Source: Metallosphaera hakonensis JCM 8857 = DSM 7519
Lineage (GTDB): Archaea; Thermoproteota; Thermoprotei_A; Sulfolobales; Sulfolobaceae
NCBI RefSeq assembly: GCF_003201675.2
Contig: NZ_CP029287.2
Coordinates: forward strand, 1,550,001 to 1,614,000
Length of the DNA stretch: 64,000 nucleotides
Direction of reading: 5' to 3'
The notes beneath the pieces were generated by a model. The model saw nothing but the letters and a program-made list of their open reading frames with translations. It made no database searches and had not been told where the DNA came from. This document shows, piece by piece, positions 1 through 64,000 of this stretch (its first letter is position 1; every line of letters starts with the position of its first letter). Made by a program: the position numbers and the translations under genes.

Positions 1-2
1 TT

Positions 3-167
3 AGGGATAAAATGAATTACATTGCAATGAAAAAAGCCTTCTCCATTAGTCTAGGCATAGAATATCCACTTCCCAAGTCAAGTTATGTTGCATTAATATC
101 AAAAGAAGTTTTCAACGTAAATCCAAAGTTGATACGGAAAGTTCTGGAAGTTTCTCTACAACCATAG
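3..167 (+). CDS. C-terminal part of an unidentified protein
   Basis: An open frame runs from the window edge to a TAG at 165-167 and encodes 54 residues, with the motif [17 protein letters not shown] in the middle. An in-frame ATG at 12 could instead make this a complete 51-residue protein, but no TATA box can be judged because the upstream sequence is missing. The stop lies 34 nt before the next gene. I do not recognise the family. Confidence 0.4.
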
Positions 168-170
168 ATC

Positions 171-178
171 TTTTTAAA
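171..178 (+). promoter_or_regulatory. TATA box of the CBS/HTH gene
   Basis: The A/T-rich octamer TTTTTAAA is centred about 27 nt upstream of the ATG at 202. This is the usual TATA-to-start distance for leaderless transcripts in Sulfolobales, and it supports the chosen start codon. Confidence 0.6.
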
Positions 179-201
179 CAATGAGTAAATGATAATTTGG
201 T

Positions 202-1104
202 ATGCAGAATTTATCATCTACCCAAAGGGAGATTCTTCTAGCTCTTATAGAGCTCTACAATAGACAGAAAAAAATGATAAAAAGTAAGGAAGTTGCGGAC
301 ATGATAAGTAAGGACGAAGGAACGGTCAGGAACATAATCTTGAGCCTAAAAGTGCTTGGGTTGGTTGATTCTAAGCCCGGACCAAATGGAGGATACCTAC
401 CAACTCTAAAGGCATATGAGTTTGTTAAAAATCCTTCAATAATTCCCATTCTTGATAAACTTAGTCTATATAGGGGTAATGTAGAAACTGATGTTAAGGT
501 AGAGAATATCGAACTCCTGGACATAACTAATCCTTCCGGGAATAGGGTTATTCTAAAAATATCTGGAGATCCGAAGAAAATAAGGCCAGGTGACTCGGTG
601 AGACTTGGACCCACACCCTATAGTAGGTTGGTTATTGAGGGAGTGGTGCTAAATGCAGAGGAAGATCGTAGAGAGATCATTATTGACGTTAAGAGAATGA
701 TTAGTATACCAAAGGAGAAAGTGAAAAACATAATTAGTAAAAGGCTTGTATCTTTGAAACCTAATATGACATTGAAAGACGCATCGAGGATACTTTATAA
801 GGAGGGGATTAGAGGAGCTCCTGTTCTTGACGATGCTGGCAATGTCCTAGGGATAATAACTACTGCTGATCTGATGAGAGCTTTTTATGAAGGAAATCTA
901 GAAGGCTCAGTATCGGACTACATGAAAAGGGACGTGATCACCATAAAAGAGGAAGATGACATTATGGAGGCGGTGAAAAAAATGGTCACGTATAATGTTG
1001 GGAGATTACTTGTGATGGACGCAATAAATAGAGTATCTGGTATGGTAACGAGGACTGACATTTTGAAATCTATCGCTGGTCTCGAGGGATTATGGTCCAT
1101 ATAA
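202..1104 (+). CDS. HTH and tandem CBS domain protein, probable regulator
   Basis: A 300-aa cytoplasmic protein. Residues 1-75 look like a winged helix-turn-helix (QREILLALIELY, then EVADMISKDEGTVRNIILSL and the wing GGYLPT). Residues about 95-175 form a beta-rich linker domain. Residues about 180-300 hold two CBS motifs, each with the typical GxxGIITTADLM or VSGMVTRTDIL ending. CBS pairs bind adenine nucleotides, so the expected role is nucleotide-sensitive transcription control; the ligand and targets are unknown. The gene is leaderless with a TATA box at 171-178. Its last 13 nt overlap the start of the JAMM gene, suggesting translational coupling. Confidence 0.8.
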   Translation: MQNLSSTQREILLALIELYNRQKKMIKSKEVADMISKDEGTVRNIILSLKVLGLVDSKPGPNGGYLPTLKAYEFVKNPSIIPILDKLSLYRGNVETDVKVENIELLDITNPSGNRVILKISGDPKKIRPGDSVRLGPTPYSRLVIEGVVLNAEEDRREIIIDVKRMISIPKEKVKNIISKRLVSLKPNMTLKDASRILYKEGIRGAPVLDDAGNVLGIITTADLMRAFYEGNLEGSVSDYMKRDVITIKEEDDIMEAVKKMVTYNVGRLLVMDAINRVSGMVTRTDILKSIAGLEGLWSI

Positions 1105-1424
1105 AGGAAAAATGCGGAATAATATGGAACAATAGATTAATAGAAATTAAAAATATCTCTTCTGGCAGCCATGATTTTTTGATGGATCCGGAACAATTTT
1201 ATAGATACATAGATGGAATACAGGCTATAGTTCACTCGCATACCGAGCTCTGTTCGCCTAGCGAGGAAGATCTAGAGAATATGAAAGTGTGGAGGATTCC
1301 TTGGATAATAGCTTCAAAGAGTTGTATCGCGGCATATTTAGTTACTGACGTTGGTGTAACTCAAATCAGCATTGATCCCCTTTTCCTTGAGGAATTGAAG
1401 GACTTTGTCATGCATCTTCCTTAG
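1092..1424 (+). CDS. JAMM/MPN-domain (Prok-JAB type) metalloprotease-like protein
   Basis: A 110-aa single-domain protein. The core reads HSHTELCSPSEED at residues about 48-60. It matches the JAMM zinc signature HxH...SxxD, although the spacing is one residue shorter than in many Prok-JAB members. JAMM proteins cleave isopeptide bonds of ubiquitin-like modifiers or peptides, and archaea use them on SAMP/Urm1-type conjugates; the substrate here is an inference. The gene starts inside the CBS gene (13-nt overlap). Its last 87 nt overlap the convergent lhr gene. Both C-termini look family-like, so neither gene should be trimmed without further evidence. Confidence 0.7.
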   Translation: MVHIKEKCGIIWNNRLIEIKNISSGSHDFLMDPEQFYRYIDGIQAIVHSHTELCSPSEEDLENMKVWRIPWIIASKSCIAAYLVTDVGVTQISIDPLFLEELKDFVMHLP

Positions 1425-3959
1425 AAACTCCCTTTTATCACTGGCCAATACAACATCGCTGTATTCTTTCGCAAGTATATGATGAGCGAATGGACTTGGA
1501 ACATTATTGGGCCCAATAACCTGTACCTTGATATGTCCATTCACGATCTTGTCTAGTATAATCATAGCGTTTCGAATGTCCATGTAATCCTCCAGGATTT
1601 CCCTCAACGTTTCCGTTAAAACAGGGAATCCAGGCATATCTCTTACTACGTTCATCAATACTTCTGAGTTAATTTGTCTTCTATCAACGCTAGTTTCTCT
1701 TCCCTTATACCTCTTGAGTAACATTAATGAGCGTTCCGCAGTATGCCTGAATCTTCGTTTCACCATTTCTGTTCTTAAAACAACGTCGCTTAGTATCTCA
1801 TACAACTTACTGGGCTCCATCTCTTTCAAAGCCTTCTCAATGTCATAGTCAACCTTTTCTCCTATTGTTAGTACGAATCCGTTATCTGTTATTGATGTTC
1901 TCACGTCCATGTTTAGATCCCTCCCAATTTTCCAAGCTACTGCTCTTGACAATGCGTCTAAAGCCCTTCTGCCAAAAAGCGCGTGGAATATGAAGTTCCT
2001 TCTGTTTTCTTCGTCATCGAATATTTCGATAAGTAAATTTCTATCATCTGGAACTTTCTGGTCTGTAAAATAATACTCTTCGAGGATATAAGTGTATATC
2101 GATCTGGCTGCAGACTTAGATATGTCCAATGTATCCTCTATATATCTTACGATATCATCCCCGGACATTCCTTCCTTTATCATGGTGGCTATCTTTCCTC
2201 TAAAGGAGGATATTTCCATTGCTGACTCTATTGCTAATGGTAACATTTCGGAAAACCAACTGGGAACAGTAGGTCTCTGTCCTTCAGCAGATTTTACCAA
2301 GACACGATTTCCCTTGGACGTGATAAACTCGTATGTCTTTCCTCCAAGTATAAATATATCTCCTGGGGATAATATCTCTACAAATTCTTCCTCCAAATTT
2401 CCCACATACCTTTTTCCCTCAGTAAAAACTGGAATTAGTGATTCCTCTGGTATAGTTCCACTATTCATGTAAAATATCATTCTGGCCCCGCGTTTAGGTC
2501 TTAGTCCTTTATCACCTAATCTAAGCTTTGGATAAACGTTCTTGGAATCTAGACCGTATTTACCAAGTAAGTAGTTTACAACCGAATCAAATTCGTCTCT
2601 AGTTAGTTCCGAAAAGGTATATGATCGTCTTATTACCGAATATAGTTCATCAATACTTGGCTCGGTCATAAGAGACGATGCCAAAATTACCTGAACTAAG
2701 ACGTCCAGCGGTTTCTTAGGTATATGCACGTTATCTATTTTCTTTTCCCTGGCAAGTTTAGTAAGCACGGAACATTCCAGGAGATCATCCCTATCTACAA
2801 CTATCACTCTGCCTTTACTGACCTGTCTAATATGATGTCCTGCACGTCCTATCCTTTGTAGAAGTCTGCTCACGCTTTTAGGGCTACTAAGCAGAAGAAC
2901 AACGTCAATGTAACCTATATCTATCCCTAGTTCTAGGCTCGTGGAAGAGACCACTACCTTGAGCTCCCCGCTTTTGAGCTTGTTTTCAATTTCTAACCTT
3001 ACATCTCTACTTAAACTACTATGATGTGCCCCTATTAAGTCGGCATCGAATAATTTTTCATCTTCCACAATTTTCCTAATTTTATATGAAACTCTCTCAG
3101 CGGCACTTCTTGTATTTGTAAAGACTAAGGTAGTCCTATGTTTCTTAATTTCTTCGATTATTGTTCTGTATATTCCTCTATTTACATCCTCCTCTGAGGA
3201 ATGAATCAAATCGCGTACTGGTGTAATTACCTTAAGGTCCATACTCTTTAGGAACCTAGCGTCCACAATCTTGCAGCTCCTATCCCCCACAAGGAACTTC
3301 GCGACTTCCTCTAGAGGCGATATTGTAGCACTTAATCCAATCCTAACTGGCGGTTTATTACTTAAAAAAGAGTCAAACAACTCCAGGAAACTTGACAGAT
3401 ACGCCCCTCTTTTGCTCCCGGCCAACTCGTGTATTTCGTCGACTACAATCCATTTTACATCCTTAAGTCTTTGGCTAAATTTAGGCGATACTAGAGATAT
3501 TGCAAAAGACTCTGGAGTGGTGATTAGTATATGAGGAGGTTTTTTAAGCATTTTTTGCTTCTCATAAGGGGAAGTATCACTGGTTCTAACCCCTACTCTA
3601 ACCTCCTGAGATAATTTTACTCTAGCTTTTAGTTCTTCCAACGGAATAAATAGATTTTTATGCATATCGTTGTTTAAAGCTCTCAATGGAGAGATATATA
3701 CTGCGTAAACCTTATCCTCAAGTTCGTTTCTTTCAGCTAATTCCAATAATGAATCAAGAATCCCAATAAAGGCCGCCATTGTCTTTCCACTGCCCGTTGG
3801 ACTAGAAATAAGCACATTTTCTCCTGCTTTTATTGTAGGAACGGAGGCTTTTTGGGGTGGAGTAAAACTTCCATATTTCTGTTTAAACCATTGAGCTACG
3901 TAAGGTCTTAAAAGACCAAAGACTTGCTCGTCATCCAACGGTACAGCCTGAGAAATCAT
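1338..3959 (-). CDS. Lhr-family DExH superfamily 2 helicase
   Basis: 873 aa. The helicase core carries Walker A SPTGSGKT near residue 53, the DEIH box near 173, SAT (motif III) near 208, and QRIGRAGHH (motif VI) near 372. A long C-terminal winged-helix and Lhr-specific region follows. Lhr enzymes translocate 3'-5' on ssDNA and unwind RNA-DNA hybrids or forked DNA in repair. The gene heads the minus-strand block (with GT2, ParB-like, nth) that sits near ups in Sulfolobales. Published work on the S. acidocaldarius ups region describes a helicase in this position. Its 3' end overlaps the convergent JAMM gene by 87 nt. Confidence 0.88.
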   Translation of the reverse strand: MISQAVPLDDEQVFGLLRPYVAQWFKQKYGSFTPPQKASVPTIKAGENVLISSPTGSGKTMAAFIGILDSLLELAERNELEDKVYAVYISPLRALNNDMHKNLFIPLEELKARVKLSQEVRVGVRTSDTSPYEKQKMLKKPPHILITTPESFAISLVSPKFSQRLKDVKWIVVDEIHELAGSKRGAYLSSFLELFDSFLSNKPPVRIGLSATISPLEEVAKFLVGDRSCKIVDARFLKSMDLKVITPVRDLIHSSEEDVNRGIYRTIIEEIKKHRTTLVFTNTRSAAERVSYKIRKIVEDEKLFDADLIGAHHSSLSRDVRLEIENKLKSGELKVVVSSTSLELGIDIGYIDVVLLLSSPKSVSRLLQRIGRAGHHIRQVSKGRVIVVDRDDLLECSVLTKLAREKKIDNVHIPKKPLDVLVQVILASSLMTEPSIDELYSVIRRSYTFSELTRDEFDSVVNYLLGKYGLDSKNVYPKLRLGDKGLRPKRGARMIFYMNSGTIPEESLIPVFTEGKRYVGNLEEEFVEILSPGDIFILGGKTYEFITSKGNRVLVKSAEGQRPTVPSWFSEMLPLAIESAMEISSFRGKIATMIKEGMSGDDIVRYIEDTLDISKSAARSIYTYILEEYYFTDQKVPDDRNLLIEIFDDEENRRNFIFHALFGRRALDALSRAVAWKIGRDLNMDVRTSITDNGFVLTIGEKVDYDIEKALKEMEPSKLYEILSDVVLRTEMVKRRFRHTAERSLMLLKRYKGRETSVDRRQINSEVLMNVVRDMPGFPVLTETLREILEDYMDIRNAMIILDKIVNGHIKVQVIGPNNVPSPFAHHILAKEYSDVVLASDKREFLRKMHDKVLQFLKEKGINADLSYTNVSN

Positions 3960-3998
3960 TCGAGAGCTATCACATATACCTGGAAAAAAAGTTAAGTT

Positions 3999-5390
3999 CT
4001 AAACCTCTCTTTTGAAGGTAGCTACAGTGAAGATATATCCCATGGAATAGTAAAGGAGCCACAATCCTGTAATCCAGGCTGAGTGAACTAGGTATATCAA
4101 AGCAGAAACCAGGAAAACTATTCCAAAGGCAGCAATTGGATATCCTATTGTAGTTTGTACTTTGACTCCCTTTGGAGTAACTACGTACTTTCTATGTTCT
4201 CTCAAACCTGAGATCAGTCCTATCAATATGAACGGCGAGATAGCTACTGTGTAAGAGGAGATCTTGCCAAGTGATCTCAGTGCCTCAATCAGCTTGAATC
4301 CTTGCTTTAAGGCGTTCTTTACGAAGTTATATCCATAAATTGAAAGTGAAACCATCCAGAGGAAAATAACAGGAGTTCTTAAGTAATCAGGTACCCCGTA
4401 AATTACACCTGCGAATGAAAATATGGCAAGAGCGAGAGCAGCAAGGAAAGTTAAAGCTATAGGTACATATTGTAAAAGGAAAATTAATATATCAATTTTC
4501 TGCTTTATGGTTAAACTCTTGCTCATAATATCTTTAAATCGCCTTGTCAGCACCTCAATGCTACCCATTGCCCATCGAGTTTGCTGAACGTAGAAGGAAA
4601 CGAGGTTATCCGGCACTTCGACGTAAACAGGGGAAGTAGAAGAGCAAATTCTCTTTCCACTCCTTAGCAATCTGGCTCCAATTTCAAGGTCATCCTGTAC
4701 CATGGATGGGTCCCACGGGCCCACGTTCTCTATTGCTTCTCTCTTAAACATTGTGCCACATCCCACTGGAAAAATCCTTAAGCCTACTTTATCTCTCCCA
4801 TTCAATAGCGCTCTGTCAGCTATGGCAGTAGAAATCATAACACCTTTGGCTAGAGTGGAATGATTGTTATTGGAGTATCCTATCCAACTTAAAGTAACGG
4901 CGTCACAACCCAATGCTCTTAAATGATTAAATGCCTTTATCAATGAATTCTCCTCCAGTTTTGCGTCTACGTCTAACGTTAATATTAGATCGCCTTTAGA
5001 AAGAGAATAGCCGTAAGCTAGTGCACCACTCTTATAACCTATTTTTTTCTCTCTTCTTACAATTTTTACGTCGAGTCCTTCAGGTATTTTTAAATTGTGC
5101 ACTAGATTATTGAAATAATCTTCCGAATCATCAGATATGACTATTACTTCCAATCTGTTCTTATCCCATTTAATTGAAGATAAATTGCTAAGGAGGCTTT
5201 GCAGGGTTTCTTGCTTTTCTCCTTTGATTGGAACAAGAATAGATAAGTTTGGAAGATTCGAGTCATATAATGGTTCTAAGCTGTCATCAAATTTCATCCC
5301 GTTTCTGAAAAGGATATATTGGTAGATTAAAAGCAGGCTGGGTATTACAAATATTAGTACAGCTAGGATGGCCTGAGCCAGTAAATTCAT
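3999..5390 (-). CDS. Membrane GT2 family glycosyltransferase
   Basis: 463 aa. One N-terminal membrane segment (residues 5-27) precedes a cytoplasmic GT-A domain with the metal-binding DxD (LTLDVDA, near 140) and the QxxRW motif (QQTRW, near 270) found in processive and cellulose-synthase-like GT2 enzymes. Four or five membrane segments follow in the C-terminal third. It probably transfers sugars from a nucleotide or lipid donor during glycan assembly. The ups-linked GT of S. acidocaldarius has been tied to surface N-glycosylation, which fits the role of pili in recognising cells of the same species. It shares a 4-nt ATGA overlap with the upstream ParB-like gene. Confidence 0.82.
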   Translation of the reverse strand: MNLLAQAILAVLIFVIPSLLLIYQYILFRNGMKFDDSLEPLYDSNLPNLSILVPIKGEKQETLQSLLSNLSSIKWDKNRLEVIVISDDSEDYFNNLVHNLKIPEGLDVKIVRREKKIGYKSGALAYGYSLSKGDLILTLDVDAKLEENSLIKAFNHLRALGCDAVTLSWIGYSNNNHSTLAKGVMISTAIADRALLNGRDKVGLRIFPVGCGTMFKREAIENVGPWDPSMVQDDLEIGARLLRSGKRICSSTSPVYVEVPDNLVSFYVQQTRWAMGSIEVLTRRFKDIMSKSLTIKQKIDILIFLLQYVPIALTFLAALALAIFSFAGVIYGVPDYLRTPVIFLWMVSLSIYGYNFVKNALKQGFKLIEALRSLGKISSYTVAISPFILIGLISGLREHRKYVVTPKGVKVQTTIGYPIAAFGIVFLVSALIYLVHSAWITGLWLLYYSMGYIFTVATFKREV

Positions 5391-5971
5391 TGCAATCTCA
5401 CTCTCTCCTTTTGGATAATAAAATCATATAGATGTCTACTGCTTTTGGGTGGGAGTCTTTTTCCCTTGCTTGCAATCTTGAGTATGATCTCCTTGTCAAG
5501 GCTAGGAGGTCTAAGACCTTCAGCAGGGTTTCTATCAATAGATATTCCGAGCTTTCTAAGCATTTGTTCTATCCACTCAAGCTTCCAATATGTTTCAAAT
5601 ACAGAATTTGAACATATTCTGATTTTCTCAATTGTGGCACATACACCACCATCAGATTCCACGGACTGTAAGAAAGCTCTTACAGCCTTAGTCAAAGAGA
5701 ATCGCCTATACCATATCTCCACGTTCACTCTTGGACTCAGATAACGAATCATATACGCTGGGATTTTTCTATAACCTAGCATAATTATTGCTTCCCTTCT
5801 ATGATGTCCATCAATCACTAAATAAGAATCCTCATCCACAATAATCGGGATAACTGATTTAGTTTCCCTTATCGATATTATGGTATCGTTGATTTTGTTT
5901 CTCAATATGTCTTCGTGTGGTTTTAGATCCCTAGGATCTACGTAGTCCAGCGTAATATCTGCAGCAGTCAT
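5387..5971 (-). CDS. ParB/Srx-fold protein, SerK-like
   Basis: 194 aa. The N-terminal ParB/sulfiredoxin-like domain has DLKPHED near residue 15 and VIDGHHRREA near 53. A helical C-terminal region ends in KGKRLPPKSSRHLYDF. The PHE plus DGHHR pattern is shared by ParB-type proteins and by the archaeal free-serine kinases (SerK), so either a DNA-related or a serine-kinase function is possible. A ParB-like protein occurs at this position beside ups genes in S. acidocaldarius and has been linked to the UV response. The first 41 nt overlap the end of nth; ITLDYVDPRDLKPHE looks conserved, so I keep the ATG at 5971. Confidence 0.7.
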   Translation of the reverse strand: MTAADITLDYVDPRDLKPHEDILRNKINDTIISIRETKSVIPIIVDEDSYLVIDGHHRREAIIMLGYRKIPAYMIRYLSPRVNVEIWYRRFSLTKAVRAFLQSVESDGGVCATIEKIRICSNSVFETYWKLEWIEQMLRKLGISIDRNPAEGLRPPSLDKEIILKIASKGKRLPPKSSRHLYDFIIQKERVRLQ

Positions 5972-6614
5972 TTATACTACAGGAATTACATTTTGGGTTT
6001 ATTGCTTTACAAGTTTTCCTCCCATGAGTAATAAGAATGAGATGAGCCTCGAGCAAGTCAGACCCAAGACTCTCTTTCCAAAATTCACTGACTTTATCAT
6101 ATCCTCCTTTGATTCCCAGCCTTTCTGATACTCTTAAGATATGAGTATCAACGGGAAACACTCTGTAACCCTTGCATGTAAGCATTACTACGTCAGCTGT
6201 CTTCTTACCTATTCCTGGTAATTCAACCAATCTCTGCCTAGACTCTATCTGGTCTAGATCAAGTAAATTTTCTAGATCACCACCATATTGTTCCATTATC
6301 AACGTTGAAACCGTTTTTATGATCTTTGCTTTGTTGTTGTAAAGTCCAATTGATTTTATGCAATTCTTGATTTTGTCTATTTCTGCTGAACTTAATTTAT
6401 CAGGCGTGACTCCAACTTCGCGTTCAAGTTCTTCATATGCCCTCTTCGCTCCCTTATCAGTTGTGTTCTGGGTCAGTATAGTAGCAATAAGCACCTTGAA
6501 TGGGTCCCTAGTTTTATACCAGACCTCTAAAGCTAAGAACTCTGAAGGCTCCACTTTGTAGGTTTGTTTGAGTTTTTTGATTATATATCCTGGGTCGCAG
6601 CCTGACTCACTCAT
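5931..6614 (-). CDS. nth: Endonuclease III (DNA glycosylase/AP lyase)
   Basis: 227 aa, normal for the family. The helix-hairpin-helix ELPGIGKKTAD carries the catalytic lysine, and FPVDTH carries the catalytic aspartate. The C-terminal CX6CX2CX5C pattern ligates a [4Fe-4S] cluster. The enzyme removes oxidised pyrimidines and nicks abasic sites. It is the first gene of the minus-strand DNA-processing block and is divergent from the small wHTH gene. The 50-nt divergent spacer holds a TATA-like element usable in both directions and an ATTTTC hexamer resembling the Sulfolobales UV motif ANTTTC. Confidence 0.92.
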   Translation of the reverse strand: MSESGCDPGYIIKKLKQTYKVEPSEFLALEVWYKTRDPFKVLIATILTQNTTDKGAKRAYEELEREVGVTPDKLSSAEIDKIKNCIKSIGLYNNKAKIIKTVSTLIMEQYGGDLENLLDLDQIESRQRLVELPGIGKKTADVVMLTCKGYRVFPVDTHILRVSERLGIKGGYDKVSEFWKESLGSDLLEAHLILITHGRKTCKAINPKCNSCSINDCCRYYAGLRRS

Positions 6615-6634
6615 GAGTCATGTAGGGGCAATTG

Positions 6635-6659
6635 GCTTAAAAGTAATTTCAGAGAAAAT
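6635..6659. promoter_or_regulatory. Divergent promoter with an ANTTTC-like box
   Basis: GCTTAAAA (6635-6642) lies about 29 nt before the wHTH start at 6668. On the other strand the same bases read TTTTAAGC, about 25 nt before the nth ATG. On the minus strand ATTTTC (6654-6659) precedes this TATA element by about 12-17 nt. ANTTTC has been described in promoters of UV-induced Sulfolobus genes; function here is inferred. Confidence 0.45.
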
Positions 6660-6667
6660 CACCTTTG

Positions 6668-6931
6668 ATGTACGAACTAAAGGTAATTCTTGAGGCAGTT
6701 TCGGATGGTGCATTAAACCCAGGAGAAGTAGTAATTAAAACAGGCTTACCTAGATATGAAGTCTTGGCGTTATTTCATGTTCTGGAAGGAATAGGGCTTG
6801 TGGAACCCATCTATTCTAAGGGTTCCCATAAGGTCTATCAGCTCACAGATAAGGGCAAAACTGTTCTAGAGGGTCTACAGAAAGGAGAAATACTAGAGGT
6901 AAAAACAAGGTCTCAAGCTTTGGAAGCGTAA
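6668..6931 (+). CDS. Small winged-helix DNA-binding protein
   Basis: An 87-aa PadR/ArsR-size winged helix. A recognition-helix region (NPGEVVIKTGLPRYEVLALF) is followed by GLVEPIYSKGSHKVYQLTDKG, a typical wing with a terminal helix. It has no ligand domain. A TTG directly precedes the ATG; I choose the ATG at 6668 because it fits a leaderless start about 29 nt from the TATA element. Its end overlaps convergent cbiT by 19 nt. The position between nth and the cbi/ups run makes it a candidate local regulator, which is only an inference from location. Confidence 0.72.
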   Translation: MYELKVILEAVSDGALNPGEVVIKTGLPRYEVLALFHVLEGIGLVEPIYSKGSHKVYQLTDKGKTVLEGLQKGEILEVKTRSQALEA

Positions 6932-7461
6932 AAAATGAAAACAGGGTTTCTAGCGATGAAGGATCTATGTTTTCCTAATTTCTCAGCCTTGCTTACAGTT
7001 ACCTGGATAACATCGTAGTTTCCAAATGTAACTTCCAAGGCTCTAGAAGCTCTGGTTAAAGTGTCTAGAGAGAACGCATTAATGACTATTACTCCATCTC
7101 TTTTAATTAGGTCATAGGCTAAAGTTATGGTTTCTTCCACGTGTTCGCTTCCCCCGATAAATATAGAATCAAAAACAACTGACCTGGATGCAAACCAGGG
7201 CGATAGGGCCTGGATATAATCAGCATAACGGGTGAATTTACGGCCTGGGGCATCGGTTATATATTCGTTTTGATCTAAAGATATAACGTAACAACCCAGT
7301 CTTTCAAGATCACTTGTTACGGCTCCTGTGCCTGTCCCTACTTCAAGAATCCTACAACCAGGAAAAATTTTCATTTTAGATAAAACAATGGCCCTAATCT
7401 CTTGTTTTGTGGGTCCAGGTATATCGCATTCGAATAGTTTGTCATCGAATAGGGGAAACAT
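6913..7461 (-). CDS. cbiT: CbiT, cobalt-precorrin C15-methyltransferase (decarboxylating)
   Basis: 182 aa, a Rossmann-type SAM methyltransferase. GPTKQEIRA near residue 15 and the SAM loop LEVGTGTGAVT near 40 match CbiT, as does FIGGSEHVEE near 101. CbiT methylates C15 and decarboxylates the C12 side chain; together with CbiE (13306-13944) it completes the CobL-type reaction. The ATG shares one base with the stop of upsB, so cbiT is probably translated from the pilus transcript rather than with the other cbi genes 6 kb upstream. No promoter is visible directly before it. Confidence 0.85.
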   Translation of the reverse strand: MFPLFDDKLFECDIPGPTKQEIRAIVLSKMKIFPGCRILEVGTGTGAVTSDLERLGCYVISLDQNEYITDAPGRKFTRYADYIQALSPWFASRSVVFDSIFIGGSEHVEETITLAYDLIKRDGVIVINAFSLDTLTRASRALEVTFGNYDVIQVTVSKAEKLGKHRSFIARNPVFIFYASKA

Positions 7462-7862
7462 TAGCTTTCTGTAAAATATAACCCATTAATCTTTAATATT
7501 ATTGGAGTCGTCACAGTTCTATTACCAATAATAGCTGATAATGCAGTCAAGGACCCGCTATCTAATTCAAACGATGTCCTGAATATGGACTTGCCGATTA
7601 TAACTTCCTGGATATTCGCATTTAGAGAGCCATAGTTGTAAACGTAAATATTACTTGTGGAATTCGATAATTTAATTATTTTAATTTTTATTTCTAATTG
7701 AAGTATTTCATTGGAAATTAACTGATTAGTCGTGGTTTTTTCTGCACTATTTATCTCATGATAATAATATAGAAGGGGTCCGCTTAAAGATAAAACAATT
7801 ATCGTAACTAGAAGAGCTGAAAAAATCTCTGATGCTCCTTTTCTATTTCTAACGAATTTCAT
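7461..7862 (-). CDS. upsB: UpsB, minor or major type IV pilin of the UV-inducible pilus
   Basis: A 133-aa class III prepilin. The basic leader MKFVRNRKG is followed by ASEIF and a hydrophobic stretch to about residue 33. PibD should cleave after the glycine. The rest is a threonine/serine/asparagine-rich extracellular domain with N-glycosylation sequons (NST, NRT). It is fifth in the X-E-F-A-B order that defines the Sulfolobales ups operon. Its ATG overlaps the upsA stop by 4 nt (ATGA), and its stop shares a base with the cbiT start. Assignment as B rather than A rests on gene order. Confidence 0.85.
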   Translation of the reverse strand: MKFVRNRKGASEIFSALLVTIIVLSLSGPLLYYYHEINSAEKTTTNQLISNEILQLEIKIKIIKLSNSTSNIYVYNYGSLNANIQEVIIGKSIFRTSFELDSGSLTALSAIIGNRTVTTPIILKINGLYFTES

Positions 7863-8290
7863 TGGTTCACCGCCAAGACATTGGAGATAGTATCGTAGAG
7901 TTGACCATTCTGCGTTTGGGCTATAACCACGACAGAGTAATAATTACCTGAAACGATATTACTTATTGCGGTGAGGTTCTGTACTTCTTCTCCAGGTTGC
8001 AAAATTATATTAATCGGAATTCTGTCGTTAGTTCCGTTTCCTGTTATGTCAATATATTCCACATGGAGAGCTACATTTCCATTATTTTTTAGTGTATATT
8101 GCAAATATCCAAAACCTCCGGTTGAAGACAGTAACTCATATTGAGTGTAAAGATTTTCATTTGTGGAAAGATTATTGAATAAACCTCTGCTATAACCAAA
8201 CAAAAGCCCTCCTAGGGCTAGAGTAATTGATATTATTAATATGGTTCCCAGAATAGAAGACACACCTTTTCTTGTTTTCAAATTGATCAC
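7859..8290 (-). CDS. upsA: UpsA, type IV pilin of the UV-inducible pilus
   Basis: 143 aa. The prepilin leader MINLKTRKG precedes VSSILGTILIISITLALGG, which forms the assembly helix. PibD (encoded at 24067-24783) is expected to process it. The mature domain is rich in Asn/Gln/Thr/Tyr and carries N-x-S/T sequons. Ups pili aggregate cells of the same species after DNA damage so that they can exchange chromosomal DNA through the Ced importer, which is not in this window. The gene sits 12 nt after upsF and overlaps upsB by 4 nt. Confidence 0.87.
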   Translation of the reverse strand: MINLKTRKGVSSILGTILIISITLALGGLLFGYSRGLFNNLSTNENLYTQYELLSSTGGFGYLQYTLKNNGNVALHVEYIDITGNGTNDRIPINIILQPGEEVQNLTAISNIVSGNYYSVVVIAQTQNGQLYDTISNVLAVNQ

Positions 8291-8302
8291 CTTATGTATG
8301 TG

Positions 8303-9883
8303 TCATAAAATTAATCCGGGTGGGATGAATGAAAGTAAGAGGGTAATTATGGAGACAACGATATACAGCGGAGGGTTCAGCAAGGAGAATCTATAAATCT
8401 TTGAGTACAAGGCTGAGAGCACGAGACTGTATCCTAAGTTAATCAGATTGATTGTGGTTGTGGGGAAATTGGAGATAGCTGACATGGACGAAGTGGCGAA
8501 CCAAAAGAGAAATGGAGTTATGATCGCTAAACCTGTAAATGTTCTAAGTTCCCTTTGGATTTTCATTCTCGAAAGGATTATAGATTCCACTAAATCACTT
8601 AGCTCCTGTACAACCCTCACGCCTTCTATTCCTTTCTTATCTAATATGTTGAGTATTTCAAAGACTAATTTAATCTGATCGTTAGAGACGTCATCAGCTC
8701 TCATTTCTTCTCCTAGTGCAATTTTTTTCCTTATATTATTTATAACCTTAATCGTAACCTTCTCTAAGCCCACATTTCTCAGGTCAATTCTCTCCAATGA
8801 TGTTCTAATACTATATCCTATCTTAGCATAATCTGATATCTCTCTCAGTAATTTCGGTAGATCTCTGAGAATTTTATCTTGATTTATTTGATTAGAAAAA
8901 GATGGATATAGAGCAATCTGAATAGCTATCACTTCTAGAACTATCCTATACAATATATTCAAAGGAATAAAGAGAAGAATAAAGGATCCTAAAAGAGCAA
9001 TTGCCTGAACTCTACTAATCTTAATGTGATGACCTAGCTTAGGCTGTGAAGAGGATATCCAGAGATAGAGAGCCGGAGAAGTGATCAATGGGACTAAAAG
9101 AAGGACAGTGTTATTTCCCCCGCTTAGTCCTTGGAACCCTATTACAATTATAGGAACTAGAAGAAAAATGGAGAACATCACTTCTACGATCTCGGAGGAC
9201 CGGGCAACATATGATGTAAAGGACTCTCTCATGTTTTCCATCAGTCTGTTTAGCAGTTCAATGGATCGTTGACTAATAGATACTCCAGTGTACTGTGAGG
9301 AGATTGCAATTGAATATATCATAGATATTGCGTGACCCTGAATTATCTTAAGCCTATGTTGGATTGCGGTCATAAAGGACTCACCTAGAAACAGATTATA
9401 TTTTCTAATTGCATCAAATTCCTTTTTTAACTCTACAAAGTAACTTGATTGAAGAATATCATTGAAAGCATCTCCTAGTCCGCGTCCCAGTGTTGTGTTC
9501 AGATAAAGTATAATTGCGAAAGGTAAGATTTCCATATTTAATTTCGAGAGGTATTCTTGTTTTTTGATAATTGTGTATATAACAGGATAAAAGTAGATAA
9601 ATACTGCTAGAATTATTAATGGTAAAAAATAATACCCAAATAGAAGAATTGTTACGCCACATATAATCACTAGAAGGAGTAAGGGAAGCCAAATTTTTCT
9701 TGAGATTGCCTCGATCGTCTCTATGTCTCCACCATATATGTCAATACTGGACTTAATAGTGTGATAGAATAGTTTTAGTGAAGAGATTTTAGAAAGAAAT
9801 CCTATATTTCCTATGTAATTAAGTAAGGAAACAATGATATTAATCAATTTATCTAATGGGTTTTTAGATTGTAGCTGTTGCAT
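8303..9883 (-). CDS. upsF: UpsF, polytopic pilus assembly platform protein
   Basis: 526 aa with two T2SSF/TadC-like halves: membrane pairs near residues 68-108, 230-275 and 293-325, then a last hydrophobic group from about 445 to the C-terminus. The cytoplasmic loop around 330-430 has the helical region LLREISDYAKIGYSIRTSLE typical of the family. It anchors the assembly ATPase UpsE and supports pilin insertion into the filament. It overlaps the end of upsE by 20 nt. The length and gene order match the Sulfolobus UpsF membrane proteins. Confidence 0.88.
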   Translation of the reverse strand: MQQLQSKNPLDKLINIIVSLLNYIGNIGFLSKISSLKLFYHTIKSSIDIYGGDIETIEAISRKIWLPLLLLVIICGVTILLFGYYFLPLIILAVFIYFYPVIYTIIKKQEYLSKLNMEILPFAIILYLNTTLGRGLGDAFNDILQSSYFVELKKEFDAIRKYNLFLGESFMTAIQHRLKIIQGHAISMIYSIAISSQYTGVSISQRSIELLNRLMENMRESFTSYVARSSEIVEVMFSIFLLVPIIVIGFQGLSGGNNTVLLLVPLITSPALYLWISSSQPKLGHHIKISRVQAIALLGSFILLFIPLNILYRIVLEVIAIQIALYPSFSNQINQDKILRDLPKLLREISDYAKIGYSIRTSLERIDLRNVGLEKVTIKVINNIRKKIALGEEMRADDVSNDQIKLVFEILNILDKKGIEGVRVVQELSDLVESIILSRMKIQRELRTFTGLAIITPFLFWFATSSMSAISNFPTTTINLINLGYSLVLSALYSKIYRFSLLNPPLYIVVSIITLLLSFIPPGLIL

Positions 9884-11327
9884 ATATGCTCATTCCTCTA
9901 TAGAATTTCCCTATTTCCTCCTGTATGACTCCATTATCGACAATATTTGAATCTATTAGATTGGTTAGAAATTGCTTTCTTTTATTCAATTCGTTTAATA
10001 AGTCGCTTTCTCTATAACCATAGGTCGTTTGAATATATTTAAGCTTTTCAGATGTCTTTAATATTTTAGAGAAATCGTTGGGCTCATATCTTTTAGTCTT
10101 AAATGAATACCATAAAATTCTTTTAAATCTTATCTTACCGTTAGTTTTTTGAGTTTCGTAAATCGCGTTGATCGCCTTAATAACTTTACCATCAGAGAGC
10201 CTTCTGCCTACCAGGATAAATCCCCAAATACTATTTAGAAACATAATGGCTAACTCCTTCGGTAACAAACTCACTACTCTAGTAACGACATCGGAGGGTT
10301 TGCCTCCATGAAAGGTGCTAAAAGAACCATGACCTGACGATGAGGCATGAATCAAAGTTTCGATTTCTTTTCCCCTGACCTCTCCGATGATTAAATAATC
10401 TGGTCTATATCTTAGGGCGAGTCTAGATAAATCTCCAATTGAAACATCATAGGTCGAGGCTAGACTCTGCCTAGAGAAGAATCTTATCCAGTTTTTTCCA
10501 ATTAGATTTAGTTCTGGAGTGTCTTCTATACTCAAAATCTTTGAATCTGGGCTAGTAAAATTTAATAATGCGTTGAGCATAGTTGTTTTTCCTGATCCAG
10601 TAGATCCGACTATAAGGTAGAACGGTTTATACTCCATTAATAACCAAAGGTATGACGCCATTTCGACACTTAAGGAATTGGATTTTATTAGTTCTACTAG
10701 AGATATTGGGGAAACTGGAAATTTTCTGATGTCGAAAGTGGAACCTGGATTCGAGATTTCGTTCGATATGGTTGCGGCAACTCTATGTCCTTCAGGGAGA
10801 GAGAATTCAAGATAGGGTTTGGCTATACTTACAGATTTACTGGCTCTTGTAGCTAATTTCTCAATTATTTTGAGAATTTCTTCTTCCCTATTTATTACTA
10901 TGTTAGTATATAATCTTATATAATTGGAGTATTTCCTATGTATAACGGTGATCGGAAGTCCTGGCCCCATACACTCAATCTCCTCTATGTCTGGATCGGA
11001 GATAGGAACAGTTATTTCGTCATAAAGCAGTTTCTTTTTTAATTCATACATTGCCTTCTCAGTTAGGGAACGATCTAGATTTTTCTTTGTAATAATTTCA
11101 ATTAATTTAGATTCTGCTTCTGTTGTTGTCTTGGAGCTGAAATAAACCTCGTCAAGAATAGAGTTTACTATGTTTTGCTCTGTATTATCAGACTTTTTCT
11201 TTTCTACTATATAAAGTCCCCTTCCATCATCGTCGATAATCGAAACCTTATTTCCGAGAATTGAGTATTCTTCAAGTATCCGTCTACCCATGTTGTTCGC
11301 CAAGACCGAATTAAAAAAAGAGGTCAC
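9864..11327 (-). CDS. upsE: UpsE, secretion/assembly ATPase of the Ups pilus
   Basis: A 487-aa GspE/TadA-type hexameric ATPase. Walker A is VGSTGSGKTT near residue 235. The Asp-box region SIEDTPELNL follows near 270, Walker B is YLIIGEVRG near 313, and the His-box ASSSGHGSFSTFHGG is near 327. It powers pilus assembly at the cytoplasmic face together with UpsF. The ATG lies in a 4-nt overlap with the upsX stop. All catalytic motifs are intact. Deletion of the homologue in S. acidocaldarius is known to abolish UV-induced pili and aggregation. Confidence 0.92.
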   Translation of the reverse strand: MTSFFNSVLANNMGRRILEEYSILGNKVSIIDDDGRGLYIVEKKKSDNTEQNIVNSILDEVYFSSKTTTEAESKLIEIITKKNLDRSLTEKAMYELKKKLLYDEITVPISDPDIEEIECMGPGLPITVIHRKYSNYIRLYTNIVINREEEILKIIEKLATRASKSVSIAKPYLEFSLPEGHRVAATISNEISNPGSTFDIRKFPVSPISLVELIKSNSLSVEMASYLWLLMEYKPFYLIVGSTGSGKTTMLNALLNFTSPDSKILSIEDTPELNLIGKNWIRFFSRQSLASTYDVSIGDLSRLALRYRPDYLIIGEVRGKEIETLIHASSSGHGSFSTFHGGKPSDVVTRVVSLLPKELAIMFLNSIWGFILVGRRLSDGKVIKAINAIYETQKTNGKIRFKRILWYSFKTKRYEPNDFSKILKTSEKLKYIQTTYGYRESDLLNELNKRKQFLTNLIDSNIVDNGVIQEEIGKFYRGMSIYATATI

Positions 11328-13288
11328 GGTACACCGGCAGTTTCAGTTAACTCTTGCAAAGTTAATGCAGATCTAACTGCAGTCATCAAACTCAAAGTAA
11401 CCGAGTTTATTATAAAACGTTTTTCTATGACTAAATTTCCTAGTATAATTTTCATGATGATGGTATTATAGGCTGGATCGAGGGGGAAGAAAACATGAGC
11501 CTTAAAGCCAGTATACACATAAGTGGAGTAGTAAATTTGAATAATTGTATCTACATTTAAAATTGGAATTATATGAAGGTAATTTCCCTCTATCCAAATC
11601 TTGGGCATCTGTATCATTGAATCTTTAATATTAATTTCTATAAAGGGATTAGATTGTTCCACTATTTTTATATTAATATTTCCAGTTTTACTGCTTTCTC
11701 CCTGATTATAAGACTTAATCAAAATTTTTTGGTTATATGTAGGATGAATTCCAATATCATCCCAAAAGAATAACTCATTCTCATATCTCTTAATTTCAGC
11801 GATAATGTTTCCCTTATTAACAACAATCTTCCTCATATTAAGGGGCTTTTTAACTTTAACTATAGGAATTATGCAACTAACACTTGAAATTACTATGTCC
11901 TTGAACAGTAATTCTAGCTTTAGTTCAACTATTTTAGATTTAATCCATCTTATTTCCATTGGAATCTTAATATTCCCATCTTTATCGAGCTTTATTATCT
12001 TAGTAACTGAACCTAAAGATATTCTCAATCTTATTTCAGAATCAACTCTTCTGGACAACCTTAATTTTCCGATAAGAATTGAATTACCATCTCCTTCCTT
12101 TACCTTTCCATTGTTTTCTGCGAGAAACAGCTTGCCTGTGAAGTCTATGTTTATGGGGGGTGAGTTAGTCTTGAAACTTATTGGAGCTTCAATGAAATCC
12201 GACGATAGAGTTATCCCCTCACTATCATTAGATCCTAGATATTCAATCCTTTCATGAATGGCCGAATTTATTTCCTTATTTAAGGTAACCAATAGATCTC
12301 CTTTGGTTAAAGAGTAACCCAAAGGGTATCTAATCAATAGTTTTCCCTCAGAATCGTGGGAAACTAGAACTTCCTGAGTGTTAACTAGGTCAATTACGAT
12401 CACCTTATTATTTGCCAGTAGAACGGCTTTTTTTCTATCTAAGCCAGTTATACTTTCTTTCAACGAGAAAACAGGACTCAGGGTACGGTCTAAAATTATA
12501 GATTTTCTTGGATAAGCTAGAGCTATGAAGGAATCGCTTCCGTCACTCTTTAACGGGTCGATTTTACCTAGATCTTTCCATACTCCTTGAAAATAATATC
12601 TTGCGACACCATCACAACTTCCCAATATCCAACCTTGCCCTTTAGAAATTAAATCGAAATTTTCATTACATAGACCTATTATCCTTTCATTGAATATTAC
12701 CTTATTTTGAAGATCCTGATATATTAATTCATTTTTTTCTAAATTAGCTATAATTCCTCTCACGTCTAATGTTTTCTTGGAGCCATCCCATGTAAGAACA
12801 TCTGTAGATTCATCCTTAACAAGCGAGATTCCAAGTTTTGTGATTCCAATTTTCTTAACATCATCAAATATATATTCCTTATTTCTATAAAAAAGCACTG
12901 TCTTAGAATTTTCCTTTAGGAAAGCTACATTTAATCGTTTTCCGAAAAAGGAAAATTGCTCTCCTTCATATATGTACTTATCCTTAACTCCAAGGATTGG
13001 TCTAATTTCGTCATGAACACTTACGAAATTGATTAACCAGGCCCTTTGACATTCGTCCTCTAAACATTTATGTATATTCTCCTTTCCATCGATTACCTCA
13101 ACGAGAGCATTTCCTCTTTGATATCTCCAGATATCCCCCTTGATGCTGAAACTAGGATAAAGCTGTATGTCTGGCTGCGTTATTGCCGATGTAATTAAAG
13201 AAAAATTACTGTCTTTTTTAAATATCATTCCTTCAATTTCAAAGGGAAGATCTATCTGGTGGATCTCCTCCACTCTGGGTAATTTCAC
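11324..13288 (-). CDS. upsX: UpsX, first gene of the ups operon, function unknown
   Basis: 654 aa without signal peptide or membrane segment. It is predicted to be largely beta-structured, with many short repeats of the form V-x-x-x-D-G and L-I-L/V strands in its first 450 residues, suggestive of a beta-propeller or beta-sandwich. UpsX has no assigned biochemical role. The first GTG (13288) lies only about 21 nt from the TATA-like ATATTTAAC; the in-frame GTG at 13273 would fit that TATA better. The gene begins 17 nt after the cbiE stop. Base composition looks AT-richer than in the neighbouring cobN region. Confidence 0.82.
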   Translation of the reverse strand: MKLPRVEEIHQIDLPFEIEGMIFKKDSNFSLITSAITQPDIQLYPSFSIKGDIWRYQRGNALVEVIDGKENIHKCLEDECQRAWLINFVSVHDEIRPILGVKDKYIYEGEQFSFFGKRLNVAFLKENSKTVLFYRNKEYIFDDVKKIGITKLGISLVKDESTDVLTWDGSKKTLDVRGIIANLEKNELIYQDLQNKVIFNERIIGLCNENFDLISKGQGWILGSCDGVARYYFQGVWKDLGKIDPLKSDGSDSFIALAYPRKSIILDRTLSPVFSLKESITGLDRKKAVLLANNKVIVIDLVNTQEVLVSHDSEGKLLIRYPLGYSLTKGDLLVTLNKEINSAIHERIEYLGSNDSEGITLSSDFIEAPISFKTNSPPINIDFTGKLFLAENNGKVKEGDGNSILIGKLRLSRRVDSEIRLRISLGSVTKIIKLDKDGNIKIPMEIRWIKSKIVELKLELLFKDIVISSVSCIIPIVKVKKPLNMRKIVVNKGNIIAEIKRYENELFFWDDIGIHPTYNQKILIKSYNQGESSKTGNINIKIVEQSNPFIEINIKDSMIQMPKIWIEGNYLHIIPILNVDTIIQIYYSTYVYTGFKAHVFFPLDPAYNTIIMKIILGNLVIEKRFIINSVTLSLMTAVRSALTLQELTETAGVP

Positions 13289-13304
13289 GACACGGGCTAT
13301 CTAT

Positions 13305-13332
13305 GTTAAATATGAGGGGGTTTAATGAAAAT
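13305..13332 (-). promoter_or_regulatory. Candidate UV-responsive promoter of the ups operon inside the cbiE 3' end
   Basis: On the minus strand ATTTTC (13327-13332) matches the ANTTTC motif reported for UV-induced Sulfolobales promoters. It is followed directly by ATTAAAC and, 14 nt further on, by ATATTTAAC (13305-13313). Either could act as the TATA box. The hexamer lies within the last codons of cbiE, so ups could be switched on independently while still being read from the cbi transcript. Confidence 0.45.
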
Positions 13333-13944
13333 AACTTTCAATCCATTATCGTCTATGTTCATCAGATCCATAATGCTCCCTCTATAAATTCTTTGACTCT
13401 CTAGAGTTAAATCCAGGCAAACGCTCATCTCCACTGTTGAACCGATATAACTCATTAGTTTTCTCGCCGTCTGGCCTACATTGAGATTAGGCTCAGGTAA
13501 AATGAAAACACCAAGACCTATCTCCAAAGCGAGTTTAATTTTATCATAATTTTTACCATATCTTGTTGAGAGTAGTACACTATCAATAAGCGGCTCATGG
13601 ATAAGGGAGGCGCATCTTTGAATAGAACTTATACCTGGCTCTATTTGGGAATTCGAAAAGAATTTTCCTAACCCAGCAATCATTGGATCCCCTGTTGATA
13701 GTAGATATGTTCCCTCTTCATCTCCCACAGACTTGATCATAGCGTAAAATTTTTCGTTCTCGTCCAGTTCGATAAGTTCGGCCCTCGTGTAAGGCCTTAT
13801 CATTCTAAGTATTCTTTCAGTTGCAATAACTTTTTTGGCGGTTGCTAATTCTTTGACTAACTTAAGCGTTAAATACTCTGGATTCCCTGGGCCAGCACCG
13901 AAGATCTTAGGCCAAGAATTTGAATGCCTCCTCAGATTTCCCAA
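13306..13944 (-). CDS. cbiE: CbiE, cobalt-precorrin C5-methyltransferase
   Basis: 212 aa of the tetrapyrrole methylase fold. The start region IFGAGPGNPEYLTLK carries the SAM-binding GxGxGxxxxLT motif, and LLSTGDPMIAGLG near residue 82 is the second family motif. CbiE methylates C5 of cobalt-precorrin-7-type intermediates; its usual fusion partner CbiT is encoded separately 6 kb downstream, after the ups genes. The gene overlaps cbiD by 38 nt. There is no obvious downstream start codon that would keep the SAM motif, so the long overlap is probably real. Confidence 0.82.
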   Translation of the reverse strand: MGNLRRHSNSWPKIFGAGPGNPEYLTLKLVKELATAKKVIATERILRMIRPYTRAELIELDENEKFYAMIKSVGDEEGTYLLSTGDPMIAGLGKFFSNSQIEPGISSIQRCASLIHEPLIDSVLLSTRYGKNYDKIKLALEIGLGVFILPEPNLNVGQTARKLMSYIGSTVEMSVCLDLTLESQRIYRGSIMDLMNIDDNGLKVIFIKPPHI

Positions 13945-15055
13945 CTATTTCACCTTCCATGTCTACTAAAATACAATGTACTTTTGCTTTACCTTCAATC
14001 AAATTTGTAGAATTTTCTACAATTCTATTGGCAATATCATTAAAGATGACATCAGCCTTGTAATGCCTTAATATGTTTAAGGCATCATCCGTGGTTTTAG
14101 CATTTAGTATCCTCTTTAGATCCTCATGAGAAACACCGTGTTTTGCAGCATATGCAGTTATGATTTCTAACCGACCGTCTCCGTATTTATAATGGGTATT
14201 CCATATTCCGATTGCGCTTTTTATCAACTTCCCCATATGACCATATAACAATATCTCCCTGAAGCCCCTCTTAGCTGCCGCCTTTAACATGCCTCCAGTG
14301 AAAATGGCCATCTGAACTATGGATCTCTCATCTACCCTCAACTTCCTTCTTGCACTAGTCTCTCCTATATTTCCTGGGACTAATACGACGTAATCCAAAC
14401 CATAATTTCGAGCTACGTCCAACTGTTCCACCATAGATGCGAACCATGAAATTAAACTCATTGGCTTTACAATTCCGCTTGTACCTAGAATGGAAACCCC
14501 ACCCTCAATCCCAAGTTTTGGGTTAAATGTCTTCCTCGATATACTATCCCCTCTAGGTATGATTACCTCTATCTCTGCTCCAAATTTCTCCCCCAGGACT
14601 TCCTTAAGGTTATCAATAAGTTGCTTTCGCGGTACAGGATTTATTGCTGGCTCTCCTGGCTTTACCGGTAAGCCCTTATTTATAACTAAACCTAAACCTC
14701 GAATCGCCTTTAACGTAATGAAACCTATATCATTGTTCAATCTCATTCTGACAATAATTTCCATACCATTGGTATCATCTGGGTCATCCCCTCCGTTTTT
14801 CGTTACCGATGATTCGCACCACTCTCCATCAACTTTTACGTAGTTTAGAGGAATCTCCAGTCTCAGGCCAATTGGAGTAGACACTACTACTGCGTCTTTC
14901 ATTTCTCCCTTAAGCGCATGGGCACACCCCTTCGAAGCAGCGGATAAGGCAGTGCCGGTAGTAAAACCCATTTTTAGTACCTTTCTTTTGGCAGATTTAG
15001 CATTGGATAGAGAAGGCGATACAGGCTGATAATCTAGTGGTATCCTTACGCTCAA
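13907..15055 (-). CDS. cbiD: CbiD, cobalt-precorrin-5B C1-methyltransferase
   Basis: 382 aa. MGFTTGTALSAASKGCAHAL near residue 29 is the conserved N-terminal CbiD motif (G-F/Y-TTGT). GGVSILGTSGIVKPMS near 195 and the glycine-rich stretch around VLVPGNIGE near 235 also match the family. CbiD acts in the anaerobic (early cobalt insertion) corrin route after CbiG opens the ring. The start is a TTG at 15055, which overlaps the stop of the preceding methyltransferase gene (TTGA). The first 25 residues are poorly conserved, so the start is uncertain. Confidence 0.88.
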   Translation of the reverse strand: MSVRIPLDYQPVSPSLSNAKSAKRKVLKMGFTTGTALSAASKGCAHALKGEMKDAVVVSTPIGLRLEIPLNYVKVDGEWCESSVTKNGGDDPDDTNGMEIIVRMRLNNDIGFITLKAIRGLGLVINKGLPVKPGEPAINPVPRKQLIDNLKEVLGEKFGAEIEVIIPRGDSISRKTFNPKLGIEGGVSILGTSGIVKPMSLISWFASMVEQLDVARNYGLDYVVLVPGNIGETSARRKLRVDERSIVQMAIFTGGMLKAAAKRGFREILLYGHMGKLIKSAIGIWNTHYKYGDGRLEIITAYAAKHGVSHEDLKRILNAKTTDDALNILRHYKADVIFNDIANRIVENSTNLIEGKAKVHCILVDMEGEIVGKSEEAFKFLA

Positions 15056-16149
15056 AAGTCTTCACTCCCCCTAAAAGTTGCAATAAAGAAATCTTCCGTA
15101 TCATCAAGATAACTGAAGAATCTTATGAAACGAGAACTTACCCTATCCTGATGGGAAGAGCTGCGACCCTGAATCTCGGTGTCAATTAACCTGTTGGAGA
15201 ACTTCTCCAAGATCAATTCTCCCTCTTCTGGAAAAATAGAACAGACAGAATATACGCCTTTTTTAAAACGAAGTTTAAGCGCTTCGCTAAGCATTGATTC
15301 TTGAATTTTAGCGAAATGGAGAACCTTTTCAGGTGTACGAAGACTCAGAAGGATTGATGGATCCTTGGAAATCAATCCCGAGGTAGTACACGGAGCGTCT
15401 ACTAGGACCTTGTCGGCTCTAATAATGGAGTTCATCGTAGAATCCTGATTCACTATATCTACCCTCGTTAGATTTACTCCGTATTTTAGCAATAAATCTC
15501 TCTCCTTTGCAATTCGATCCTCGTCTAATTCAGCAAGCACTAGTTCCACGTCTCCCTCAGTAATTTCATAGATCAGTTCAGCTTTCAATCCAGGGGCTGA
15601 AGCCATCTCAAATATGAGGTCCCCTCTCTCTGGTTTTAATGCCTCAACAACAGCTACACTTGCCTTATCCTGTATTATTACTTTATATTCCTTGAATTCC
15701 TCTGTTTTTGTAATATTCCCTGAAATCACTTTATAGATATACTTGAAACTCGTATCTCTCTCAAAGATTATTCCTTTACTTTCTAGCGATTTAAGTACCT
15801 TATCTTCATCGCCTTTAATCCTGTTTATTCTAAACCATTGGGCAGTCCCTGATCTTAGAGCTGTAACGTAACTTTCAAAATTAACTAAGTTTCGAAGTCT
15901 TCTCTCCATCCAACCTGGTAATGTGACTTCTGCACCCTCCTTTAGAAACGAAATTACCTTTTTCTTACGTGAACGTCCCTTGAGACCATAATAAGCAAGA
16001 ACTAATTTCCTAGATAGTTCGAAAAGTTCATCGTAGTTTGCATTTTTTATTTTTCTAAATTGTTTGGTCTTTTTGAATGAAATTGGAAGTGGTTGTCCCT
16101 TTTCTATGAAGTATAACACCGTTGATAGAAAATCCACTACGTCACTCAA
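15052..16149 (-). CDS. NOL1/NOP2/Sun-type m5C RNA methyltransferase
   Basis: 365 aa. The SAM-binding part begins near residue 180 (GDLIFEMASAPGLKAELI). KVLVDAPCTTSG near 250 (motif IV) and YSVCSIFPEEGE near 296 (motif VI) supply the two cysteines used by RsmB/NSUN enzymes that make 5-methylcytosine in rRNA or tRNA. The N-terminal 130 residues resemble an NusB/PUA-like RNA-binding region. The TTG start overlaps the cbiC stop by 8 nt. Placement between cbiC and cbiD shows co-transcription but no metabolic link; the RNA target is unknown. Confidence 0.8.
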   Translation of the reverse strand: MSDVVDFLSTVLYFIEKGQPLPISFKKTKQFRKIKNANYDELFELSRKLVLAYYGLKGRSRKKKVISFLKEGAEVTLPGWMERRLRNLVNFESYVTALRSGTAQWFRINRIKGDEDKVLKSLESKGIIFERDTSFKYIYKVISGNITKTEEFKEYKVIIQDKASVAVVEALKPERGDLIFEMASAPGLKAELIYEITEGDVELVLAELDEDRIAKERDLLLKYGVNLTRVDIVNQDSTMNSIIRADKVLVDAPCTTSGLISKDPSILLSLRTPEKVLHFAKIQESMLSEALKLRFKKGVYSVCSIFPEEGELILEKFSNRLIDTEIQGRSSSHQDRVSSRFIRFFSYLDDTEDFFIATFRGSEDF

Positions 16150-16705
16150 TTTCCATCAGGGCTCTTGTAATGCTAACTCCCAGGGCTACTCCTCCCTTTA
16201 CACTTATATTAGTGATGAACTCGACCTTGCTTTGTCTCGCTAACCTCAACTTCGCACTAATAGCATTTACTAGACCTACTGGAACCCCTATAACCAATCC
16301 TGGCCTTGCACCTGAATCTATTAGGTCGAGGAGTTTTTCCAAGGCTAAGGGACTAGTCCCTATTAGCACCGCCCTACCATTAATCTCACTAGCCCAACCT
16401 TCTACAATATCTTGGGACATGTATCTATTATTTTTAACTATAGGTTCCTTATATATTCCTAAATTTCCCAGTGCTACTTTGGCCATTCTTGTATCCACTA
16501 GGATACCTTTTCTAATAAGTTTAGGACCCACAGTTAATGCCTCTTTTGAGAACCTCAAAGTTCCCACAAGATCTAGATCTCCTGTACTTCTGACTGCCCT
16601 AGATACTACCTTTGCCTCTCTCGGGTCTAAAAGGTCCAATACCTCACCTAGAACGCTTCTAACTCTTCGTTCTCCCTCAATGGCGATATTATCCATGTCA
16701 GTCAT
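16142..16705 (-). CDS. cbiC: CbiC-family cobalt-precorrin-8 methylmutase with substituted His
   Basis: 187 aa. The order VVSRAVRSTGDLDLVGTLRFS (split: VVSRAVRSTGD near residue 38, LRFSKEAL near 50) and VDTRMAKVALGN near 70 fit CbiC/CobH. In characterised enzymes the first motif is RVIHATGD, and its histidine moves the C11 methyl to C12. Here the triplet is AGA, so the residue is Arg. GVPVGLVNAISAKLRL near 140 matches the substrate-binding C-terminus. It is the first gene of the cbiC-cbiD-cbiE run. Either another residue does the catalysis, or this is a divergent or inactive form. Confidence 0.78.
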   Translation of the reverse strand: MTDMDNIAIEGERRVRSVLGEVLDLLDPREAKVVSRAVRSTGDLDLVGTLRFSKEALTVGPKLIRKGILVDTRMAKVALGNLGIYKEPIVKNNRYMSQDIVEGWASEINGRAVLIGTSPLALEKLLDLIDSGARPGLVIGVPVGLVNAISAKLRLARQSKVEFITNISVKGGVALGVSITRALMEIE

Positions 16706-16736
16706 TACTAGATCATATCAAGGTTAATATGAGGCG

Positions 16737-16745
16737 ACTATAAAA
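16737..16745 (+). promoter_or_regulatory. TATA box of the 49-aa membrane protein gene
   Basis: CTATAAAAT is centred 27 nt upstream of the ATG at 16768, exactly the leaderless spacing. It also lies 32-40 nt upstream of the divergent cbiC start, so it may serve the other strand as well (TTTTATAG). Confidence 0.5.
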
Positions 16746-16767
16746 TGTGAACGCCACAATATCCTCA

Positions 16768-16917
16768 ATGAAAGACGAGTTTATCTTGCTTCTATTTATT
16801 GCCATTATTATATTTTTCAAGGATTCGTATCTAGTCGACCTGCTTTATTTACCTAGCATTTATTTCATTATAAAACTAATACGAATGGTAAGATCTTCTA
16901 AGATCTCTAAAGTATAG
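16768..16917 (+). CDS. Small 49-aa membrane protein
   Basis: The frame begins MKDEFILLLFIAIIIFFKDS and contains two hydrophobic stretches (residues 4-17 and about 22-36). It ends in a basic tail (KLIRMVRSSKISKV), so it would be a hairpin or single-span protein with a cytoplasmic positive end. The TATA box at 16737-16745 has ideal leaderless spacing to the ATG. The last 11 nt overlap the convergent gene at 16907. No family recognised; support is the promoter and composition. Confidence 0.5.
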   Translation: MKDEFILLLFIAIIIFFKDSYLVDLLYLPSIYFIIKLIRMVRSSKISKV

Positions 16918-17539
16918 AATACTTATTGTTTGAACATAAGCCGACCTCTCTACATACATCGAAGAAACATTCTACCCCCTTTCTCCCTTTCAGTCCTAGT
17001 TCCTTGGAATATTGTGGGATCGCGTTTTGAGAGGCCATAATTGAGGCTGACTCTCTTATTGCAATTTTTATCTTAGCAATGTCAGCCTCATCCAGGTTCA
17101 CCGCAATTAACTTTAGTATGATCGGTGCATCGTTACATTTTTTTCTCCAATATGCGGTCAAATCCTCATCTACTTCATCCGTACTAACGTAACACTCGCA
17201 GTCGCTTCCTCGGCTCACTGTCAGTTTAGTTTCAAACATCTTTAAATAATAATATTCAGTAGAATTTGAACTGCTAACACAAACTTTGTCATTACATTTT
17301 CCCTTTAATCCTATTCTATCTGTTACCTTCGCAGCATTGGATAGAAATTTGATATCTTGAATGTAATTGATGAGAGGAAGAGGTACGTAAATTAAGTCAA
17401 ACTTGGAGAACATAAATTTAAGCTCGTCTTCCTTTACTTTGATAGTTTCAAGAACTACATCCCTGTTTATTTTGCCTTCAAGTAATGGTTTGAGTGGAAC
17501 CAAGTCAGTTTCTGTAGAATATCCTAGGGTTAACTTCAC
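16907..17539 (-). CDS. Cysteine-rich protein with MqnA/MqnD-like (SBP-fold) start
   Basis: 210 aa, cytoplasmic. The start MKLTLGYSTETDLVPLKPLLEGKI and the following phrase FDLIYVPLPLI resemble the type II periplasmic-binding-protein fold of MqnA/MqnD, enzymes of the futalosine route to menaquinone. Similarity is weak and judged by eye. It has at least eight cysteines, in CNDKVC, DCEC, KKC and ECFFDVCREVGLC, which is unusual for that family and could bind metal or an Fe-S cluster. It is divergent, 38 nt apart, from an NDH-like flavoprotein and close to a UbiA prenyltransferase. A quinone-related role is a hypothesis. Confidence 0.5.
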   Translation of the reverse strand: MKLTLGYSTETDLVPLKPLLEGKINRDVVLETIKVKEDELKFMFSKFDLIYVPLPLINYIQDIKFLSNAAKVTDRIGLKGKCNDKVCVSSSNSTEYYYLKMFETKLTVSRGSDCECYVSTDEVDEDLTAYWRKKCNDAPIILKLIAVNLDEADIAKIKIAIRESASIMASQNAIPQYSKELGLKGRKGVECFFDVCREVGLCSNNKYSIL

Positions 17540-17577
17540 GATTAGACATTTAGCTTCTTATCGTCTATTAAGCTTAG

Positions 17578-18468
17578 ATGAATGAGAGAGAAGTCAATAC
17601 TTTGATTGTAGGGGCCGGTTACTCTGGGCTTAACACGTATTATGCAGTTAACAAGGAAGCCCACGTGGTATCTATGGATAATGTCTTTAAATTCAGAACC
17701 GCTGAACTCAGAAAAATAGTTAATACAGGAATCAAATCTGAGGTTCCTGTTCCTTTCGTTGCAAAAAACAAGGTATTAGATATAGATGTTTCCTCTAGGC
17801 TAGCGGTGTTAGAAGGGGAAAAGATATACGCCGAAAACTTAGTAATTACACCTGGATGCCTGAGGAGTAATTGGGGGAAGGTTATAGAAAATGCATTATC
17901 TAGTTCGTATATTTCCCTAGGGACTGAAGACGAGAAAGACGAATATCTTCTTCTGCAGTTAGCCTTTTACCTTAAAAAAATCGGGAAGAACGTAAGGATC
18001 CAAACTTCGTATCTGAAATGGCTCGGTGAGCCCGTAGAATCTATAGTAAGGAGTCTTGCAGATCAAGTAGGTATCAGTTACACAGAGAGACCAGAATTTA
18101 TAATAGAAGAATGTGTTCCTTCCCATCCATTTTCCTTCTATCAACCAAATGAGTTCATGGAAATAGCAGACCGTGTATACGTTGCTGGGGACATAGTGAA
18201 GGGATGGCCTAAGTTAGGAGAGCTTGCCATGAGGACCGGCATGTATGTTGGGAAGAGAATCAATGGTTTTTCAAGAAGTTTTGAACCAATATTTATCTTT
18301 ATATTAGATGCAGGAAATGGGTTTGGACTACATATCAGATCAAATAAACCTTGGGGAGGGAATCTAGTTTCAGTAAAGGGATCCAGGATTAGACCACTTC
18401 TTAAAAGATTCATTGAAAGGTACTATATTTGGACAAAGGGTAGAATGGGATTTTTAGTTAACCTGTAA
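17578..18468 (+). CDS. Short NDH-2/SQR-like FAD oxidoreductase
   Basis: 296 aa. The N-terminal FAD-binding loop is LIVGAGYSGLNT. The middle contains ENLVITPGC, where the adenine-binding strand of NDH-2/SQR proteins is expected. VYVAGDIVKGWPKLGELAMRTG near 200 is the FAD-ribityl motif. Family members are usually 370-430 aa; the missing length is the second GxGxxG dinucleotide-binding domain, of which only about 70 residues without a glycine motif remain (residues 115-180). So it may bind FAD but not NAD(P)H in the usual way. The C-terminal region (YYIWTKGRMGFLVNL) resembles the membrane-docking end of NDH-2/SQR proteins. Confidence 0.68.
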   Translation: MNEREVNTLIVGAGYSGLNTYYAVNKEAHVVSMDNVFKFRTAELRKIVNTGIKSEVPVPFVAKNKVLDIDVSSRLAVLEGEKIYAENLVITPGCLRSNWGKVIENALSSSYISLGTEDEKDEYLLLQLAFYLKKIGKNVRIQTSYLKWLGEPVESIVRSLADQVGISYTERPEFIIEECVPSHPFSFYQPNEFMEIADRVYVAGDIVKGWPKLGELAMRTGMYVGKRINGFSRSFEPIFIFILDAGNGFGLHIRSNKPWGGNLVSVKGSRIRPLLKRFIERYYIWTKGRMGFLVNL

Positions 18469-18470
18469 GA

Positions 18471-18532
18471 ACACCCAGGGACCTGGGGGGTGTCTGGGGG
18501 ACATCGTCCTCCAACATGAGGTCCCTGAGTGT
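18471..18532. repeat. 62-nt nested inverted repeat between convergent genes
   Basis: The outer arms ACACCCAGGGACCT (18471-18484) and AGGTCCCTGAGTGT (18519-18532) pair over 14 bp with one G-T wobble. Inside, GGGGGAC (18496-18502) pairs with GTCCTCC (18506-18512) around a 3-nt loop. The left arm can alternatively pair with the nearby GGGTGT. The GC-rich block stands out in an AT-rich spacer and starts 3 nt after the stop of the flavoprotein gene. It could be a transcript-end structure, a small RNA or a mobile-element relic. Confidence 0.6.
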
Positions 18533-18638
18533 CCCATATAAACAATGTATTCGGGGTTAATTTGCTTAGTGTGATTTTCAAATGGTAATCGTTGTACATT
18601 GCTAAATTTTTGACATAGATATAATGTGTAATTCAGAT

Positions 18639-19544
18639 TTACATGAAAGGTATGCCCAATAGTATATCAAGATCTATACCAACTCCAAGGACTACAGATG
18701 AGTAAATATTGTAGTAGAAAGCCTTACCAAATTGATTTCTAGAAGCTAGATAAAACGCATATGCCATAATAGCTCCATGTAGTATTGTGGAAACATAGGA
18801 AATGGGCCCTAAGTTATATACAAAATCAGCACTCAAATCAAGTATTACTGAGAAAAGTTGATTTAGTCCGGCAAATGTTAGGGCTCTGTTTCCTAGAACA
18901 ACTGCGAAACTGTGCAACCCCATCTTTCTATCAAAATCAGCGTCTGGAATGTGGTTATACAGATCGAATCCTACCGCCCAAAGTATTGTGGCAATTACAA
19001 ATAACCAGGGAACAGATCCTAGAACTTGCGTAAGAGATGATGCACTTACTCCCAGGCTAGCCACAGCTCCGCTGAACACCGCTAATCCCTGAACCGTTGC
19101 TATCTGATAGTTTGCAAACGCTGTGAAACGCTTCATATAAGGGTATGTCATAGTCACTAGTGCCACTATTGGTGAAAGGATGAATGCCCATATGTTAACC
19201 AGATAAGCTGAGATAAAGAATCCTGCCAATCCTATGGCGATAAGGATTTTAGCTTCCTTGGTGGTAATCGCTCCAGTTACAAGAGGCCTAGTCTTTGTCC
19301 TAGGATTTCGAGAGTCAATTTCCTTATCGGCTAAGTTATCGTTGGTCATCCCTGCGATTCTGAGGAAAAATAACGCCGAGAATATAAGGAGAAGAACACT
19401 TGGTGACGGAATACCTCTTATGGCTACTAGGGCCCCAAGATAGGCCATAGGTAAACTAAAGAAAGTTTGTTCCATTCTAAGGAACTTTAGGTAAACGTAG
19501 AGCTTACTCTGGCTTGCTGTTGCTCCTCCAGGATCCCAAGACAC
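18639..19544 (-). CDS. UbiA-family prenyltransferase
   Basis: 301 aa, about eight or nine membrane helices. The first Asp-rich motif NDNLADKEID (near residue 68) and the following NPRTKTRPL are typical of 4-hydroxybenzoate-type UbiA enzymes. The second motif is DADFDRKMGLHSF near 203. The enzyme joins an isoprenoid diphosphate to an aromatic or other acceptor. In Sulfolobales the plausible acceptors include the caldariellaquinone head-group precursor; archaeal lipid (DGGGP synthase) and haem O enzymes belong to the same superfamily. It starts with GTG 2 nt after the cimA stop, so the two are co-transcribed. Confidence 0.82.
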   Translation of the reverse strand: MSWDPGGATASQSKLYVYLKFLRMEQTFFSLPMAYLGALVAIRGIPSPSVLLLIFSALFFLRIAGMTNDNLADKEIDSRNPRTKTRPLVTGAITTKEAKILIAIGLAGFFISAYLVNIWAFILSPIVALVTMTYPYMKRFTAFANYQIATVQGLAVFSGAVASLGVSASSLTQVLGSVPWLFVIATILWAVGFDLYNHIPDADFDRKMGLHSFAVVLGNRALTFAGLNQLFSVILDLSADFVYNLGPISYVSTILHGAIMAYAFYLASRNQFGKAFYYNIYSSVVLGVGIDLDILLGIPFM

Positions 19545-19546
19545 GA

Positions 19547-21118
19547 CTAATCATTGGCAATTAGTGGCTTTAATTTCTTATTAACCTGTAGATAATAGTC
19601 TAGACCATCTACTAGGGCCATTATGGACGCCTCTATCACGCTAGTCGAAACACCCTCAGTCCGCCAGTTCTTCTCTCCATCATTGAACTCTATGGTAACC
19701 CTAACCACGCTCTCAGTGTTCTTTATGACTCCGGGCAATATCACTCTATAGTCGGTGAGTTTTACTCTCTCAAGTTCAGGAAAGTCCTTGATAAGACATC
19801 TCCTAAGGGCAATATCAACTGCATGCACTGGGCCAGAGCCCTCCGCTGCCTCGACCCTCGAATTTACCTTTACCACAGCCAATGCTAACCCGTTCTCATT
19901 AATCACTTTCCAGTATTTTAGGTCGATAAATTTCTCATAAATTCCCAGTTCCCTTAGCACTATGAGGAGCGCAGATTCTGGGGCTAGATCGAAGCTATAT
20001 CCACGCGACTCCAGTTCCTTGATTAACTTTAATGCATGTTTCAATTTCTCCTCTTTCTTTTCTACTTTAAGGCCTATCCTCTCCAAGTAGTTCACTAGGT
20101 TAGATGTTCCAGCAAGCTCAGAGATCACGACTTTCCTGGCATTTCCGATCAATGAAGGATCGATGTGTTCATAGGCTCTTGTATTTTTCATAACAGCGTC
20201 GGCATGAACGCCAGCCTTATGGGTAAACGCATTATCCCCGACGTACGGCTGGAAGGGATTAGGATGTAATCCTGAAAGTTCGTAAACACTAGCTGAGACG
20301 TTTCTAAGTTTCCTTAATCCATCACTTTCTTTTAACACATTATATCCCATTTTTAGGGCCAGACTCGGTATGATCTGAACAAGGTCCGCATTTCCAGTCC
20401 TTTCACCTATACCATTAATTGTCCCTTGAACATGTCTTGCGCCACCCACTACTCCCATTAATGAGTTTGCAACCGCAGTACCCGAATCGTTATGCATATG
20501 AACGCCTAGCTTCACTTTACTTCTCTCGTGCACGTATTTGGTGATCTCTAATATCTCGTGGGGCAAAGTACCACCATTAGTGTCGGCCAATGTTACCACC
20601 CTGGCTCCAGCGTCACCAGCAACCTTTACCACTTGTAATGCGTATTCTGGATCTTCCTTGAATCCTTGATAGAAGTGCTCCGCATCGAATATTACTTCTA
20701 ATCCATGGTCCCTTAGGAATTGAATACTATCGGCAATTATTGCGAGGTTATCCTCCAATGTAGTTCTCAATATCTCTTTGACGTGAAGGGTCCAAGTTTT
20801 GCCAAAAAGAACTGCAACTTCTACATCAGCCTCCAAGATAGAGGATAGACTTGAGTCCTTATCTGGTTTGACGTCTTTTCTTCTTGTGCTACCAAATGCA
20901 GCGATCTTAGAGTTCTTGAGATGATAGTTCTTTATTTCACGGAAGAATTCGTAGTCTTTTGGATTTGAGCCAGGCCACCCTCCTTCTATGTAATCTACTC
21001 CTAGCCCGTCTAGAAGTAACGCTACCTTGACTTTATCCCTTAGGGTAAATGAGACAGATGCAGCTTGAGCTCCGTCCCTAAGGGTTGTATCTAGAATCTC
21101 TATGGATTTCTTGGCCAC
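19547..21118 (-). CDS. cimA: (R)-citramalate synthase (CimA type)
   Basis: 523 aa from the GTG at 21118. The TIM-barrel start IEILDTTLRDGAQAASVSFT and the phrase YIEGGWPGSNPKD are characteristic of CimA rather than LeuA. HMHNDSGTAVANSL is the metal-binding HxH region, and NGIGERTGNADL follows. The C-terminal LeuA-dimer regulatory domain begins near 390. It condenses pyruvate and acetyl-CoA to citramalate for isoleucine synthesis. A TTG at 21145 would extend the protein by nine residues, but the TATA-like TTTATATAA near 21148-21156 places the transcript start near 21126, favouring the GTG. Confidence 0.88.
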   Translation of the reverse strand: MAKKSIEILDTTLRDGAQAASVSFTLRDKVKVALLLDGLGVDYIEGGWPGSNPKDYEFFREIKNYHLKNSKIAAFGSTRRKDVKPDKDSSLSSILEADVEVAVLFGKTWTLHVKEILRTTLEDNLAIIADSIQFLRDHGLEVIFDAEHFYQGFKEDPEYALQVVKVAGDAGARVVTLADTNGGTLPHEILEITKYVHERSKVKLGVHMHNDSGTAVANSLMGVVGGARHVQGTINGIGERTGNADLVQIIPSLALKMGYNVLKESDGLRKLRNVSASVYELSGLHPNPFQPYVGDNAFTHKAGVHADAVMKNTRAYEHIDPSLIGNARKVVISELAGTSNLVNYLERIGLKVEKKEEKLKHALKLIKELESRGYSFDLAPESALLIVLRELGIYEKFIDLKYWKVINENGLALAVVKVNSRVEAAEGSGPVHAVDIALRRCLIKDFPELERVKLTDYRVILPGVIKNTESVVRVTIEFNDGEKNWRTEGVSTSVIEASIMALVDGLDYYLQVNKKLKPLIAND

Positions 21119-21178
21119 CGGCCATACTTCATACTGCTTAAACAAATTATATAAACTTGACTGCCCATCTTCGTCTTC

Positions 21179-21679
21179 ATGAATTTGAACCTCATGGTTA
21201 TTGGAATAATACTCTTAGTCCTAGGTCTATCCCTTTATCTGTCAATTCCTCTCTATTACCCTGGGTATTCCAGCACCAATAACATATTCAAGAGTAATCA
21301 AGGAAGTGTTATTGTGGGACCAGGGCAGACCCTTGTGGTTAAGAATATCTCTGGAAAAAGCGGTGATGCACTAATATTTTTGACGCTCAACGGGAACGCC
21401 AACGTCTCACTCCTTACCCAATCTGGTCAGACTATAATTTCTCAACAGAAGGAGATTTCTGTGGCGCTGAATAAGTCAAATTACTCTGTGGCCATAGTAA
21501 ACCTAGATAACAAGACAACTAATATTACTTTTACGTATGGCATCTTTAACGCAATATCCATCAGTAACTTCTACTATTCTTTGGGCATACTTCAAACATT
21601 TCTTGAGATCGTAACACTTGCAGGGGGCGCAATGATTCTGTGGCAGGTTATTTCTTGGATTGTATCCAGGAGGAAATAG
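21179..21679 (+). CDS. Membrane-anchored extracytoplasmic protein, unknown
   Basis: 166 aa. One membrane helix at residues 5-26 and another at about 133-160 flank an external domain of about 100 residues. That domain has five or more N-x-S/T sequons (NVS, NKS, NKT, NIT) and short beta strands. The N-terminus lacks a class III prepilin motif. It is divergent from cimA; the TATA (TTATATAAA, about 26 nt upstream) gives a leaderless transcript. Its last 28 nt or so overlap the convergent BtuF-like gene. Function unknown. Confidence 0.7.
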   Translation: MNLNLMVIGIILLVLGLSLYLSIPLYYPGYSSTNNIFKSNQGSVIVGPGQTLVVKNISGKSGDALIFLTLNGNANVSLLTQSGQTIISQQKEISVALNKSNYSVAIVNLDNKTTNITFTYGIFNAISISNFYYSLGILQTFLEIVTLAGGAMILWQVISWIVSRRK

Positions 21680-22475
21680 TTTTGTTTAGCCAGGTTAGTG
21701 ACTCTGTAATGAAACTGGGACCTTGATGGGCTAAGAAGTCACCCTTAGTTACGTATATCGTTGCACTTAACAATTCAGTAAGCCCTCTTCTTTCTAGCGA
21801 TCTTATGAAACGTTGAAGTTCATCTGGGCTTTCCCTCTTGGGTTCATAAATAACTATATCAGGTTCTGCTTCTTTTACGCTCTTAGGATCAGGCTCAACA
21901 TAGGCCTCAACTAGGTTATCGAAAATGTTTCTCCCTCCAGCTAGCCACACCCCATCGCTTATATGCGTTGGAAATCCCGGAGAGATAGGACCTCCCAAAT
22001 CCAGTTCGATGTAAACTGATGGTCTAAGTTGAGGGGTCGGGATTTTATTTATGATTTTCAAAAGCTCAGAATGAAGCTGTCTTGAAGCTAATTGATATCC
22101 AACGGCGTTTCCCACAATCAATATGTTGTTTAGTATTTCCCCAATAGATGTGGCTACCCTTAACGAATACACCGGATATCCTTTATCAATCAGCTCTGAA
22201 GTCAAACGTTTTTGCGCTCCTTGAGTAGTGAAAATGATTTCGGGCTTGAGTTTCTCTAATAATTCATACTTTACGTGAGTGTAACTGCCTAGCTTTAATA
22301 GGTTCTTAGCCTCGGGAGGTCTGTAACTGAACGCATCAGTTCCAACCACAAGTCCACCTGCACCAATTAGAAATAGGGTTTCAGTGGCAGCAGGATCTAG
22401 ACTCACAATTCTCTTGGGCGGGAACTCAATCTCGACAAAATCATCTAGGACATCATTAAATATTTTCTTTTTCAT
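21648..22475 (-). CDS. BtuF/FecB-fold protein without signal peptide
   Basis: 275 aa. FPPKRIVSLDPAATETLFLIGAG and the following LKPEIIFTT are the helical-backbone substrate-binding fold used by BtuF and other metal-chelate binding proteins. There is no signal peptide or lipobox; the protein starts MKKKIFNDVLDDFVEIEFPP. I chose the ATG at 22475 because it forms an ATGA overlap with the cbiH stop. As the third gene of a cbiG-cbiH operon and apparently cytoplasmic, it may bind a corrinoid or cobalt-corrin intermediate rather than serve an ABC importer. That role is inferred from location. Confidence 0.75.
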   Translation of the reverse strand: MKKKIFNDVLDDFVEIEFPPKRIVSLDPAATETLFLIGAGGLVVGTDAFSYRPPEAKNLLKLGSYTHVKYELLEKLKPEIIFTTQGAQKRLTSELIDKGYPVYSLRVATSIGEILNNILIVGNAVGYQLASRQLHSELLKIINKIPTPQLRPSVYIELDLGGPISPGFPTHISDGVWLAGGRNIFDNLVEAYVEPDPKSVKEAEPDIVIYEPKRESPDELQRFIRSLERRGLTELLSATIYVTKGDFLAHQGPSFITESLTWLNKTISSWIQSKK

Positions 22476-23116
22476 TTTATCCATCTCTTTAGAATCAAAA
22501 TCGAGTCCATTGAGACTTGCGTAATGTCTAGGTCTTTAACTATGCCTGAAAATATGAATTCGTTATTCTTCATTGCATTGCGGACAATATAGTAATTCCA
22601 GGCGGTTGCCTTTTCCTTAATAAGTTTTTCAATAGCGAGTGCGTCGTTTTTCCTATTTATTGGGTTTATGTTATATATCCCCACGGTAAACCTAGCTTCT
22701 AGTGATTTCTCTAGTTTGAGTAGTACTTCCTTCAGGTCGTTGGAGAAAGTACTAGCATTTATAATAGAGTAGTCATCTAATGGAATTTTCAATGAACTTG
22801 CGGCGAGGCTAATCGCGGTGATTCCGGGCACGATTTCATCTGCGTATCGATATAGTCTAGATCCCATCCCGAAAACCATAGGATCTCCAGAACTAATTAT
22901 CACTGTTCTCATGTCTCTATTAAAAAGGGCTTGTTTGACTCGGAGTTCAACTTCGTCTACTTGGCTTTCTATTATTTGTGTATTATCCCCAATATATTCC
23001 CTTATCATATCAATATACCTAGAATATCCGATTAGTATCTGTGCATTGCTGATCTCCTCAATTGCCCTCAAGGTAATAGTTTTTCCTCCTGCACCAATTC
23101 CCACGACCTTTATCAT
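22472..23116 (-). CDS. cbiH: CbiH/CobJ, precorrin-3B C17-methyltransferase
   Basis: 214 aa tetrapyrrole methylase. VVGIGAGGKTITLRA is the SAM-binding start. AQILIGYSRYID, VIISSGDPMVFGMG near 72 and FTVGIYNINPINRKND near 145 are CbiH/CobJ landmarks. The enzyme methylates C17 and contracts the ring to the corrin. The usual PGITA...AAS segment (GITAISLAASSLKIP) is present. It overlaps cbiG (4 nt, ATGA) and the BtuF-like gene (4 nt). It lacks the Fe-S domain found in some CbiH60 forms, so it is of the short type. Confidence 0.88.
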   Translation of the reverse strand: MIKVVGIGAGGKTITLRAIEEISNAQILIGYSRYIDMIREYIGDNTQIIESQVDEVELRVKQALFNRDMRTVIISSGDPMVFGMGSRLYRYADEIVPGITAISLAASSLKIPLDDYSIINASTFSNDLKEVLLKLEKSLEARFTVGIYNINPINRKNDALAIEKLIKEKATAWNYYIVRNAMKNNEFIFSGIVKDLDITQVSMDSILILKRWIK

Positions 23117-24030
23117 TTAACTCCCAGACATGTTACTACTCCATAGGCCCTTTTTGTTCTTTTCAGAACAATTCTTGTTCCTAAAGCCTCTAGAGAGGGT
23201 TCGCAAACTCCTTCCACTCCAAACCTTTCCTTGGCCACTCTGGATGGTGTAGACTGTGTCCTGCCCTTAAGCTGATCTATTGGTACGTATATCACAGAGG
23301 CGCCTAGAAGATTCCCAATTTTTTTAAGCTTTTCATCATCTTTTTTGATTTCTGGCGTGACAATGAACTCTAACCTCTTTTCGTAAACATGAATAGATTT
23401 TAATGTATTTATTGCAGAAAAGTATAAAACTTCAAATGGAACGTTCCTTGCGTAGCCTATTCCCAAAGCCAGATGAAGTGGTCTAAGTAGCGGTTTCCCA
23501 TTGACTTCCTCTCCCACACAAGCGTCCGCCTCGTCAGAATTTTCGACTAATTCAAAACCTTCAATAACTTTAAGATCTAGTCTATCTTGGAGATATATTT
23601 TCAATTTACCGTTTCTGACTAGCTTCATATTTAGTATATCTGATTGTTTCGAGTCTATGCTTAGCCCGTTTATCCAAGCGAATTCTTCGACGCTATATAT
23701 CCCCAACTGTGATGTCCTGGAAGTGAGAATTAGTTGAGAACCCATGAGATCAGCTATTATTTCTCCAATAATGGAGCCTCCTCTATGTTCCTTAATCAAT
23801 GGTATTACATAACTACCATCATCTGTTACGCTGATAACCACAGGATCTGTGACTTTATCCTTGATCAGCCCCGCAATTTTTCTTACTGTTATGCCAATAG
23901 GGTAAAAATAAATGTAAACCTCTGGATGATGTTGCACAATATAATAACCTATATCTTCAAGACTTTTAGCCAAGGACTTGGCTACGACGTTACTTGGGTC
24001 AGAAACTATCTGTATCCTTGATACATACAA
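23113..24030 (-). CDS. cbiG: CbiG, cobalt-precorrin-5A hydrolase
   Basis: 305 aa. The N-terminal half contains GITVRKIAGLI and VISVTDDGSYVIPLIKEHRGG, the CbiG_N signature. The C-terminal CbiG_C domain has TPSRVAKERFGVEGVCEPSL and ends in VTCLGVK. CbiG opens the delta-lactone and releases acetaldehyde, a step of the anaerobic cobalt-first route. It is the first gene of cbiG-cbiH-btuF-like. The 36-nt spacer to pibD contains a TATA-like TTAATAAAG about 30 nt before the ATG, so this operon has its own promoter. Confidence 0.85.
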   Translation of the reverse strand: MYVSRIQIVSDPSNVVAKSLAKSLEDIGYYIVQHHPEVYIYFYPIGITVRKIAGLIKDKVTDPVVISVTDDGSYVIPLIKEHRGGSIIGEIIADLMGSQLILTSRTSQLGIYSVEEFAWINGLSIDSKQSDILNMKLVRNGKLKIYLQDRLDLKVIEGFELVENSDEADACVGEEVNGKPLLRPLHLALGIGYARNVPFEVLYFSAINTLKSIHVYEKRLEFIVTPEIKKDDEKLKKIGNLLGASVIYVPIDQLKGRTQSTPSRVAKERFGVEGVCEPSLEALGTRIVLKRTKRAYGVVTCLGVK

Positions 24031-24066
24031 GTCATTTATCAGATTCAGATAGACCTTTATTAACCA

Positions 24067-24783
24067 TCATGAAATAGGTAAACCTACTACAAGGCTTATT
24101 AAGTAGCCCAAAAGAATGAAGGCTAAAACTGGTACCCCCCAGGCTACCCATATGATTTTGCTAGGCTCGAGTTTGCCTTCTGTTACCAACTTGCTATATT
24201 TTTCCCTCCAAACTGAATCATCTTCCTCCACAGAGAAACCCAGTCTCAATGACTCTTTACCTTCGTCATCAATCTCGGTGAGAGGAAAAAGGAATTTTGA
24301 CTTGAGAAATTGATCTACTCTCATACGCTTGGCCGTAAAGGATATGGTTAGCCGTGTAGTCAGGGGCATTCCCTTGGTGTATTTGAAATTGGAGAAGAAG
24401 TTAGTTATGCCGGCTAAGACTATGAGAACAGATGAGTAAAGAACTACTATTAATGGTTCCATTCCTAGTTCCGAGAAATGTCCAAAAAATAGAGGTGACA
24501 CCTTAGCGTTAGCTAAGCTAAGGATTAATATTGCAAAGAGATCTGCCCCTCCCATGAAGGAGACTACGTAAAACCCCAAAAATACTGCCAGAACCGCAAA
24601 GAAAGAATAGAGGTAAATGAATAAATTTAGTGAGTCTAAGTTAAAATATAAGAAAATGGAGAGTGGAGAATAGATCAACCATATTTTTGGGTCAACCTCC
24701 CTATACTTAACGTCAAGAATAGCTGTGTGGACTAACATGATTGTGCTAAGCGTGATTTGAATCACATATATAATTGAAAACAC
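24067..24783 (-). CDS. pibD: PibD-type class III prepilin peptidase
   Basis: A 238-aa polytopic A24 aspartic protease, matching the size of Sulfolobus PibD (about 236 aa). The first catalytic aspartate is in AILDVKYREVDPKIW near residue 24, and the second is in the GxGD-like SFMGGADLFAIL near 80. It removes leaders from pilins, archaellins and sugar-binding proteins, and would process UpsA and UpsB encoded 16 kb away. The start is GTG at 24783, preceded by a purine-rich GAGGG. It lies between cbiG and the divergent cobN with no functional link to cobalamin. Confidence 0.88.
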   Translation of the reverse strand: MFSIIYVIQITLSTIMLVHTAILDVKYREVDPKIWLIYSPLSIFLYFNLDSLNLFIYLYSFFAVLAVFLGFYVVSFMGGADLFAILILSLANAKVSPLFFGHFSELGMEPLIVVLYSSVLIVLAGITNFFSNFKYTKGMPLTTRLTISFTAKRMRVDQFLKSKFLFPLTEIDDEGKESLRLGFSVEEDDSVWREKYSKLVTEGKLEPSKIIWVAWGVPVLAFILLGYLISLVVGLPIS

Positions 24784-24863
24784 GGCAGGAAACCCTCTTC
24801 ATCCCATCCCATCGCGGGGGAGTCTGGGGCCAGATACCCTTAACTACTTGAGCTCCAGTTAAA

Positions 24864-24896
24864 GTTATAAAGTTATCCAGCCTGTATGGATAGGCT
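24864..24896 (+). promoter_or_regulatory. cobN TATA element and leader with competing short hairpins
   Basis: GTTATAAAG (24864-24872) lies about 37 nt before the cobN ATG. Between them AGCCT (24879-24883) can pair with AGGCT (24892-24896) and, overlapping this, TATCC (24874-24878) with GGATA (24888-24892). The two hairpins exclude each other. With a TATA-to-start distance of 26 nt much of the first arm would be upstream of the transcript, so an operator is as likely as an RNA element. Confidence 0.35.
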
Positions 24897-24904
24897 AACC
24901 AGCA

Positions 24905-27900
24905 ATGGATAAAAGGTTTTACCTAGCGGTCCTCATTGGTTGGAATGGATCTGTCATAAGGACCTTTCTAGAGGAGTCATCCAAACTAGGGGTCAACCTC
25001 TTTATAAAGTATCCAAGACTCGACCCCATAGATGACAAGTTCATTACATCTCTGGAGCAGGCTAACGTGGTCTTTATTCATCATTTCTCGAGCGAACAGC
25101 TTTATCAAGAAATAATGGAAAAGATATCCCCTATTCTTACGAAAAAGGAAATTGTAGTGGTGGTAGATCCGGCTCTCAGCAACTATAACAAGGTCCCAGA
25201 GAACGTGTTGAGAAGGGTTTCCGCCTACTATTCTTATGGTGGAGGAAGAAATATCAGGAATCTCATTCTATATCTTCTTAGCCTAAAATACAAGGAAATA
25301 AAGTCGGAAGATCCTGTTCCCCTCCCGTTTTCGGGGATATATCATCCTAACTTTACCGAGGCAATATTGAACATTGACGACTACTTATCTAAGGTTAAGG
25401 ATTCAGGGAGGAGAGTAGGCATTCTCTTCTATAGAACTGCGTGGGCAGATAGGGATTTGCAAGTTATTGATTCCCTAGTTCAGAAATTAGAGGCGAAAGG
25501 TCTCACTCCAATTCCGGTTTTCGTTCAAGGTTTCGGTAACAAGGAGAAAGGAATTGAGGGAAACGACGAAGTAATGAGGAAATATTTCATGAAGGATGGT
25601 AAACCAATAGTGGATGCAGTAATCAGTTTATTGTCATTTTCACTTATAAAGAACTGGGATACATCGGTTCTTCGTGATCTCAATGTTCCAATATTTCAGG
25701 GTTTAATAGATTATTATAAGACAGAGAAGGAGTGGCTTTCCTCGAAGGGCCTTGATCCAATAGGAGTCATGATGAGCGTCATGATGCCTGAACTCAATGG
25801 TACCATTGAACCCATCGTCATCGGAACAGTGAAAAAGATACAGGAGAAGAATATTACATATAGGGTTCTCAGCCCCGTAGAGTCGCAGGTAGATTACCTA
25901 GTCAGTAGGATTAAGAACTGGATTGAACTTAGGCACAAGCCTAACTCTGCGAAAAAAATTGCAATTATCCTACACAGTGCCTCAGCATATAAAGACTTAG
26001 AGGCTAACATAGGTACAGCTACTGGTCTAGATACTTTACAAACCACGGTGGAAATTCTTCACCTCTTGAAGAAAAACGGCTACTTCGTTCAGGACGTGCC
26101 TGAATCTGGAGAGGACTTGGTGAAAAGGATAATTTCCAGGAGAGCCTTTCCCGAGACAAGATGGAATTCTCTAGAAGACATAATTGGAACAGGGATGATA
26201 GGTGAAGTAAAGTTGGAAAATTACTTGTCATTTTTCAATAGTCTACCACAAGAGGCTCAGAAGAAGGTTAACGAGATGTGGGGCTCGCCAAGGAAAGGGC
26301 AGAGAGACTATATGTTTGATGGAGAGAAATTCGTTATTCCAGGTCTAATATTTGGGAACGTATTCGTCGGGGTACAGCCTAAGAGGGTTACTTGGCAAGA
26401 CGAAGAAAACGCAATTCGGTTAGTTCACAACTCTGACCTCCCCGTCCCTCACTATTGGCTAGCGTTTTACAGATGGGTGACCTCCGAGTTTAATGCTGAC
26501 GTTATAATCCATGTAGGTACCCATGGGACCTTGGAGTTCACGCCTGGAAAAGGAGTTGGACTTTCCCAAGCATGTTTTCCGCAGATATCAGTTGGGGATA
26601 AGCCTCACGTTTACGTTTATGCAATGAATGTGCCAGGAGAAGGGATAACGGCCAAGAGAAGGAGTTACGCGGTTTTGATCGATCATTTATCACCTCCTAC
26701 TCTCTTTGACGAGATTCCAGAGGAGGCTAGAGCGTTAGAGGATATGATAGAAGAATATGAGGAGGCTGAGAGGGCTGATAACGAGGCAAGAGAGAAACTA
26801 GTTCTTAATAGAATAAAAGATACAGCTCAAAAAATAGGTCTCACCATCGATTTCACCGATCCAGATAAGGCTACTCACGAAATTGAGCACAGGCTAAATA
26901 TCTTCAAAGATTCAACAATATCTAAAGGTCTTCACGTTCTTGGAGACGTGCCTTCCGAGGAGGATCTGGCTGAGTACGTAATCACGGCCACCAGATTTGA
27001 GGATGACTCCCTAGTGAAGAAGTTTGGGAAGCAGAAAGCCAAGGAAATGGTAATGGAAGGTCTCTATGGTCAAGCTAGATTACCAGAAATGGAAAGACAA
27101 GTTCTTATCAAGATCTTGGAGTCGGTTTCCATGGAAAAGGACAGTCTTGTTGGATCGTTAAATGGAGGTTTCGTGGAACCTGGACCTTCTGGTTCCATTA
27201 CTAGAGGTAGGTATGACGTCCTTCCCACCGGAAGGAACTTTTACGCGGTTGACCTCTGGAAGATCCCAACCCAATCCGCTTGGCAAATGGGTTCATTACT
27301 TGCGGAAAAATTAATAGAGAGTTATCATAAGAAGACTGGGAGATATCCTAAGGCCATAGGCTTTATTCTCTGGTCTACCGATGTCTTTAGGGCAGACGGC
27401 GAGCTGGTGGCGCAAATACTCAGGACAATAGGGGTAACTCCAGTTTGGAACCAGATAACCAAGAGAGTTCAGGGCGTGAAGCCGATACCCCTAGACGAGC
27501 TTCAGAGGCCAAGGATAGACGTAGTAGTCAACGTAAGTGGGATCGTTAGGGATAACTTAATGAACGTTATAGAGCTTTTAGATGATGCTATCGAGGAGGT
27601 AGGTCGTTTAAATGAGCCAGAGAGCCTGAATTACGTTAGAGCCAACTCCCTTAAGGATCACATATTTTCCGCTAAACCAGGAGCTTACGGCTCTGGGGTT
27701 AGCCATGCCATTGAGGCCAGTACGTGGAATCAGGAGACCGAACTTGGTGACGTTTACTTGAACTGGCTAGGCTATGCCTACGGCAGAAACAAGAATGGGA
27801 TAAGGGCCGTGGAGTCCCTAAGGAGAGCCGCAGAGACGGTTGAAATGATAGTCCACAAGAGAGAAATAGACGAAATTGACATCCTAGATGATAGTTGCAA

Positions 27901-28363
27901 CTATAGTTACGTCGGTGGATTCTACTTAGCTTGCAAGAAACTTGGAAGAGATCCAGAACTTATGTATGAAGATACTTCCAATCCCAATAGGCCACAGCTT
28001 AGGTTGTTCAGGGAGGAAATAGAGAGAGTAAGCATAGGGAAACTTCTCAACAACACTTGGCTTAACTCGCAGATGAAATTTGGCTACAGAGGTGCTACCG
28101 AGATTCTAAAGAAGGTAGAGCACTTGTACGGTTGGGCGGCGACCACTAAACTCGTTAACGATCAGATATTCAATAACGTAGCATCAAAGGTAGTTCTTGA
28201 TCCCAAGATGCGAAACTGGTTCTCTGATGTCAATCCATATGCATTGGAGGAAATAACGCGGAGGCTCATCGAGGCCAAAAACAGAGGAATATGGAGGCCG
28301 TCTAAGGAGATAGACGAGAAATTAATGGAAGTTTATTCCCAAATCGAGGGCGAGTTAGAATGA
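24905..28363 (+). CDS. cobN: CobN, large subunit of ATP-dependent cobaltochelatase
   Basis: 1152 aa, typical for CobN/ChlH-type subunits. Diagnostic segments are VHVGTHGTLEFTPGKGVGLS-like (here IIHVGTHGTLEFTPGKG near residue 535), DVVVNVSGIVRDN near 875, and the end region HLYGWAATTKLV near 1073. The subunit binds the tetrapyrrole and metal and is powered by an AAA partner. The downstream ChlI-ChlD fusion overlaps by 4 nt (ATGA) and is the obvious partner. CobN normally acts late on hydrogenobyrinate diamide, yet the ring genes in this window are of the cobalt-early type. Confidence 0.9.
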   Translation: MDKRFYLAVLIGWNGSVIRTFLEESSKLGVNLFIKYPRLDPIDDKFITSLEQANVVFIHHFSSEQLYQEIMEKISPILTKKEIVVVVDPALSNYNKVPENVLRRVSAYYSYGGGRNIRNLILYLLSLKYKEIKSEDPVPLPFSGIYHPNFTEAILNIDDYLSKVKDSGRRVGILFYRTAWADRDLQVIDSLVQKLEAKGLTPIPVFVQGFGNKEKGIEGNDEVMRKYFMKDGKPIVDAVISLLSFSLIKNWDTSVLRDLNVPIFQGLIDYYKTEKEWLSSKGLDPIGVMMSVMMPELNGTIEPIVIGTVKKIQEKNITYRVLSPVESQVDYLVSRIKNWIELRHKPNSAKKIAIILHSASAYKDLEANIGTATGLDTLQTTVEILHLLKKNGYFVQDVPESGEDLVKRIISRRAFPETRWNSLEDIIGTGMIGEVKLENYLSFFNSLPQEAQKKVNEMWGSPRKGQRDYMFDGEKFVIPGLIFGNVFVGVQPKRVTWQDEENAIRLVHNSDLPVPHYWLAFYRWVTSEFNADVIIHVGTHGTLEFTPGKGVGLSQACFPQISVGDKPHVYVYAMNVPGEGITAKRRSYAVLIDHLSPPTLFDEIPEEARALEDMIEEYEEAERADNEAREKLVLNRIKDTAQKIGLTIDFTDPDKATHEIEHRLNIFKDSTISKGLHVLGDVPSEEDLAEYVITATRFEDDSLVKKFGKQKAKEMVMEGLYGQARLPEMERQVLIKILESVSMEKDSLVGSLNGGFVEPGPSGSITRGRYDVLPTGRNFYAVDLWKIPTQSAWQMGSLLAEKLIESYHKKTGRYPKAIGFILWSTDVFRADGELVAQILRTIGVTPVWNQITKRVQGVKPIPLDELQRPRIDVVVNVSGIVRDNLMNVIELLDDAIEEVGRLNEPESLNYVRANSLKDHIFSAKPGAYGSGVSHAIEASTWNQETELGDVYLNWLGYAYGRNKNGIRAVESLRRAAETVEMIVHKREIDEIDILDDSCNYSYVGGFYLACKKLGRDPELMYEDTSNPNRPQLRLFREEIERVSIGKLLNNTWLNSQMKFGYRGATEILKKVEHLYGWAATTKLVNDQIFNNVASKVVLDPKMRNWFSDVNPYALEEITRRLIEAKNRGIWRPSKEIDEKLMEVYSQIEGELE

Positions 28364-30174
28364 GTAGAACTTTTCCATTCAGTGCCATAGTTGGTCAGGA
28401 GAAACTTAAGAAGGCCCTTTTACTGGTTGCCGTAGATCCAACTATTACAGGGGTCCTTATTAAGGGACCAAAGGGAGTTGCTAAATCCACTGCAGTAAGG
28501 GCGTTAGCTAGCCTCCTTCCCGAAATAGAAGTTGTGGCCGATTGCCCCTTCTCATGCGATCCGCATCGTAAGGACAAGATGTGTTCAAGGTGTAGGTCGA
28601 GAGTTGAAACTAAAGAGATCTTACCTCTAACTAAGAGGAAGAAGAGAATAGTGGAATTACCAGTTAGCGCTACGTTGGATAGGGTTGTTGGGACCCTTGA
28701 TATTAAGAGGGTCTTGAAAGAGGGAGACAGGGGATTAGAACCAGGCCTATTAGCTCAAGCGAATAGAGGCATACTTTACATAGATGAAGTTAACCTGCTT
28801 CCAGATGACGTAGTTAATGCAATTCTGGACTCTGCTGCGTCCAAAGTGAACATCGTGGAAAGGGAGGGAATCTCGGTTATGCATCCTGCAGATTTCATTT
28901 TAATAGGAACAATGAATCCTGAAGAAGGGGAACTTAGACCTCAATTACTTGACAGGTTTGCCATATCAGTGGAGGCTGAGTCTCCTTCCACTCCGGAAGA
29001 GTTGATCGAAATAACTAAAAGAGTCGAGGAATTCGAAAGAGATCCAGACGGATTTCTCAAAAAATTTGAGGAAAAGGAGGCGGTTCTCAGAGCTAAGGTC
29101 CAGAACGCAATAGAGATCTTGCCTAAGGTGAAAATATCGGATCGTCATTTAGATACTTTGGCCAGAACAATCCTATCTTTGTCTGTAAGTACTAGGGCTA
29201 TGATAGCTGCTACGAAGGTTTCAAAGGCCTTAGCTGCCTTGGACGGTAGAGATCAAGTAACAGACGAAGATGTTGAAGAAGCTCTAGATCTGGTTTTAGG
29301 ACATAGGAAGACTGATAGGTCAGTTAGCACTCAGACTACTCGCAAGACAACCAGTGAGGAACGAAATCAAGGTAATTTGGGAGATGCAGGAGGCGATTCT
29401 AAATCTAATGGAGAGAAAGCTAGAGAAATGAAGAACGAGGAGATTCGATCAACGAAGATTGATCTTCCAAAAACAAAAAATGAAGGAACTAGCTTTGGCA
29501 AGGGCGGCATATTTGATCATGTGACAGGTAAATCACAGGACGGCGGGTTTCGTCTAGATTTACACCTATCCCTAATCAATATGGCCCTTAACAGAAGGTC
29601 CTGGCTTGAACCGGAGGATCTATCTTTCAGGCAGATCAAGAACCAAGGAGCAGTTCCCATTCTTCTACTCTTAGACGCGAGTAAGTCTATGGATTTCTCC
29701 AGGAGAATAGTTCTCGCAAAAAGTATCCTAAATGGTTTGATTGTTAGGGCTTATCAGGTGAGAAGTAAAGTTGGCTTGATTTCCTTCTCAGGAACGGAGG
29801 CAAAATACGTAGTTCCTTTTACAAGAAATTTGAAAAAGGTATCTGAGTACATCGAAGGAGTAACAGCTCAAGGAAAAACCCCCATGTCCATGGCCCTCTC
29901 CCTAGCCATAAGGGTCACCAATAGGGAGAGGAGATCTAGACGCAACGTATCCCCATTAATTTTCCTGATATCGGACGGAAAGGCTAACGTGTCTCTAGGA
30001 GGAAATGTAACCCAGGAGTTAAGCGAACTATCTGAAAAACTAGGTAAAATATCAAAGTTGACCGTTGTAGATACCGGTTCCCCCTTTCACCCTTCTTTCA
30101 ATCGCTTAATCAGCGAGAGATCTGGGGGAGTTTTAATTCACGTTAAGGAGTTTTCATGGGATTTACACAAATAG
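28360..30174 (+). CDS. Fused ChlI-ChlD type AAA-VWA chelatase subunit
   Basis: 604 aa. The AAA module has Walker A KGPKGVAKST near residue 33, a Cys-rich insert CPFSCDP...CSRC (residues about 63-80), and Walker B ILYIDEVNLL near 128. A charged, low-complexity linker (residues about 325-390) leads to a VWA domain with the MIDAS pattern LLDASKSMD (DxSxS) near 440 and KTPMS near 505. It supplies ATPase and metal-ion adaptor functions for CobN in one chain, replacing separate CobS and CobT. It is translationally coupled to cobN. Confidence 0.88.
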   Translation: MSRTFPFSAIVGQEKLKKALLLVAVDPTITGVLIKGPKGVAKSTAVRALASLLPEIEVVADCPFSCDPHRKDKMCSRCRSRVETKEILPLTKRKKRIVELPVSATLDRVVGTLDIKRVLKEGDRGLEPGLLAQANRGILYIDEVNLLPDDVVNAILDSAASKVNIVEREGISVMHPADFILIGTMNPEEGELRPQLLDRFAISVEAESPSTPEELIEITKRVEEFERDPDGFLKKFEEKEAVLRAKVQNAIEILPKVKISDRHLDTLARTILSLSVSTRAMIAATKVSKALAALDGRDQVTDEDVEEALDLVLGHRKTDRSVSTQTTRKTTSEERNQGNLGDAGGDSKSNGEKAREMKNEEIRSTKIDLPKTKNEGTSFGKGGIFDHVTGKSQDGGFRLDLHLSLINMALNRRSWLEPEDLSFRQIKNQGAVPILLLLDASKSMDFSRRIVLAKSILNGLIVRAYQVRSKVGLISFSGTEAKYVVPFTRNLKKVSEYIEGVTAQGKTPMSMALSLAIRVTNRERRSRRNVSPLIFLISDGKANVSLGGNVTQELSELSEKLGKISKLTVVDTGSPFHPSFNRLISERSGGVLIHVKEFSWDLHK

Positions 30175-30221
30175 ACAAGGTAAAGTTTAATATCATTTAT
30201 ACTGTTCTGAACACGATAGCT

Positions 30222-31358
30222 ATGTTCGAATTAACTAAGGAACAGATTGAATATAAAGAGAAGGTTAAAGAGTACGCCCAGAAGGTTGTGCGCGAGTACG
30301 CTAAGAGTATGGACGAGAAAAATGAAGGCGGAGAGAAAATCGTTAGAGATTTCGGTGAAATGGGACTGTTAGGTATGAAGATTTCCCCTCAATATGGGGG
30401 ATTGGGATTGGGCGAAGTTGCCTTCGCCATAGCTACCGAGGAATTAGGTGCCGAGAGTGGAGGCGCATCCCATAGCTTACACACCCAACTTAATGCTTTA
30501 CAATTGCTTGTATCCATAGGTGGAGACTCAGCCAGGAAATGGATCGAAGACGGAGTCAAGGGTAAGGAGATTTATGCTGTAGCTCTAACTGAGCCTGGAG
30601 CGGGATCAGATTTAGGTGCTCTCCAGACGACGGCCAAACAAGAGGGAGACGAGCTCGTAATAACAGGGGAGAAGATATTTACAAGCGGTGCATCTTTCTC
30701 TTCCAAGATGCTTGTTCTAGCGAGGACGAGCGGTAATCCCGGAGATAGACAAGGGATATCAATGCTACTGATAGATAGCAAGACACCTGGAGTGGAAATT
30801 CACAAACTAGATCTAATGGGAATTAGGGGGGCAGGGGTCTCCTACGTGAAATTCAACAACGCTAGAGTTCCCAAAGACTCCATAATAGGTAAGGAAGGTG
30901 ATGCATTCAGGGGAGCAATCAAGGCCCTCATGGTGAGCCGGAACGGCTACGCCGGAATCGCAGTTGGTATTGCTAGGGGAGCATTAGAAGATGCTACTAA
31001 TAGAGCTGCAAGTAGAAAGCAGTTCGGTAAATCACTACTCGAACAGGAGTGGATATCTTTCAATCTGGCAGACGCTCTGGTAAAGGTAGAGGCTTCGAGA
31101 CTCCTTACCATGAGAGCTGCATATATGCTGGATAAAGGAATAGAGGCGCTGACTGAGGCTAGCATGGCTAAATACATGGCTGCTGTGACTGCAGCGGAGG
31201 TAAGTAGGACCGCTCTACACATATTTGGCGGTCACGGATTAAATAGAGGCTCTAAGGTTGAGAGACTCTACAGGGACTCCAAGATCATGGAGATTGCAGA
31301 GGGTACAAATGAAATGCAGTTAATGGCAGTATCTAGGGCATTACAACCTAAGAAATGA
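30222..31358 (+). CDS. Acyl-CoA dehydrogenase
   Basis: 378 aa from the ATG at 30222. An upstream ATG at 30156 would add 22 non-conserved residues inside the chelatase gene, and the family normally starts as here with FELTKEQ. ALTEPGAGSDLG and KIFTSGASFS are the FAD/substrate motifs, and MEIAEGTNEMQ near the end carries the catalytic Glu of short/medium-chain enzymes. It oxidises acyl-CoA to enoyl-CoA, passing electrons to ETF. A TATA-like TTTATACT is about 25 nt upstream. Its 3' end overlaps the convergent transporter gene by 18 nt. Confidence 0.9.
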   Translation: MFELTKEQIEYKEKVKEYAQKVVREYAKSMDEKNEGGEKIVRDFGEMGLLGMKISPQYGGLGLGEVAFAIATEELGAESGGASHSLHTQLNALQLLVSIGGDSARKWIEDGVKGKEIYAVALTEPGAGSDLGALQTTAKQEGDELVITGEKIFTSGASFSSKMLVLARTSGNPGDRQGISMLLIDSKTPGVEIHKLDLMGIRGAGVSYVKFNNARVPKDSIIGKEGDAFRGAIKALMVSRNGYAGIAVGIARGALEDATNRAASRKQFGKSLLEQEWISFNLADALVKVEASRLLTMRAAYMLDKGIEALTEASMAKYMAAVTAAEVSRTALHIFGGHGLNRGSKVERLYRDSKIMEIAEGTNEMQLMAVSRALQPKK

Positions 31359-32579
31359 GTGAAGGGTAAGAAAAAGGTACAGCACAAGGAAGTTCACTAT
31401 TAAAACAGGTATTGAGTTTTTTATAAATTCCAGGAATCCAAATCCTTTGCCTCCTCTACTTTCTGAAGACTCCGATATAATCACGTTGCTAGCCGCACCA
31501 ATTAGTGTGAAGTTACCAGCGATGGTACTTCCTGCGGCCAGAGCTATCCAGTCTATTGGTGACGTAGCTCCTGATGACATCATCAAGGGTATATAGATAG
31601 CTACTAAAGGTACGTTGCTAAGCAGTTGGCTAACTAGAACACTCCCAAGCATTATTGTAAATATCGAGGAAGGAGCGGGGAGTAAACTTATAATCAAGTT
31701 CAGTACGCCACTTTTGCTCATTCCGGCAGTGAATATGAACAGACCTATGAAGAAAATAATTGTGGGCCAATCCATTCGTCTTACTATTTCTCTCCTTCTA
31801 CTTGATATCAAAATTAAAATAGAGGAGGTTGTTAATGAGCCAAGTAATATATCCATACCAATGAAGCTTAATACGAAGAATAGAACAATTGTAATTAACA
31901 AAAGTCCCAAGGACAGATATGCTGTAAAGGGATCTTCTATCCTCTCTTGCTGAGATATGCTTGGATCTTTTGTCCTTAATTCTTTCTTGAAAAGAATTAG
32001 CATTATAGGGTAGGATATTATCAAATTAACGATGGTTGGAATTGCTAACAAACTTAGGAAAACAATGAAGGGATCCTTTATGCCTGCGTCTAGTGCTATT
32101 AACAGGTTCTGAGGGTTCCCTGTGGGAAACATCACACTTCCTATTGTTACGCCAAATGCTAACGCGTAAAGGAATGGTTTTTCATCAACTCCCAGCCTCT
32201 TACTGCTTTCCAATATTACAGGAGTCCAACTTGCAGAAATCCCATCGTTGGTGACTAGATTAGACAGAAGTCCTGAAAAAAGCAAAACTCCAAATAAAGT
32301 CCTTGACGGGCTCTTGAGTTTATTCACGATGTAAAAGCCTAGATATCTCAGGAAGCCGGAGACTTCTAGAGCTGAGGCGAACGAGAACAAGGTAATAAGA
32401 AAAAGAATTACATCAAGGTTTATTGCGTTTAGGGCTTCTGCTGGCGATAAAACACCAATAATTATCATCATTACTCCGCCAAAAAACATCGAAGCCCAAG
32501 GTGGTATTCCAGTTATTTTTCTGGATGCAATTAGCCCATATGTGACTAACACGGCCACCAGTGCTAAAAAGTTCATCAA
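31341..32579 (-). CDS. ArsB/NhaD/SLC13-type ion transporter
   Basis: 412 aa with about 11 membrane helices. The IT-superfamily motif FPTGNPQNLLIALDAG near residue 150 and its pseudo-repeat TIAGNFTLIGAASNVIISE near 360 are present, as is LSNLVTNDGISA near 108. Members carry arsenite, dicarboxylates or other anions or Na+/H+; the substrate cannot be read from sequence, and no arsR or arsenic gene is nearby. Two adjacent ATGs exist; the one at 32579 fits a TATA (CTTTAAATC, minus strand) about 28 nt upstream. Confidence 0.8.
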   Translation of the reverse strand: MMNFLALVAVLVTYGLIASRKITGIPPWASMFFGGVMMIIIGVLSPAEALNAINLDVILFLITLFSFASALEVSGFLRYLGFYIVNKLKSPSRTLFGVLLFSGLLSNLVTNDGISASWTPVILESSKRLGVDEKPFLYALAFGVTIGSVMFPTGNPQNLLIALDAGIKDPFIVFLSLLAIPTIVNLIISYPIMLILFKKELRTKDPSISQQERIEDPFTAYLSLGLLLITIVLFFVLSFIGMDILLGSLTTSSILILISSRRREIVRRMDWPTIIFFIGLFIFTAGMSKSGVLNLIISLLPAPSSIFTIMLGSVLVSQLLSNVPLVAIYIPLMMSSGATSPIDWIALAAGSTIAGNFTLIGAASNVIISESSESRGGKGFGFLEFIKNSIPVLIVNFLVLYLFLTLHSFLRL

Positions 32580-32630
32580 ATTAGGTTACGGTGTCTGATT
32601 TAAAGGGCTTCTATAGGCAGTTAAAACTCA

Positions 32631-33746
32631 ATGAGAAGGTTTATCTCCTTGCCTCTATTGGTAACTGCCACAACATTCTTGGGAATTTGGTATCCTGTGA
32701 GTCTGTACTCGGAAACAAAATCCATTTTTCTCCTTGGGATCGCTACTACACTATATAATCTCAACAATGCCATCGGATCATATGTATGGGGGGATCTCTT
32801 AGATAGGACGAAAAGGAGACTCGAGTATGGTATACTTCTCCCATCTCTCCTATCCTTATCAGCCTACTTGATGAACGGTCAATTAAACGAGGGTCTCATT
32901 GGTTATTCTCTAGCGGGATTTACGTCGGCACTGAATTCTCCGCTTTACTCTCTAATTCTACTTGAAAACTATAGCTTTGAGGACGTCCCGAAGATAAACT
33001 CCCGACTATCTCAACTGACTCTGATAGGCAATGCTACAGGTAGTATCTCAGCAATATTTGTTAGTTCCTCAGTATTCCCCCTACTACTGTGCTTAACATC
33101 TATACCACTCAGTGTAATAGCCTTACTTGGTTCTAAGGGGAAAGTAAACATTGATAAACCCTCAAGAACGAGAAGTATAAGGGAGCTCTCAGGTGCCTTG
33201 CTATCGTTTGCATCTTTCAATTTTTCCGCTGAAATCTTCTTTACAGCCTATGTTCCATTCAACTACCTTATGGGAAATCCTGAATCTATTATTTACGTCA
33301 GCTATTTTCTATTGTATCTGGCTGATGAAGGTGTATACTATCTTGCGGGCAAGTGGACGAATAATAGGGAGGTCTTCTTCATGAGTTTCTCTATAGCGGG
33401 TAGGGCGTTACTCGTCTTAACAGTTTCCGTTTTGCTCAAACTCGGTATAAGGTCAGGCGAGTATAGCGTTCCGGTTTTCATGATCTTTGGCTCGTTCTAC
33501 CCATTGTTCGGGACTTCATTCTTCTCATTCATGTTTAGAAATCTAAAGAAAAACCGAGGGTCCATCATTGGGATATTTAATGCAGTCGAGGATATAGCCA
33601 ATATAGGCGGTAGTAGTGTTGTGAGTTTCTTAGGTAATGACCTTGGTCTCGATTACTTGGTAGCATTTTACTCCTTTGTCCTATCTGCAGTAACCCTGTA
33701 CAGTTTCATTTCAAAAAGACTAAACTCTCCCTCTTCTTCTTACTGA
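32631..33746 (+). CDS. Major facilitator superfamily transporter
   Basis: 371 aa, about 10-11 membrane helices. The loop 2-3 signature is GDLLDRTKRR near residue 55, a variant of the MFS GxLaDrxGRk motif. The C-terminal half has a second, weaker copy around GNDLGLDY. It is shorter than the usual 400 or more aa. The substrate is unknown. The gene is divergent from the ArsB-like gene across a 51-nt spacer and overlaps the convergent thioesterase gene by 27 nt. Confidence 0.72.
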   Translation: MRRFISLPLLVTATTFLGIWYPVSLYSETKSIFLLGIATTLYNLNNAIGSYVWGDLLDRTKRRLEYGILLPSLLSLSAYLMNGQLNEGLIGYSLAGFTSALNSPLYSLILLENYSFEDVPKINSRLSQLTLIGNATGSISAIFVSSSVFPLLLCLTSIPLSVIALLGSKGKVNIDKPSRTRSIRELSGALLSFASFNFSAEIFFTAYVPFNYLMGNPESIIYVSYFLLYLADEGVYYLAGKWTNNREVFFMSFSIAGRALLVLTVSVLLKLGIRSGEYSVPVFMIFGSFYPLFGTSFFSFMFRNLKKNRGSIIGIFNAVEDIANIGGSSVVSFLGNDLGLDYLVAFYSFVLSAVTLYSFISKRLNSPSSSY

Positions 33747-34658
33747 CTCCTTCCAAAGCTCTATTTCGTGAGGGTTTTGCGGAACATAAGGTGGTATTTC
33801 CTTCTTGTTTCCCTCTGGATCAACTCTAACGTATGTAAAGTAAGCAGTAGTAACATGTTTGCAATCCCCGTTGGACACATCTAACCTATTAACGTTTATT
33901 AAAATATCAACAGAGGTTTTACCAACGTAGGTTATTCCAGCGTTCATTTCTATAATGTCTCCGAGCCTAATCGGTGAGTAAAAGAAGATATCAGAAACTG
34001 CTACTGTAACAACACCGTCTTGATTAGGTCTGTAATTCTCCATACCGTTGTACCTTAGAGCCAACGCACCTCCCAAGTCATCCATGGCCTTCAAAAGGGT
34101 TCCTGCAGAGATAATCCTACCGTCATATGTCATTGTAGGTCCCACAAAGAACGTATTACCCAGGCGATGCCTTAGAAAATTAGTTGGGTCTTCAGAACAA
34201 ATTACTTCATTCTTATTCTTAATTTTTTCTTTTTTGGAATTTCTACGTATTATTGCTTGTTCCACTGCAATTTTCTCCTCCTGTGAATCGGGAATCACAT
34301 TCTGATTAACTGGAGACGGTCTAAAGTCTCGGTCTACCTTGACGTATGTGCCACTGGCGGTAACGATAATATCTGAACCCCTAAAGGCTCTCATCTCAAC
34401 TTCCATCGATGTATTACCAACATATAGAACCCTAGCATCAACCTCCACTATATCCCCTAGACTAGCACCTTTCTTGAAAAGAACCTGATCCAACGAAGCC
34501 AATACAGCAAGCCCCTTACTAACTTTCATGGAGGCTAACATTCCGGCATCTGCTAGGAACCGTAGCATATCTCCCCCGTGAAGTCTCCCCATGAAGTTAG
34601 TCTGTTGATAGTGAACCAAATTAATTGTTCTAACTGTTGTATCGCTCACCTTTAACAA
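33720..34658 (-). CDS. Tandem hotdog acyl-CoA thioesterase
   Basis: 312 aa with two hotdog domains (residues about 1-125 and 160-300). The first has FMGRLHGGDMLRFLADAG, the BFIT/YciA-type motif (HGG plus catalytic Asp). The second reads GRIISAGTLLKAMDDLGG, where His is replaced but the Asp position is kept. It hydrolyses acyl-CoA esters. A Lys/Asn-rich linker joins the domains. It overlaps the upstream 136-aa gene by 29 nt and is thus in the same transcript as the HerA-NurA genes. Confidence 0.8.
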   Translation of the reverse strand: MLKVSDTTVRTINLVHYQQTNFMGRLHGGDMLRFLADAGMLASMKVSKGLAVLASLDQVLFKKGASLGDIVEVDARVLYVGNTSMEVEMRAFRGSDIIVTASGTYVKVDRDFRPSPVNQNVIPDSQEEKIAVEQAIIRRNSKKEKIKNKNEVICSEDPTNFLRHRLGNTFFVGPTMTYDGRIISAGTLLKAMDDLGGALALRYNGMENYRPNQDGVVTVAVSDIFFYSPIRLGDIIEMNAGITYVGKTSVDILINVNRLDVSNGDCKHVTTAYFTYVRVDPEGNKKEIPPYVPQNPHEIELWKESVRRRGRV

Positions 34659-35040
34659 TAGCCTCCACCTCAGAGGCTATGGCCTCATACTTCGGACTTC
34701 TTCTGCTATGCGTCTTAAGGACATCCATCAGCTGTGCAAGTATTCCATTTATATCATTTGCCGCTTTCCTTGCCACATCTTCTGGAATTTGATCCATGGA
34801 TATTCTCTTCTCAGAGGAGCTTAGGAATGGCAGGTACTCGTCTTGTGATGTAGTAATAATTGCTAGCCCTTTCCTATCTACTACGTATTCGTGAGTTCCT
34901 TTCTTACCGATCGTTATAGCTATATCATCAGATGGGGGCAAAAGCTTCACTATTTCATTGAGGACCCTGATGAGATTTTGCTTCCCATTGTCTAGCTTCA
35001 ATTCTGCGACGACTTTCCTAAGTTGCTCAACCTCGGTCAT
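34630..35040 (-). CDS. Unknown 136-aa protein of the HerA-NurA cluster
   Basis: 136 aa, cytoplasmic. An N-terminal helix (EQLRKVVAELKLDN) is followed by a beta-rich middle (DIAITIGKKGTHEYVVDRKGLAIITT) and a helical charged C-terminus. I do not recognise the family. It begins 10 nt after the HerA-like stop and overlaps the thioesterase, so the run nurA-herA-this gene is a likely operon. It could be a small accessory subunit of the HerA-NurA complex; that is location-based only. Confidence 0.6.
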   Translation of the reverse strand: MTEVEQLRKVVAELKLDNGKQNLIRVLNEIVKLLPPSDDIAITIGKKGTHEYVVDRKGLAIITTSQDEYLPFLSSSEKRISMDQIPEDVARKAANDINGILAQLMDVLKTHSRRSPKYEAIASEVEAIVKGERYNS

Positions 35041-35050
35041 TCTATCTCAC

Positions 35051-36850
35051 CTACGTCCTGGATAGATCGTAATGACCTAAAGGCGGCGGAACTGGAGTTC
35101 TTATTTTCAACCTTCCTTGTTTCAGCCATGGCGAAATCATATATGCGATACCATTTCTCTCCCAACTTAATATTTTCGCCTCAGCTCTAGGGATCCCAAG
35201 GCTCTCAGAGATATCCAACGATGTTCGGAATACAAATTTAGTATTTGCCAGCTGAACTATAATGTCACTTAAATCTGACGGGTTGTGAGTGGAGAAAAGG
35301 AATCCTATCCTTCTTCTCCTCCCTAGTCTCATCATAACCGAAATCTTCCCAGCTACGCTTCTAACGTAATTACTATCATCTTCTCCTCCTTTATTGGATG
35401 GGAAAAACCTATGAGCCTCATCAATTATTAGAACTAACCTATTATTAATTTCACCAGCTCTCATTTTATTTTCTCTAATCTGAAAAATTCTATCTAAGAA
35501 ATAGTAAGTTAGAATTTTTTGAGCAAAATCATCAAGCTCCTGGTTATAGAGGTCAATTACTAACGTTCTGGAGTTAGAAAATAAATCGGTCAGCGAAGTT
35601 CTTGGAGAGCGAACATCGAACAATCCGGTCTCCCTAAGAAGATAGAGACCACGTAATATGTTCTCCCTCGTACTTTTATGGACCTGAAGTTTCTCAAAAT
35701 TCTCTTCATTAATGTTCTCAATAAATTCATCAAGGCTCTCAATGTTTTTCAAGGAGGATGTTATTATTCTGAGAAAATGAGAAGCCTGTTCACTGAAATA
35801 AGGATTCAACTTGTATATTATTCTTTTGTTCTCCTTGAAAGAAAGAAAAAAGGGATGAATATTCGCTTTTGAACTCCAATTTTCAGATATTAGGTTAATT
35901 GTCCTGCCTTGAATCTCTGTTTCTATCTTAATGCCTTTCCTTTCAATGTGATTGACTAACGGTTTGACATATAGCCTATAGTAAGTATTAGTGATCTCTT
36001 CCTCTGTTCTTTCCTCAGTATATTTCCTTAGCCATCTGAGAGTCACTGGAAAAAGAATATCAAGAGTTATCCCTCTTATGGGGCCACTAAGTTTATTGAA
36101 GTCTTCAATTCCTCTCCTAACTTGTTCTGAAGTGAAGTCTGGAGGTAAGAACGAGTGGTAATAATCACCTGTCGCATCAAATATAAGAACTTGCTCGTCA
36201 TCAAAAGAGTATAGAGAAGCAATAAGGTCCTTGATAAAAGACGTCTTACCCGCTCCTGTAGTTCCAATAACCAAGCCGTGGAAGTTGAGCTCTTCGGGCG
36301 GAATACCTACTTTTGGTTCGGAATTGGACACGTCCAAGAAACCCAATTTGAGTTTCCCACGATTTATACCTAGGGCTTTTTCTATTATTTCTGGATATGG
36401 AATAATTACAGGTGATTGAGGCTCAGGAATCATGTCTGCAGGCGTCGGTTCCTCCTTGCTTAAGGGATCCAGTTTAGTGAGCATTTCACACTTTAGGATT
36501 ACATTTCCTATGAGTGTTCCTGGATCATCGTCTTCCACGAGCTTAGGCGTTAAGTCAGTTGAATTGAAAAGCGCGGAAGTAATGTCGCTTCTCTCATAGC
36601 CTACAACTTGAAGTAATATAAATTGAAGTGTCCTAATATCCACTGCACCAAGAAGAATTCCCATTCTACCTAGATACTCATGGGTATAGTAGGTCTCGGC
36701 ATCGACGACAGCGTTAACATAAAGGCTGTCTTGGTCAATCCTATTGGGAATGTATTTTGAAATTCTACCTATCATTTTACCTAAACTAACCGCTAGGGCT
36801 CTTGCTCTACTTGTTCTCTCCTTTACACCGTTATACAGTTCATCGATCAC
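35051..36850 (-). CDS. HerA-type hexameric DNA translocase
   Basis: 599 aa. An N-terminal beta-barrel (HAS-barrel-like, residues about 1-130) precedes the RecA/FtsK-like ATPase with Walker A LVIGTTGAGKTS near 198 and Walker B RLVLIIDEAHRFF near 460. The arginine-finger region GRRRRIGFLFSTHNPSDL is near 505, and the C-terminus braces the ring. HerA pumps dsDNA toward NurA for end resection. The next gene upstream encodes a NurA nuclease, with a 4-nt overlap. The usual herA operon also carries mre11 and rad50; these are absent here, so this is probably a paralogous pair. Confidence 0.85.
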   Translation of the reverse strand: MIDELYNGVKERTSRARALAVSLGKMIGRISKYIPNRIDQDSLYVNAVVDAETYYTHEYLGRMGILLGAVDIRTLQFILLQVVGYERSDITSALFNSTDLTPKLVEDDDPGTLIGNVILKCEMLTKLDPLSKEEPTPADMIPEPQSPVIIPYPEIIEKALGINRGKLKLGFLDVSNSEPKVGIPPEELNFHGLVIGTTGAGKTSFIKDLIASLYSFDDEQVLIFDATGDYYHSFLPPDFTSEQVRRGIEDFNKLSGPIRGITLDILFPVTLRWLRKYTEERTEEEITNTYYRLYVKPLVNHIERKGIKIETEIQGRTINLISENWSSKANIHPFFLSFKENKRIIYKLNPYFSEQASHFLRIITSSLKNIESLDEFIENINEENFEKLQVHKSTRENILRGLYLLRETGLFDVRSPRTSLTDLFSNSRTLVIDLYNQELDDFAQKILTYYFLDRIFQIRENKMRAGEINNRLVLIIDEAHRFFPSNKGGEDDSNYVRSVAGKISVMMRLGRRRRIGFLFSTHNPSDLSDIIVQLANTKFVFRTSLDISESLGIPRAEAKILSWERNGIAYMISPWLKQGRLKIRTPVPPPLGHYDLSRT

Positions 36851-37935
36851 GTTCCCATGCCCTCCAACCTACTATAGAAGCTTGACTGAACCCCCCTACT
36901 GATTAGTTCCTGGATTAATAGACTGAAAACTGCATTAGAGACCTCCTTTGCGACCTTATCTGCGAAGGCCAAAGGCACGGGTATTCCGTCTTTAGAGATG
37001 GGCATAGAGAGAATAATTTCGGGATTTAGTTCATTAGTTAAACTTTCTGTCCTTAAAACAGAGAACTTAGCCAAGAAGGGATGAAAAGGTATAACCACGT
37101 AGTTTGAAATGATCTCTCTGCCACGTTCATTTCTTAGGAGTGGACCAACTACGATGGGCTTAAACGGAGGTTTGAAATTTTTATTCATTAAATGAATTAG
37201 GAATGCCTCATCATTTGAAAATGAATACGGATTTACCCCGTATTTAAGGGAAAGTTTTCTAGAATCCTCATATCTTAAAGAGTTAAGGAGAACCGTAGAA
37301 TTATTTACCCTTTTTACTACTCCTAGAAAGTTTTTCTGTAACAGGCTATTTCTCTTTTCAAGAAGTTTATCAGCTACCTTCTTGTTCAAATATAGAAAAC
37401 GAGGCATAAGGGGACCATCAATTAACACCAAGGGACTTTGCCTCACCTTTTCTAGGCATTCTGTCTCGAGAGAAAATCTAAGTTCTGTCTCTAGCCTAGA
37501 AAAATCTCCATGGAAATTAGTTCCATCAATCGAGGTTCTCGAAATTGCTGGATGGAGTAAAAAATCCTCTATCCTTTCAGGTCCGTTAAAAGGAGTAGCA
37601 ATAGCTATAAATGGCTCGTTTAGCCCAAGGCTCATATTGGGATTAAATGAAGGGAACATCCCTATAATCCCCTTTGAACTTGAGATAACGCTAACAGAGC
37701 TCACCGAAACTAATCCTTGCGAGAAAACGAAACTCCTGCTACTGCCATCAATAGCTAAGATCTCTTCGTTTAAGTTAGGAATCTTCTCTATAACTCTTAC
37801 TAAGCCCTCCGAAAGATCCACATGGTCTATCTTATCATCTTGTTCTTCAACTCGAGGTGGGCCCTCCAGGTGAAACAGGATGTACTTTGTTACAACATCA
37901 TTGAGCAGATCGCTTAGCCCACCTTTGGTTGCCAT
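36847..37935 (-). CDS. NurA-domain nuclease
   Basis: 362 aa. LAIDGSSRSF near residue 60 is motif I with the metal-binding Asp. SPLVLIDGPLMPRF near 165 is motif II, FLGVVKRVNN near 203 is motif III, and PLAFADKVAKEV near 320 replaces the usual His-containing last motif. NurA is a Mn2+-dependent 5'-3' exonuclease and endonuclease that forms a dimer on the HerA ring. It is the first gene of the cluster, with a strong TATA (TATTTAAAT) about 30 nt upstream. The Asp in place of His in the last motif deserves checking. Confidence 0.78.
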   Translation of the reverse strand: MATKGGLSDLLNDVVTKYILFHLEGPPRVEEQDDKIDHVDLSEGLVRVIEKIPNLNEEILAIDGSSRSFVFSQGLVSVSSVSVISSSKGIIGMFPSFNPNMSLGLNEPFIAIATPFNGPERIEDFLLHPAISRTSIDGTNFHGDFSRLETELRFSLETECLEKVRQSPLVLIDGPLMPRFLYLNKKVADKLLEKRNSLLQKNFLGVVKRVNNSTVLLNSLRYEDSRKLSLKYGVNPYSFSNDEAFLIHLMNKNFKPPFKPIVVGPLLRNERGREIISNYVVIPFHPFLAKFSVLRTESLTNELNPEIILSMPISKDGIPVPLAFADKVAKEVSNAVFSLLIQELISRGVQSSFYSRLEGMGT

Positions 37936-37959
37936 ATTACGATATTAACAATTATAGAA

Positions 37960-37970
37960 ATATTTAAATA
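37960..37970 (-). promoter_or_regulatory. TATA box of the nurA-herA operon
   Basis: The nearly palindromic ATATTTAAATA is centred about 30 nt upstream of the NurA ATG (37935) in a 42-nt AT-rich gap. It implies a transcript start within a few bases of the start codon. Confidence 0.55.
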
Positions 37971-37977
37971 TTATTAC

Positions 37978-39291
37978 TTAGGCCTTCAGGAGTTGTCTAG
38001 CTGCTACGGTAATGGGATCCCAAACCTGAGATATTGCTGGTAGGTACCCCATTTCGGCAAAGAACATCTCCTCAATATTAGTCCCCTTCATGAGAGCTAA
38101 GGATATCACATCTAATCTACCCAACACCTCTTCACCTCCTATTATTTGTCCCCCAAGTATTTTCTTAGATTTCTCATCAGCAATTAACTTAACATATATG
38201 TCCTTAGCGCCTGGATAATATCTGGCTCTGGTCTTGGCTTTAATTGTCGCTGAAACTGGGTTATATCCAGCTTGCTTGGCTTCGATCTCGCTTAGGCCAA
38301 CCTTACCCATATACATGTCTCCATATTTAGTAATCATGTTTCCCACTGTCCCGGGGAAAATAGTAGCCTTACCGCCTATATTACTTCCAGCTACGAATCC
38401 CATCTTGTTAGCCACGGGAGCGAAAGGCATCCAAACGGGTTTCCCAGATACCACGTGTGTTGTTTCAGCTATGTCACCGGCCGCATATACTCCCTTCATG
38501 GAAGTTTCCATCGTAGAATTCGTTTTCAGTGCCCCAGTCTCCCCAATCTCAAGTTTTCCCTTAAACATGGCCACGTTAGGTAAAACACCTAAAGCGAGTA
38601 CTACACCATCGACTTGATATTTCCCCTTATCAGTTTTCACGTATCCATTTCCAATCTCTTCCGTCTCCTCGTTCAAGTGTAATTCAACGTTTTTCTTAAT
38701 CAGTTCAGTTGCGACATTCCCTAGATCCTCGTCAAACATCTTGTTAAGAACGTATTTGCCCCTATGGATAAGAATTGTTTTCTTACCTACTGAACTTAAG
38801 GCCTCAGCCATTTCTACCCCTAGAATTCCTCCACCTATAATTGCTATTTTATTTAGAGACCATAACTGTTTTCTTAATTCCAGTGCATGGGCTGGGTGAT
38901 GAACGTAAAATACCCTATCTGTATTCACGTTTTGAGGAGTCTTAGGTATAGCTCCCAAAGAGATAACAAGCCAATCATATTCTAAGATCTTACCCGAATC
39001 TAGCCTTACCGTTCTCGAATCTAGGTTCACTTCCTTCGCAGACGTGTTCATGATCATTTCGATCTTGCGTTCTCTTTCAAAGAAACTCGGTGTATACGTC
39101 ATGAATAGATTCTCGTCATCGAATAATCCCTCTACAAAATAGGGTATCCCACACGGTGCATGACTAACCATCTTGGTGGCCTCTATCACTACCACCCTCA
39201 AATCAGGTCTCAGTCTTCTGGCTCTCGATGCCGCGCTCATCCCCGCAGCACCGCCTCCTAGAACTACAAGAGTCTCCTGCATATTCAACAT
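37978..39291 (-). CDS. CoA-disulfide reductase/NADH oxidase-like flavoprotein
   Basis: 437 aa. VVLGGGAAGMSAASRARR binds FAD, and SHAPCGIPYFVEG near 45 holds the single redox cysteine of CoADR/NOX enzymes. IAIIGGGILGVEMAEAL near 152 binds NAD(P)H. VYAAGDIAET near 268 is the second FAD motif. The C-terminal dimerisation domain is complete. It reduces CoA disulfides, polysulfide or O2, depending on the member. An alternative ATG three codons in (39282) is close to the family start. It is divergent from the helical 145-aa gene over a shared promoter. Confidence 0.87.
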   Translation of the reverse strand: MLNMQETLVVLGGGAAGMSAASRARRLRPDLRVVVIEATKMVSHAPCGIPYFVEGLFDDENLFMTYTPSFFERERKIEMIMNTSAKEVNLDSRTVRLDSGKILEYDWLVISLGAIPKTPQNVNTDRVFYVHHPAHALELRKQLWSLNKIAIIGGGILGVEMAEALSSVGKKTILIHRGKYVLNKMFDEDLGNVATELIKKNVELHLNEETEEIGNGYVKTDKGKYQVDGVVLALGVLPNVAMFKGKLEIGETGALKTNSTMETSMKGVYAAGDIAETTHVVSGKPVWMPFAPVANKMGFVAGSNIGGKATIFPGTVGNMITKYGDMYMGKVGLSEIEAKQAGYNPVSATIKAKTRARYYPGAKDIYVKLIADEKSKKILGGQIIGGEEVLGRLDVISLALMKGTNIEEMFFAEMGYLPAISQVWDPITVAARQLLKA

Positions 39292-39303
39292 AGCGAGGCC
39301 AAG

Positions 39304-39318
39304 ACTTTTATCTATAAA
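39304..39318. promoter_or_regulatory. Shared divergent promoter
   Basis: ACTTTTATCTATAAA lies about 26 nt before the ATG at 39336 on the plus strand, and about 15-25 nt before the flavoprotein starts (39291/39282) on the minus strand, where it reads TTTATAGATAAAAGT. The two genes probably share this element. Confidence 0.45.
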
Positions 39319-39335
39319 TGATTACTAATTTCCCC

Positions 39336-39773
39336 ATGAAGTCAAAAGAAAAGATCGGAGAAGTTTTAAGCAGCATGGAATCCATGAACTACACTGGGCT
39401 CAGTGTTGCAGAACAGGGAATTTTAACTTTCACCAAGGCTCAGTTGAAGAAGATATTGGAATCTGCAGATAGTTTAGAGCAAGGCGTGGATTCAAAGAGC
39501 TGGGATGATGTAATAGTTAACTTCCTTAATACTGTACAACGTGTTAACTTACTATACGCTTACCTCATGCAACCTTCCGTGATAAGCTCGTTAATGTCAG
39601 GAAAAATATGGGAGATAGCTGAGAAGGTTCTAGAGAGAATATCGGACCTAATGGGAGAGGTAATAGTTATGTTAAGAAGGAACTTGAAGGACATGGGAGT
39701 TGAAAGCCTCTCTGTGTCTCTGAATTCTTCTCCACCGTCATTTAATGTATCTATTGTGATGAAAAATGCATAA
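39336..39773 (+). CDS. Helical protein of unknown function
   Basis: 145 aa from the ATG at 39336; an ATG at 39318 lies inside the TATA element and is unlikely. The protein is nearly all alpha-helical (EKIGEVLSSMESM, QLKKILESADSL, KIWEIAEKVLERISDL), with no signal, membrane segment or Cys. I see no family match. The stop overlaps the PGI/PMI start by 8 nt, so it is probably co-expressed with sugar-phosphate isomerase. Confidence 0.6.
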   Translation: MKSKEKIGEVLSSMESMNYTGLSVAEQGILTFTKAQLKKILESADSLEQGVDSKSWDDVIVNFLNTVQRVNLLYAYLMQPSVISSLMSGKIWEIAEKVLERISDLMGEVIVMLRRNLKDMGVESLSVSLNSSPPSFNVSIVMKNA

Positions 39774-40704
39774 TATTTTCTTGGAATGGGACAGGCTCTT
39801 CAAACAAGCTGATAACATTGAAGTCCCGGATTTACGAGATGAAAAGGTCGTCTACACCGGTATGGGAGCTAGTTTCATTCCTGGAGAAATGATTAAAATC
39901 CTAGACCCACCATTGGATTATCACGTTTATAACGGAGATCCCACAAAGTTTAAGGTTAAGGGAAAGTTTACGCTTTTGGCGTTCAGTAGATCAGGCGATA
40001 ACGTAGAGACTATCATTGTAGTTAATAGAGCCTTCGATATGGGTGCATCGGTTATTTGCGCTTCTGCAGGAGGTAAATTACAGAAACTCTGCAGTGAAAG
40101 GGGAGGGTATCATGTGAACTTGGACATGGAGGAAAGAATGTCAAACGGAGAGAAATACCCTAGCAGGGTCTGGTTCCCCTTACTTTTCACAGTTTTAGTA
40201 AAGATCCTCAATACAAGGGTAAATCAATACAACACGAACGATTTAGTACAGGGTATAGAAGAAACTAAGGAAAAGGCTTTGAGTGTGTCTAAGAGACTAG
40301 CGGGAATCATAGAAGGTAAAATACCTGTATTTTATGGCTCGCTCTATTTTCCCGTGGCCATTAGGTTTAAACAAGATTTAAACGAGACTGCAAAGTACCC
40401 AGCGTTTTACGGACCGATACCAGAATCCAACCATAATGATCTGGAAGCTTATTCAAGACATAATAACTTGATTCCCATTATTATTGGAGACCAGGACATT
40501 GACTACGTTACCCTAGCGGTGGTAAAGGGAGAGCAAATTCTTCCTCCTTCTTCTTCACTACTAAAGAACATTTCATCCCTCACACTCTTATCTGGGCTAC
40601 TATCTCTTTCTCTGGCTGAAAGGCTGGGGTTAAGCGAAGAGGAGGCGTTCAGTGACAGCAACCTTAAAATTGCAAGGAAGTTGGCCAATTTAATCCTGAA
40701 GTGA
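39766..40704 (+). CDS. Bifunctional phosphoglucose/phosphomannose isomerase
   Basis: 312 aa with two SIS domains. VVYTGMGASFIPGEM (GMGxS-type) near residue 29 and LLAFSRSGDNVET near 75 bind sugar phosphate, and PESNHNDLEAYSRHN near 220 carries the catalytic Glu/His region of the crenarchaeal PGI/PMI family. It interconverts glucose-6-P or mannose-6-P with fructose-6-P. It lies between a helical gene (8-nt overlap) and cysS (6-nt gap). Confidence 0.85.
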   Translation: MHNIFLEWDRLFKQADNIEVPDLRDEKVVYTGMGASFIPGEMIKILDPPLDYHVYNGDPTKFKVKGKFTLLAFSRSGDNVETIIVVNRAFDMGASVICASAGGKLQKLCSERGGYHVNLDMEERMSNGEKYPSRVWFPLLFTVLVKILNTRVNQYNTNDLVQGIEETKEKALSVSKRLAGIIEGKIPVFYGSLYFPVAIRFKQDLNETAKYPAFYGPIPESNHNDLEAYSRHNNLIPIIIGDQDIDYVTLAVVKGEQILPPSSSLLKNISSLTLLSGLLSLSLAERLGLSEEEAFSDSNLKIARKLANLILK

Positions 40705-40710
40705 TCCAAT

Positions 40711-42111
40711 TTGATAAACGTGTTTAACACTTTAGGTAGGAGAATTGAGGGCTTCGTCCCCTACGAACCCCACACCGTTAAAATGTATGTCTGCGGGCCT
40801 ACAGTTTATGATGAGGTCCATATTGGTCATGGGAGAACCTTTGTATCATTCGATGCAATCAGCAGGTATTTGAGGACAAAGGGATACAACGTAATAAGGG
40901 TTCAGAACATTACAGACATTGACGATAAGATAATCAATAAGGCTAAGGAGATTGGGAAACCTTGGAACGAAGTGTCGGAACACTACTCAAGGAGTTACCT
41001 GGAACTCCTGAACTCATTAAAGGTTAAGGTCGACATTCATCCAAAGGTGACAACACATATTAAAGAAATAATAGACTTTGTACAAAAACTTATTGAAAAG
41101 GGAAACGCATATGTGGCCAATGGAAGTGTATACTTTGATGTGAATACTTACGAAAAATATGGACAGCTCTCTAATGTGAAGAAAGAAGAGTGGGATCAAG
41201 GAGAGGAGATCGTAAAGGAGAAAAAACACTCTTATGACTTCGCTCTTTGGAAAGCCCATAAGGAAGGGGAGCCCTACTGGGAGTCACCTTGGGGAAAAGG
41301 AAGGCCTGGTTGGCATATCGAGTGCTCAACTATGTCCACAAGGTATCTCGGAGATCAGATAGACATTCACGGCGGAGGGATGGACTTAGTTTTCCCACAC
41401 CACGAGAACGAGAGAGCTCAGACAGAGGCATTAACGGGGCACACGTGGGTGAAGTATTGGATGCACGTTGCTTTTCTAACGATTAAAAAGGAGAAGATGT
41501 CTAAATCAAAGGGTAACATTATACCATTGAAGGACGCGCTGAACAAGTATGGGCCTTCAACCCTTCGCTATTGGTACCTTTCTTCCCATTACAGAAACAA
41601 TGTTGAATATAGCGAAGAAATATTGGATCAGAGCGCTAAATCTTTGCAACGCTTGAAAGATGCAATATCCGTGCTGAGAAAAATTATCCAGGAAGAGCCC
41701 CAACATTACGCCGAAGACGACGATGTGAGGACTCAAAGGGAAATCGTTAGTGTAATCTCTAGGTTTGATGAGCATATGGAAAACGATTTCGATACTGCAA
41801 ATGCCTTGACTGACATACATGAGCTTGCTTCAATCGTATTCTCTAAGCTTCAATATACCGAAGATGTCTTTGGTGCTCTCATAGCTCTTGATGGGTTTAG
41901 AAAGTTTAACTCGGTGTTCGCAGTAATGGACGAAGAGTTCTCGGCCGAATTAGATCAACTGGCTAAGGTTATCGATGCTGTAATAGAGGTCAGGAACTAT
42001 CTAAGGAAAAAGCAGATGTACGATCTCTCAGATCAGATTAGAGACATTCTAGCTAGGGGAGGCATCAAGGTCTTGGATTCCAAAGAGGGCTCTACTTGGA
42101 GATTTCAGTGA
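40711..42111 (+). CDS. cysS: Cysteinyl-tRNA synthetase
   Basis: 466 aa. [15 protein letters not shown] holds the HIGH motif and the first Zn-binding Cys. HIECSTM and [12 protein letters not shown] give the remaining Zn ligands. [10 protein letters not shown] is the KMSKS loop. The anticodon-binding helical domain ends the protein. The start is a TTG at 40711 (reading [10 protein letters not shown], where the family begins similarly); an in-frame GTG at 40720 is the alternative. The 3' end overlaps the convergent Nudix gene by 20 nt. Confidence 0.95.
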
Positions 42112-42517
42112 TCATGAAAGGCATCTTCTCTCCTCTCCAGAATCTTTCTAACATCTCTAACGTCGTGGAGCTGACATTTAGTTTCCTAATCTCGTTCAGA
42201 GTGAAATACTTGGCATCTCCAGCATCTGACGATGCCTTTAGTTCTCCTCCCTTCTTCTCACATATGAAGTCCAGTATAACGTAATGATAACCTTCTTTAA
42301 AAACCTCTATAATCCCCATTAAAGTCCGCGGTTCAACAAGTAAACCAGTTTCCTCAAGAGTTTCTCTTATTACAGCGTCCCTTAGTCTCTCACCTAATTC
42401 TACTTTTCCGCCTGGGATAGCCCATTTGTATTGGTTTGGGGGATGTAATCTCCTAATCAGCAACACACTATCTCCATTGAATATAACAGATCCAACTGCA
42501 ACTAATGGCCTGTCCAT
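42092..42517 (-). CDS. Nudix hydrolase
   Basis: 141 aa. The Nudix box GX5EX7REXXEEXG is complete, starting at [14 protein letters not shown] and ending RETLEETG, residues about 36-58. The ADPR/MutT-like substrate is not identifiable. It has a short N-terminal beta strand ([16 protein letters not shown]) typical of the family. It converges on cysS with a 20-nt overlap and is divergent from the surface-protein gene at 42568. Confidence 0.88.
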
Positions 42518-42567
42518 GATTTTCAGTAAGGATAAAAGTTATTAAAGTAACGCATTGTTCTATACTG

Positions 42568-43830
42568 ATGTCGCAATTGAGGTTCGTTATGGCGTTAACG
42601 TTGGTGTTAATGTTTTCCTTTGTTCTAGCAGTAACAGTTAATGGGTTAGTATTTTATCCCAATGGCAATCAGCCTATTTCATACCAAGTCCCTATTAAAA
42701 TGTCATATGTTTTAAATGTTTTTAATGTAACAAAATCTGAAAATTCCACCAAGCTGTTGGTAGAGACCGCGTTTATTAATTATAACGTAATTGACCTGAA
42801 CGGTACGTGGGTTAAGGTTAACGTGAATTCCAATTATACAGAAATAAATAATATATCCTTTATTAGGCCTGGGAACTTCACCGTAAATTACGCTTTGAGC
42901 CCGCTTAACTTAAGTTACCCATACCTCTATCCTGGCTTCATGTCCAGTTCTATTTCATATGCGATAAAATCTAACGTATCCACTGTTATACTCGGCTATC
43001 TAAACACGTCTACAAATAGTTCTGTCAATGGAAACACGTATCTATACAATGAATATTCGCCTGTAGTAGCTAAAATATCAGTATTTGATTTCGGGGTCGT
43101 TCAGGACATAGTTAGGAATGTTTCTGGTCTTGAGTTCAACATGAGACTTGTAAACTATGAGAACTCGTCAGTATTACAAGCAACCAATTTCACGGATAGA
43201 CCCGGTTACCTTTACGTAAACTTAACGTATTCAAACTACTCTGGAACCTATGTCCCTTCTGGCTATGTGGAGTACGTCTATCCGGCTCTATTGCCTGGCA
43301 ATATCCTCCTGATGTTGCAGTATAATATGCAAGAAATAGAGGGTGCCCCCATGGGCGGTTTCACTTCCATAAACGGTCAGGAAGTTAACTTCATTATTAA
43401 TGTAGGTACTCCATTTTCTCTTACCACTAATTTTCTGATCCAAAACAGCACCGGTATTTATTGGAACTCTATTCCGCTAAACTTTGTTGGTAACATAGTC
43501 AAAGTAGTTCAAGGAACTCCTTACAATCTAAGCGAATATATCTACAAGAACGTTAGAGGAAACGTAACTTTCTCTAGGCTAGCAATTTATGCATCAAAGA
43601 ATCTAATAGTGGAACAAGAGTATAATCAAACATCACCTTCTCCATCAAGTTACAAGTTAGAGTTAATGAACGGTTCATACATTGATCCCAACATTCACTA
43701 TCCATATCTTACTGGTTATCAGAACACGACGTTACCTTTCAAGGCAATAAATCCTTCAGAGTCGTTTACGATTGCCGTAGTTGTGACTTTGGTCGTAGTT
43801 GCAATACTTGTAATTCTACACAAGAGATAA
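42568..43830 (+). CDS. Secreted, C-terminally anchored glycoprotein
   Basis: 420 aa. A signal peptide (residues about 5-26, hydrophobic then AVTVNG) is followed by a Ser/Thr/Asn/Tyr-rich extracellular domain with more than 15 N-x-S/T sequons. A C-terminal membrane helix (FTIAVVVTLVVVAILVIL) ends in HKR. This layout is that of Sulfolobales S-layer-associated or sensor proteins. No catalytic motif or family is recognised. The TATA (TTATTAAAG, about 26 nt before the ATG) makes it leaderless. Confidence 0.72.
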   Translation: MSQLRFVMALTLVLMFSFVLAVTVNGLVFYPNGNQPISYQVPIKMSYVLNVFNVTKSENSTKLLVETAFINYNVIDLNGTWVKVNVNSNYTEINNISFIRPGNFTVNYALSPLNLSYPYLYPGFMSSSISYAIKSNVSTVILGYLNTSTNSSVNGNTYLYNEYSPVVAKISVFDFGVVQDIVRNVSGLEFNMRLVNYENSSVLQATNFTDRPGYLYVNLTYSNYSGTYVPSGYVEYVYPALLPGNILLMLQYNMQEIEGAPMGGFTSINGQEVNFIINVGTPFSLTTNFLIQNSTGIYWNSIPLNFVGNIVKVVQGTPYNLSEYIYKNVRGNVTFSRLAIYASKNLIVEQEYNQTSPSPSSYKLELMNGSYIDPNIHYPYLTGYQNTTLPFKAINPSESFTIAVVVTLVVVAILVILHKR

Positions 43831-43869
43831 CGCGCCTGCATAAGCAATAAAAGCAAAGCATGGGAAAAA

Positions 43870-43878
43870 TTTTTTAAT
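43870..43878 (+). promoter_or_regulatory. TATA box of gdhA
   Basis: TTTTTTAAT is centred 27 nt before the gdhA ATG at 43901, in a 70-nt gap, consistent with a leaderless transcript. Confidence 0.6.
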
Positions 43879-43900
43879 AATCCTTCATGATTAAATATTA

Positions 43901-45166
43901 ATGACTTCGGTAGAAGAAGTTTTAACTTCCAATTTGTATACACAACAGACTAAGAAACTTTATAAAATAGGGGAGATCTTGGGTTTACATGAGGATCAAC
44001 TTACTGCCCTCTCCACTCCGGAGAGAGTTATTCAAGTAAAGATCCAAATTAAAGGTAAAGATGGAACAATAAAGACGTTCACTGGCTGGAGATCTCAACA
44101 TAATAGCGCATTAGGTCCATATAAGGGCGGAGTAAGGTTTCATCCAAATGTAACTCAGGACGAGGTTATCGCGTTATCCATGATAATGACGTGGAAAAAC
44201 TCCTTGTTGCAACTCCCATACGGTGGAGGAAAGGCCGGCGTAAGGGTAGATCCCAAGACTCTTAGTAAGGAGGAACTAGAGCAACTATCCAGGAACTTCA
44301 TTGATGCCATATACAAGTATATTGGAAGTGACATAGACGTTCCTGCACCAGACGTCAACACTGATTCACAAATAATGTCGTGGTTTTTAGATGAGTATAC
44401 CAAGATTTCAGGCAAGATTGATCCGGCTACGTTCACGGGAAAACCCATTGATTTAGGAGGATTAGAGGTTAGAGAATTCAGCACAGGACTGGGCGTAGTT
44501 CATACTGCTAAGTTAGCAGCAGAGAAGTTCTTAGGAGGCTTAGAAGGCAGGAGAGTTATAATCCAGGGTTTCGGAAACCTCGGAAGCTTTGCAGCGAAAT
44601 TCTTCGAGGAGAATGGTGCATTAGTTATAGGGGTAAGTGACTCCAAAGGAGGGGTAATAGATTCCAACGGTTTAAGTTACTCAAAGTTAGAGGAGGTCAA
44701 GAAAACAACGGGGTCAGTGGTTAATTACCCTACTGGGAAGAAGGTATCTAACGAGGAATTGCTTGTTTCAGAGTGTGATATATTAGTGCCTGCTGCTCTC
44801 GAGAACGTTATAAATAAGTATAATGCACCAAAAATTAAGACAAAGTTGATAGTTGAAGGGGCCAATGGACCTCTAACAGCTGACGCAGATAGCATCCTGA
44901 AAGAGAGAGGAATCCCAGTAGTTCCTGATATTCTCGCTAATTCTGGCGGAGTAGTTGGAAGCTATGTAGAGTGGGCCAATAACAGAATGGGCGAGATAAT
45001 AAATGAGGACGACGCTAAGAAACTGATTCTAACAAGAATGGAGAAAGCTTTCAACGAAGTATACAACAAATATAACTCGCTGAGTGATCAAGATCTAAGG
45101 ACAGCGGCCATGGTCGTCGCAGTGGAGAGAGTAATAAGGGCAATGAAAGTAAGAGGACTCATATGA
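43901..45166 (+). CDS. gdhA: Glutamate dehydrogenase
   Basis: 421 aa, the normal hexameric length. [13 protein letters not shown] near 108 has the catalytic lysine region, and [19 protein letters not shown] follows. [17 protein letters not shown] near 220 is the Rossmann loop, and [18 protein letters not shown] is near 345. It interconverts glutamate and 2-oxoglutarate plus ammonia. It overlaps the convergent DUF131-like gene by 8 nt. Confidence 0.95.
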
Positions 45167-45431
45167 ACTGAACAATAAATAGAAGAACCAGAAGAATCGT
45201 TATAACTAAGGCCACAGCAAGCATCCATTTCTCTATTTTTTTGGAAGTGCCGAAGATTATGGGTATAGGTCCTATGAAGATTATTCCCCCAGCCTCGGTT
45301 TTCCTCTCTTCTTTTTCCTCCCTGCTTTCTGTCTGAACTCTGGAAGCACGGACAATGGATATGAAAATGTCCGCAAAAACTAATATGAAACCAAGGAATA
45401 TGAGGAGAAGACCGAGGGATATTAGATTCAT
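45159..45431 (-). CDS. Small DUF131/TIGR00304-like membrane protein
   Basis: 90 aa. Membrane helices lie at residues 5-25 and 68-88, separated by a charged loop ([17 protein letters not shown]) and the motif [14 protein letters not shown]. That motif with two helices is the TIGR00304/DUF131 pattern seen across archaea; its function is not known. It lies 6 nt after the OLD-like ATPase gene, on the same strand. Confidence 0.75.
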
Positions 45432-45437
45432 GGAAAT

Positions 45438-46931
45438 TTATATGACCTGAGCAGTTTTAATCTTATTCACAAGTATTTCCATCTCCTTGGGTATCTCTAT
45501 GGAGTCTATTCTTGAGATTATGTCGCCTATCGAGGATCTCATTGTACTATAATCTAGGCCACGTCTCTTGAGGACATTAACCAACCACCTAGCGTTATCT
45601 TCCCTTGAGAGATCCTTCATTTCCTTATCATCTGGGTAAATACCCATTCTTTTCAGGGCCTCCAGCATTCCGCTTTTGCTATAGAACGACTCTACTTCAC
45701 GATTTAAGGGAAGACATAAATCTCTCAGTTCAGAGTCTATTTTATCGCAAAGACCTAAAAAGAGCATTTCCAATTTTAACAAGTTTCTAAGCTTCAGCCA
45801 GGTCTGCAACTCCAATTCATTTCTCACCGTGTATATCACAATTCCATTATACTCCGGGTTTACATTTAATTTTTTCAACCAGTTCAAAATTACGTTGGGC
45901 TCCGCTAAGTCGCTGGAAATTATTATTGTCTTATTAAACATTAGGTCGCTTATATTCACGTTGAGTATTGAGAACGCTGATTTAACGTCCTCGTTGGGTT
46001 GAAAGTTAATGGCTTTAGACGCTGTCTGTCCTCTCCTTAAAACTATGAAGTTATCCACCTCAGAGGATACAATAAATGGTGAGTGAGTGGTCATAAAGAC
46101 CTGTAAAATATCGCTCTCTGTCCACGACTTCAACAACCTCGCCATTTTGTGTTGCATAATAGGATGCATGTTCACTTCTGGTTCCTCGATAAGGAGAATT
46201 TTATTTCCGCTTAGCCATATGACGAATAGGATCAGGATTATCCTTTGAAAACCGCTGGCCGCTAGATCAATATATATGGGAAGATTGTAAACGTTGAGGA
46301 CTAGCTTCTTTGAGTCCCAAATTTCTATTCCTTTCACTTCGGGTATTGTATTACTAACTAAGTTCGCAAAATCGTACCAATATTTCCTCAGATTTATGGG
46401 AGACCTGTTAAGTCCAACGATTCTATTCAAAACATCATCGAAGTAGCTCTGATCGAATATTGGGACATATTCAACTTGGCCAGCTGCGTAGTCTAATAGT
46501 TTCCTGGATTGGTCAATTTCATCCTTTGAGGGAACAGATCCGTTAACCCTAATTAAATCCAAGTCCCATTCAAGGTATCCGTTGATGTATCTTAACTTAT
46601 TTATAATATCAATATTCATATTCATACTTTTTCCGATAACTTTCTCAACTTCTTTCTCACTGAACTGAAGTCTACCACCCAATAAGATAGGTCTACTGGT
46701 ATCATATCCGTTCCACATAAGGAGGTATTCTTGATTTTTATCTTCTATAGATCTCTTCTCTAATCCGGCAGAGAGGTTCTTTATGTACAGGTAGATAGCT
46801 GTGAGTAAATTGGTCTTTCCATACCCATTGAAACCCACTATTACGTTGAAACCACCAATATCTCGGAGATCTACTGACTCAAGACTCCTGAAATTATTAG
46901 TGTAGAACTCGGCCAGCCTCAATAGTATCAC
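45438..46931 (-). CDS. OLD/RecF-like AAA ATPase
   Basis: 497 aa. Walker A VGFNGYGKTNLL near residue 33, signature-like AASGFQRIIL near 222 and Walker B ILLIEEPEVNMHP near 245 form an ABC/RecF-type ATPase, followed by a switch His (MTTHSPFIVSS). The C-terminal third (KTIIISSDLAEPNVILNWLK, then LGLCDKIDSE) sits where OLD proteins carry Toprim. The DxxD-like remnant is present, but the canonical acidic EG motif is replaced. It may act in DNA repair or defence; no partner such as a UvrD helicase (Gabija) is adjacent. Confidence 0.72.
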   Translation of the reverse strand: MILLRLAEFYTNNFRSLESVDLRDIGGFNVIVGFNGYGKTNLLTAIYLYIKNLSAGLEKRSIEDKNQEYLLMWNGYDTSRPILLGGRLQFSEKEVEKVIGKSMNMNIDIINKLRYINGYLEWDLDLIRVNGSVPSKDEIDQSRKLLDYAAGQVEYVPIFDQSYFDDVLNRIVGLNRSPINLRKYWYDFANLVSNTIPEVKGIEIWDSKKLVLNVYNLPIYIDLAASGFQRIILILFVIWLSGNKILLIEEPEVNMHPIMQHKMARLLKSWTESDILQVFMTTHSPFIVSSEVDNFIVLRRGQTASKAINFQPNEDVKSAFSILNVNISDLMFNKTIIISSDLAEPNVILNWLKKLNVNPEYNGIVIYTVRNELELQTWLKLRNLLKLEMLFLGLCDKIDSELRDLCLPLNREVESFYSKSGMLEALKRMGIYPDDKEMKDLSREDNARWLVNVLKRRGLDYSTMRSSIGDIISRIDSIEIPKEMEILVNKIKTAQVI

Positions 46932-47030
46932 TTATCAGTATTACTGAATGAGTTGATATAACCATTGGGCTCTTTAAGGACGGAACTTCTATAGCTAGAG
47001 AAAAAACATAGTATTATTAGCCATATGGCT

Positions 47031-47816
47031 TTAAAGGGTTGATCTAATCAGTCCACCATCGACTGGTATTAAAGCTCCTGTGACGTATGTAGATAGAGAT
47101 GAACTGAGGAATAGTATAACGTTGGCAACCTCTTCTGGTAGACCTATTCTACCCAACGGGACCTCCCTCACAATATCTGATAGGACCTGTTCCTCTGTCT
47201 TCCCTTCTCTTCTTGCTCTGTCTTTAGATAGTTGGTTTACCCTTTCCGTTAGAGTCCAGCCCGGCATAACACCATTCACTAGAATTCCTTTAGGACCTAG
47301 TTCTCTGGACGCTGTCCTAATTAGTCCCGCTAAGGACAATCTCACCACATTCGAGAGATCGAGATTGTCTATGGGTTGTTTTAACGTCATTGAAGTTGAG
47401 AGGATTATCCTCCCTCCAGACTTCATGTACTTAGAGGACTCCCTAACAGCTATTACAGCGCTCATGAGAAGTAGGTGGAACCCTTGGTGCCAATCGTCAT
47501 TTGTTAATTCGAGCAAATTCCCTGGTTTAGGACTCCCAGTGACATAAACCGTTACGTCAAGACCGCCCATCATATTGTGGGCCTCTTTGACCAGATTTTC
47601 AACGTCTCTTGAATTAGTGAGGTCCGCTGGAACCATGTAAACTTGGCCCAAACTATGCAGCTTGTTATATGCTGAAGCTAGAGATTCCTGATTGCGAGAT
47701 GATATGGTGACAATTGCGCCTTCCTCAAGGAATCTCTTCGCTGTAGCAAATCCTATTCCTTTACTTGATGCTGTTACCAGAACCCTCTTTCCTTTTATCC
47801 CAAGGTCCATTTCCAT
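47031..47816 (-). CDS. Atypical short-chain dehydrogenase/reductase
   Basis: 261 aa. The cofactor loop VTASSKGIGFATAKRF is intact, and NGVMPGWTLTERVN and the C-terminal VTGALIPVDGG are standard. At the catalytic site the family YxxxK is replaced: the aligned stretch LDLSNVVRLSLAGL has Ser at the Tyr position and Arg at the Lys position. A subset of SDRs share this LSNxxR form. Activity is therefore uncertain. The start overlaps the upstream UDG gene by 56 nt; an ATG two codons in (47810) is an alternative. Confidence 0.75.
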   Translation of the reverse strand: MEMDLGIKGKRVLVTASSKGIGFATAKRFLEEGAIVTISSRNQESLASAYNKLHSLGQVYMVPADLTNSRDVENLVKEAHNMMGGLDVTVYVTGSPKPGNLLELTNDDWHQGFHLLLMSAVIAVRESSKYMKSGGRIILSTSMTLKQPIDNLDLSNVVRLSLAGLIRTASRELGPKGILVNGVMPGWTLTERVNQLSKDRARREGKTEEQVLSDIVREVPLGRIGLPEEVANVILFLSSSLSTYVTGALIPVDGGLIRSTL

Positions 47817-48426
47817 TCAAAAACATATCTATAGTTACGGAATTTGAGCCTGTCGGGCCCTTATTAAGGAGACGAGATAGCTCAAGAAAGTCCTTTTCCA
47901 TTTCCTTTCTTAGAGGAGGATTATAGAGAGCTGCTGCTGGATGATAGCTCGGGAAAACCAAAACTTTCCCGAAGGAGAAGTAAACATGAAAGGGGTTTCC
48001 GTGACAACGCGAAATAGGAATAGGGTCCCGTCCAGCCAGTACCTGGAAGTACTTTGTTGAATGTCTTCCCAAAGTAACAATTATCTTGGGCTTTATTGCT
48101 TCGATTTGTCTAATGAGATAAGGTGAGCATGCGTCTATCTCTTCATCTTTTGGGTCCCTATTTTCAGGGGGTCTACATTTAACTAAATTTGTAATATAAA
48201 CTGAGGTTCTATCTATTTTCAAGTAAGTTCTTATCAATTGAGTGAGTAATTGACCTGCGGAACCAACGAACGGTCTACCAGTTTCATCTTCTTTGGCACC
48301 AGGTGCCTCTCCAACAAAAACAATCTCACTTCTAAAGTTCCCCTCCCCTGGAACAGCCTTTATCCTAGTCAGCGATAGATTGCACTTTTTGCAACTTAGT
48401 ATAGCGTTGTTAATGTCCTCCAACAA
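47761..48426 (-). CDS. Family 4 uracil-DNA glycosylase
   Basis: 221 aa. CKKCNLSLTR near residue 13 supplies two Fe-S cysteines. FVGEAPGAKEDETGRPFVGSAGQLL near 37 carries the active-site GEAPG motif (here split for length), and YITNLVKCRPPENR near 78 has the third Cys. VFPSYHPAAAL near 172 is the C-terminal HP motif. The enzyme excises uracil from DNA and matters at high temperature, where cytosine deaminates quickly. The C-terminal 20 residues beyond the core overlap the SDR start. Confidence 0.92.
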   Translation of the reverse strand: MLEDINNAILSCKKCNLSLTRIKAVPGEGNFRSEIVFVGEAPGAKEDETGRPFVGSAGQLLTQLIRTYLKIDRTSVYITNLVKCRPPENRDPKDEEIDACSPYLIRQIEAIKPKIIVTLGRHSTKYFQVLAGRDPIPISRCHGNPFHVYFSFGKVLVFPSYHPAAALYNPPLRKEMEKDFLELSRLLNKGPTGSNSVTIDMFLNGNGPWDKRKEGSGNSIK

Positions 48427-49924
48427 CTTCGCTCTTCTCTCTCATGATGTTGCTGATCTTAATATCCTTAGCCATAAAGGTTATTCCAGTCATTATGAAG
48501 GCAAGGAATGTGGCAATCAGGTATATGAGACTAAATGCGTAATCTGACGGTAATAAAATGGGGTAATACACGGTAGATCCACCAATGGGAATCATTTCAA
48601 CAATACTACTCTGGAACGTCCCCATTATTGCTCCTGCCACAGATGGTCCTATGGTTCCCCCAACAAGTCTGAAGACTGTATTGATAGATGTAACTGTGCC
48701 CAGAACCTGTCTTTCCACCGAGAAAGTTAACATGTTGACTAACGATACGTTTAGAAGAGTTGCCCCTAACATAGCCATCGTAGCAAACAATATTACCATA
48801 TCTATGGACTGTGACCCACCTGACTCCACGAGGAATGAGAGAACCAGGTAAATGGGTATGAGGAGTGCTGACCCTAGGATCATCACTGTTCTGGGTCCCC
48901 TTGAAGAAATGGCCTTGCCTGCTAATGGTCCTGTCACTAGTTGAATTAAGGCAGTAGGCAAAAGGGCAATTCCAGTAGCCTGAATATCTAAGCTGAATCC
49001 AATGGGACTTGGCTCTTCAAATAGATATGTAAGGGTTTGGGATCCCATAAATACCGCAAACCCAGCTACTATGGCGGCCATATTTGCTACCAATACGTTC
49101 CTTCTTTTCAGGAGTTTCACCGAAATAAGAGGGAAAGCGGATATGCTTTCAAAGTATATAAAGAAAGCAAAGGTTGCACCTGAAAGCATAAGCGTGCCTA
49201 TGGTTAACGGAGAGTCCCATCCCCAAGTTGGCGCTTCGCTGAATCCCAGAATCAGTGATGCTAAGGATATGGACAGAATACTAGCCCCAATGAAGTCTAT
49301 CTTGGTGCCTGGGTTCCTAATCCTAGATTCCCTAATCTGAGTGGACGTAAGAATAGCCATCAAGGCCACAAAAGGTATGACGGTATGATAGGTATATTGC
49401 CATCCGAAATTCTGGGAGATGTAAGCGCCTATGGGAAGCGCTATGGCAGAACCCGCCCCGAACATCGCGCTAACTATTCCTTGAGCTGTGGGGACAAGTT
49501 TTGGGGGAAACTCCTCCCTAATTAAGCTAAAAGCCAATGGAAACATGGACAAGCCGAGTCCTTGAATAGCCCTAGCAAATATTAGGAAATCGAAACTTGG
49601 GGCGAACCCCGTGAGAGTAACTCCAACAGCATAGATCCAGATTATGATTGTCAGAATCCTTTTCTTACCATAAATATCTCCCAATTTTCCAGCAATTGGG
49701 TTCATAACTGAACCTGTTAGAAGATAAACCGTAAGCACCCAACTAACCTGAGCTGCATTTACGCTGAAATCGTCCTCTATCTTAACAAGAGAGGGAATCA
49801 ACATCCCCTCGGTATACATTACAACTATTGCAAGAGGTGCTAGTATACCCAATGCCTTGTATGCGTACTTTACATCAAAATCTTTCCTCTCTCCGTAACT
49901 GTCTTTGGGAACTTCCATGGTCAC
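48410..49924 (-). CDS. DHA2-type (14-helix) MFS multidrug exporter
   Basis: 504 aa, about 14 membrane helices. The loop motif GKLGDIYGKKR near 83 (MFS motif A) and LGLSMFPLAFSLIREEFPP near 128 (motif B region, with Arg) are present, and GAGSAIALPIGAYISQNFGWQYTY resembles the antiporter motif C region. EmrB/QacA relatives use proton force to export toxic compounds; the substrate is unknown. The stop overlaps udg by 17 nt. A candidate C/D sRNA lies 44 nt upstream of the start on the same strand. Confidence 0.85.
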   Translation of the reverse strand: MTMEVPKDSYGERKDFDVKYAYKALGILAPLAIVVMYTEGMLIPSLVKIEDDFSVNAAQVSWVLTVYLLTGSVMNPIAGKLGDIYGKKRILTIIIWIYAVGVTLTGFAPSFDFLIFARAIQGLGLSMFPLAFSLIREEFPPKLVPTAQGIVSAMFGAGSAIALPIGAYISQNFGWQYTYHTVIPFVALMAILTSTQIRESRIRNPGTKIDFIGASILSISLASLILGFSEAPTWGWDSPLTIGTLMLSGATFAFFIYFESISAFPLISVKLLKRRNVLVANMAAIVAGFAVFMGSQTLTYLFEEPSPIGFSLDIQATGIALLPTALIQLVTGPLAGKAISSRGPRTVMILGSALLIPIYLVLSFLVESGGSQSIDMVILFATMAMLGATLLNVSLVNMLTFSVERQVLGTVTSINTVFRLVGGTIGPSVAGAIMGTFQSSIVEMIPIGGSTVYYPILLPSDYAFSLIYLIATFLAFIMTGITFMAKDIKISNIMREKSEVVGGH

Positions 49925-49967
49925 CCAAATAATAAAATTCTATTTTTAAGCTTGTGTAATAAGGGGA

Positions 49968-50017
49968 TCAGATTATCGACCCTTACGTCATTGATCTGAT
50001 TATGTCGGCGTCATCAC
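49968..50017 (-). ncRNA. Candidate C/D box sRNA overlapping a stop codon
   Basis: A 50-nt segment with ordered boxes on the minus strand: C box GTGATGA (50011-50017), 12-nt guide CGCCGACATAAT, D'-like CAGA, 3-nt spacer, C'-like ATGACGT (5 of 7), 13-nt guide AAGGGTCGATAAT, and D box CTGA (49968-49971). Flanking GGGG (50022-50025) and CCCC (49963-49966) can form the terminal stem. The C box includes the TGA stop of the membrane gene at 50014. Box order and spacing equal those of archaeal 2'-O-methylation guides. Targets are unproven; the D' guide pairs over 8 nt with the conserved 23S segment AUGUCGGC. Confidence 0.62.
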
Positions 50018-50547
50018 TGTACCCCGCCCGGCTGTGGACTTTCATCTACCGGTTTCACCGACTCCAGTCCAGATAATGGGCGGGGTCTTCTCCACCTCTT
50101 AATCATTCTGTAAATATAAGCTATCAGGATTAATTGACCGAAGTCTATCTGAATGGCCGAAGCATTGTTGTACTTTATGAGGAAGACAAAGGGAAGGATT
50201 GTAATCTGCGGATGCCAGACCAGCCATATCACATAATAGTTGAGGTAGTTAAGGAAAATGAAAGCCAGGGCAGACGAATCTATTATCAAGTTTTTAAGTA
50301 GACCCCTTGAACCCCAGAATAAGATGCTGGATATAATAAAGATTAAGAGATTGATGAAGGCAATAAAGGATATTCCTACGGGTACACCTAGATTATAATA
50401 CACTCCATCGGAAGCGTAGACCTTAGGTTCATCAAGAGGGGCAACTCCAGCTAGGGGAAAAGTGAGAAGGATTAGGGCGATAGCTCCACCTATAGAATAT
50501 AGAATATAGGTCTTTGTGCTGACGTTATCCCAAGGAGCCGAGGTCAT
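50014..50547 (-). CDS. Four- or five-helix membrane protein, unknown
   Basis: 177 aa. Hydrophobic helices lie at about 13-32, 52-75, 85-104 and 110-148. A cytoplasmic tail rich in Pro/Arg ends the protein (RRPRPLSGLE...PQPGGVQ). I do not recognise the family. The TGA stop is part of the C box of the candidate sRNA downstream, so mRNA and sRNA may come from one transcript. It is divergent from the gene at 50625 over 77 nt. Confidence 0.62.
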   Translation of the reverse strand: MTSAPWDNVSTKTYILYSIGGAIALILLTFPLAGVAPLDEPKVYASDGVYYNLGVPVGISFIAFINLLIFIISSILFWGSRGLLKNLIIDSSALAFIFLNYLNYYVIWLVWHPQITILPFVFLIKYNNASAIQIDFGQLILIAYIYRMIKRWRRPRPLSGLESVKPVDESPQPGGVQ

Positions 50548-50624
50548 AATCTCACTTCATTTCAACTAGATCGATCCAAAATATTAAACAGGAGTTATTT
50601 ATCCTCTTTCCATATCTTGATCAT

Positions 50625-50936
50625 ATGTCAATCCCGAAAAGATTTTACCAGCTTCAGGACTTAATACTACTTAGAACCTCTCTAGAGAAAGTCAAACTTC
50701 ACGTTGACGAGAGAAAGGAGAGAACTGTTTATAAATGGATAAATCAGGAGCTTACCGAATTTCAACGTAAGTACGAAAAGATCGGGTGCAAAGAGCAGGG
50801 AGATGAATTGAGAGAAGCCATAAAGGAAGAACGTTGGGATCTTGTCAAGAAGAACGTGGATAGTTGTTTGAAATATCTGAAGGAAGAAATAGAAAAAATA
50901 TATAGAGAGATGGCTGATTCCAATGTTAATGTATAA
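50625..50936 (+). CDS. Charged helical protein, unknown
   Basis: 103 aa, almost entirely alpha-helical and highly charged (EKVKLHVDERKERTVY, ELREAIKEERWDLVKK, YLKEEIEKIYREM), with two or three helices likely forming a coiled coil. It has two cysteines (GCKEQ and DSCLK). No family recognised. Its last 11 nt overlap the convergent TauE-like gene. A TATA-like TTATTTATC lies about 25 nt upstream. Confidence 0.6.
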   Translation: MSIPKRFYQLQDLILLRTSLEKVKLHVDERKERTVYKWINQELTEFQRKYEKIGCKEQGDELREAIKEERWDLVKKNVDSCLKYLKEEIEKIYREMADSNVNV

Positions 50937-51792
50937 GGAGGAATATTCCCTTATAGTTTAGCACGATTATATAGATGGCAACTAAGATGATTATTACAGC
51001 AAATATTTTTCTGAGCATTCCTCTAGGCATTTTGCTACTAATCGAGGCACCAGCGTATCCTCCTACTACTCCACCTACTAAATATAGTAAACTGATAACT
51101 GGAAGCACGTATCCATAAATGGAATAAACTATGGCCGAAGTCATGCCGAAAGTTCCAACAGCTATTAGCGAAGTTCCAACAGCCTTTATCATGCAAAGCC
51201 CTGTACTGAATAGGAGGCCTGGAACAATTAAGAACCCACCTCCAATTCCGAAGAATCCTGAAGCGAAACCTACCAAGAGTCCACTGGGGATTATCTTGAC
51301 AAGCGATAGCCTCGCCAATCCCCCATCTGGAATTCCCTTAACCCTATCTGCAGATCTTTGTCTTAACATTAGTAGGGCAACTACGATCATCAATATGCCG
51401 AAGAAAAACAGAAGTGACTTACCAGGGGTTATATGACTAACATAACTTCCCAATGTAGCTCCTGCTACCCCTGGAATAGTGAACGATACGCCTTCCAATA
51501 GCTTTACATTTCCTCTCCTAAAATGCATGTAACTGTTAATGTAAGCGTTTAGACCTACTGCCAGTGCAGTTGTCCCGAGAGCCATGTGATCCACTGTATT
51601 AATATACTGACTGGCTAGTACGGTGGACGAAGTATACTGACTTGGCACGGTAGCTAGCCCCACAAAGTACAGAAGAAGAGGAACCGCAAGTATGGAACCG
51701 CCACCACCAATCAATCCTAAACTAAAACCCACAAGAAGACCAGCTATTATTGCCAGAATGTATTGCAGAGGGGAAAGTACTATTTCAATCAT
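50926..51792 (-). CDS. TauE/SafE-family anion exporter
   Basis: 288 aa from the ATG at 51792. The frame stays open to 51963, but the extra 57 residues overlap the DedA gene and are not membrane-like. Eight helices are arranged as two repeats, each starting with a glycine-rich GLIGGGGSILAVPLL (near 24) or GFFGIGGGFLIVPGLL (near 185) signature. Members move sulfite, sulfoacetate or other organosulfonates. The minus-strand TATA CTTTTTAAAG about 28 nt upstream supports this start. Sulfur export would suit a sulfur-oxidising lifestyle, but that is inference. Confidence 0.85.
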   Translation of the reverse strand: MIEIVLSPLQYILAIIAGLLVGFSLGLIGGGGSILAVPLLLYFVGLATVPSQYTSSTVLASQYINTVDHMALGTTALAVGLNAYINSYMHFRRGNVKLLEGVSFTIPGVAGATLGSYVSHITPGKSLLFFFGILMIVVALLMLRQRSADRVKGIPDGGLARLSLVKIIPSGLLVGFASGFFGIGGGFLIVPGLLFSTGLCMIKAVGTSLIAVGTFGMTSAIVYSIYGYVLPVISLLYLVGGVVGGYAGASISSKMPRGMLRKIFAVIIILVAIYIIVLNYKGIFLLIH

Positions 51793-51806
51793 AAACCTTA
51801 TTCTAG

Positions 51807-52379
51807 TTAAAACTTTAAAAAGTTTCCTTTGATCAAAACGTAGATCAAGATTACTATAGCTAAAACAATGGCAACTCCGTAGAGGTACTTTTCCATGAGT
51901 GATATAATTACTTCCCACGTACTCGAGAAATATATTCCAATATAAACCAATACTGAGTCCCAAATTAAGTGACCGAAGAAGGTTGCAACTATGAACAAGG
52001 GAAGTCTCATTCTTCCTAGCCCTGCAGGAAACGATATCAGCGCTCTAAAAACTGGAACGAATCTAAAGAAAAACACTGATTGTACCCCATATCTAGAGAA
52101 CCACTTGGAAAGAGATTCCAACCTATCAGGGGTTAACTTAAAGAACTTGCCGTATCTCTGTAGGAACGGAACGCCGAGCTTTAGTGCAATATAATAGTCA
52201 ATTACAGACCCTACCAGACTCCCAACAGTTCCCACAAATATGCCAGCATATGGATCAAGAAGACCCTTAGTAGAGTAAAAACCCACAAGGGGCATTATAA
52301 CTTCACTGGGAATCGGAAGAGACATTCCCTCAAGAATCATTAAAACGAAAATGTAAATGTATGATGGTGGTACATTCAT
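51807..52379 (-). CDS. DedA/SNARE-associated family membrane protein
   Basis: 190 aa starting at the ATG at 52379 in an ATGA overlap with the DtxR-like gene; the frame is open 24 nt further, but coupling favours this start. Motifs are SLPIPSEVIMPLVGF near 22, FFFRFVPVFRALISFPAGLGRM near 105 (the G-x-x-R...P DedA core), and GHLIWDSVLVYIG near 140. DedA proteins act in membrane lipid turnover or ion homeostasis. The pairing with a metal-dependent regulator hints at a metal or membrane-stress role. Confidence 0.84.
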   Translation of the reverse strand: MNVPPSYIYIFVLMILEGMSLPIPSEVIMPLVGFYSTKGLLDPYAGIFVGTVGSLVGSVIDYYIALKLGVPFLQRYGKFFKLTPDRLESLSKWFSRYGVQSVFFFRFVPVFRALISFPAGLGRMRLPLFIVATFFGHLIWDSVLVYIGIYFSSTWEVIISLMEKYLYGVAIVLAIVILIYVLIKGNFLKF

Positions 52380-52768
52380 GGGATTCCATTCCCATGGGGG
52401 CATTTATTAGGTTTTCCGAGATATTCATATAGTTTATCTATTATCTCATCAGGGACTTTTAGTTCAAATTCTTTTGAGTAACCACAAGCAATATCTGGAT
52501 CAATCCCGACCTTAACCAATAACGATTCTAGAACCCTGTGAGCCCTCAGTGCCTTAGTCAGACTCCTTTTCCCTTCATCAGTTAAGTAAATGTTATTATC
52601 TTCCTTAAAGATCAGGCCCTTTCTCTCTAGGTGTTTGATCTCTTCAAATGCGCTAGCTGGTGACACATCAATCTCTCTGGCGATTAGTGTGAGTTTACCT
52701 GGTTGGCCCTTATCGTTCATCTTCTTTATTGTACTAAGGTATTCTATTTCTCTTTCGCTAATATCCAT
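52376..52768 (-). CDS. DtxR/MntR-like metal-dependent repressor
   Basis: 130 aa from the ATG at 52768; a longer frame reaches 52816 but starts with a hydrophobic non-conserved run. The winged helix is SEREIEYLSTI...GKLTLIAREIDVSPASAFEEIKHLERKGLI with wing YLTDEG. The dimerisation part contains ALRAHRVLESLLV near 75 and CPHGNGIP at the end, typical of the metal-binding region (Cys, His, Glu ligands). It lacks an SH3-like domain. It probably controls its own operon with DedA in response to Mn2+ or Fe2+. Confidence 0.82.
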   Translation of the reverse strand: MDISEREIEYLSTIKKMNDKGQPGKLTLIAREIDVSPASAFEEIKHLERKGLIFKEDNNIYLTDEGKRSLTKALRAHRVLESLLVKVGIDPDIACGYSKEFELKVPDEIIDKLYEYLGKPNKCPHGNGIP

Positions 52769-53198
52769 CGCTATTATAGTGGTGTTGAAAAGTAAAAAGT
52801 CTTTATACACGAACATGGTTTATACATTCCTTTCTCTATGGGAATATCTCGGTCTATTCATGGCAAACGGAGAAGTATATCTCTAAGATAAGAGAGGACA
52901 TATATCTTAACAGGGAGCTAAAAGGCTGCTAAAGACCTAACTCGTGAGTTAGTATAAACTATACCTAAAACAAAAACATACGTTCACAACTACAGGAGAA
53001 ACAATATTTGGTTCTCATATTAAACCTTCCTTTACCTTTATCACGGTATGTGTCAATGATCGTGACTTTAATATTCTCCGAAAATATCAAGCAGATCGAT
53101 GTCAGAGCGGCCGCGTGCCCATCCGTAGCTTTGCACCATGGATAGTGTAGGGCTATGAAGCAGTAGACCATGTTGCCCATGGTATAATGGATCGCTAG
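52769..53198. other. Gene-poor spacer
   Basis: The first 40 bases hold the promoter for the DtxR-like gene (minus-strand TTTTTACTTTTC about 25 nt before the ATG). Around 53040-53067 TCACG and CGTGA form a short inverted repeat. A 71-codon minus-strand frame at 52965-53180 shows no credible protein features. The segment 53100-53190 is GC-richer (GCGGCCGCGTGCCC), which may reflect a relic. No tRNA cloverleaf, SRP or RNase P signature seen. Confidence 0.4.
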
Positions 53199-53247
53199 TC
53201 AGCCGGGAATAATCCGATCACTAATCTACCTACATCGATTTCATCAT
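53199..53247 (-). ncRNA. Candidate C/D box sRNA directly after the DapA-family gene
   Basis: A 49-nt minus-strand segment with C box ATGATGA (53241-53247), 12-nt guide AATCGATGTAGG, a D'-like TAGA, 3-nt spacer, C'-like GTGATCG (5 of 7), 12-nt guide GATTATTCCCGG, and D box CTGA (53199-53202). Flanking CTAG on both sides is self-complementary and could form the terminal stem. The 5' end begins immediately after the TAG stop of the aldolase gene. Same internal spacing as the candidate at 49968. The weak point is the D' box. Confidence 0.6.
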
Positions 53248-54111
53248 CTAGAGGCCAAATTCCTTTAGAGTGGAGTATATTAGTCCTTCCCGATTTATGT
53301 CTTCCTGAAGAGGTTCCCTTGCTTTTCCGACATATAAACCCCTATATCTAAGAGCTACCTTTACTCCTGACGGATAATCTTCGCCCGAGACTGCCCTAGC
53401 CAACCTTATAACCTTAAGCTGTTCCCCCATTGCCTTATTAATATCCCCTTTTTCATATAAATCAAAGATTGTTCTTACATATTCCGGCGCGAAGTTAGCC
53501 ACCGCTGTTACTACACCATCTCCTCCATACATAAGTGAGGGTAAAATTAGCTCCTCTGTCCCCATGAAAAGTTTGAAATTTTTAGCTATATTTTTAATTT
53601 CAACATAATGGTGAAACGAACTTAGGTCATTAGTAGTGTACTTCATGCCTTCTATAATTCCTTCAGATGCCATCTTTTCAGTAAGTTGTAAGTTTATGGC
53701 ATATCCCACGTAGCTGGGGATGTTGTAAACGTAAACGGGTACTCCAAACTTAGATAGTGACTCATAGAATTTAAACAGACCCAGTTCTGATGGTCTGTGG
53801 TAAATAGGTGGTAGTGAGAAGATCGACGAGCCTCCCATATTCACGAACTCCTTGGCTAGTTTAACTGAATTTTCCGTCGAGTCCTCATTGATCCCAATTA
53901 TTGCCTTCTCGCCCAGAGCGTCTATTGAGGCCTTCGCTATCTGGAGCTTTTCTTCCAAACTAAGCATCTTACATTCTCCGGTCGTTCCCATTACCCAGAA
54001 TCCATCCGCACCCCTGCTGAGATCAAAATTATAGAGATTTTTCAAGGCTTCTAGATCTATACCTTCTTTTTCATTGAAGGGAGTAACGTTAGCTACTATT
54101 AGTTGTTTCAT
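53248..54111 (-). CDS. DapA/NAL/KDG-aldolase family lyase
   Basis: 287 aa TIM barrel. GTTGECKMLSLEEKL near 42 binds the carboxylate, VYVYNIPSYVG near 128 holds the catalytic Tyr, and EGMKYTTND near 154 has the Schiff-base Lys. By-eye comparison with S. solfataricus KDG aldolase shows only family-level similarity, so it may be a second aldolase or a dihydrodipicolinate synthase-like enzyme. It stands alone on the minus strand with its own TATA (TTTAATATTAATT region upstream). A candidate sRNA begins directly at its stop. Confidence 0.8.
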   Translation of the reverse strand: MKQLIVANVTPFNEKEGIDLEALKNLYNFDLSRGADGFWVMGTTGECKMLSLEEKLQIAKASIDALGEKAIIGINEDSTENSVKLAKEFVNMGGSSIFSLPPIYHRPSELGLFKFYESLSKFGVPVYVYNIPSYVGYAINLQLTEKMASEGIIEGMKYTTNDLSSFHHYVEIKNIAKNFKLFMGTEELILPSLMYGGDGVVTAVANFAPEYVRTIFDLYEKGDINKAMGEQLKVIRLARAVSGEDYPSGVKVALRYRGLYVGKAREPLQEDINREGLIYSTLKEFGL

Positions 54112-54319
54112 GAACTAATTTCGTTCCTAATTAATATTAAACTATTGGCCAAAGCGTGGAGAAAAATCTCGGGTTGCCGGATATAGTTGTGTTCTTCACC
54201 TAAAAATGGCACCATTAGCACATCTATTTAGGGAAGTTTCAAATTTCTCTACTAACTTGGCTTAGCCTTGATTCGACGATAGTAATAAATATTCAAAGAT
54301 TTATCTCTATATTTCTTGT

Positions 54320-54952
54320 TTAGTTAAGAGTGGAGTTGTAAATGGTTACATTAACATATTCCACTTGACAATTGTTCCATATGGGTATCTTGAGCTGGCC
54401 TGGGGGTACGTTATTGAGGCTCAATGTAACGGTTATAGTAATGTTGTCAGCAGTGAGTTGCTCTTGAAACGCAACTACTTTGTAGAACCTGTTGTCTCCA
54501 ATCATGTGGATAAAGCCATTTCCCTTTAAGGTCACGATGAAAGTGGCAGTTCCATTGGGAGAAGTGCTTATGTTAGCGGGCTCGATTACGAGCCGTGATC
54601 CCGTGGCACAATTAGGTCCATTAAAAATTGGCCAAGTGTAATTAGGCTGCATGTTAAGATAGGAAAGATATACTGTAGAACCATTTACTTCAAAGGCTGT
54701 CTGTGGAAAATAAAGGACGGAGTATTGCCCTTTACCTAGATATATTCCTGTCTCCATATCATCTCTGAATGGTCGATCATGAAATGGATAGAGGGGTAAA
54801 CTCGCAATAACTACTGAAAGGTAAGCAAGAGCTATTGCAGTAGCTATTCCTGCTATCACTAAAAGTCCTGGCTTCACATAGTGGATAAACTCCCCTAGGG
54901 TTATATATTTAATCCAAATTGGAATTTGCGAAAAATCTAGTTCTTCACCCAA
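54320..54952 (-). CDS. Membrane-anchored extracellular protein, unknown
   Basis: 210 aa. A cytoplasmic N-terminus of about 28 residues precedes one membrane helix (residues about 29-52). A beta-rich external domain follows with at least eight N-x-S/T sequons and two Cys (NCATGS, NNCQVE), probably disulfide-linked. The start is a TTG at 54952; no ATG is available before the helix, and a TATA-like TTTATTTATA precedes it. There is no pilin motif. Function unknown. Confidence 0.65.
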   Translation of the reverse strand: MGEELDFSQIPIWIKYITLGEFIHYVKPGLLVIAGIATAIALAYLSVVIASLPLYPFHDRPFRDDMETGIYLGKGQYSVLYFPQTAFEVNGSTVYLSYLNMQPNYTWPIFNGPNCATGSRLVIEPANISTSPNGTATFIVTLKGNGFIHMIGDNRFYKVVAFQEQLTADNITITVTLSLNNVPPGQLKIPIWNNCQVEYVNVTIYNSTLN

Positions 54953-55384
54953 TTAAACCTATAAATAAAATAAGCCAATGACTAAATTTATGGAATTAAA
55001 CATCAAAAAAGAGCAAAAACCTCATTTGTGCGGAGATAAATCTCTCTTTCCGAGTAACTTTAAGTCTTTTAAGGAGCGTAAGACCTCTCAATGCCTCATA
55101 CATCGTCTGTAGTTGTAATTGGGTCCAATCCAGTTAAAGTCCATGGAGAAAGTCTGTGTGCCAGAGGACTCTTTAAATGCTCAGTGATATTCGTAAGGTC
55201 TTAGGTACTTAAGTCGCCCGCAGAGACTAAGGAACATTACCTCTATCATTGTAGGCCCACTAGCAAGATAAGGGTTATGAAGCGGATAGCTCTCTTTGTG
55301 AAGGTAAGGTTCACTAGGTTACTCCAGTGTCAAGATCTTCCATTCGAGAAAGTCAATTTATTCCTGGATTTTGTATAGCCTTTA
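54953..55384. other. Unexplained 432-nt spacer
   Basis: Left end: promoter for the minus-strand surface protein (TTTATTTATA). Right end: TTTATT near 55357-55362 about 25 nt before the next ATG. Between them are two short plus-strand frames (37 codons from 55091 and about 33 codons from 55277) without credible start signals. The sequence is less AT-rich than usual spacers here, suggesting decayed coding sequence. No repeat, hairpin or RNA family recognised. Confidence 0.35.
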
Positions 55385-56182
55385 ATGAGGCTCCTAATTA
55401 ATGGAGGTTTACCTCACGACTCTGGCAAAACAAAGTTTGGTCTTAGTCTAATATCGTCTATGAAGGAAGTTGGGCTTGAAATATTTCCAAGTAAACCTGT
55501 CGCAGGTCACAACGCATGGTATAGCTATTCTACCTTGGCTAGAAGCGTAGATATGGGCGTTCTTGCAGGAAACGACGCATTGGCGTATCATGATCTCACC
55601 GGAGATAAAGTTGAAGAGATTAACCCGTTTGCCGTTCTTCTGTTTCCAGTGGACCTGGATTTAGTTCAAAGAAATTTTTCGTTCTATAACTTTGTTATGG
55701 ATAGAGGATACCCAGTTTTGGTTAGATTAACCCAGAACAACTCAACATATCTTGAAGGGCCATCAGGCCTAATCGTGGAAAGCATGAAAGACATCCTAGA
55801 AAGATTAAAAGAGCAATTTAATCCAATACAAGTTACGGAAGATGAGATATGGCATATTATAGGAAAAGCAGGCGAACTTTCATATTTAACCCTTCTAGAA
55901 CAGTTGCGTTCAAAACCCAATGTACTGATTGAGTCCTATAACAACGCTTCGTGCCCAACTCTAATACCTCTAGAACTGGATTATGCCATAACCGTAGTTC
56001 CAGGGAGAGCCTATGTGTTTAACGGCAGAGATTATTCGAGTTTTCTTCAGCTATACTCTAGACCATGGTTAGTTAAGGCAGAATCAGCGTTCAAATACTT
56101 AAGGCCCATGTCCTTTCATGTTGAAGTAGCAACTTCAAGGAGCCCAAATTTGATCGACTATCTGATAAAAAAAGTTAGTTGA
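55385..56182 (+). CDS. Predicted P-loop ATPase/GTPase
   Basis: 265 aa. The first 25 residues hold a Walker A motif, GGLPHDSGKTKFG, directly after the first beta strand (MRLLIN). FAVLLFPVDLDLV near 78 may supply the Walker B strand and Asp. The remainder has no recognised motif. It resembles a small archaeal family of predicted P-loop proteins of unknown function. Its stop abuts the convergent DUF1641 gene with no gap. Confidence 0.65.
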   Translation: MRLLINGGLPHDSGKTKFGLSLISSMKEVGLEIFPSKPVAGHNAWYSYSTLARSVDMGVLAGNDALAYHDLTGDKVEEINPFAVLLFPVDLDLVQRNFSFYNFVMDRGYPVLVRLTQNNSTYLEGPSGLIVESMKDILERLKEQFNPIQVTEDEIWHIIGKAGELSYLTLLEQLRSKPNVLIESYNNASCPTLIPLELDYAITVVPGRAYVFNGRDYSSFLQLYSRPWLVKAESAFKYLRPMSFHVEVATSRSPNLIDYLIKKVS

Positions 56183-58029
<1,847 letters not shown>

Positions 58030-58145
58030 TTAAAAAACTTTATTTCAATAAAATTTAACAAAGATGCTTTCTAAGATACCTAAATTATCAATTTATTGGT
58101 AACAAGTTCTAAAACTTTAAAGCTTCCAAATTAATAGATTACTAT

Positions 58146-58745
58146 ATGGCCGACTACTTCCTAGAGGTAAAAGGTAAAAAGATTCATTGTTTATCCAATG
58201 ACTTAAGCGGACAACCAAAGGTTCTATTATTTCACGGCGCGCGATTCAATGCCAATACATGGAACCAGGTGTCAACCCTGAAATCTTTGAAAGAGATAGG
58301 AGTGCCTGCAGTGGCGGTGGACTTTCCAGGCTACGGTTTGTCTGAAAGAGGAAGTTGGAACGACCTAAGCGAGTTCATCAAAGATTTACTCCAAGCAATG
58401 GATTTAGAGAGACCAGTGCTTTTGGGGCCCTCTATGGGAGGCAATGCCGTCCTGAAATATGCTATCAAGTACGACCAGGTATCGGGCCTAATCCTGGTGG
58501 GACCTGTAGGAGTTGAAGAGGTCCAAGATGAATTGGACAGATTAGATGGAATTCCGGTTCTTTTGATCTGGGGAGAAAACGATAACGTTTCACCAATCGA
58601 AAAATCTAAGGTTCTTATATCGAGAATTAGTACTGCGAGACTGGAAATAGTAGGAAAGCAGCACGCTTGTTACCTAGATGACCCAAAGAAGTTCAACGAT
58701 TTAGTTGAAAAATTCATAACTGATGTAAGATGGAGCCGGAATTAA
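58146..58745 (+). CDS. Alpha/beta hydrolase
   Basis: 199 aa. The oxyanion loop LFHGARFNANTW is near 30, the nucleophile elbow is GPSMGG near 95, the Asp is in WGENDNVSP near 147, and the His is in GKQHACYL near 175. The lid is minimal, giving a compact enzyme of unknown ester or lactone substrate. It is leaderless, with TATA CTTTAAAGC about 27 nt before the ATG. The stop overlaps the DUF2250-like regulator by 16 nt, which implies co-regulation. Confidence 0.88.
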   Translation: MADYFLEVKGKKIHCLSNDLSGQPKVLLFHGARFNANTWNQVSTLKSLKEIGVPAVAVDFPGYGLSERGSWNDLSEFIKDLLQAMDLERPVLLGPSMGGNAVLKYAIKYDQVSGLILVGPVGVEEVQDELDRLDGIPVLLIWGENDNVSPIEKSKVLISRISTARLEIVGKQHACYLDDPKKFNDLVEKFITDVRWSRN

Positions 58746-59365
58746 AGGAGTATTTAAAGCAACTAATTCAGGATAAGCGTTACCTCCAGGTACTTCAGCA
58801 CCTTAAAAAAGCGAACATTGATTACGGCAAATCAATAATGCTTAACACAAAGATACCTATCCAAGAAGTTGTATTAATTCTAGATAGGCTTGAGGCGATT
58901 GGCCTCATAGAAAGAGTAAAGGGGGCCACATTGAAGAATACGGAAGCAAAGTTCAAGCTCAGCTCCGAGGTTCATAAACATCATACTTACTATTCGTTAA
59001 CTAAAAACGGAGATCATCTGTTAAGATATCTCAGTGAGAGGGATTTGATAGAAGCATACATAGACTATTTAAGGAGCGATGAACAGGCGTTCAAAATAGT
59101 GAAACTTGCCGAGGAGCTAAATGCCGATCACGCCTTAACTTACGCTAAGCTCACTAAAACTAAACTCGAGGATACCACCATGAAATTGGAGCAGTTGGTA
59201 ATGATGGGATTATTAGAGGAAAAAAACGCAAAAATAATTAAATTTGGTGACAGGAAATCAAAACCCAAAAAGGAAACTAGAACCCACCACAAATACTACG
59301 GTTTATCTAGGATAGGAGAACTAGTAATCAGGGAAATGAAGAGACATGGGATCATACCCAGATAG
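58730..59365 (+). CDS. Tandem winged-helix protein (DUF2250-like)
   Basis: 211 aa with two repeats of about 95 residues. Repeat one has IPIQEVVLILDRLEAIGLIERV then HKHHTYYSLTKNGDHLL; repeat two has LEDTTMKLEQLVMMGLLEEKN then RTHHKYYGLSRIGELVI. Each is a winged helix whose wing carries an HH(T/K)YY turn. The duplicated histidines suggest metal or phosphate sensing, which is untested. It follows the hydrolase gene and abuts the convergent meaB stop. Confidence 0.72.
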   Translation: MEPELKEYLKQLIQDKRYLQVLQHLKKANIDYGKSIMLNTKIPIQEVVLILDRLEAIGLIERVKGATLKNTEAKFKLSSEVHKHHTYYSLTKNGDHLLRYLSERDLIEAYIDYLRSDEQAFKIVKLAEELNADHALTYAKLTKTKLEDTTMKLEQLVMMGLLEEKNAKIIKFGDRKSKPKKETRTHHKYYGLSRIGELVIREMKRHGIIPR

Positions 59366-60310
59366 CTAAAGTTGCTCCTTGATCAGTTGCGACAACTTTG
59401 TGATTAATTCCTCTATTTTCCCTTGAGATAGTAGCTCGTCCACTTCATTATAATCCCTTTCCATAGCCTTTGAAATTACTTCGTTTACTCTTCTCCGTAG
59501 CAAGAGTTCTATCATCTTAATTCTTCTTCTTTTTATCCTAGTATTGAAAAGTTCCTTCTTCCTTAGGAATTCAACATGTTCTTCGAAGGTGTTTACTAAT
59601 TCTTGAATTCCTGTCTTCTTTAACGCGCTTACCTTACATATTCGTGGTTTCCATTCGTCCCTAAAGGAAAGCTCACCACTCTCGATGACAAACTTCACAG
59701 CGTCATAAACCGCGTCCGCTTCCGGTTTATCATATTTGTTGATAACATAAATGTCTCCTATCTCCATTATGCCGGCCTTTAGGGCTTGAATTTCGTCTCC
59801 TGTTCCTGGAATTACGAGTACTGCGACGGTATGAGTTATAGACATTACCTCAGTATCAGTTTGTCCTGCTCCGACGGTCTCCACGATTATTTTGTCGTAA
59901 CCAAGTCCGTCCAAGGCTTCAGTTAGCATTATCGCTTCTGATGAAAATCCTCCTAAGTGACCCCTTGATGCAATGCTTCTGATGAATACGTTTTCAAGTA
60001 AACTCTTGTCCTGCATTCTTATTCTGTTTCCCATGAGTGACCCCATGGATAACGGGCTCGACGGATCAATCATTATAACTCCTACTTTATGGCCTGCACT
60101 GGCATACGCCTCTATTAGGTCTGAGATCAGAGTGCTTTTTCCTGCCCCCGGTATCCCTGTTATTCCTATTGTATGAGCCCTCCCAGAAAGTTTTGACAAT
60201 TCGCTTAGATATCTGATTCCTTTATTTGTATTGTATTCTATGTTAGTAAGAACTTTTGAAATGGAGAGCTCGTCTCCTTGGAGCGCCTTGCTTAGAAGAT
60301 CATCGCTCAA
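59366..60310 (-). CDS. meaB: MeaB/ArgK-type G-protein chaperone of methylmalonyl-CoA mutase
   Basis: 314 aa. [15 protein letters not shown] is Walker A near residue 53. [20 protein letters not shown] near 85, [12 protein letters not shown] near 145 (switch II/G3) and [11 protein letters not shown] near 188 (NKxD) are the G motifs. It gates B12 transfer and protects methylmalonyl-CoA mutase. It overlaps the mutase B12 subunit gene by 11 nt. The mutase belongs to the 3-hydroxypropionate/4-hydroxybutyrate cycle; the large subunit is not in this window. Confidence 0.92.
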
Positions 60311-60719
60311 TACTTATACCTCTCTTACTAATAGCTAAACTAGACACCTTATTGGCAATCTCCCTAAGGCTCGTTCCAGGGAGAAATACATCGTCTACTC
60401 CCATACTCTTAAGCTTGGGAATATCTTCGGGAGGAATCACGCCTCCAATAACTAGACCCACGTCATTCAATCCGGCCCTCTTCATAGCATCGACAATTTT
60501 TGGAACCAACTCCAAATGGGCTCCACTGAGTATGCTTATGCCAATCACATCGGCATCTTCCTGGATCGCAGTTCTCACTATCTGATCTGGAGTTTGCCTT
60601 AACCCCGTGTAGACTACCTCCATTCCTGCGTCTTTCAATGCCCTAGCTATTACCTTTGCCCCTCGGTCATGACCATCTAGTCCTAACTTAGCTATAATCA
60701 CCTTAATTCGTTTCTGCAT
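60300..60719 (-). CDS. Methylmalonyl-CoA mutase, B12-binding small subunit
   Basis: 139 aa. [14 protein letters not shown] has the DxHxxG motif whose His is the lower cobalt ligand. [13 protein letters not shown] near 79 and [14 protein letters not shown] near 106 complete the cobalamin fold. In Sulfolobales this subunit is a separate protein. It is first in the operon with meaB. A TATA (GTTTAAATA, minus strand TATTTAAAC) lies about 27 nt upstream within a direct repeat. Confidence 0.92.
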
Positions 60720-60739
60720 CGTTGTTCACATTCATTTGT

Positions 60740-60757
60740 AGTTTAAATAGTTTAAAC
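60740..60757 (-). promoter_or_regulatory. TATA region with direct repeats before the mutase subunit
   Basis: AGTTTAAAT (60740-60748) and AGTTTAAAC (60749-60757) are consecutive 9-nt repeats; the first is positioned as the TATA box of the mutase subunit gene. The second copy would overlap the BRE region and could be a binding site. Confidence 0.4.
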
Positions 60758-61008
60758 TTTTCTCCAAGACTAGTCACATCTAGGTAGCTTTAGCGAGTCA
60801 CGTTTACATTGCTAATTCAGTTTATTTAAGGAATTTTAACGAATCTAATTGAACATCGTCGTCACGGCTGAGTAAGAGTACTGGTTTAGTAACTTAGTTT
60901 AATTTGGTTTAGCCTCACGTAAATGGCAATTCGTAAAAGCCTCGAAATCGCCCGTGATTTGGGTAAACGCTTATTATTTGAGTTAATCCGCAGATTCATA
61001 GGAGCTAG

Positions 61009-61296
61009 ATGTTTGAGATTTGGTACGTCTCGATTGGACTTTCAATATTAGCGGCTCTTCTAGCTGTTTTGATGTTAATAGAATTTTCCAGAATTAGATC
61101 TAGTTTCGGTGGGAAGTTGTCTGCGGTGTTGACTGCATTAGCGATACTTTTTATTGCTCAAGGGGTAACGTATATCTTGTCTTTCATGATGTGGAGCAAC
61201 GATAGAAATCCTCTTTATGTTTATCCATCCTTAACCATGTCAGTTATTGATGTTATAACCATGTCCTTGCTTTATTATTACTTAGCAAGATATTAA
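61009..61296 (+). CDS. Three-helix membrane protein
   Basis: 95 aa. Helices at about 6-24, 37-60 and 75-92, joined by short polar loops. No Cys or His motifs. It converges on the membrane HTH gene at 61398 across 101 nt, and this small-membrane/membrane-HTH pairing may be functional. Family not recognised. Upstream sequence is AT-rich, and TTATTATTTGAG about 30 nt before the ATG may be the TATA. Confidence 0.62.
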   Translation: MFEIWYVSIGLSILAALLAVLMLIEFSRIRSSFGGKLSAVLTALAILFIAQGVTYILSFMMWSNDRNPLYVYPSLTMSVIDVITMSLLYYYLARY

Positions 61297-61397
61297 TGCT
61301 GTAATTAGGCTCTACCTTTCTTAATGGAACCTCTCTCCAGAAATGTACAGAAGATATCGCTTCATGTAAAATATTGAACCATACTGATTAAGCTATC

Positions 61398-61796
61398 CTA
61401 TCTTATTTCATTATATTTCTTTACTACATCAATTATAAAAATACCGGTAGGTATAGCGATAACAATTGATGAGAAGAGAGAAACAGAGTAGGGATTTATG
61501 TAGTTAATAATCCATAGTAAAATCAAAGACGCTAACAGAAAAGAAGCTAGAAAGGCAGATCTTGGGATAAGAACGTTCATAAGTTTGACAAAATCTCCTA
61601 AGACCAGTTTTGTTACTATGTAACCTTCATCAGTTTCCTTTACGAGACCATTTTCTTCAAGTTTCTTAAGGTGATATAAAGCCAACGAAGGAGAGCTTAG
61701 ATCCAATTCCCTCTGGATTTTTCTCAGGGGAACTGGAGACCTTTGCTTAACCAAGTAATAGTAAATCTTCCTCCTTGTCCCTGTTAAGCTCTCCAT
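61398..61796 (-). CDS. Membrane-anchored winged-helix regulator
   Basis: 132 aa. The ArsR-type winged helix (RRKIYYYLVKQRSPVPLRKIQRELDLSS, then LYHLKKLEENGLVKETDEGYIVT) occupies residues 7-65. Two membrane helices follow (residues about 80-97 and 103-122) with a short cytoplasmic tail. It is a one-component regulator like the archaellum regulators ArnR/ArnR1 in layout, but with a much shorter C-terminus. The signal and targets are unknown. Its own TATA (minus-strand TTTTAAGTG or TATTAAAGG) is 20-35 nt upstream. Confidence 0.72.
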   Translation of the reverse strand: MESLTGTRRKIYYYLVKQRSPVPLRKIQRELDLSSPSLALYHLKKLEENGLVKETDEGYIVTKLVLGDFVKLMNVLIPRSAFLASFLLASLILLWIINYINPYSVSLFSSIVIAIPTGIFIIDVVKKYNEIR

Positions 61797-62116
61797 ACAA
61801 AGTTAACTACCTTTAATACACTTAAAACTTTCCTTAATTAAATCGATAGGCTCTGAGATATTTTGATTGATCTACAAGGGCTATAGGATTTCTCTTGCAG
61901 GATTTTTAGCAAAGAAAGGCCACGGCAACTGAGTCCGTTGTTCTTGCCCTATGATTTTTCCTCTTCTTTTGAGATGTAGATCGAGATTATCTCCTTTAAC
62001 ATGATATATCTTCTGATAATTTAAAAAGTAAGATTTTTCCTTGAAGCAAAGGATATCTTTGTATGATATCAGGAAGATCTTTGTTCCTTAATCTATAAGT
62101 GCGTAAGGAAAGGTGC
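61797..62116. other. Spacer with paired GATATC sites
   Basis: The left end contains the promoter for the HTH membrane protein. Two GATATC palindromes lie 13 nt apart (62052-62057 and 62065-62070), giving a symmetrical site of about 19 bp. The rest is T-rich without a reading frame, RNA signature or repeat that I can support. Confidence 0.35.
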
Positions 62117-62569
62117 TTAATCCCTTCTATATTTGCCCATGAGATTACCCACAGCAATTACATGTCCTTCCATAGCATCCCTCAGATCGTCTGCAGTGAC
62201 TTTTTTGAGAGCTCTAAGTGACAATTCTGTGTTCAATGCGTACACATTGTAATAATACCTATGATATCCGTGACCCTTGGGGGGACAAGGTCCATTATAA
62301 CCAGTCTTACCGAAGTCATTTACTCCTTGTAGCCCGTATTGTGTCCTTTCCTTCTTTTCTATACCCTCAGGAAGTTCATTAGTTTTCAAATTGTAAATGA
62401 CCCAATGTATAAACGTGCCTCCAGGTGCATCTGGATCTTCCATTATAATAGCGTAGGTTATGGCCCCAGAAATCCTCTCCCATTTTAAAGGAGGAGACAC
62501 GTCTCTACCTTCACATGTATACTGAGTTGGAATTATCTCCTCGTTCTTAAAGGTTGAACTTACTAGCAT
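62117..62569 (-). CDS. PEBP/YbhB family protein
   Basis: 150 aa. YTCEGRDVSPPLKWERI near 18, MEDPDAPGGTFIHWVIYN near 43 and CPPKGHGYHRYYYNVYALN near 95 are the phosphatidylethanolamine-binding protein signatures (DPDxP and GxHRY). The family binds anionic ligands; bacterial and archaeal members have no settled role. No signal peptide, so cytoplasmic. It is leaderless, TATA TTTTATATG about 25 nt upstream. Confidence 0.9.
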   Translation of the reverse strand: MLVSSTFKNEEIIPTQYTCEGRDVSPPLKWERISGAITYAIIMEDPDAPGGTFIHWVIYNLKTNELPEGIEKKERTQYGLQGVNDFGKTGYNGPCPPKGHGYHRYYYNVYALNTELSLRALKKVTADDLRDAMEGHVIAVGNLMGKYRRD

Positions 62570-62600
62570 GAAATAAACTAATCAAGATCATATAAAACCT

Positions 62601-63254
62601 TTACATTACCTCCCTTTTATTTAGGTAAATTTCCTTTTCAGCATGACCATCCTTGGTTATCTTAGTGACAATAACGCCTGTACCGGTAAAGGAATCTCTC
62701 TTGATCGCAGACGATACTGCCCTAGCAGCTAAATCCATCGCCTGATCCCCACTGAGATCGGGTCTATATCCATCTTCCAGAACACCCATAGCAACAGGCG
62801 ATCCTGATCCTGTAGCCACATAAGTTTCCTCAGTCATATCTCCCAGGTAATCTAGATTAAAGAGCCTCGGTTGGGTATCATAACCTCCCATTAGAATTTG
62901 AACTAGATAAGGGAAATATTTGTTCTGAGATAGTATATTTGTTAAATATGTGGCTAATGCCTTTACCGTAATAGGTCTATTTCCAGAGATCTGATTGTAG
63001 TGATATATGTTCTTCATGTAATTGTAGATGAATTGTAAATCGGCTACACTTCCTGCGGTAGTTATGCCAATTTTATCATCTATATAAAGGATCTTCCTTA
63101 CCATCTTGTTAGCGACGAAGAACCCAGCACTGGCCCTCCTATCGGCTGCTAAAATAACCGCGTCCTTAACAACTAAACCTACTGTAGTTGTCCCCTTAAG
63201 GATCTTGATCTTGTCCTTTGACGGCCTACTTTCAAAATCTGGAAATCCTTCCAT
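62601..63254 (-). CDS. psmB: Proteasome beta subunit, active type
   Basis: 217 aa. A propeptide of 21 residues ends KILKG, and Thr22 (GTTTVG) becomes the catalytic Thr1. Counting from it, Asp17 (ADRR), Arg19 and Lys33 (MVRKI) are all in place, so this is a processed, active subunit. [15 protein letters not shown] near 135 is standard. In Sulfolobales two beta subunits occur; location next to rfcS matches the published S. solfataricus gene neighbourhood. The alpha subunit is not in this window. Confidence 0.93.
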
Positions 63255-63556
63255 CTCAATCTTGTCGTATTAGTGGAGACAAATATTTGAAACTTTGTTT
63301 AGCTCACAGTATCATTGATGTAAAGCCTAAGCTATGTAAAGTATTCAAGTTTCTACCTAAAGTAACGTGAACACCGATTTAGCCAAGTGTAAGTAAAAGT
63401 CTTCCTACAGCCTGTAAGACCAGGTTATCTATCCATGTAATGGAGGATTAAGGAAGTAGTTAGCCCCACTACATAGTCCATAATTAGGTCCTACTTTAGG
63501 TGTTCAAGAGGAAACCGGTTTTTTATGTTTCCTCTCAATATTCAGAACAGATAATA
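63255..63556. other. Spacer between divergent psmB and rfcS
   Basis: Contains the psmB promoter at the left end (CAAATATTTG) and the rfcS TATA (63519-63527). In between, the short palindrome TACAGCCTGTA (around 63412) and the hairpin GTAGT...ACTAC (around 63454-63470) are seen. No ORF or RNA gene supported. Confidence 0.35.
63519..63527 (+). promoter_or_regulatory. TATA box of rfcS
   Basis: GTTTTTTAT lies about 30-38 nt upstream of the rfcS ATG at 63557, leaving a short leader or leaderless transcript. Confidence 0.5.
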
Positions 63557-64000
63557 ATGGATGAAATTTTATGGGCGGAAAAATATAGACCTAAATCTCT
63601 TGATGATATTGTAAACCAGCGAGATATAGTAGAAAGATTGAAGCACTTCGTTAGAGAGAAAAATATGCCACATTTACTTTTCGCTGGACCACCAGGAACT
63701 GGGAAAACTACTTCTGCATTAGCTCTAGTACATGACCTATATGGAGAGAATTATGAGCAATATCTCTTGGAGCTTAATGCTAGTGATGAAAGGGGGATTG
63801 ACGTTATCAGGAATAAGGTAAAGGAGTTCGCTAGAACCATAGTTACTGGAGATGTCCCCTTTAAGACGGTTCTGTTGGATGAAGCCGACAATATGACCGC
63901 CGATGCTCAGCAAGCTTTAAGGAGGACAATGGAGCTTTTCACTGAGACTACGAGGTTTATTTTAGCGTGTAACTATTTGAGTAAGATCATTGATCCAATT
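63557..64000 (+). CDS. rfcS: Replication factor C small subunit (5' part)
   Basis: 148 codons of the N-terminal AAA domain; the gene runs off the window. [16 protein letters not shown] is the RFC start box, [13 protein letters not shown] is Walker [14 protein letters not shown] is box [11 protein letters not shown] is Walker B, and [13 protein letters not shown] is sensor 1. It is the small subunit of the clamp loader that places PCNA on DNA; the large subunit follows in other Sulfolobales. Confidence 0.95.

Follow-up and report, generated by a model that had tools for sequence, protein, structure and literature searches.

In Sulfolobus acidocaldarius the ups pilus genes are arranged in the order upsX-E-F-A-B and are followed by genes for an endonuclease, a ParB-like protein, a glycosyltransferase and a helicase (PMC3892339, PMC5817253). 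The motif A(N)TTTC drives UV induction there, with a start of its own ahead of each of upsX, upsE and upsA; it reads ATTTTC at upsX and ACTTTC at upsE and upsA (PMC5817253), and ups transcription is already high without UV (PMC3892339). For the cobalamin (cbi) genes, two arrangements invite comparison with Metallosphaera. Other Sulfolobaceae, and Thermoproteaceae, carry a compact contiguous cluster, in Sulfolobaceae far from ups, that runs cbiG-E-XC-H-D-T-L-F (permuted in some genera), with cbiX and cbiC fused and cbiE and cbiT not neighbours; it specifies the same pathway enzymes as the Metallosphaera set but belongs to other CbiD, CbiG and CbiT lineages, and we infer that it is of the kind found in f19 and related families (Thermoproteaceae). 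The second arrangement, a contiguous cbiC-D-E-T-L-F-G-H operon in families f12, f14, f28 and f35, shares with Metallosphaera the C-D-E-T order, the cbiD-cbiE overlap and, in the CbiD tree, the grouping of Metallosphaera and Ca. Aramenus proteins with those of Thermoproteota having this operon (support 93/90). In f35 CobN lies beside the operon, much as CobN/ChlID lie near the cbi genes of Metallosphaera, whereas the Metallosphaera set is split by an RsmB-like gene and ups and has its G-H and L-F pairs elsewhere. Our literature searches found no link between ups and cobalamin.

The window analysed here is the whole 64,000-nt stretch (G000:C1:1550001-1614000) of a 2.54-Mb Sulfolobaceae genome. 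Gene calls and family matches gave the one-direction order cbiC–RsmB-like–cbiD–cbiE–(17 nt)–upsX-E-F-A-B–(1-base overlap)–cbiT (Table 1). The initial annotation had placed and ordered its genes correctly, all on the minus strand, and both junctions were as it described: a 17-nt gap between the end of the cbiE stop codon at 13306 and the upsX start at 13288, and a one-base overlap of the upsB stop and cbiT start codons (TAATG). Its list from cbiE through ups to cbiT is sound, with the omission of the RsmB/NSUN-like methyltransferase gene between cbiC and cbiD. Contrary to what had been supposed, this genome has no one contiguous cbi operon: cbiG-cbiH lie apart from the other genes and cbiL-cbiF are ~0.9 Mb away.

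Table 1. Features of the window, numbered from its first letter.
Feature	Position	Strand	Match or remark
Lhr-type helicase	1338..3959	-	
GT2 membrane glycosyltransferase	3999..5390	-	
ParB-like gene	5387..5971	-	
nth (endonuclease III), first of conserved downstream DNA-processing block	5931..6614	-	HhH-GPD 3.1e-19
Small winged-helix protein gene	6668..6931	+	weak HTH_45 match
cbiT, M type, behind upsB	6913..7461	-	NF001556 2.3e-27; PDB 3e05 1.4e-17
upsB pilin	7461..7862	-	NF046074 152.7 bits (cut-off 70)
upsA pilin	7859..8290	-	NF046073 175.5 bits (cut-off 130)
upsF, membrane protein	8303..9883	-	NF046075 476 bits (cut-off 400)
ACTTTC hexamer (PupsA) within upsF 3' end	8331..8336	-	ends 40 nt before upsA
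upsE, pilus assembly ATPase	9864..11327	-	T2SSE 1.2e-28; position
upsX	11324..13288	-	NF046072 640.6 bits (cut-off 550)
TATA-like ATATTTAA overlapping cbiE stop codon	13306..13313	-	by eye, by analogy with S. acidocaldarius upsX promoter
cbiE, M type	13306..13944	-	TIGR02467 1.2e-21; 38 nt overlap with cbiD
ATTTTC hexamer within last cbiE codons	13327..13332	-	ends 38 nt before upsX; published UV motif A(N)TTTC
cbiD, second ('M') type	13907..15055	-	TIGR00312 362.9 bits (cut-off 200); tree
RsmB/NSUN-like RNA methyltransferase gene, between cbiC and cbiD	15052..16149	-	PF01189 2.2e-24
cbiC, cobalt-precorrin-8 methylmutase	16142..16705	-	Pfam CbiC 1.3e-29
BtuF-like binding protein, beside cbiG-cbiH	21648-22484		
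cbiG-cbiH, M type	22472..24030	-	
CobN-type cobaltochelatase and ChlI/D-like subunit	24905..30174	+	PF02514 1101.6 bits; TIGR02442 1.2e-177

The families of upsX-E-F-A-B are present in order, with UpsX, UpsF, UpsA and UpsB, like CbiD, exceeding the NCBIfam equivalog cut-offs, and the CbiC, CbiD, CbiE and CbiT families were all recognised. CbiE (77.1 bits against TIGR02467, cut-off 92.9) and CbiT (54.5 bits against TIGR02469, cut-off 78.3) scored significantly yet under the curated cut-offs because both are divergent; each still has its assigned family as best match. CbiT has further matches to CbiT proteins of solved structure (3e05 and 1f38) and, judged by its sequence, is a divergent but genuine CbiT. 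Exactly one cbiT and one cbiD occur in each Metallosphaera genome, and these copies therefore serve the pathway. The locus resembles that of S. acidocaldarius in ups order, downstream genes and the spacing of ATTTTC and ACTTTC elements, but differs at both ends: in S. acidocaldarius an intergenic region precedes upsX and the endonuclease gene comes next after upsB, whereas in Metallosphaera the upsX promoter falls within cbiE and the gene after upsB is cbiT. The winged-helix gene, which runs towards cbiT (19 nt overlap) and away from nth, separates the ups-cbiT unit from nth.

A search for UpsX identified 30 Sulfolobaceae genomes that carry it, and the 20-kb stretches around ups were compared (genus codes: g1, Metallosphaera; g2, Ca. 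Aramenus; g4, Saccharolobus-type; g3, g6 and g7, Sulfolobus relatives); Acidianus is not among the genomes named in this comparison. The window's order is present in five of the six Metallosphaera genomes, and since cbiE-ups-cbiT recurs with tight upsB/cbiT spacing in the four besides the window's own, the arrangement is not a matter of chance. In the sixth, G072, cbiC, D, E and T are all absent at the ups locus. Both Ca. Aramenus genomes keep cbiC, D and E beside upsX but have lost the pilus genes (no upsF, A or B) and the M-type cbiT; a cbiT of the other type stands alone elsewhere in the genome. UpsX is retained there together with an UpsE-like protein that has no Walker A (L052 6821-8062; L054). 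When genome contigs were searched with M-type CbiD, the UpsX alignment being too variable for this purpose, the only close relatives named were M. javensis and Ca. Aramenus sulfurataquae. The usual order in most genera is FAD and DsrE-like genes, ups, and nth-parB-GT2-lhr, with cbi genes absent ('DsrE-like' being our working label for a conserved 210-aa protein without a Pfam match). In most g4 and g5 genomes an RsmB-like gene stands between the FAD/DsrE-like genes and ups, adjoining upsX, and even the g8 genomes, which branch early, have FAD/DsrE-like genes in the vicinity of ups. A concatenated tree united g1 and g2 (100/100) and placed them as sister to g4 and g5 with modest support (79/74); rooted on g10, it has g8 and g10 as the earliest branches, where long branches meet. 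In one g8 genome, G119, rpoB matches in two overlapping pieces in different frames (G119:C1:29635-31430; L251, L252), either a split gene or a sequence error.

The presence of ups among the same neighbours in genera lacking the cbi genes identifies the cbi genes as the incomers. We consider it probable, taking the explanation as a whole, that the ups pilus locus was the conserved frame, that genes of a second, divergent cobalamin set came into it, that cbiT thereby joined a UV-inducible unit and that the linkage is tolerated. Entry would have taken place by the time of the last ancestor shared by Metallosphaera and Aramenus, and would have put cbiC-(RsmB-like)-cbiD-cbiE ahead of upsX, with cbiT following upsB. 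The initial annotation had raised the reverse polarity, in which the ups operon was inserted into a cbiC-D-E-T operon and separated E from T. Such an insertion accords with the contiguous cbiC-D-E-T of the M-type relatives in f12, f14, f28 and f35 and with the C-D-E-T order and orientation retained in the window, where the RsmB-like gene separates C from D and ups separates E from T. It is nevertheless improbable: across the family the same flanks recur where no cbi genes are present, with ups already set between DsrE-like/FAD genes on one side and nth (or the winged-helix gene) on the other, and these usual flanks argue against a fresh ups insertion, which would bring new ones. In Metallosphaera the ups genes have a somewhat higher AT content than the genes around them; as this also holds in most other genera, base composition was dropped as a clue to which genes were inserted where.

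Preservation of the C-D-E-T order around the RsmB-like gene and ups makes possible an older interleaved state with later losses, and to this we assign a lesser though appreciable likelihood. The order would then go back to the lineage from which Metallosphaera, Aramenus, g4 and g5 descend, or to an ancestor shared by most of the family, and the other lineages would have lost it once the compact cbi cluster sufficed. M-type CbiG survives as a relic next to a BtuF-like protein close to ups in g4, g5 and G072, and at other places in g3, g6, g7 and g9. Its survival is consistent with such a history, as are the RsmB-like gene at upsX in g1, g2 and most g4 and g5 genomes and the case of G072, which is such a loss within the genus. 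However, extra losses are required, and the g4 and g5 ups loci yielded no trace of cbiC, D, E or T at the thresholds used. Returning to later entry of cbi genes into the ups frame, the set from which they came must itself be old: M-type CbiG was transmitted vertically across g1-g7 and g9, its tree largely following the genera, and the second cbi set therefore predates the ups arrangement in the family. The compact cbi cluster of G072 (G072:C17, L157) groups with G163 of genus g9 and not with its own relatives (support 100/100), which suggests from tree position that G072 exchanged its old set by lateral replacement. The two cbi sets have thus been sorted differently among Sulfolobaceae genera. 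The second-type CbiG is degenerate and present in nearly all genera, and most Sulfolobaceae genomes carry this leftover alongside a complete CbiG elsewhere (L032:17189-18208; L260-L278); the copy in G050 contains an in-frame TAG.

In all seven g1 and g2 genomes with cbiE at this place, ATTTTC occurs in the last cbiE codons and ends 37-39 nt before upsX, against a background density of 0.48/kb; in g3, g6 and g7 the same hexamer is found 37-41 nt before upsX. Both motif codons in cbiE (Ile and Phe) are invariant across the seven genomes, and a single codon is used throughout in only 53 of 1189 invariant-residue columns (4.5%; Ile 2/57, Phe 5/62). The Ile-Phe pair is absent at the motif place from CbiE relatives. 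We saw no ATTTTC by eye at upsX of g4 and g5, in agreement with the published partial conservation. The PupsA element ACTTTC was found in 12 of 12 genomes checked (g1, g3, g6, g7), so that A(N)TTTC stands before both upsX and upsA at the published spacing; the S. acidocaldarius upsE motif was not seen at that spacing in Metallosphaera. A further UV hexamer lies before nth in the window; it was dropped, as no other Metallosphaera genome has it in that position. On the reading in which cbi genes entered the ups frame, the upsX UV promoter would have been retained or rebuilt within the last cbiE codons, and a regulatory hexamer can in this way be held within the codons of an unrelated gene. Aramenus, however, still has the hexamer without the pilus genes, and the codons may therefore be kept for another reason, or by inheritance. 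Upstream of cbiC, at ~30 nt, we noted by eye a TTTTATAGT-like box with similar boxes in several g1/g2 loci, which suggests a separate start for cbiC-RsmB-cbiD-cbiE; cbiC-D-E would thus probably be read from their own promoter.

With cbiT coupled behind upsB and downstream of two UV-type elements, UV induction of ups should carry cbiT. On this sequence evidence, cbiT is most likely the final cistron of the UV-inducible ups unit (PupsX, PupsA), ending against the convergent winged-helix gene, with cbiC, D and E outside that unit. Most likely, transcription of ups extends into cbiT and would supply it at a basal level when there is no stress; DNA damage would strengthen this transcription and raise cbiT, but not cbiC, D or E. 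The initial annotation had proposed that UV raises cbiT through ups; the tight coupling and the two conserved elements bear this out as far as gene arrangement goes, and the rise itself is plausible. Alternatively, cbiT might have its own promoter inside upsB and escape co-regulation with ups. AT-rich stretches lie just upstream of cbiT in the window and in G159, and the TATA-like stretch in the window scored within the top 3.4% of in-gene background, using a de novo matrix that recovered no clear TATA box and gave the scan little power. The other four genomes scored at background, so this stretch is unconserved, and the one-base overlap or few-nt spacing suggests translational coupling; we hold an independent cbiT promoter to be unlikely.

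If cbiT is read with ups, the linkage might have been selected, with damage raising cbiT for cobalamin supply, for example to an adenosylcobalamin-dependent class II ribonucleotide reductase acting in repair. The position of cbiT behind two UV-type elements, tightly coupled in five genomes, would suit such a role, and a class II NrdJ family match was obtained in all Metallosphaera genomes searched. Yet cbiT alone of the pathway is so placed, and in the window none of cbiC, cbiF, cbiG, cbiH and cobN is preceded by the hexamer at this distance. A reductase of this kind is also present in G072, which does not have the linkage, and a rate-limiting role of CbiT is unsupported. We accordingly rate selection for the linkage as very improbable. 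An adaptive linkage is unsupported, as is the idea of B12 for repair even with a class II ribonucleotide reductase present. Similarly remote is the composite proposal that DNA damage in Metallosphaera induces cbiT together with the DNA-exchange pilus, from an upsX promoter in the cbiE frame, and makes corrinoid synthesis part of the damage response (e.g. for a B12-dependent ribonucleotide reductase). The linkage was most likely tolerated rather than selected; a tolerated accident is favoured by the narrow distribution of the ups-cbi order (Metallosphaera plus Aramenus), its loss in G072 and the lack of a motif at the other cbi genes checked. A stress-induced operon can, it would appear, gain an essential biosynthetic gene as its final cistron, and the locus offers a clean test of whether gene order alone is enough to make a vitamin gene part of the response to DNA damage, knock-outs being available in Metallosphaera (M. 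sedula).

Two further features of the surroundings were recorded. A CobN-type cobaltochelatase gene and a ChlI/D-like gene lie beside cbiG, in Aramenus as well (L164, L165). The winged-helix protein (~87 aa) is highly conserved in g1, g2, most g4, g5, g6 and g11, where its gene lies between the ups/cbiT end and nth, and it is possibly a regulator of the ups/cbiT locus.
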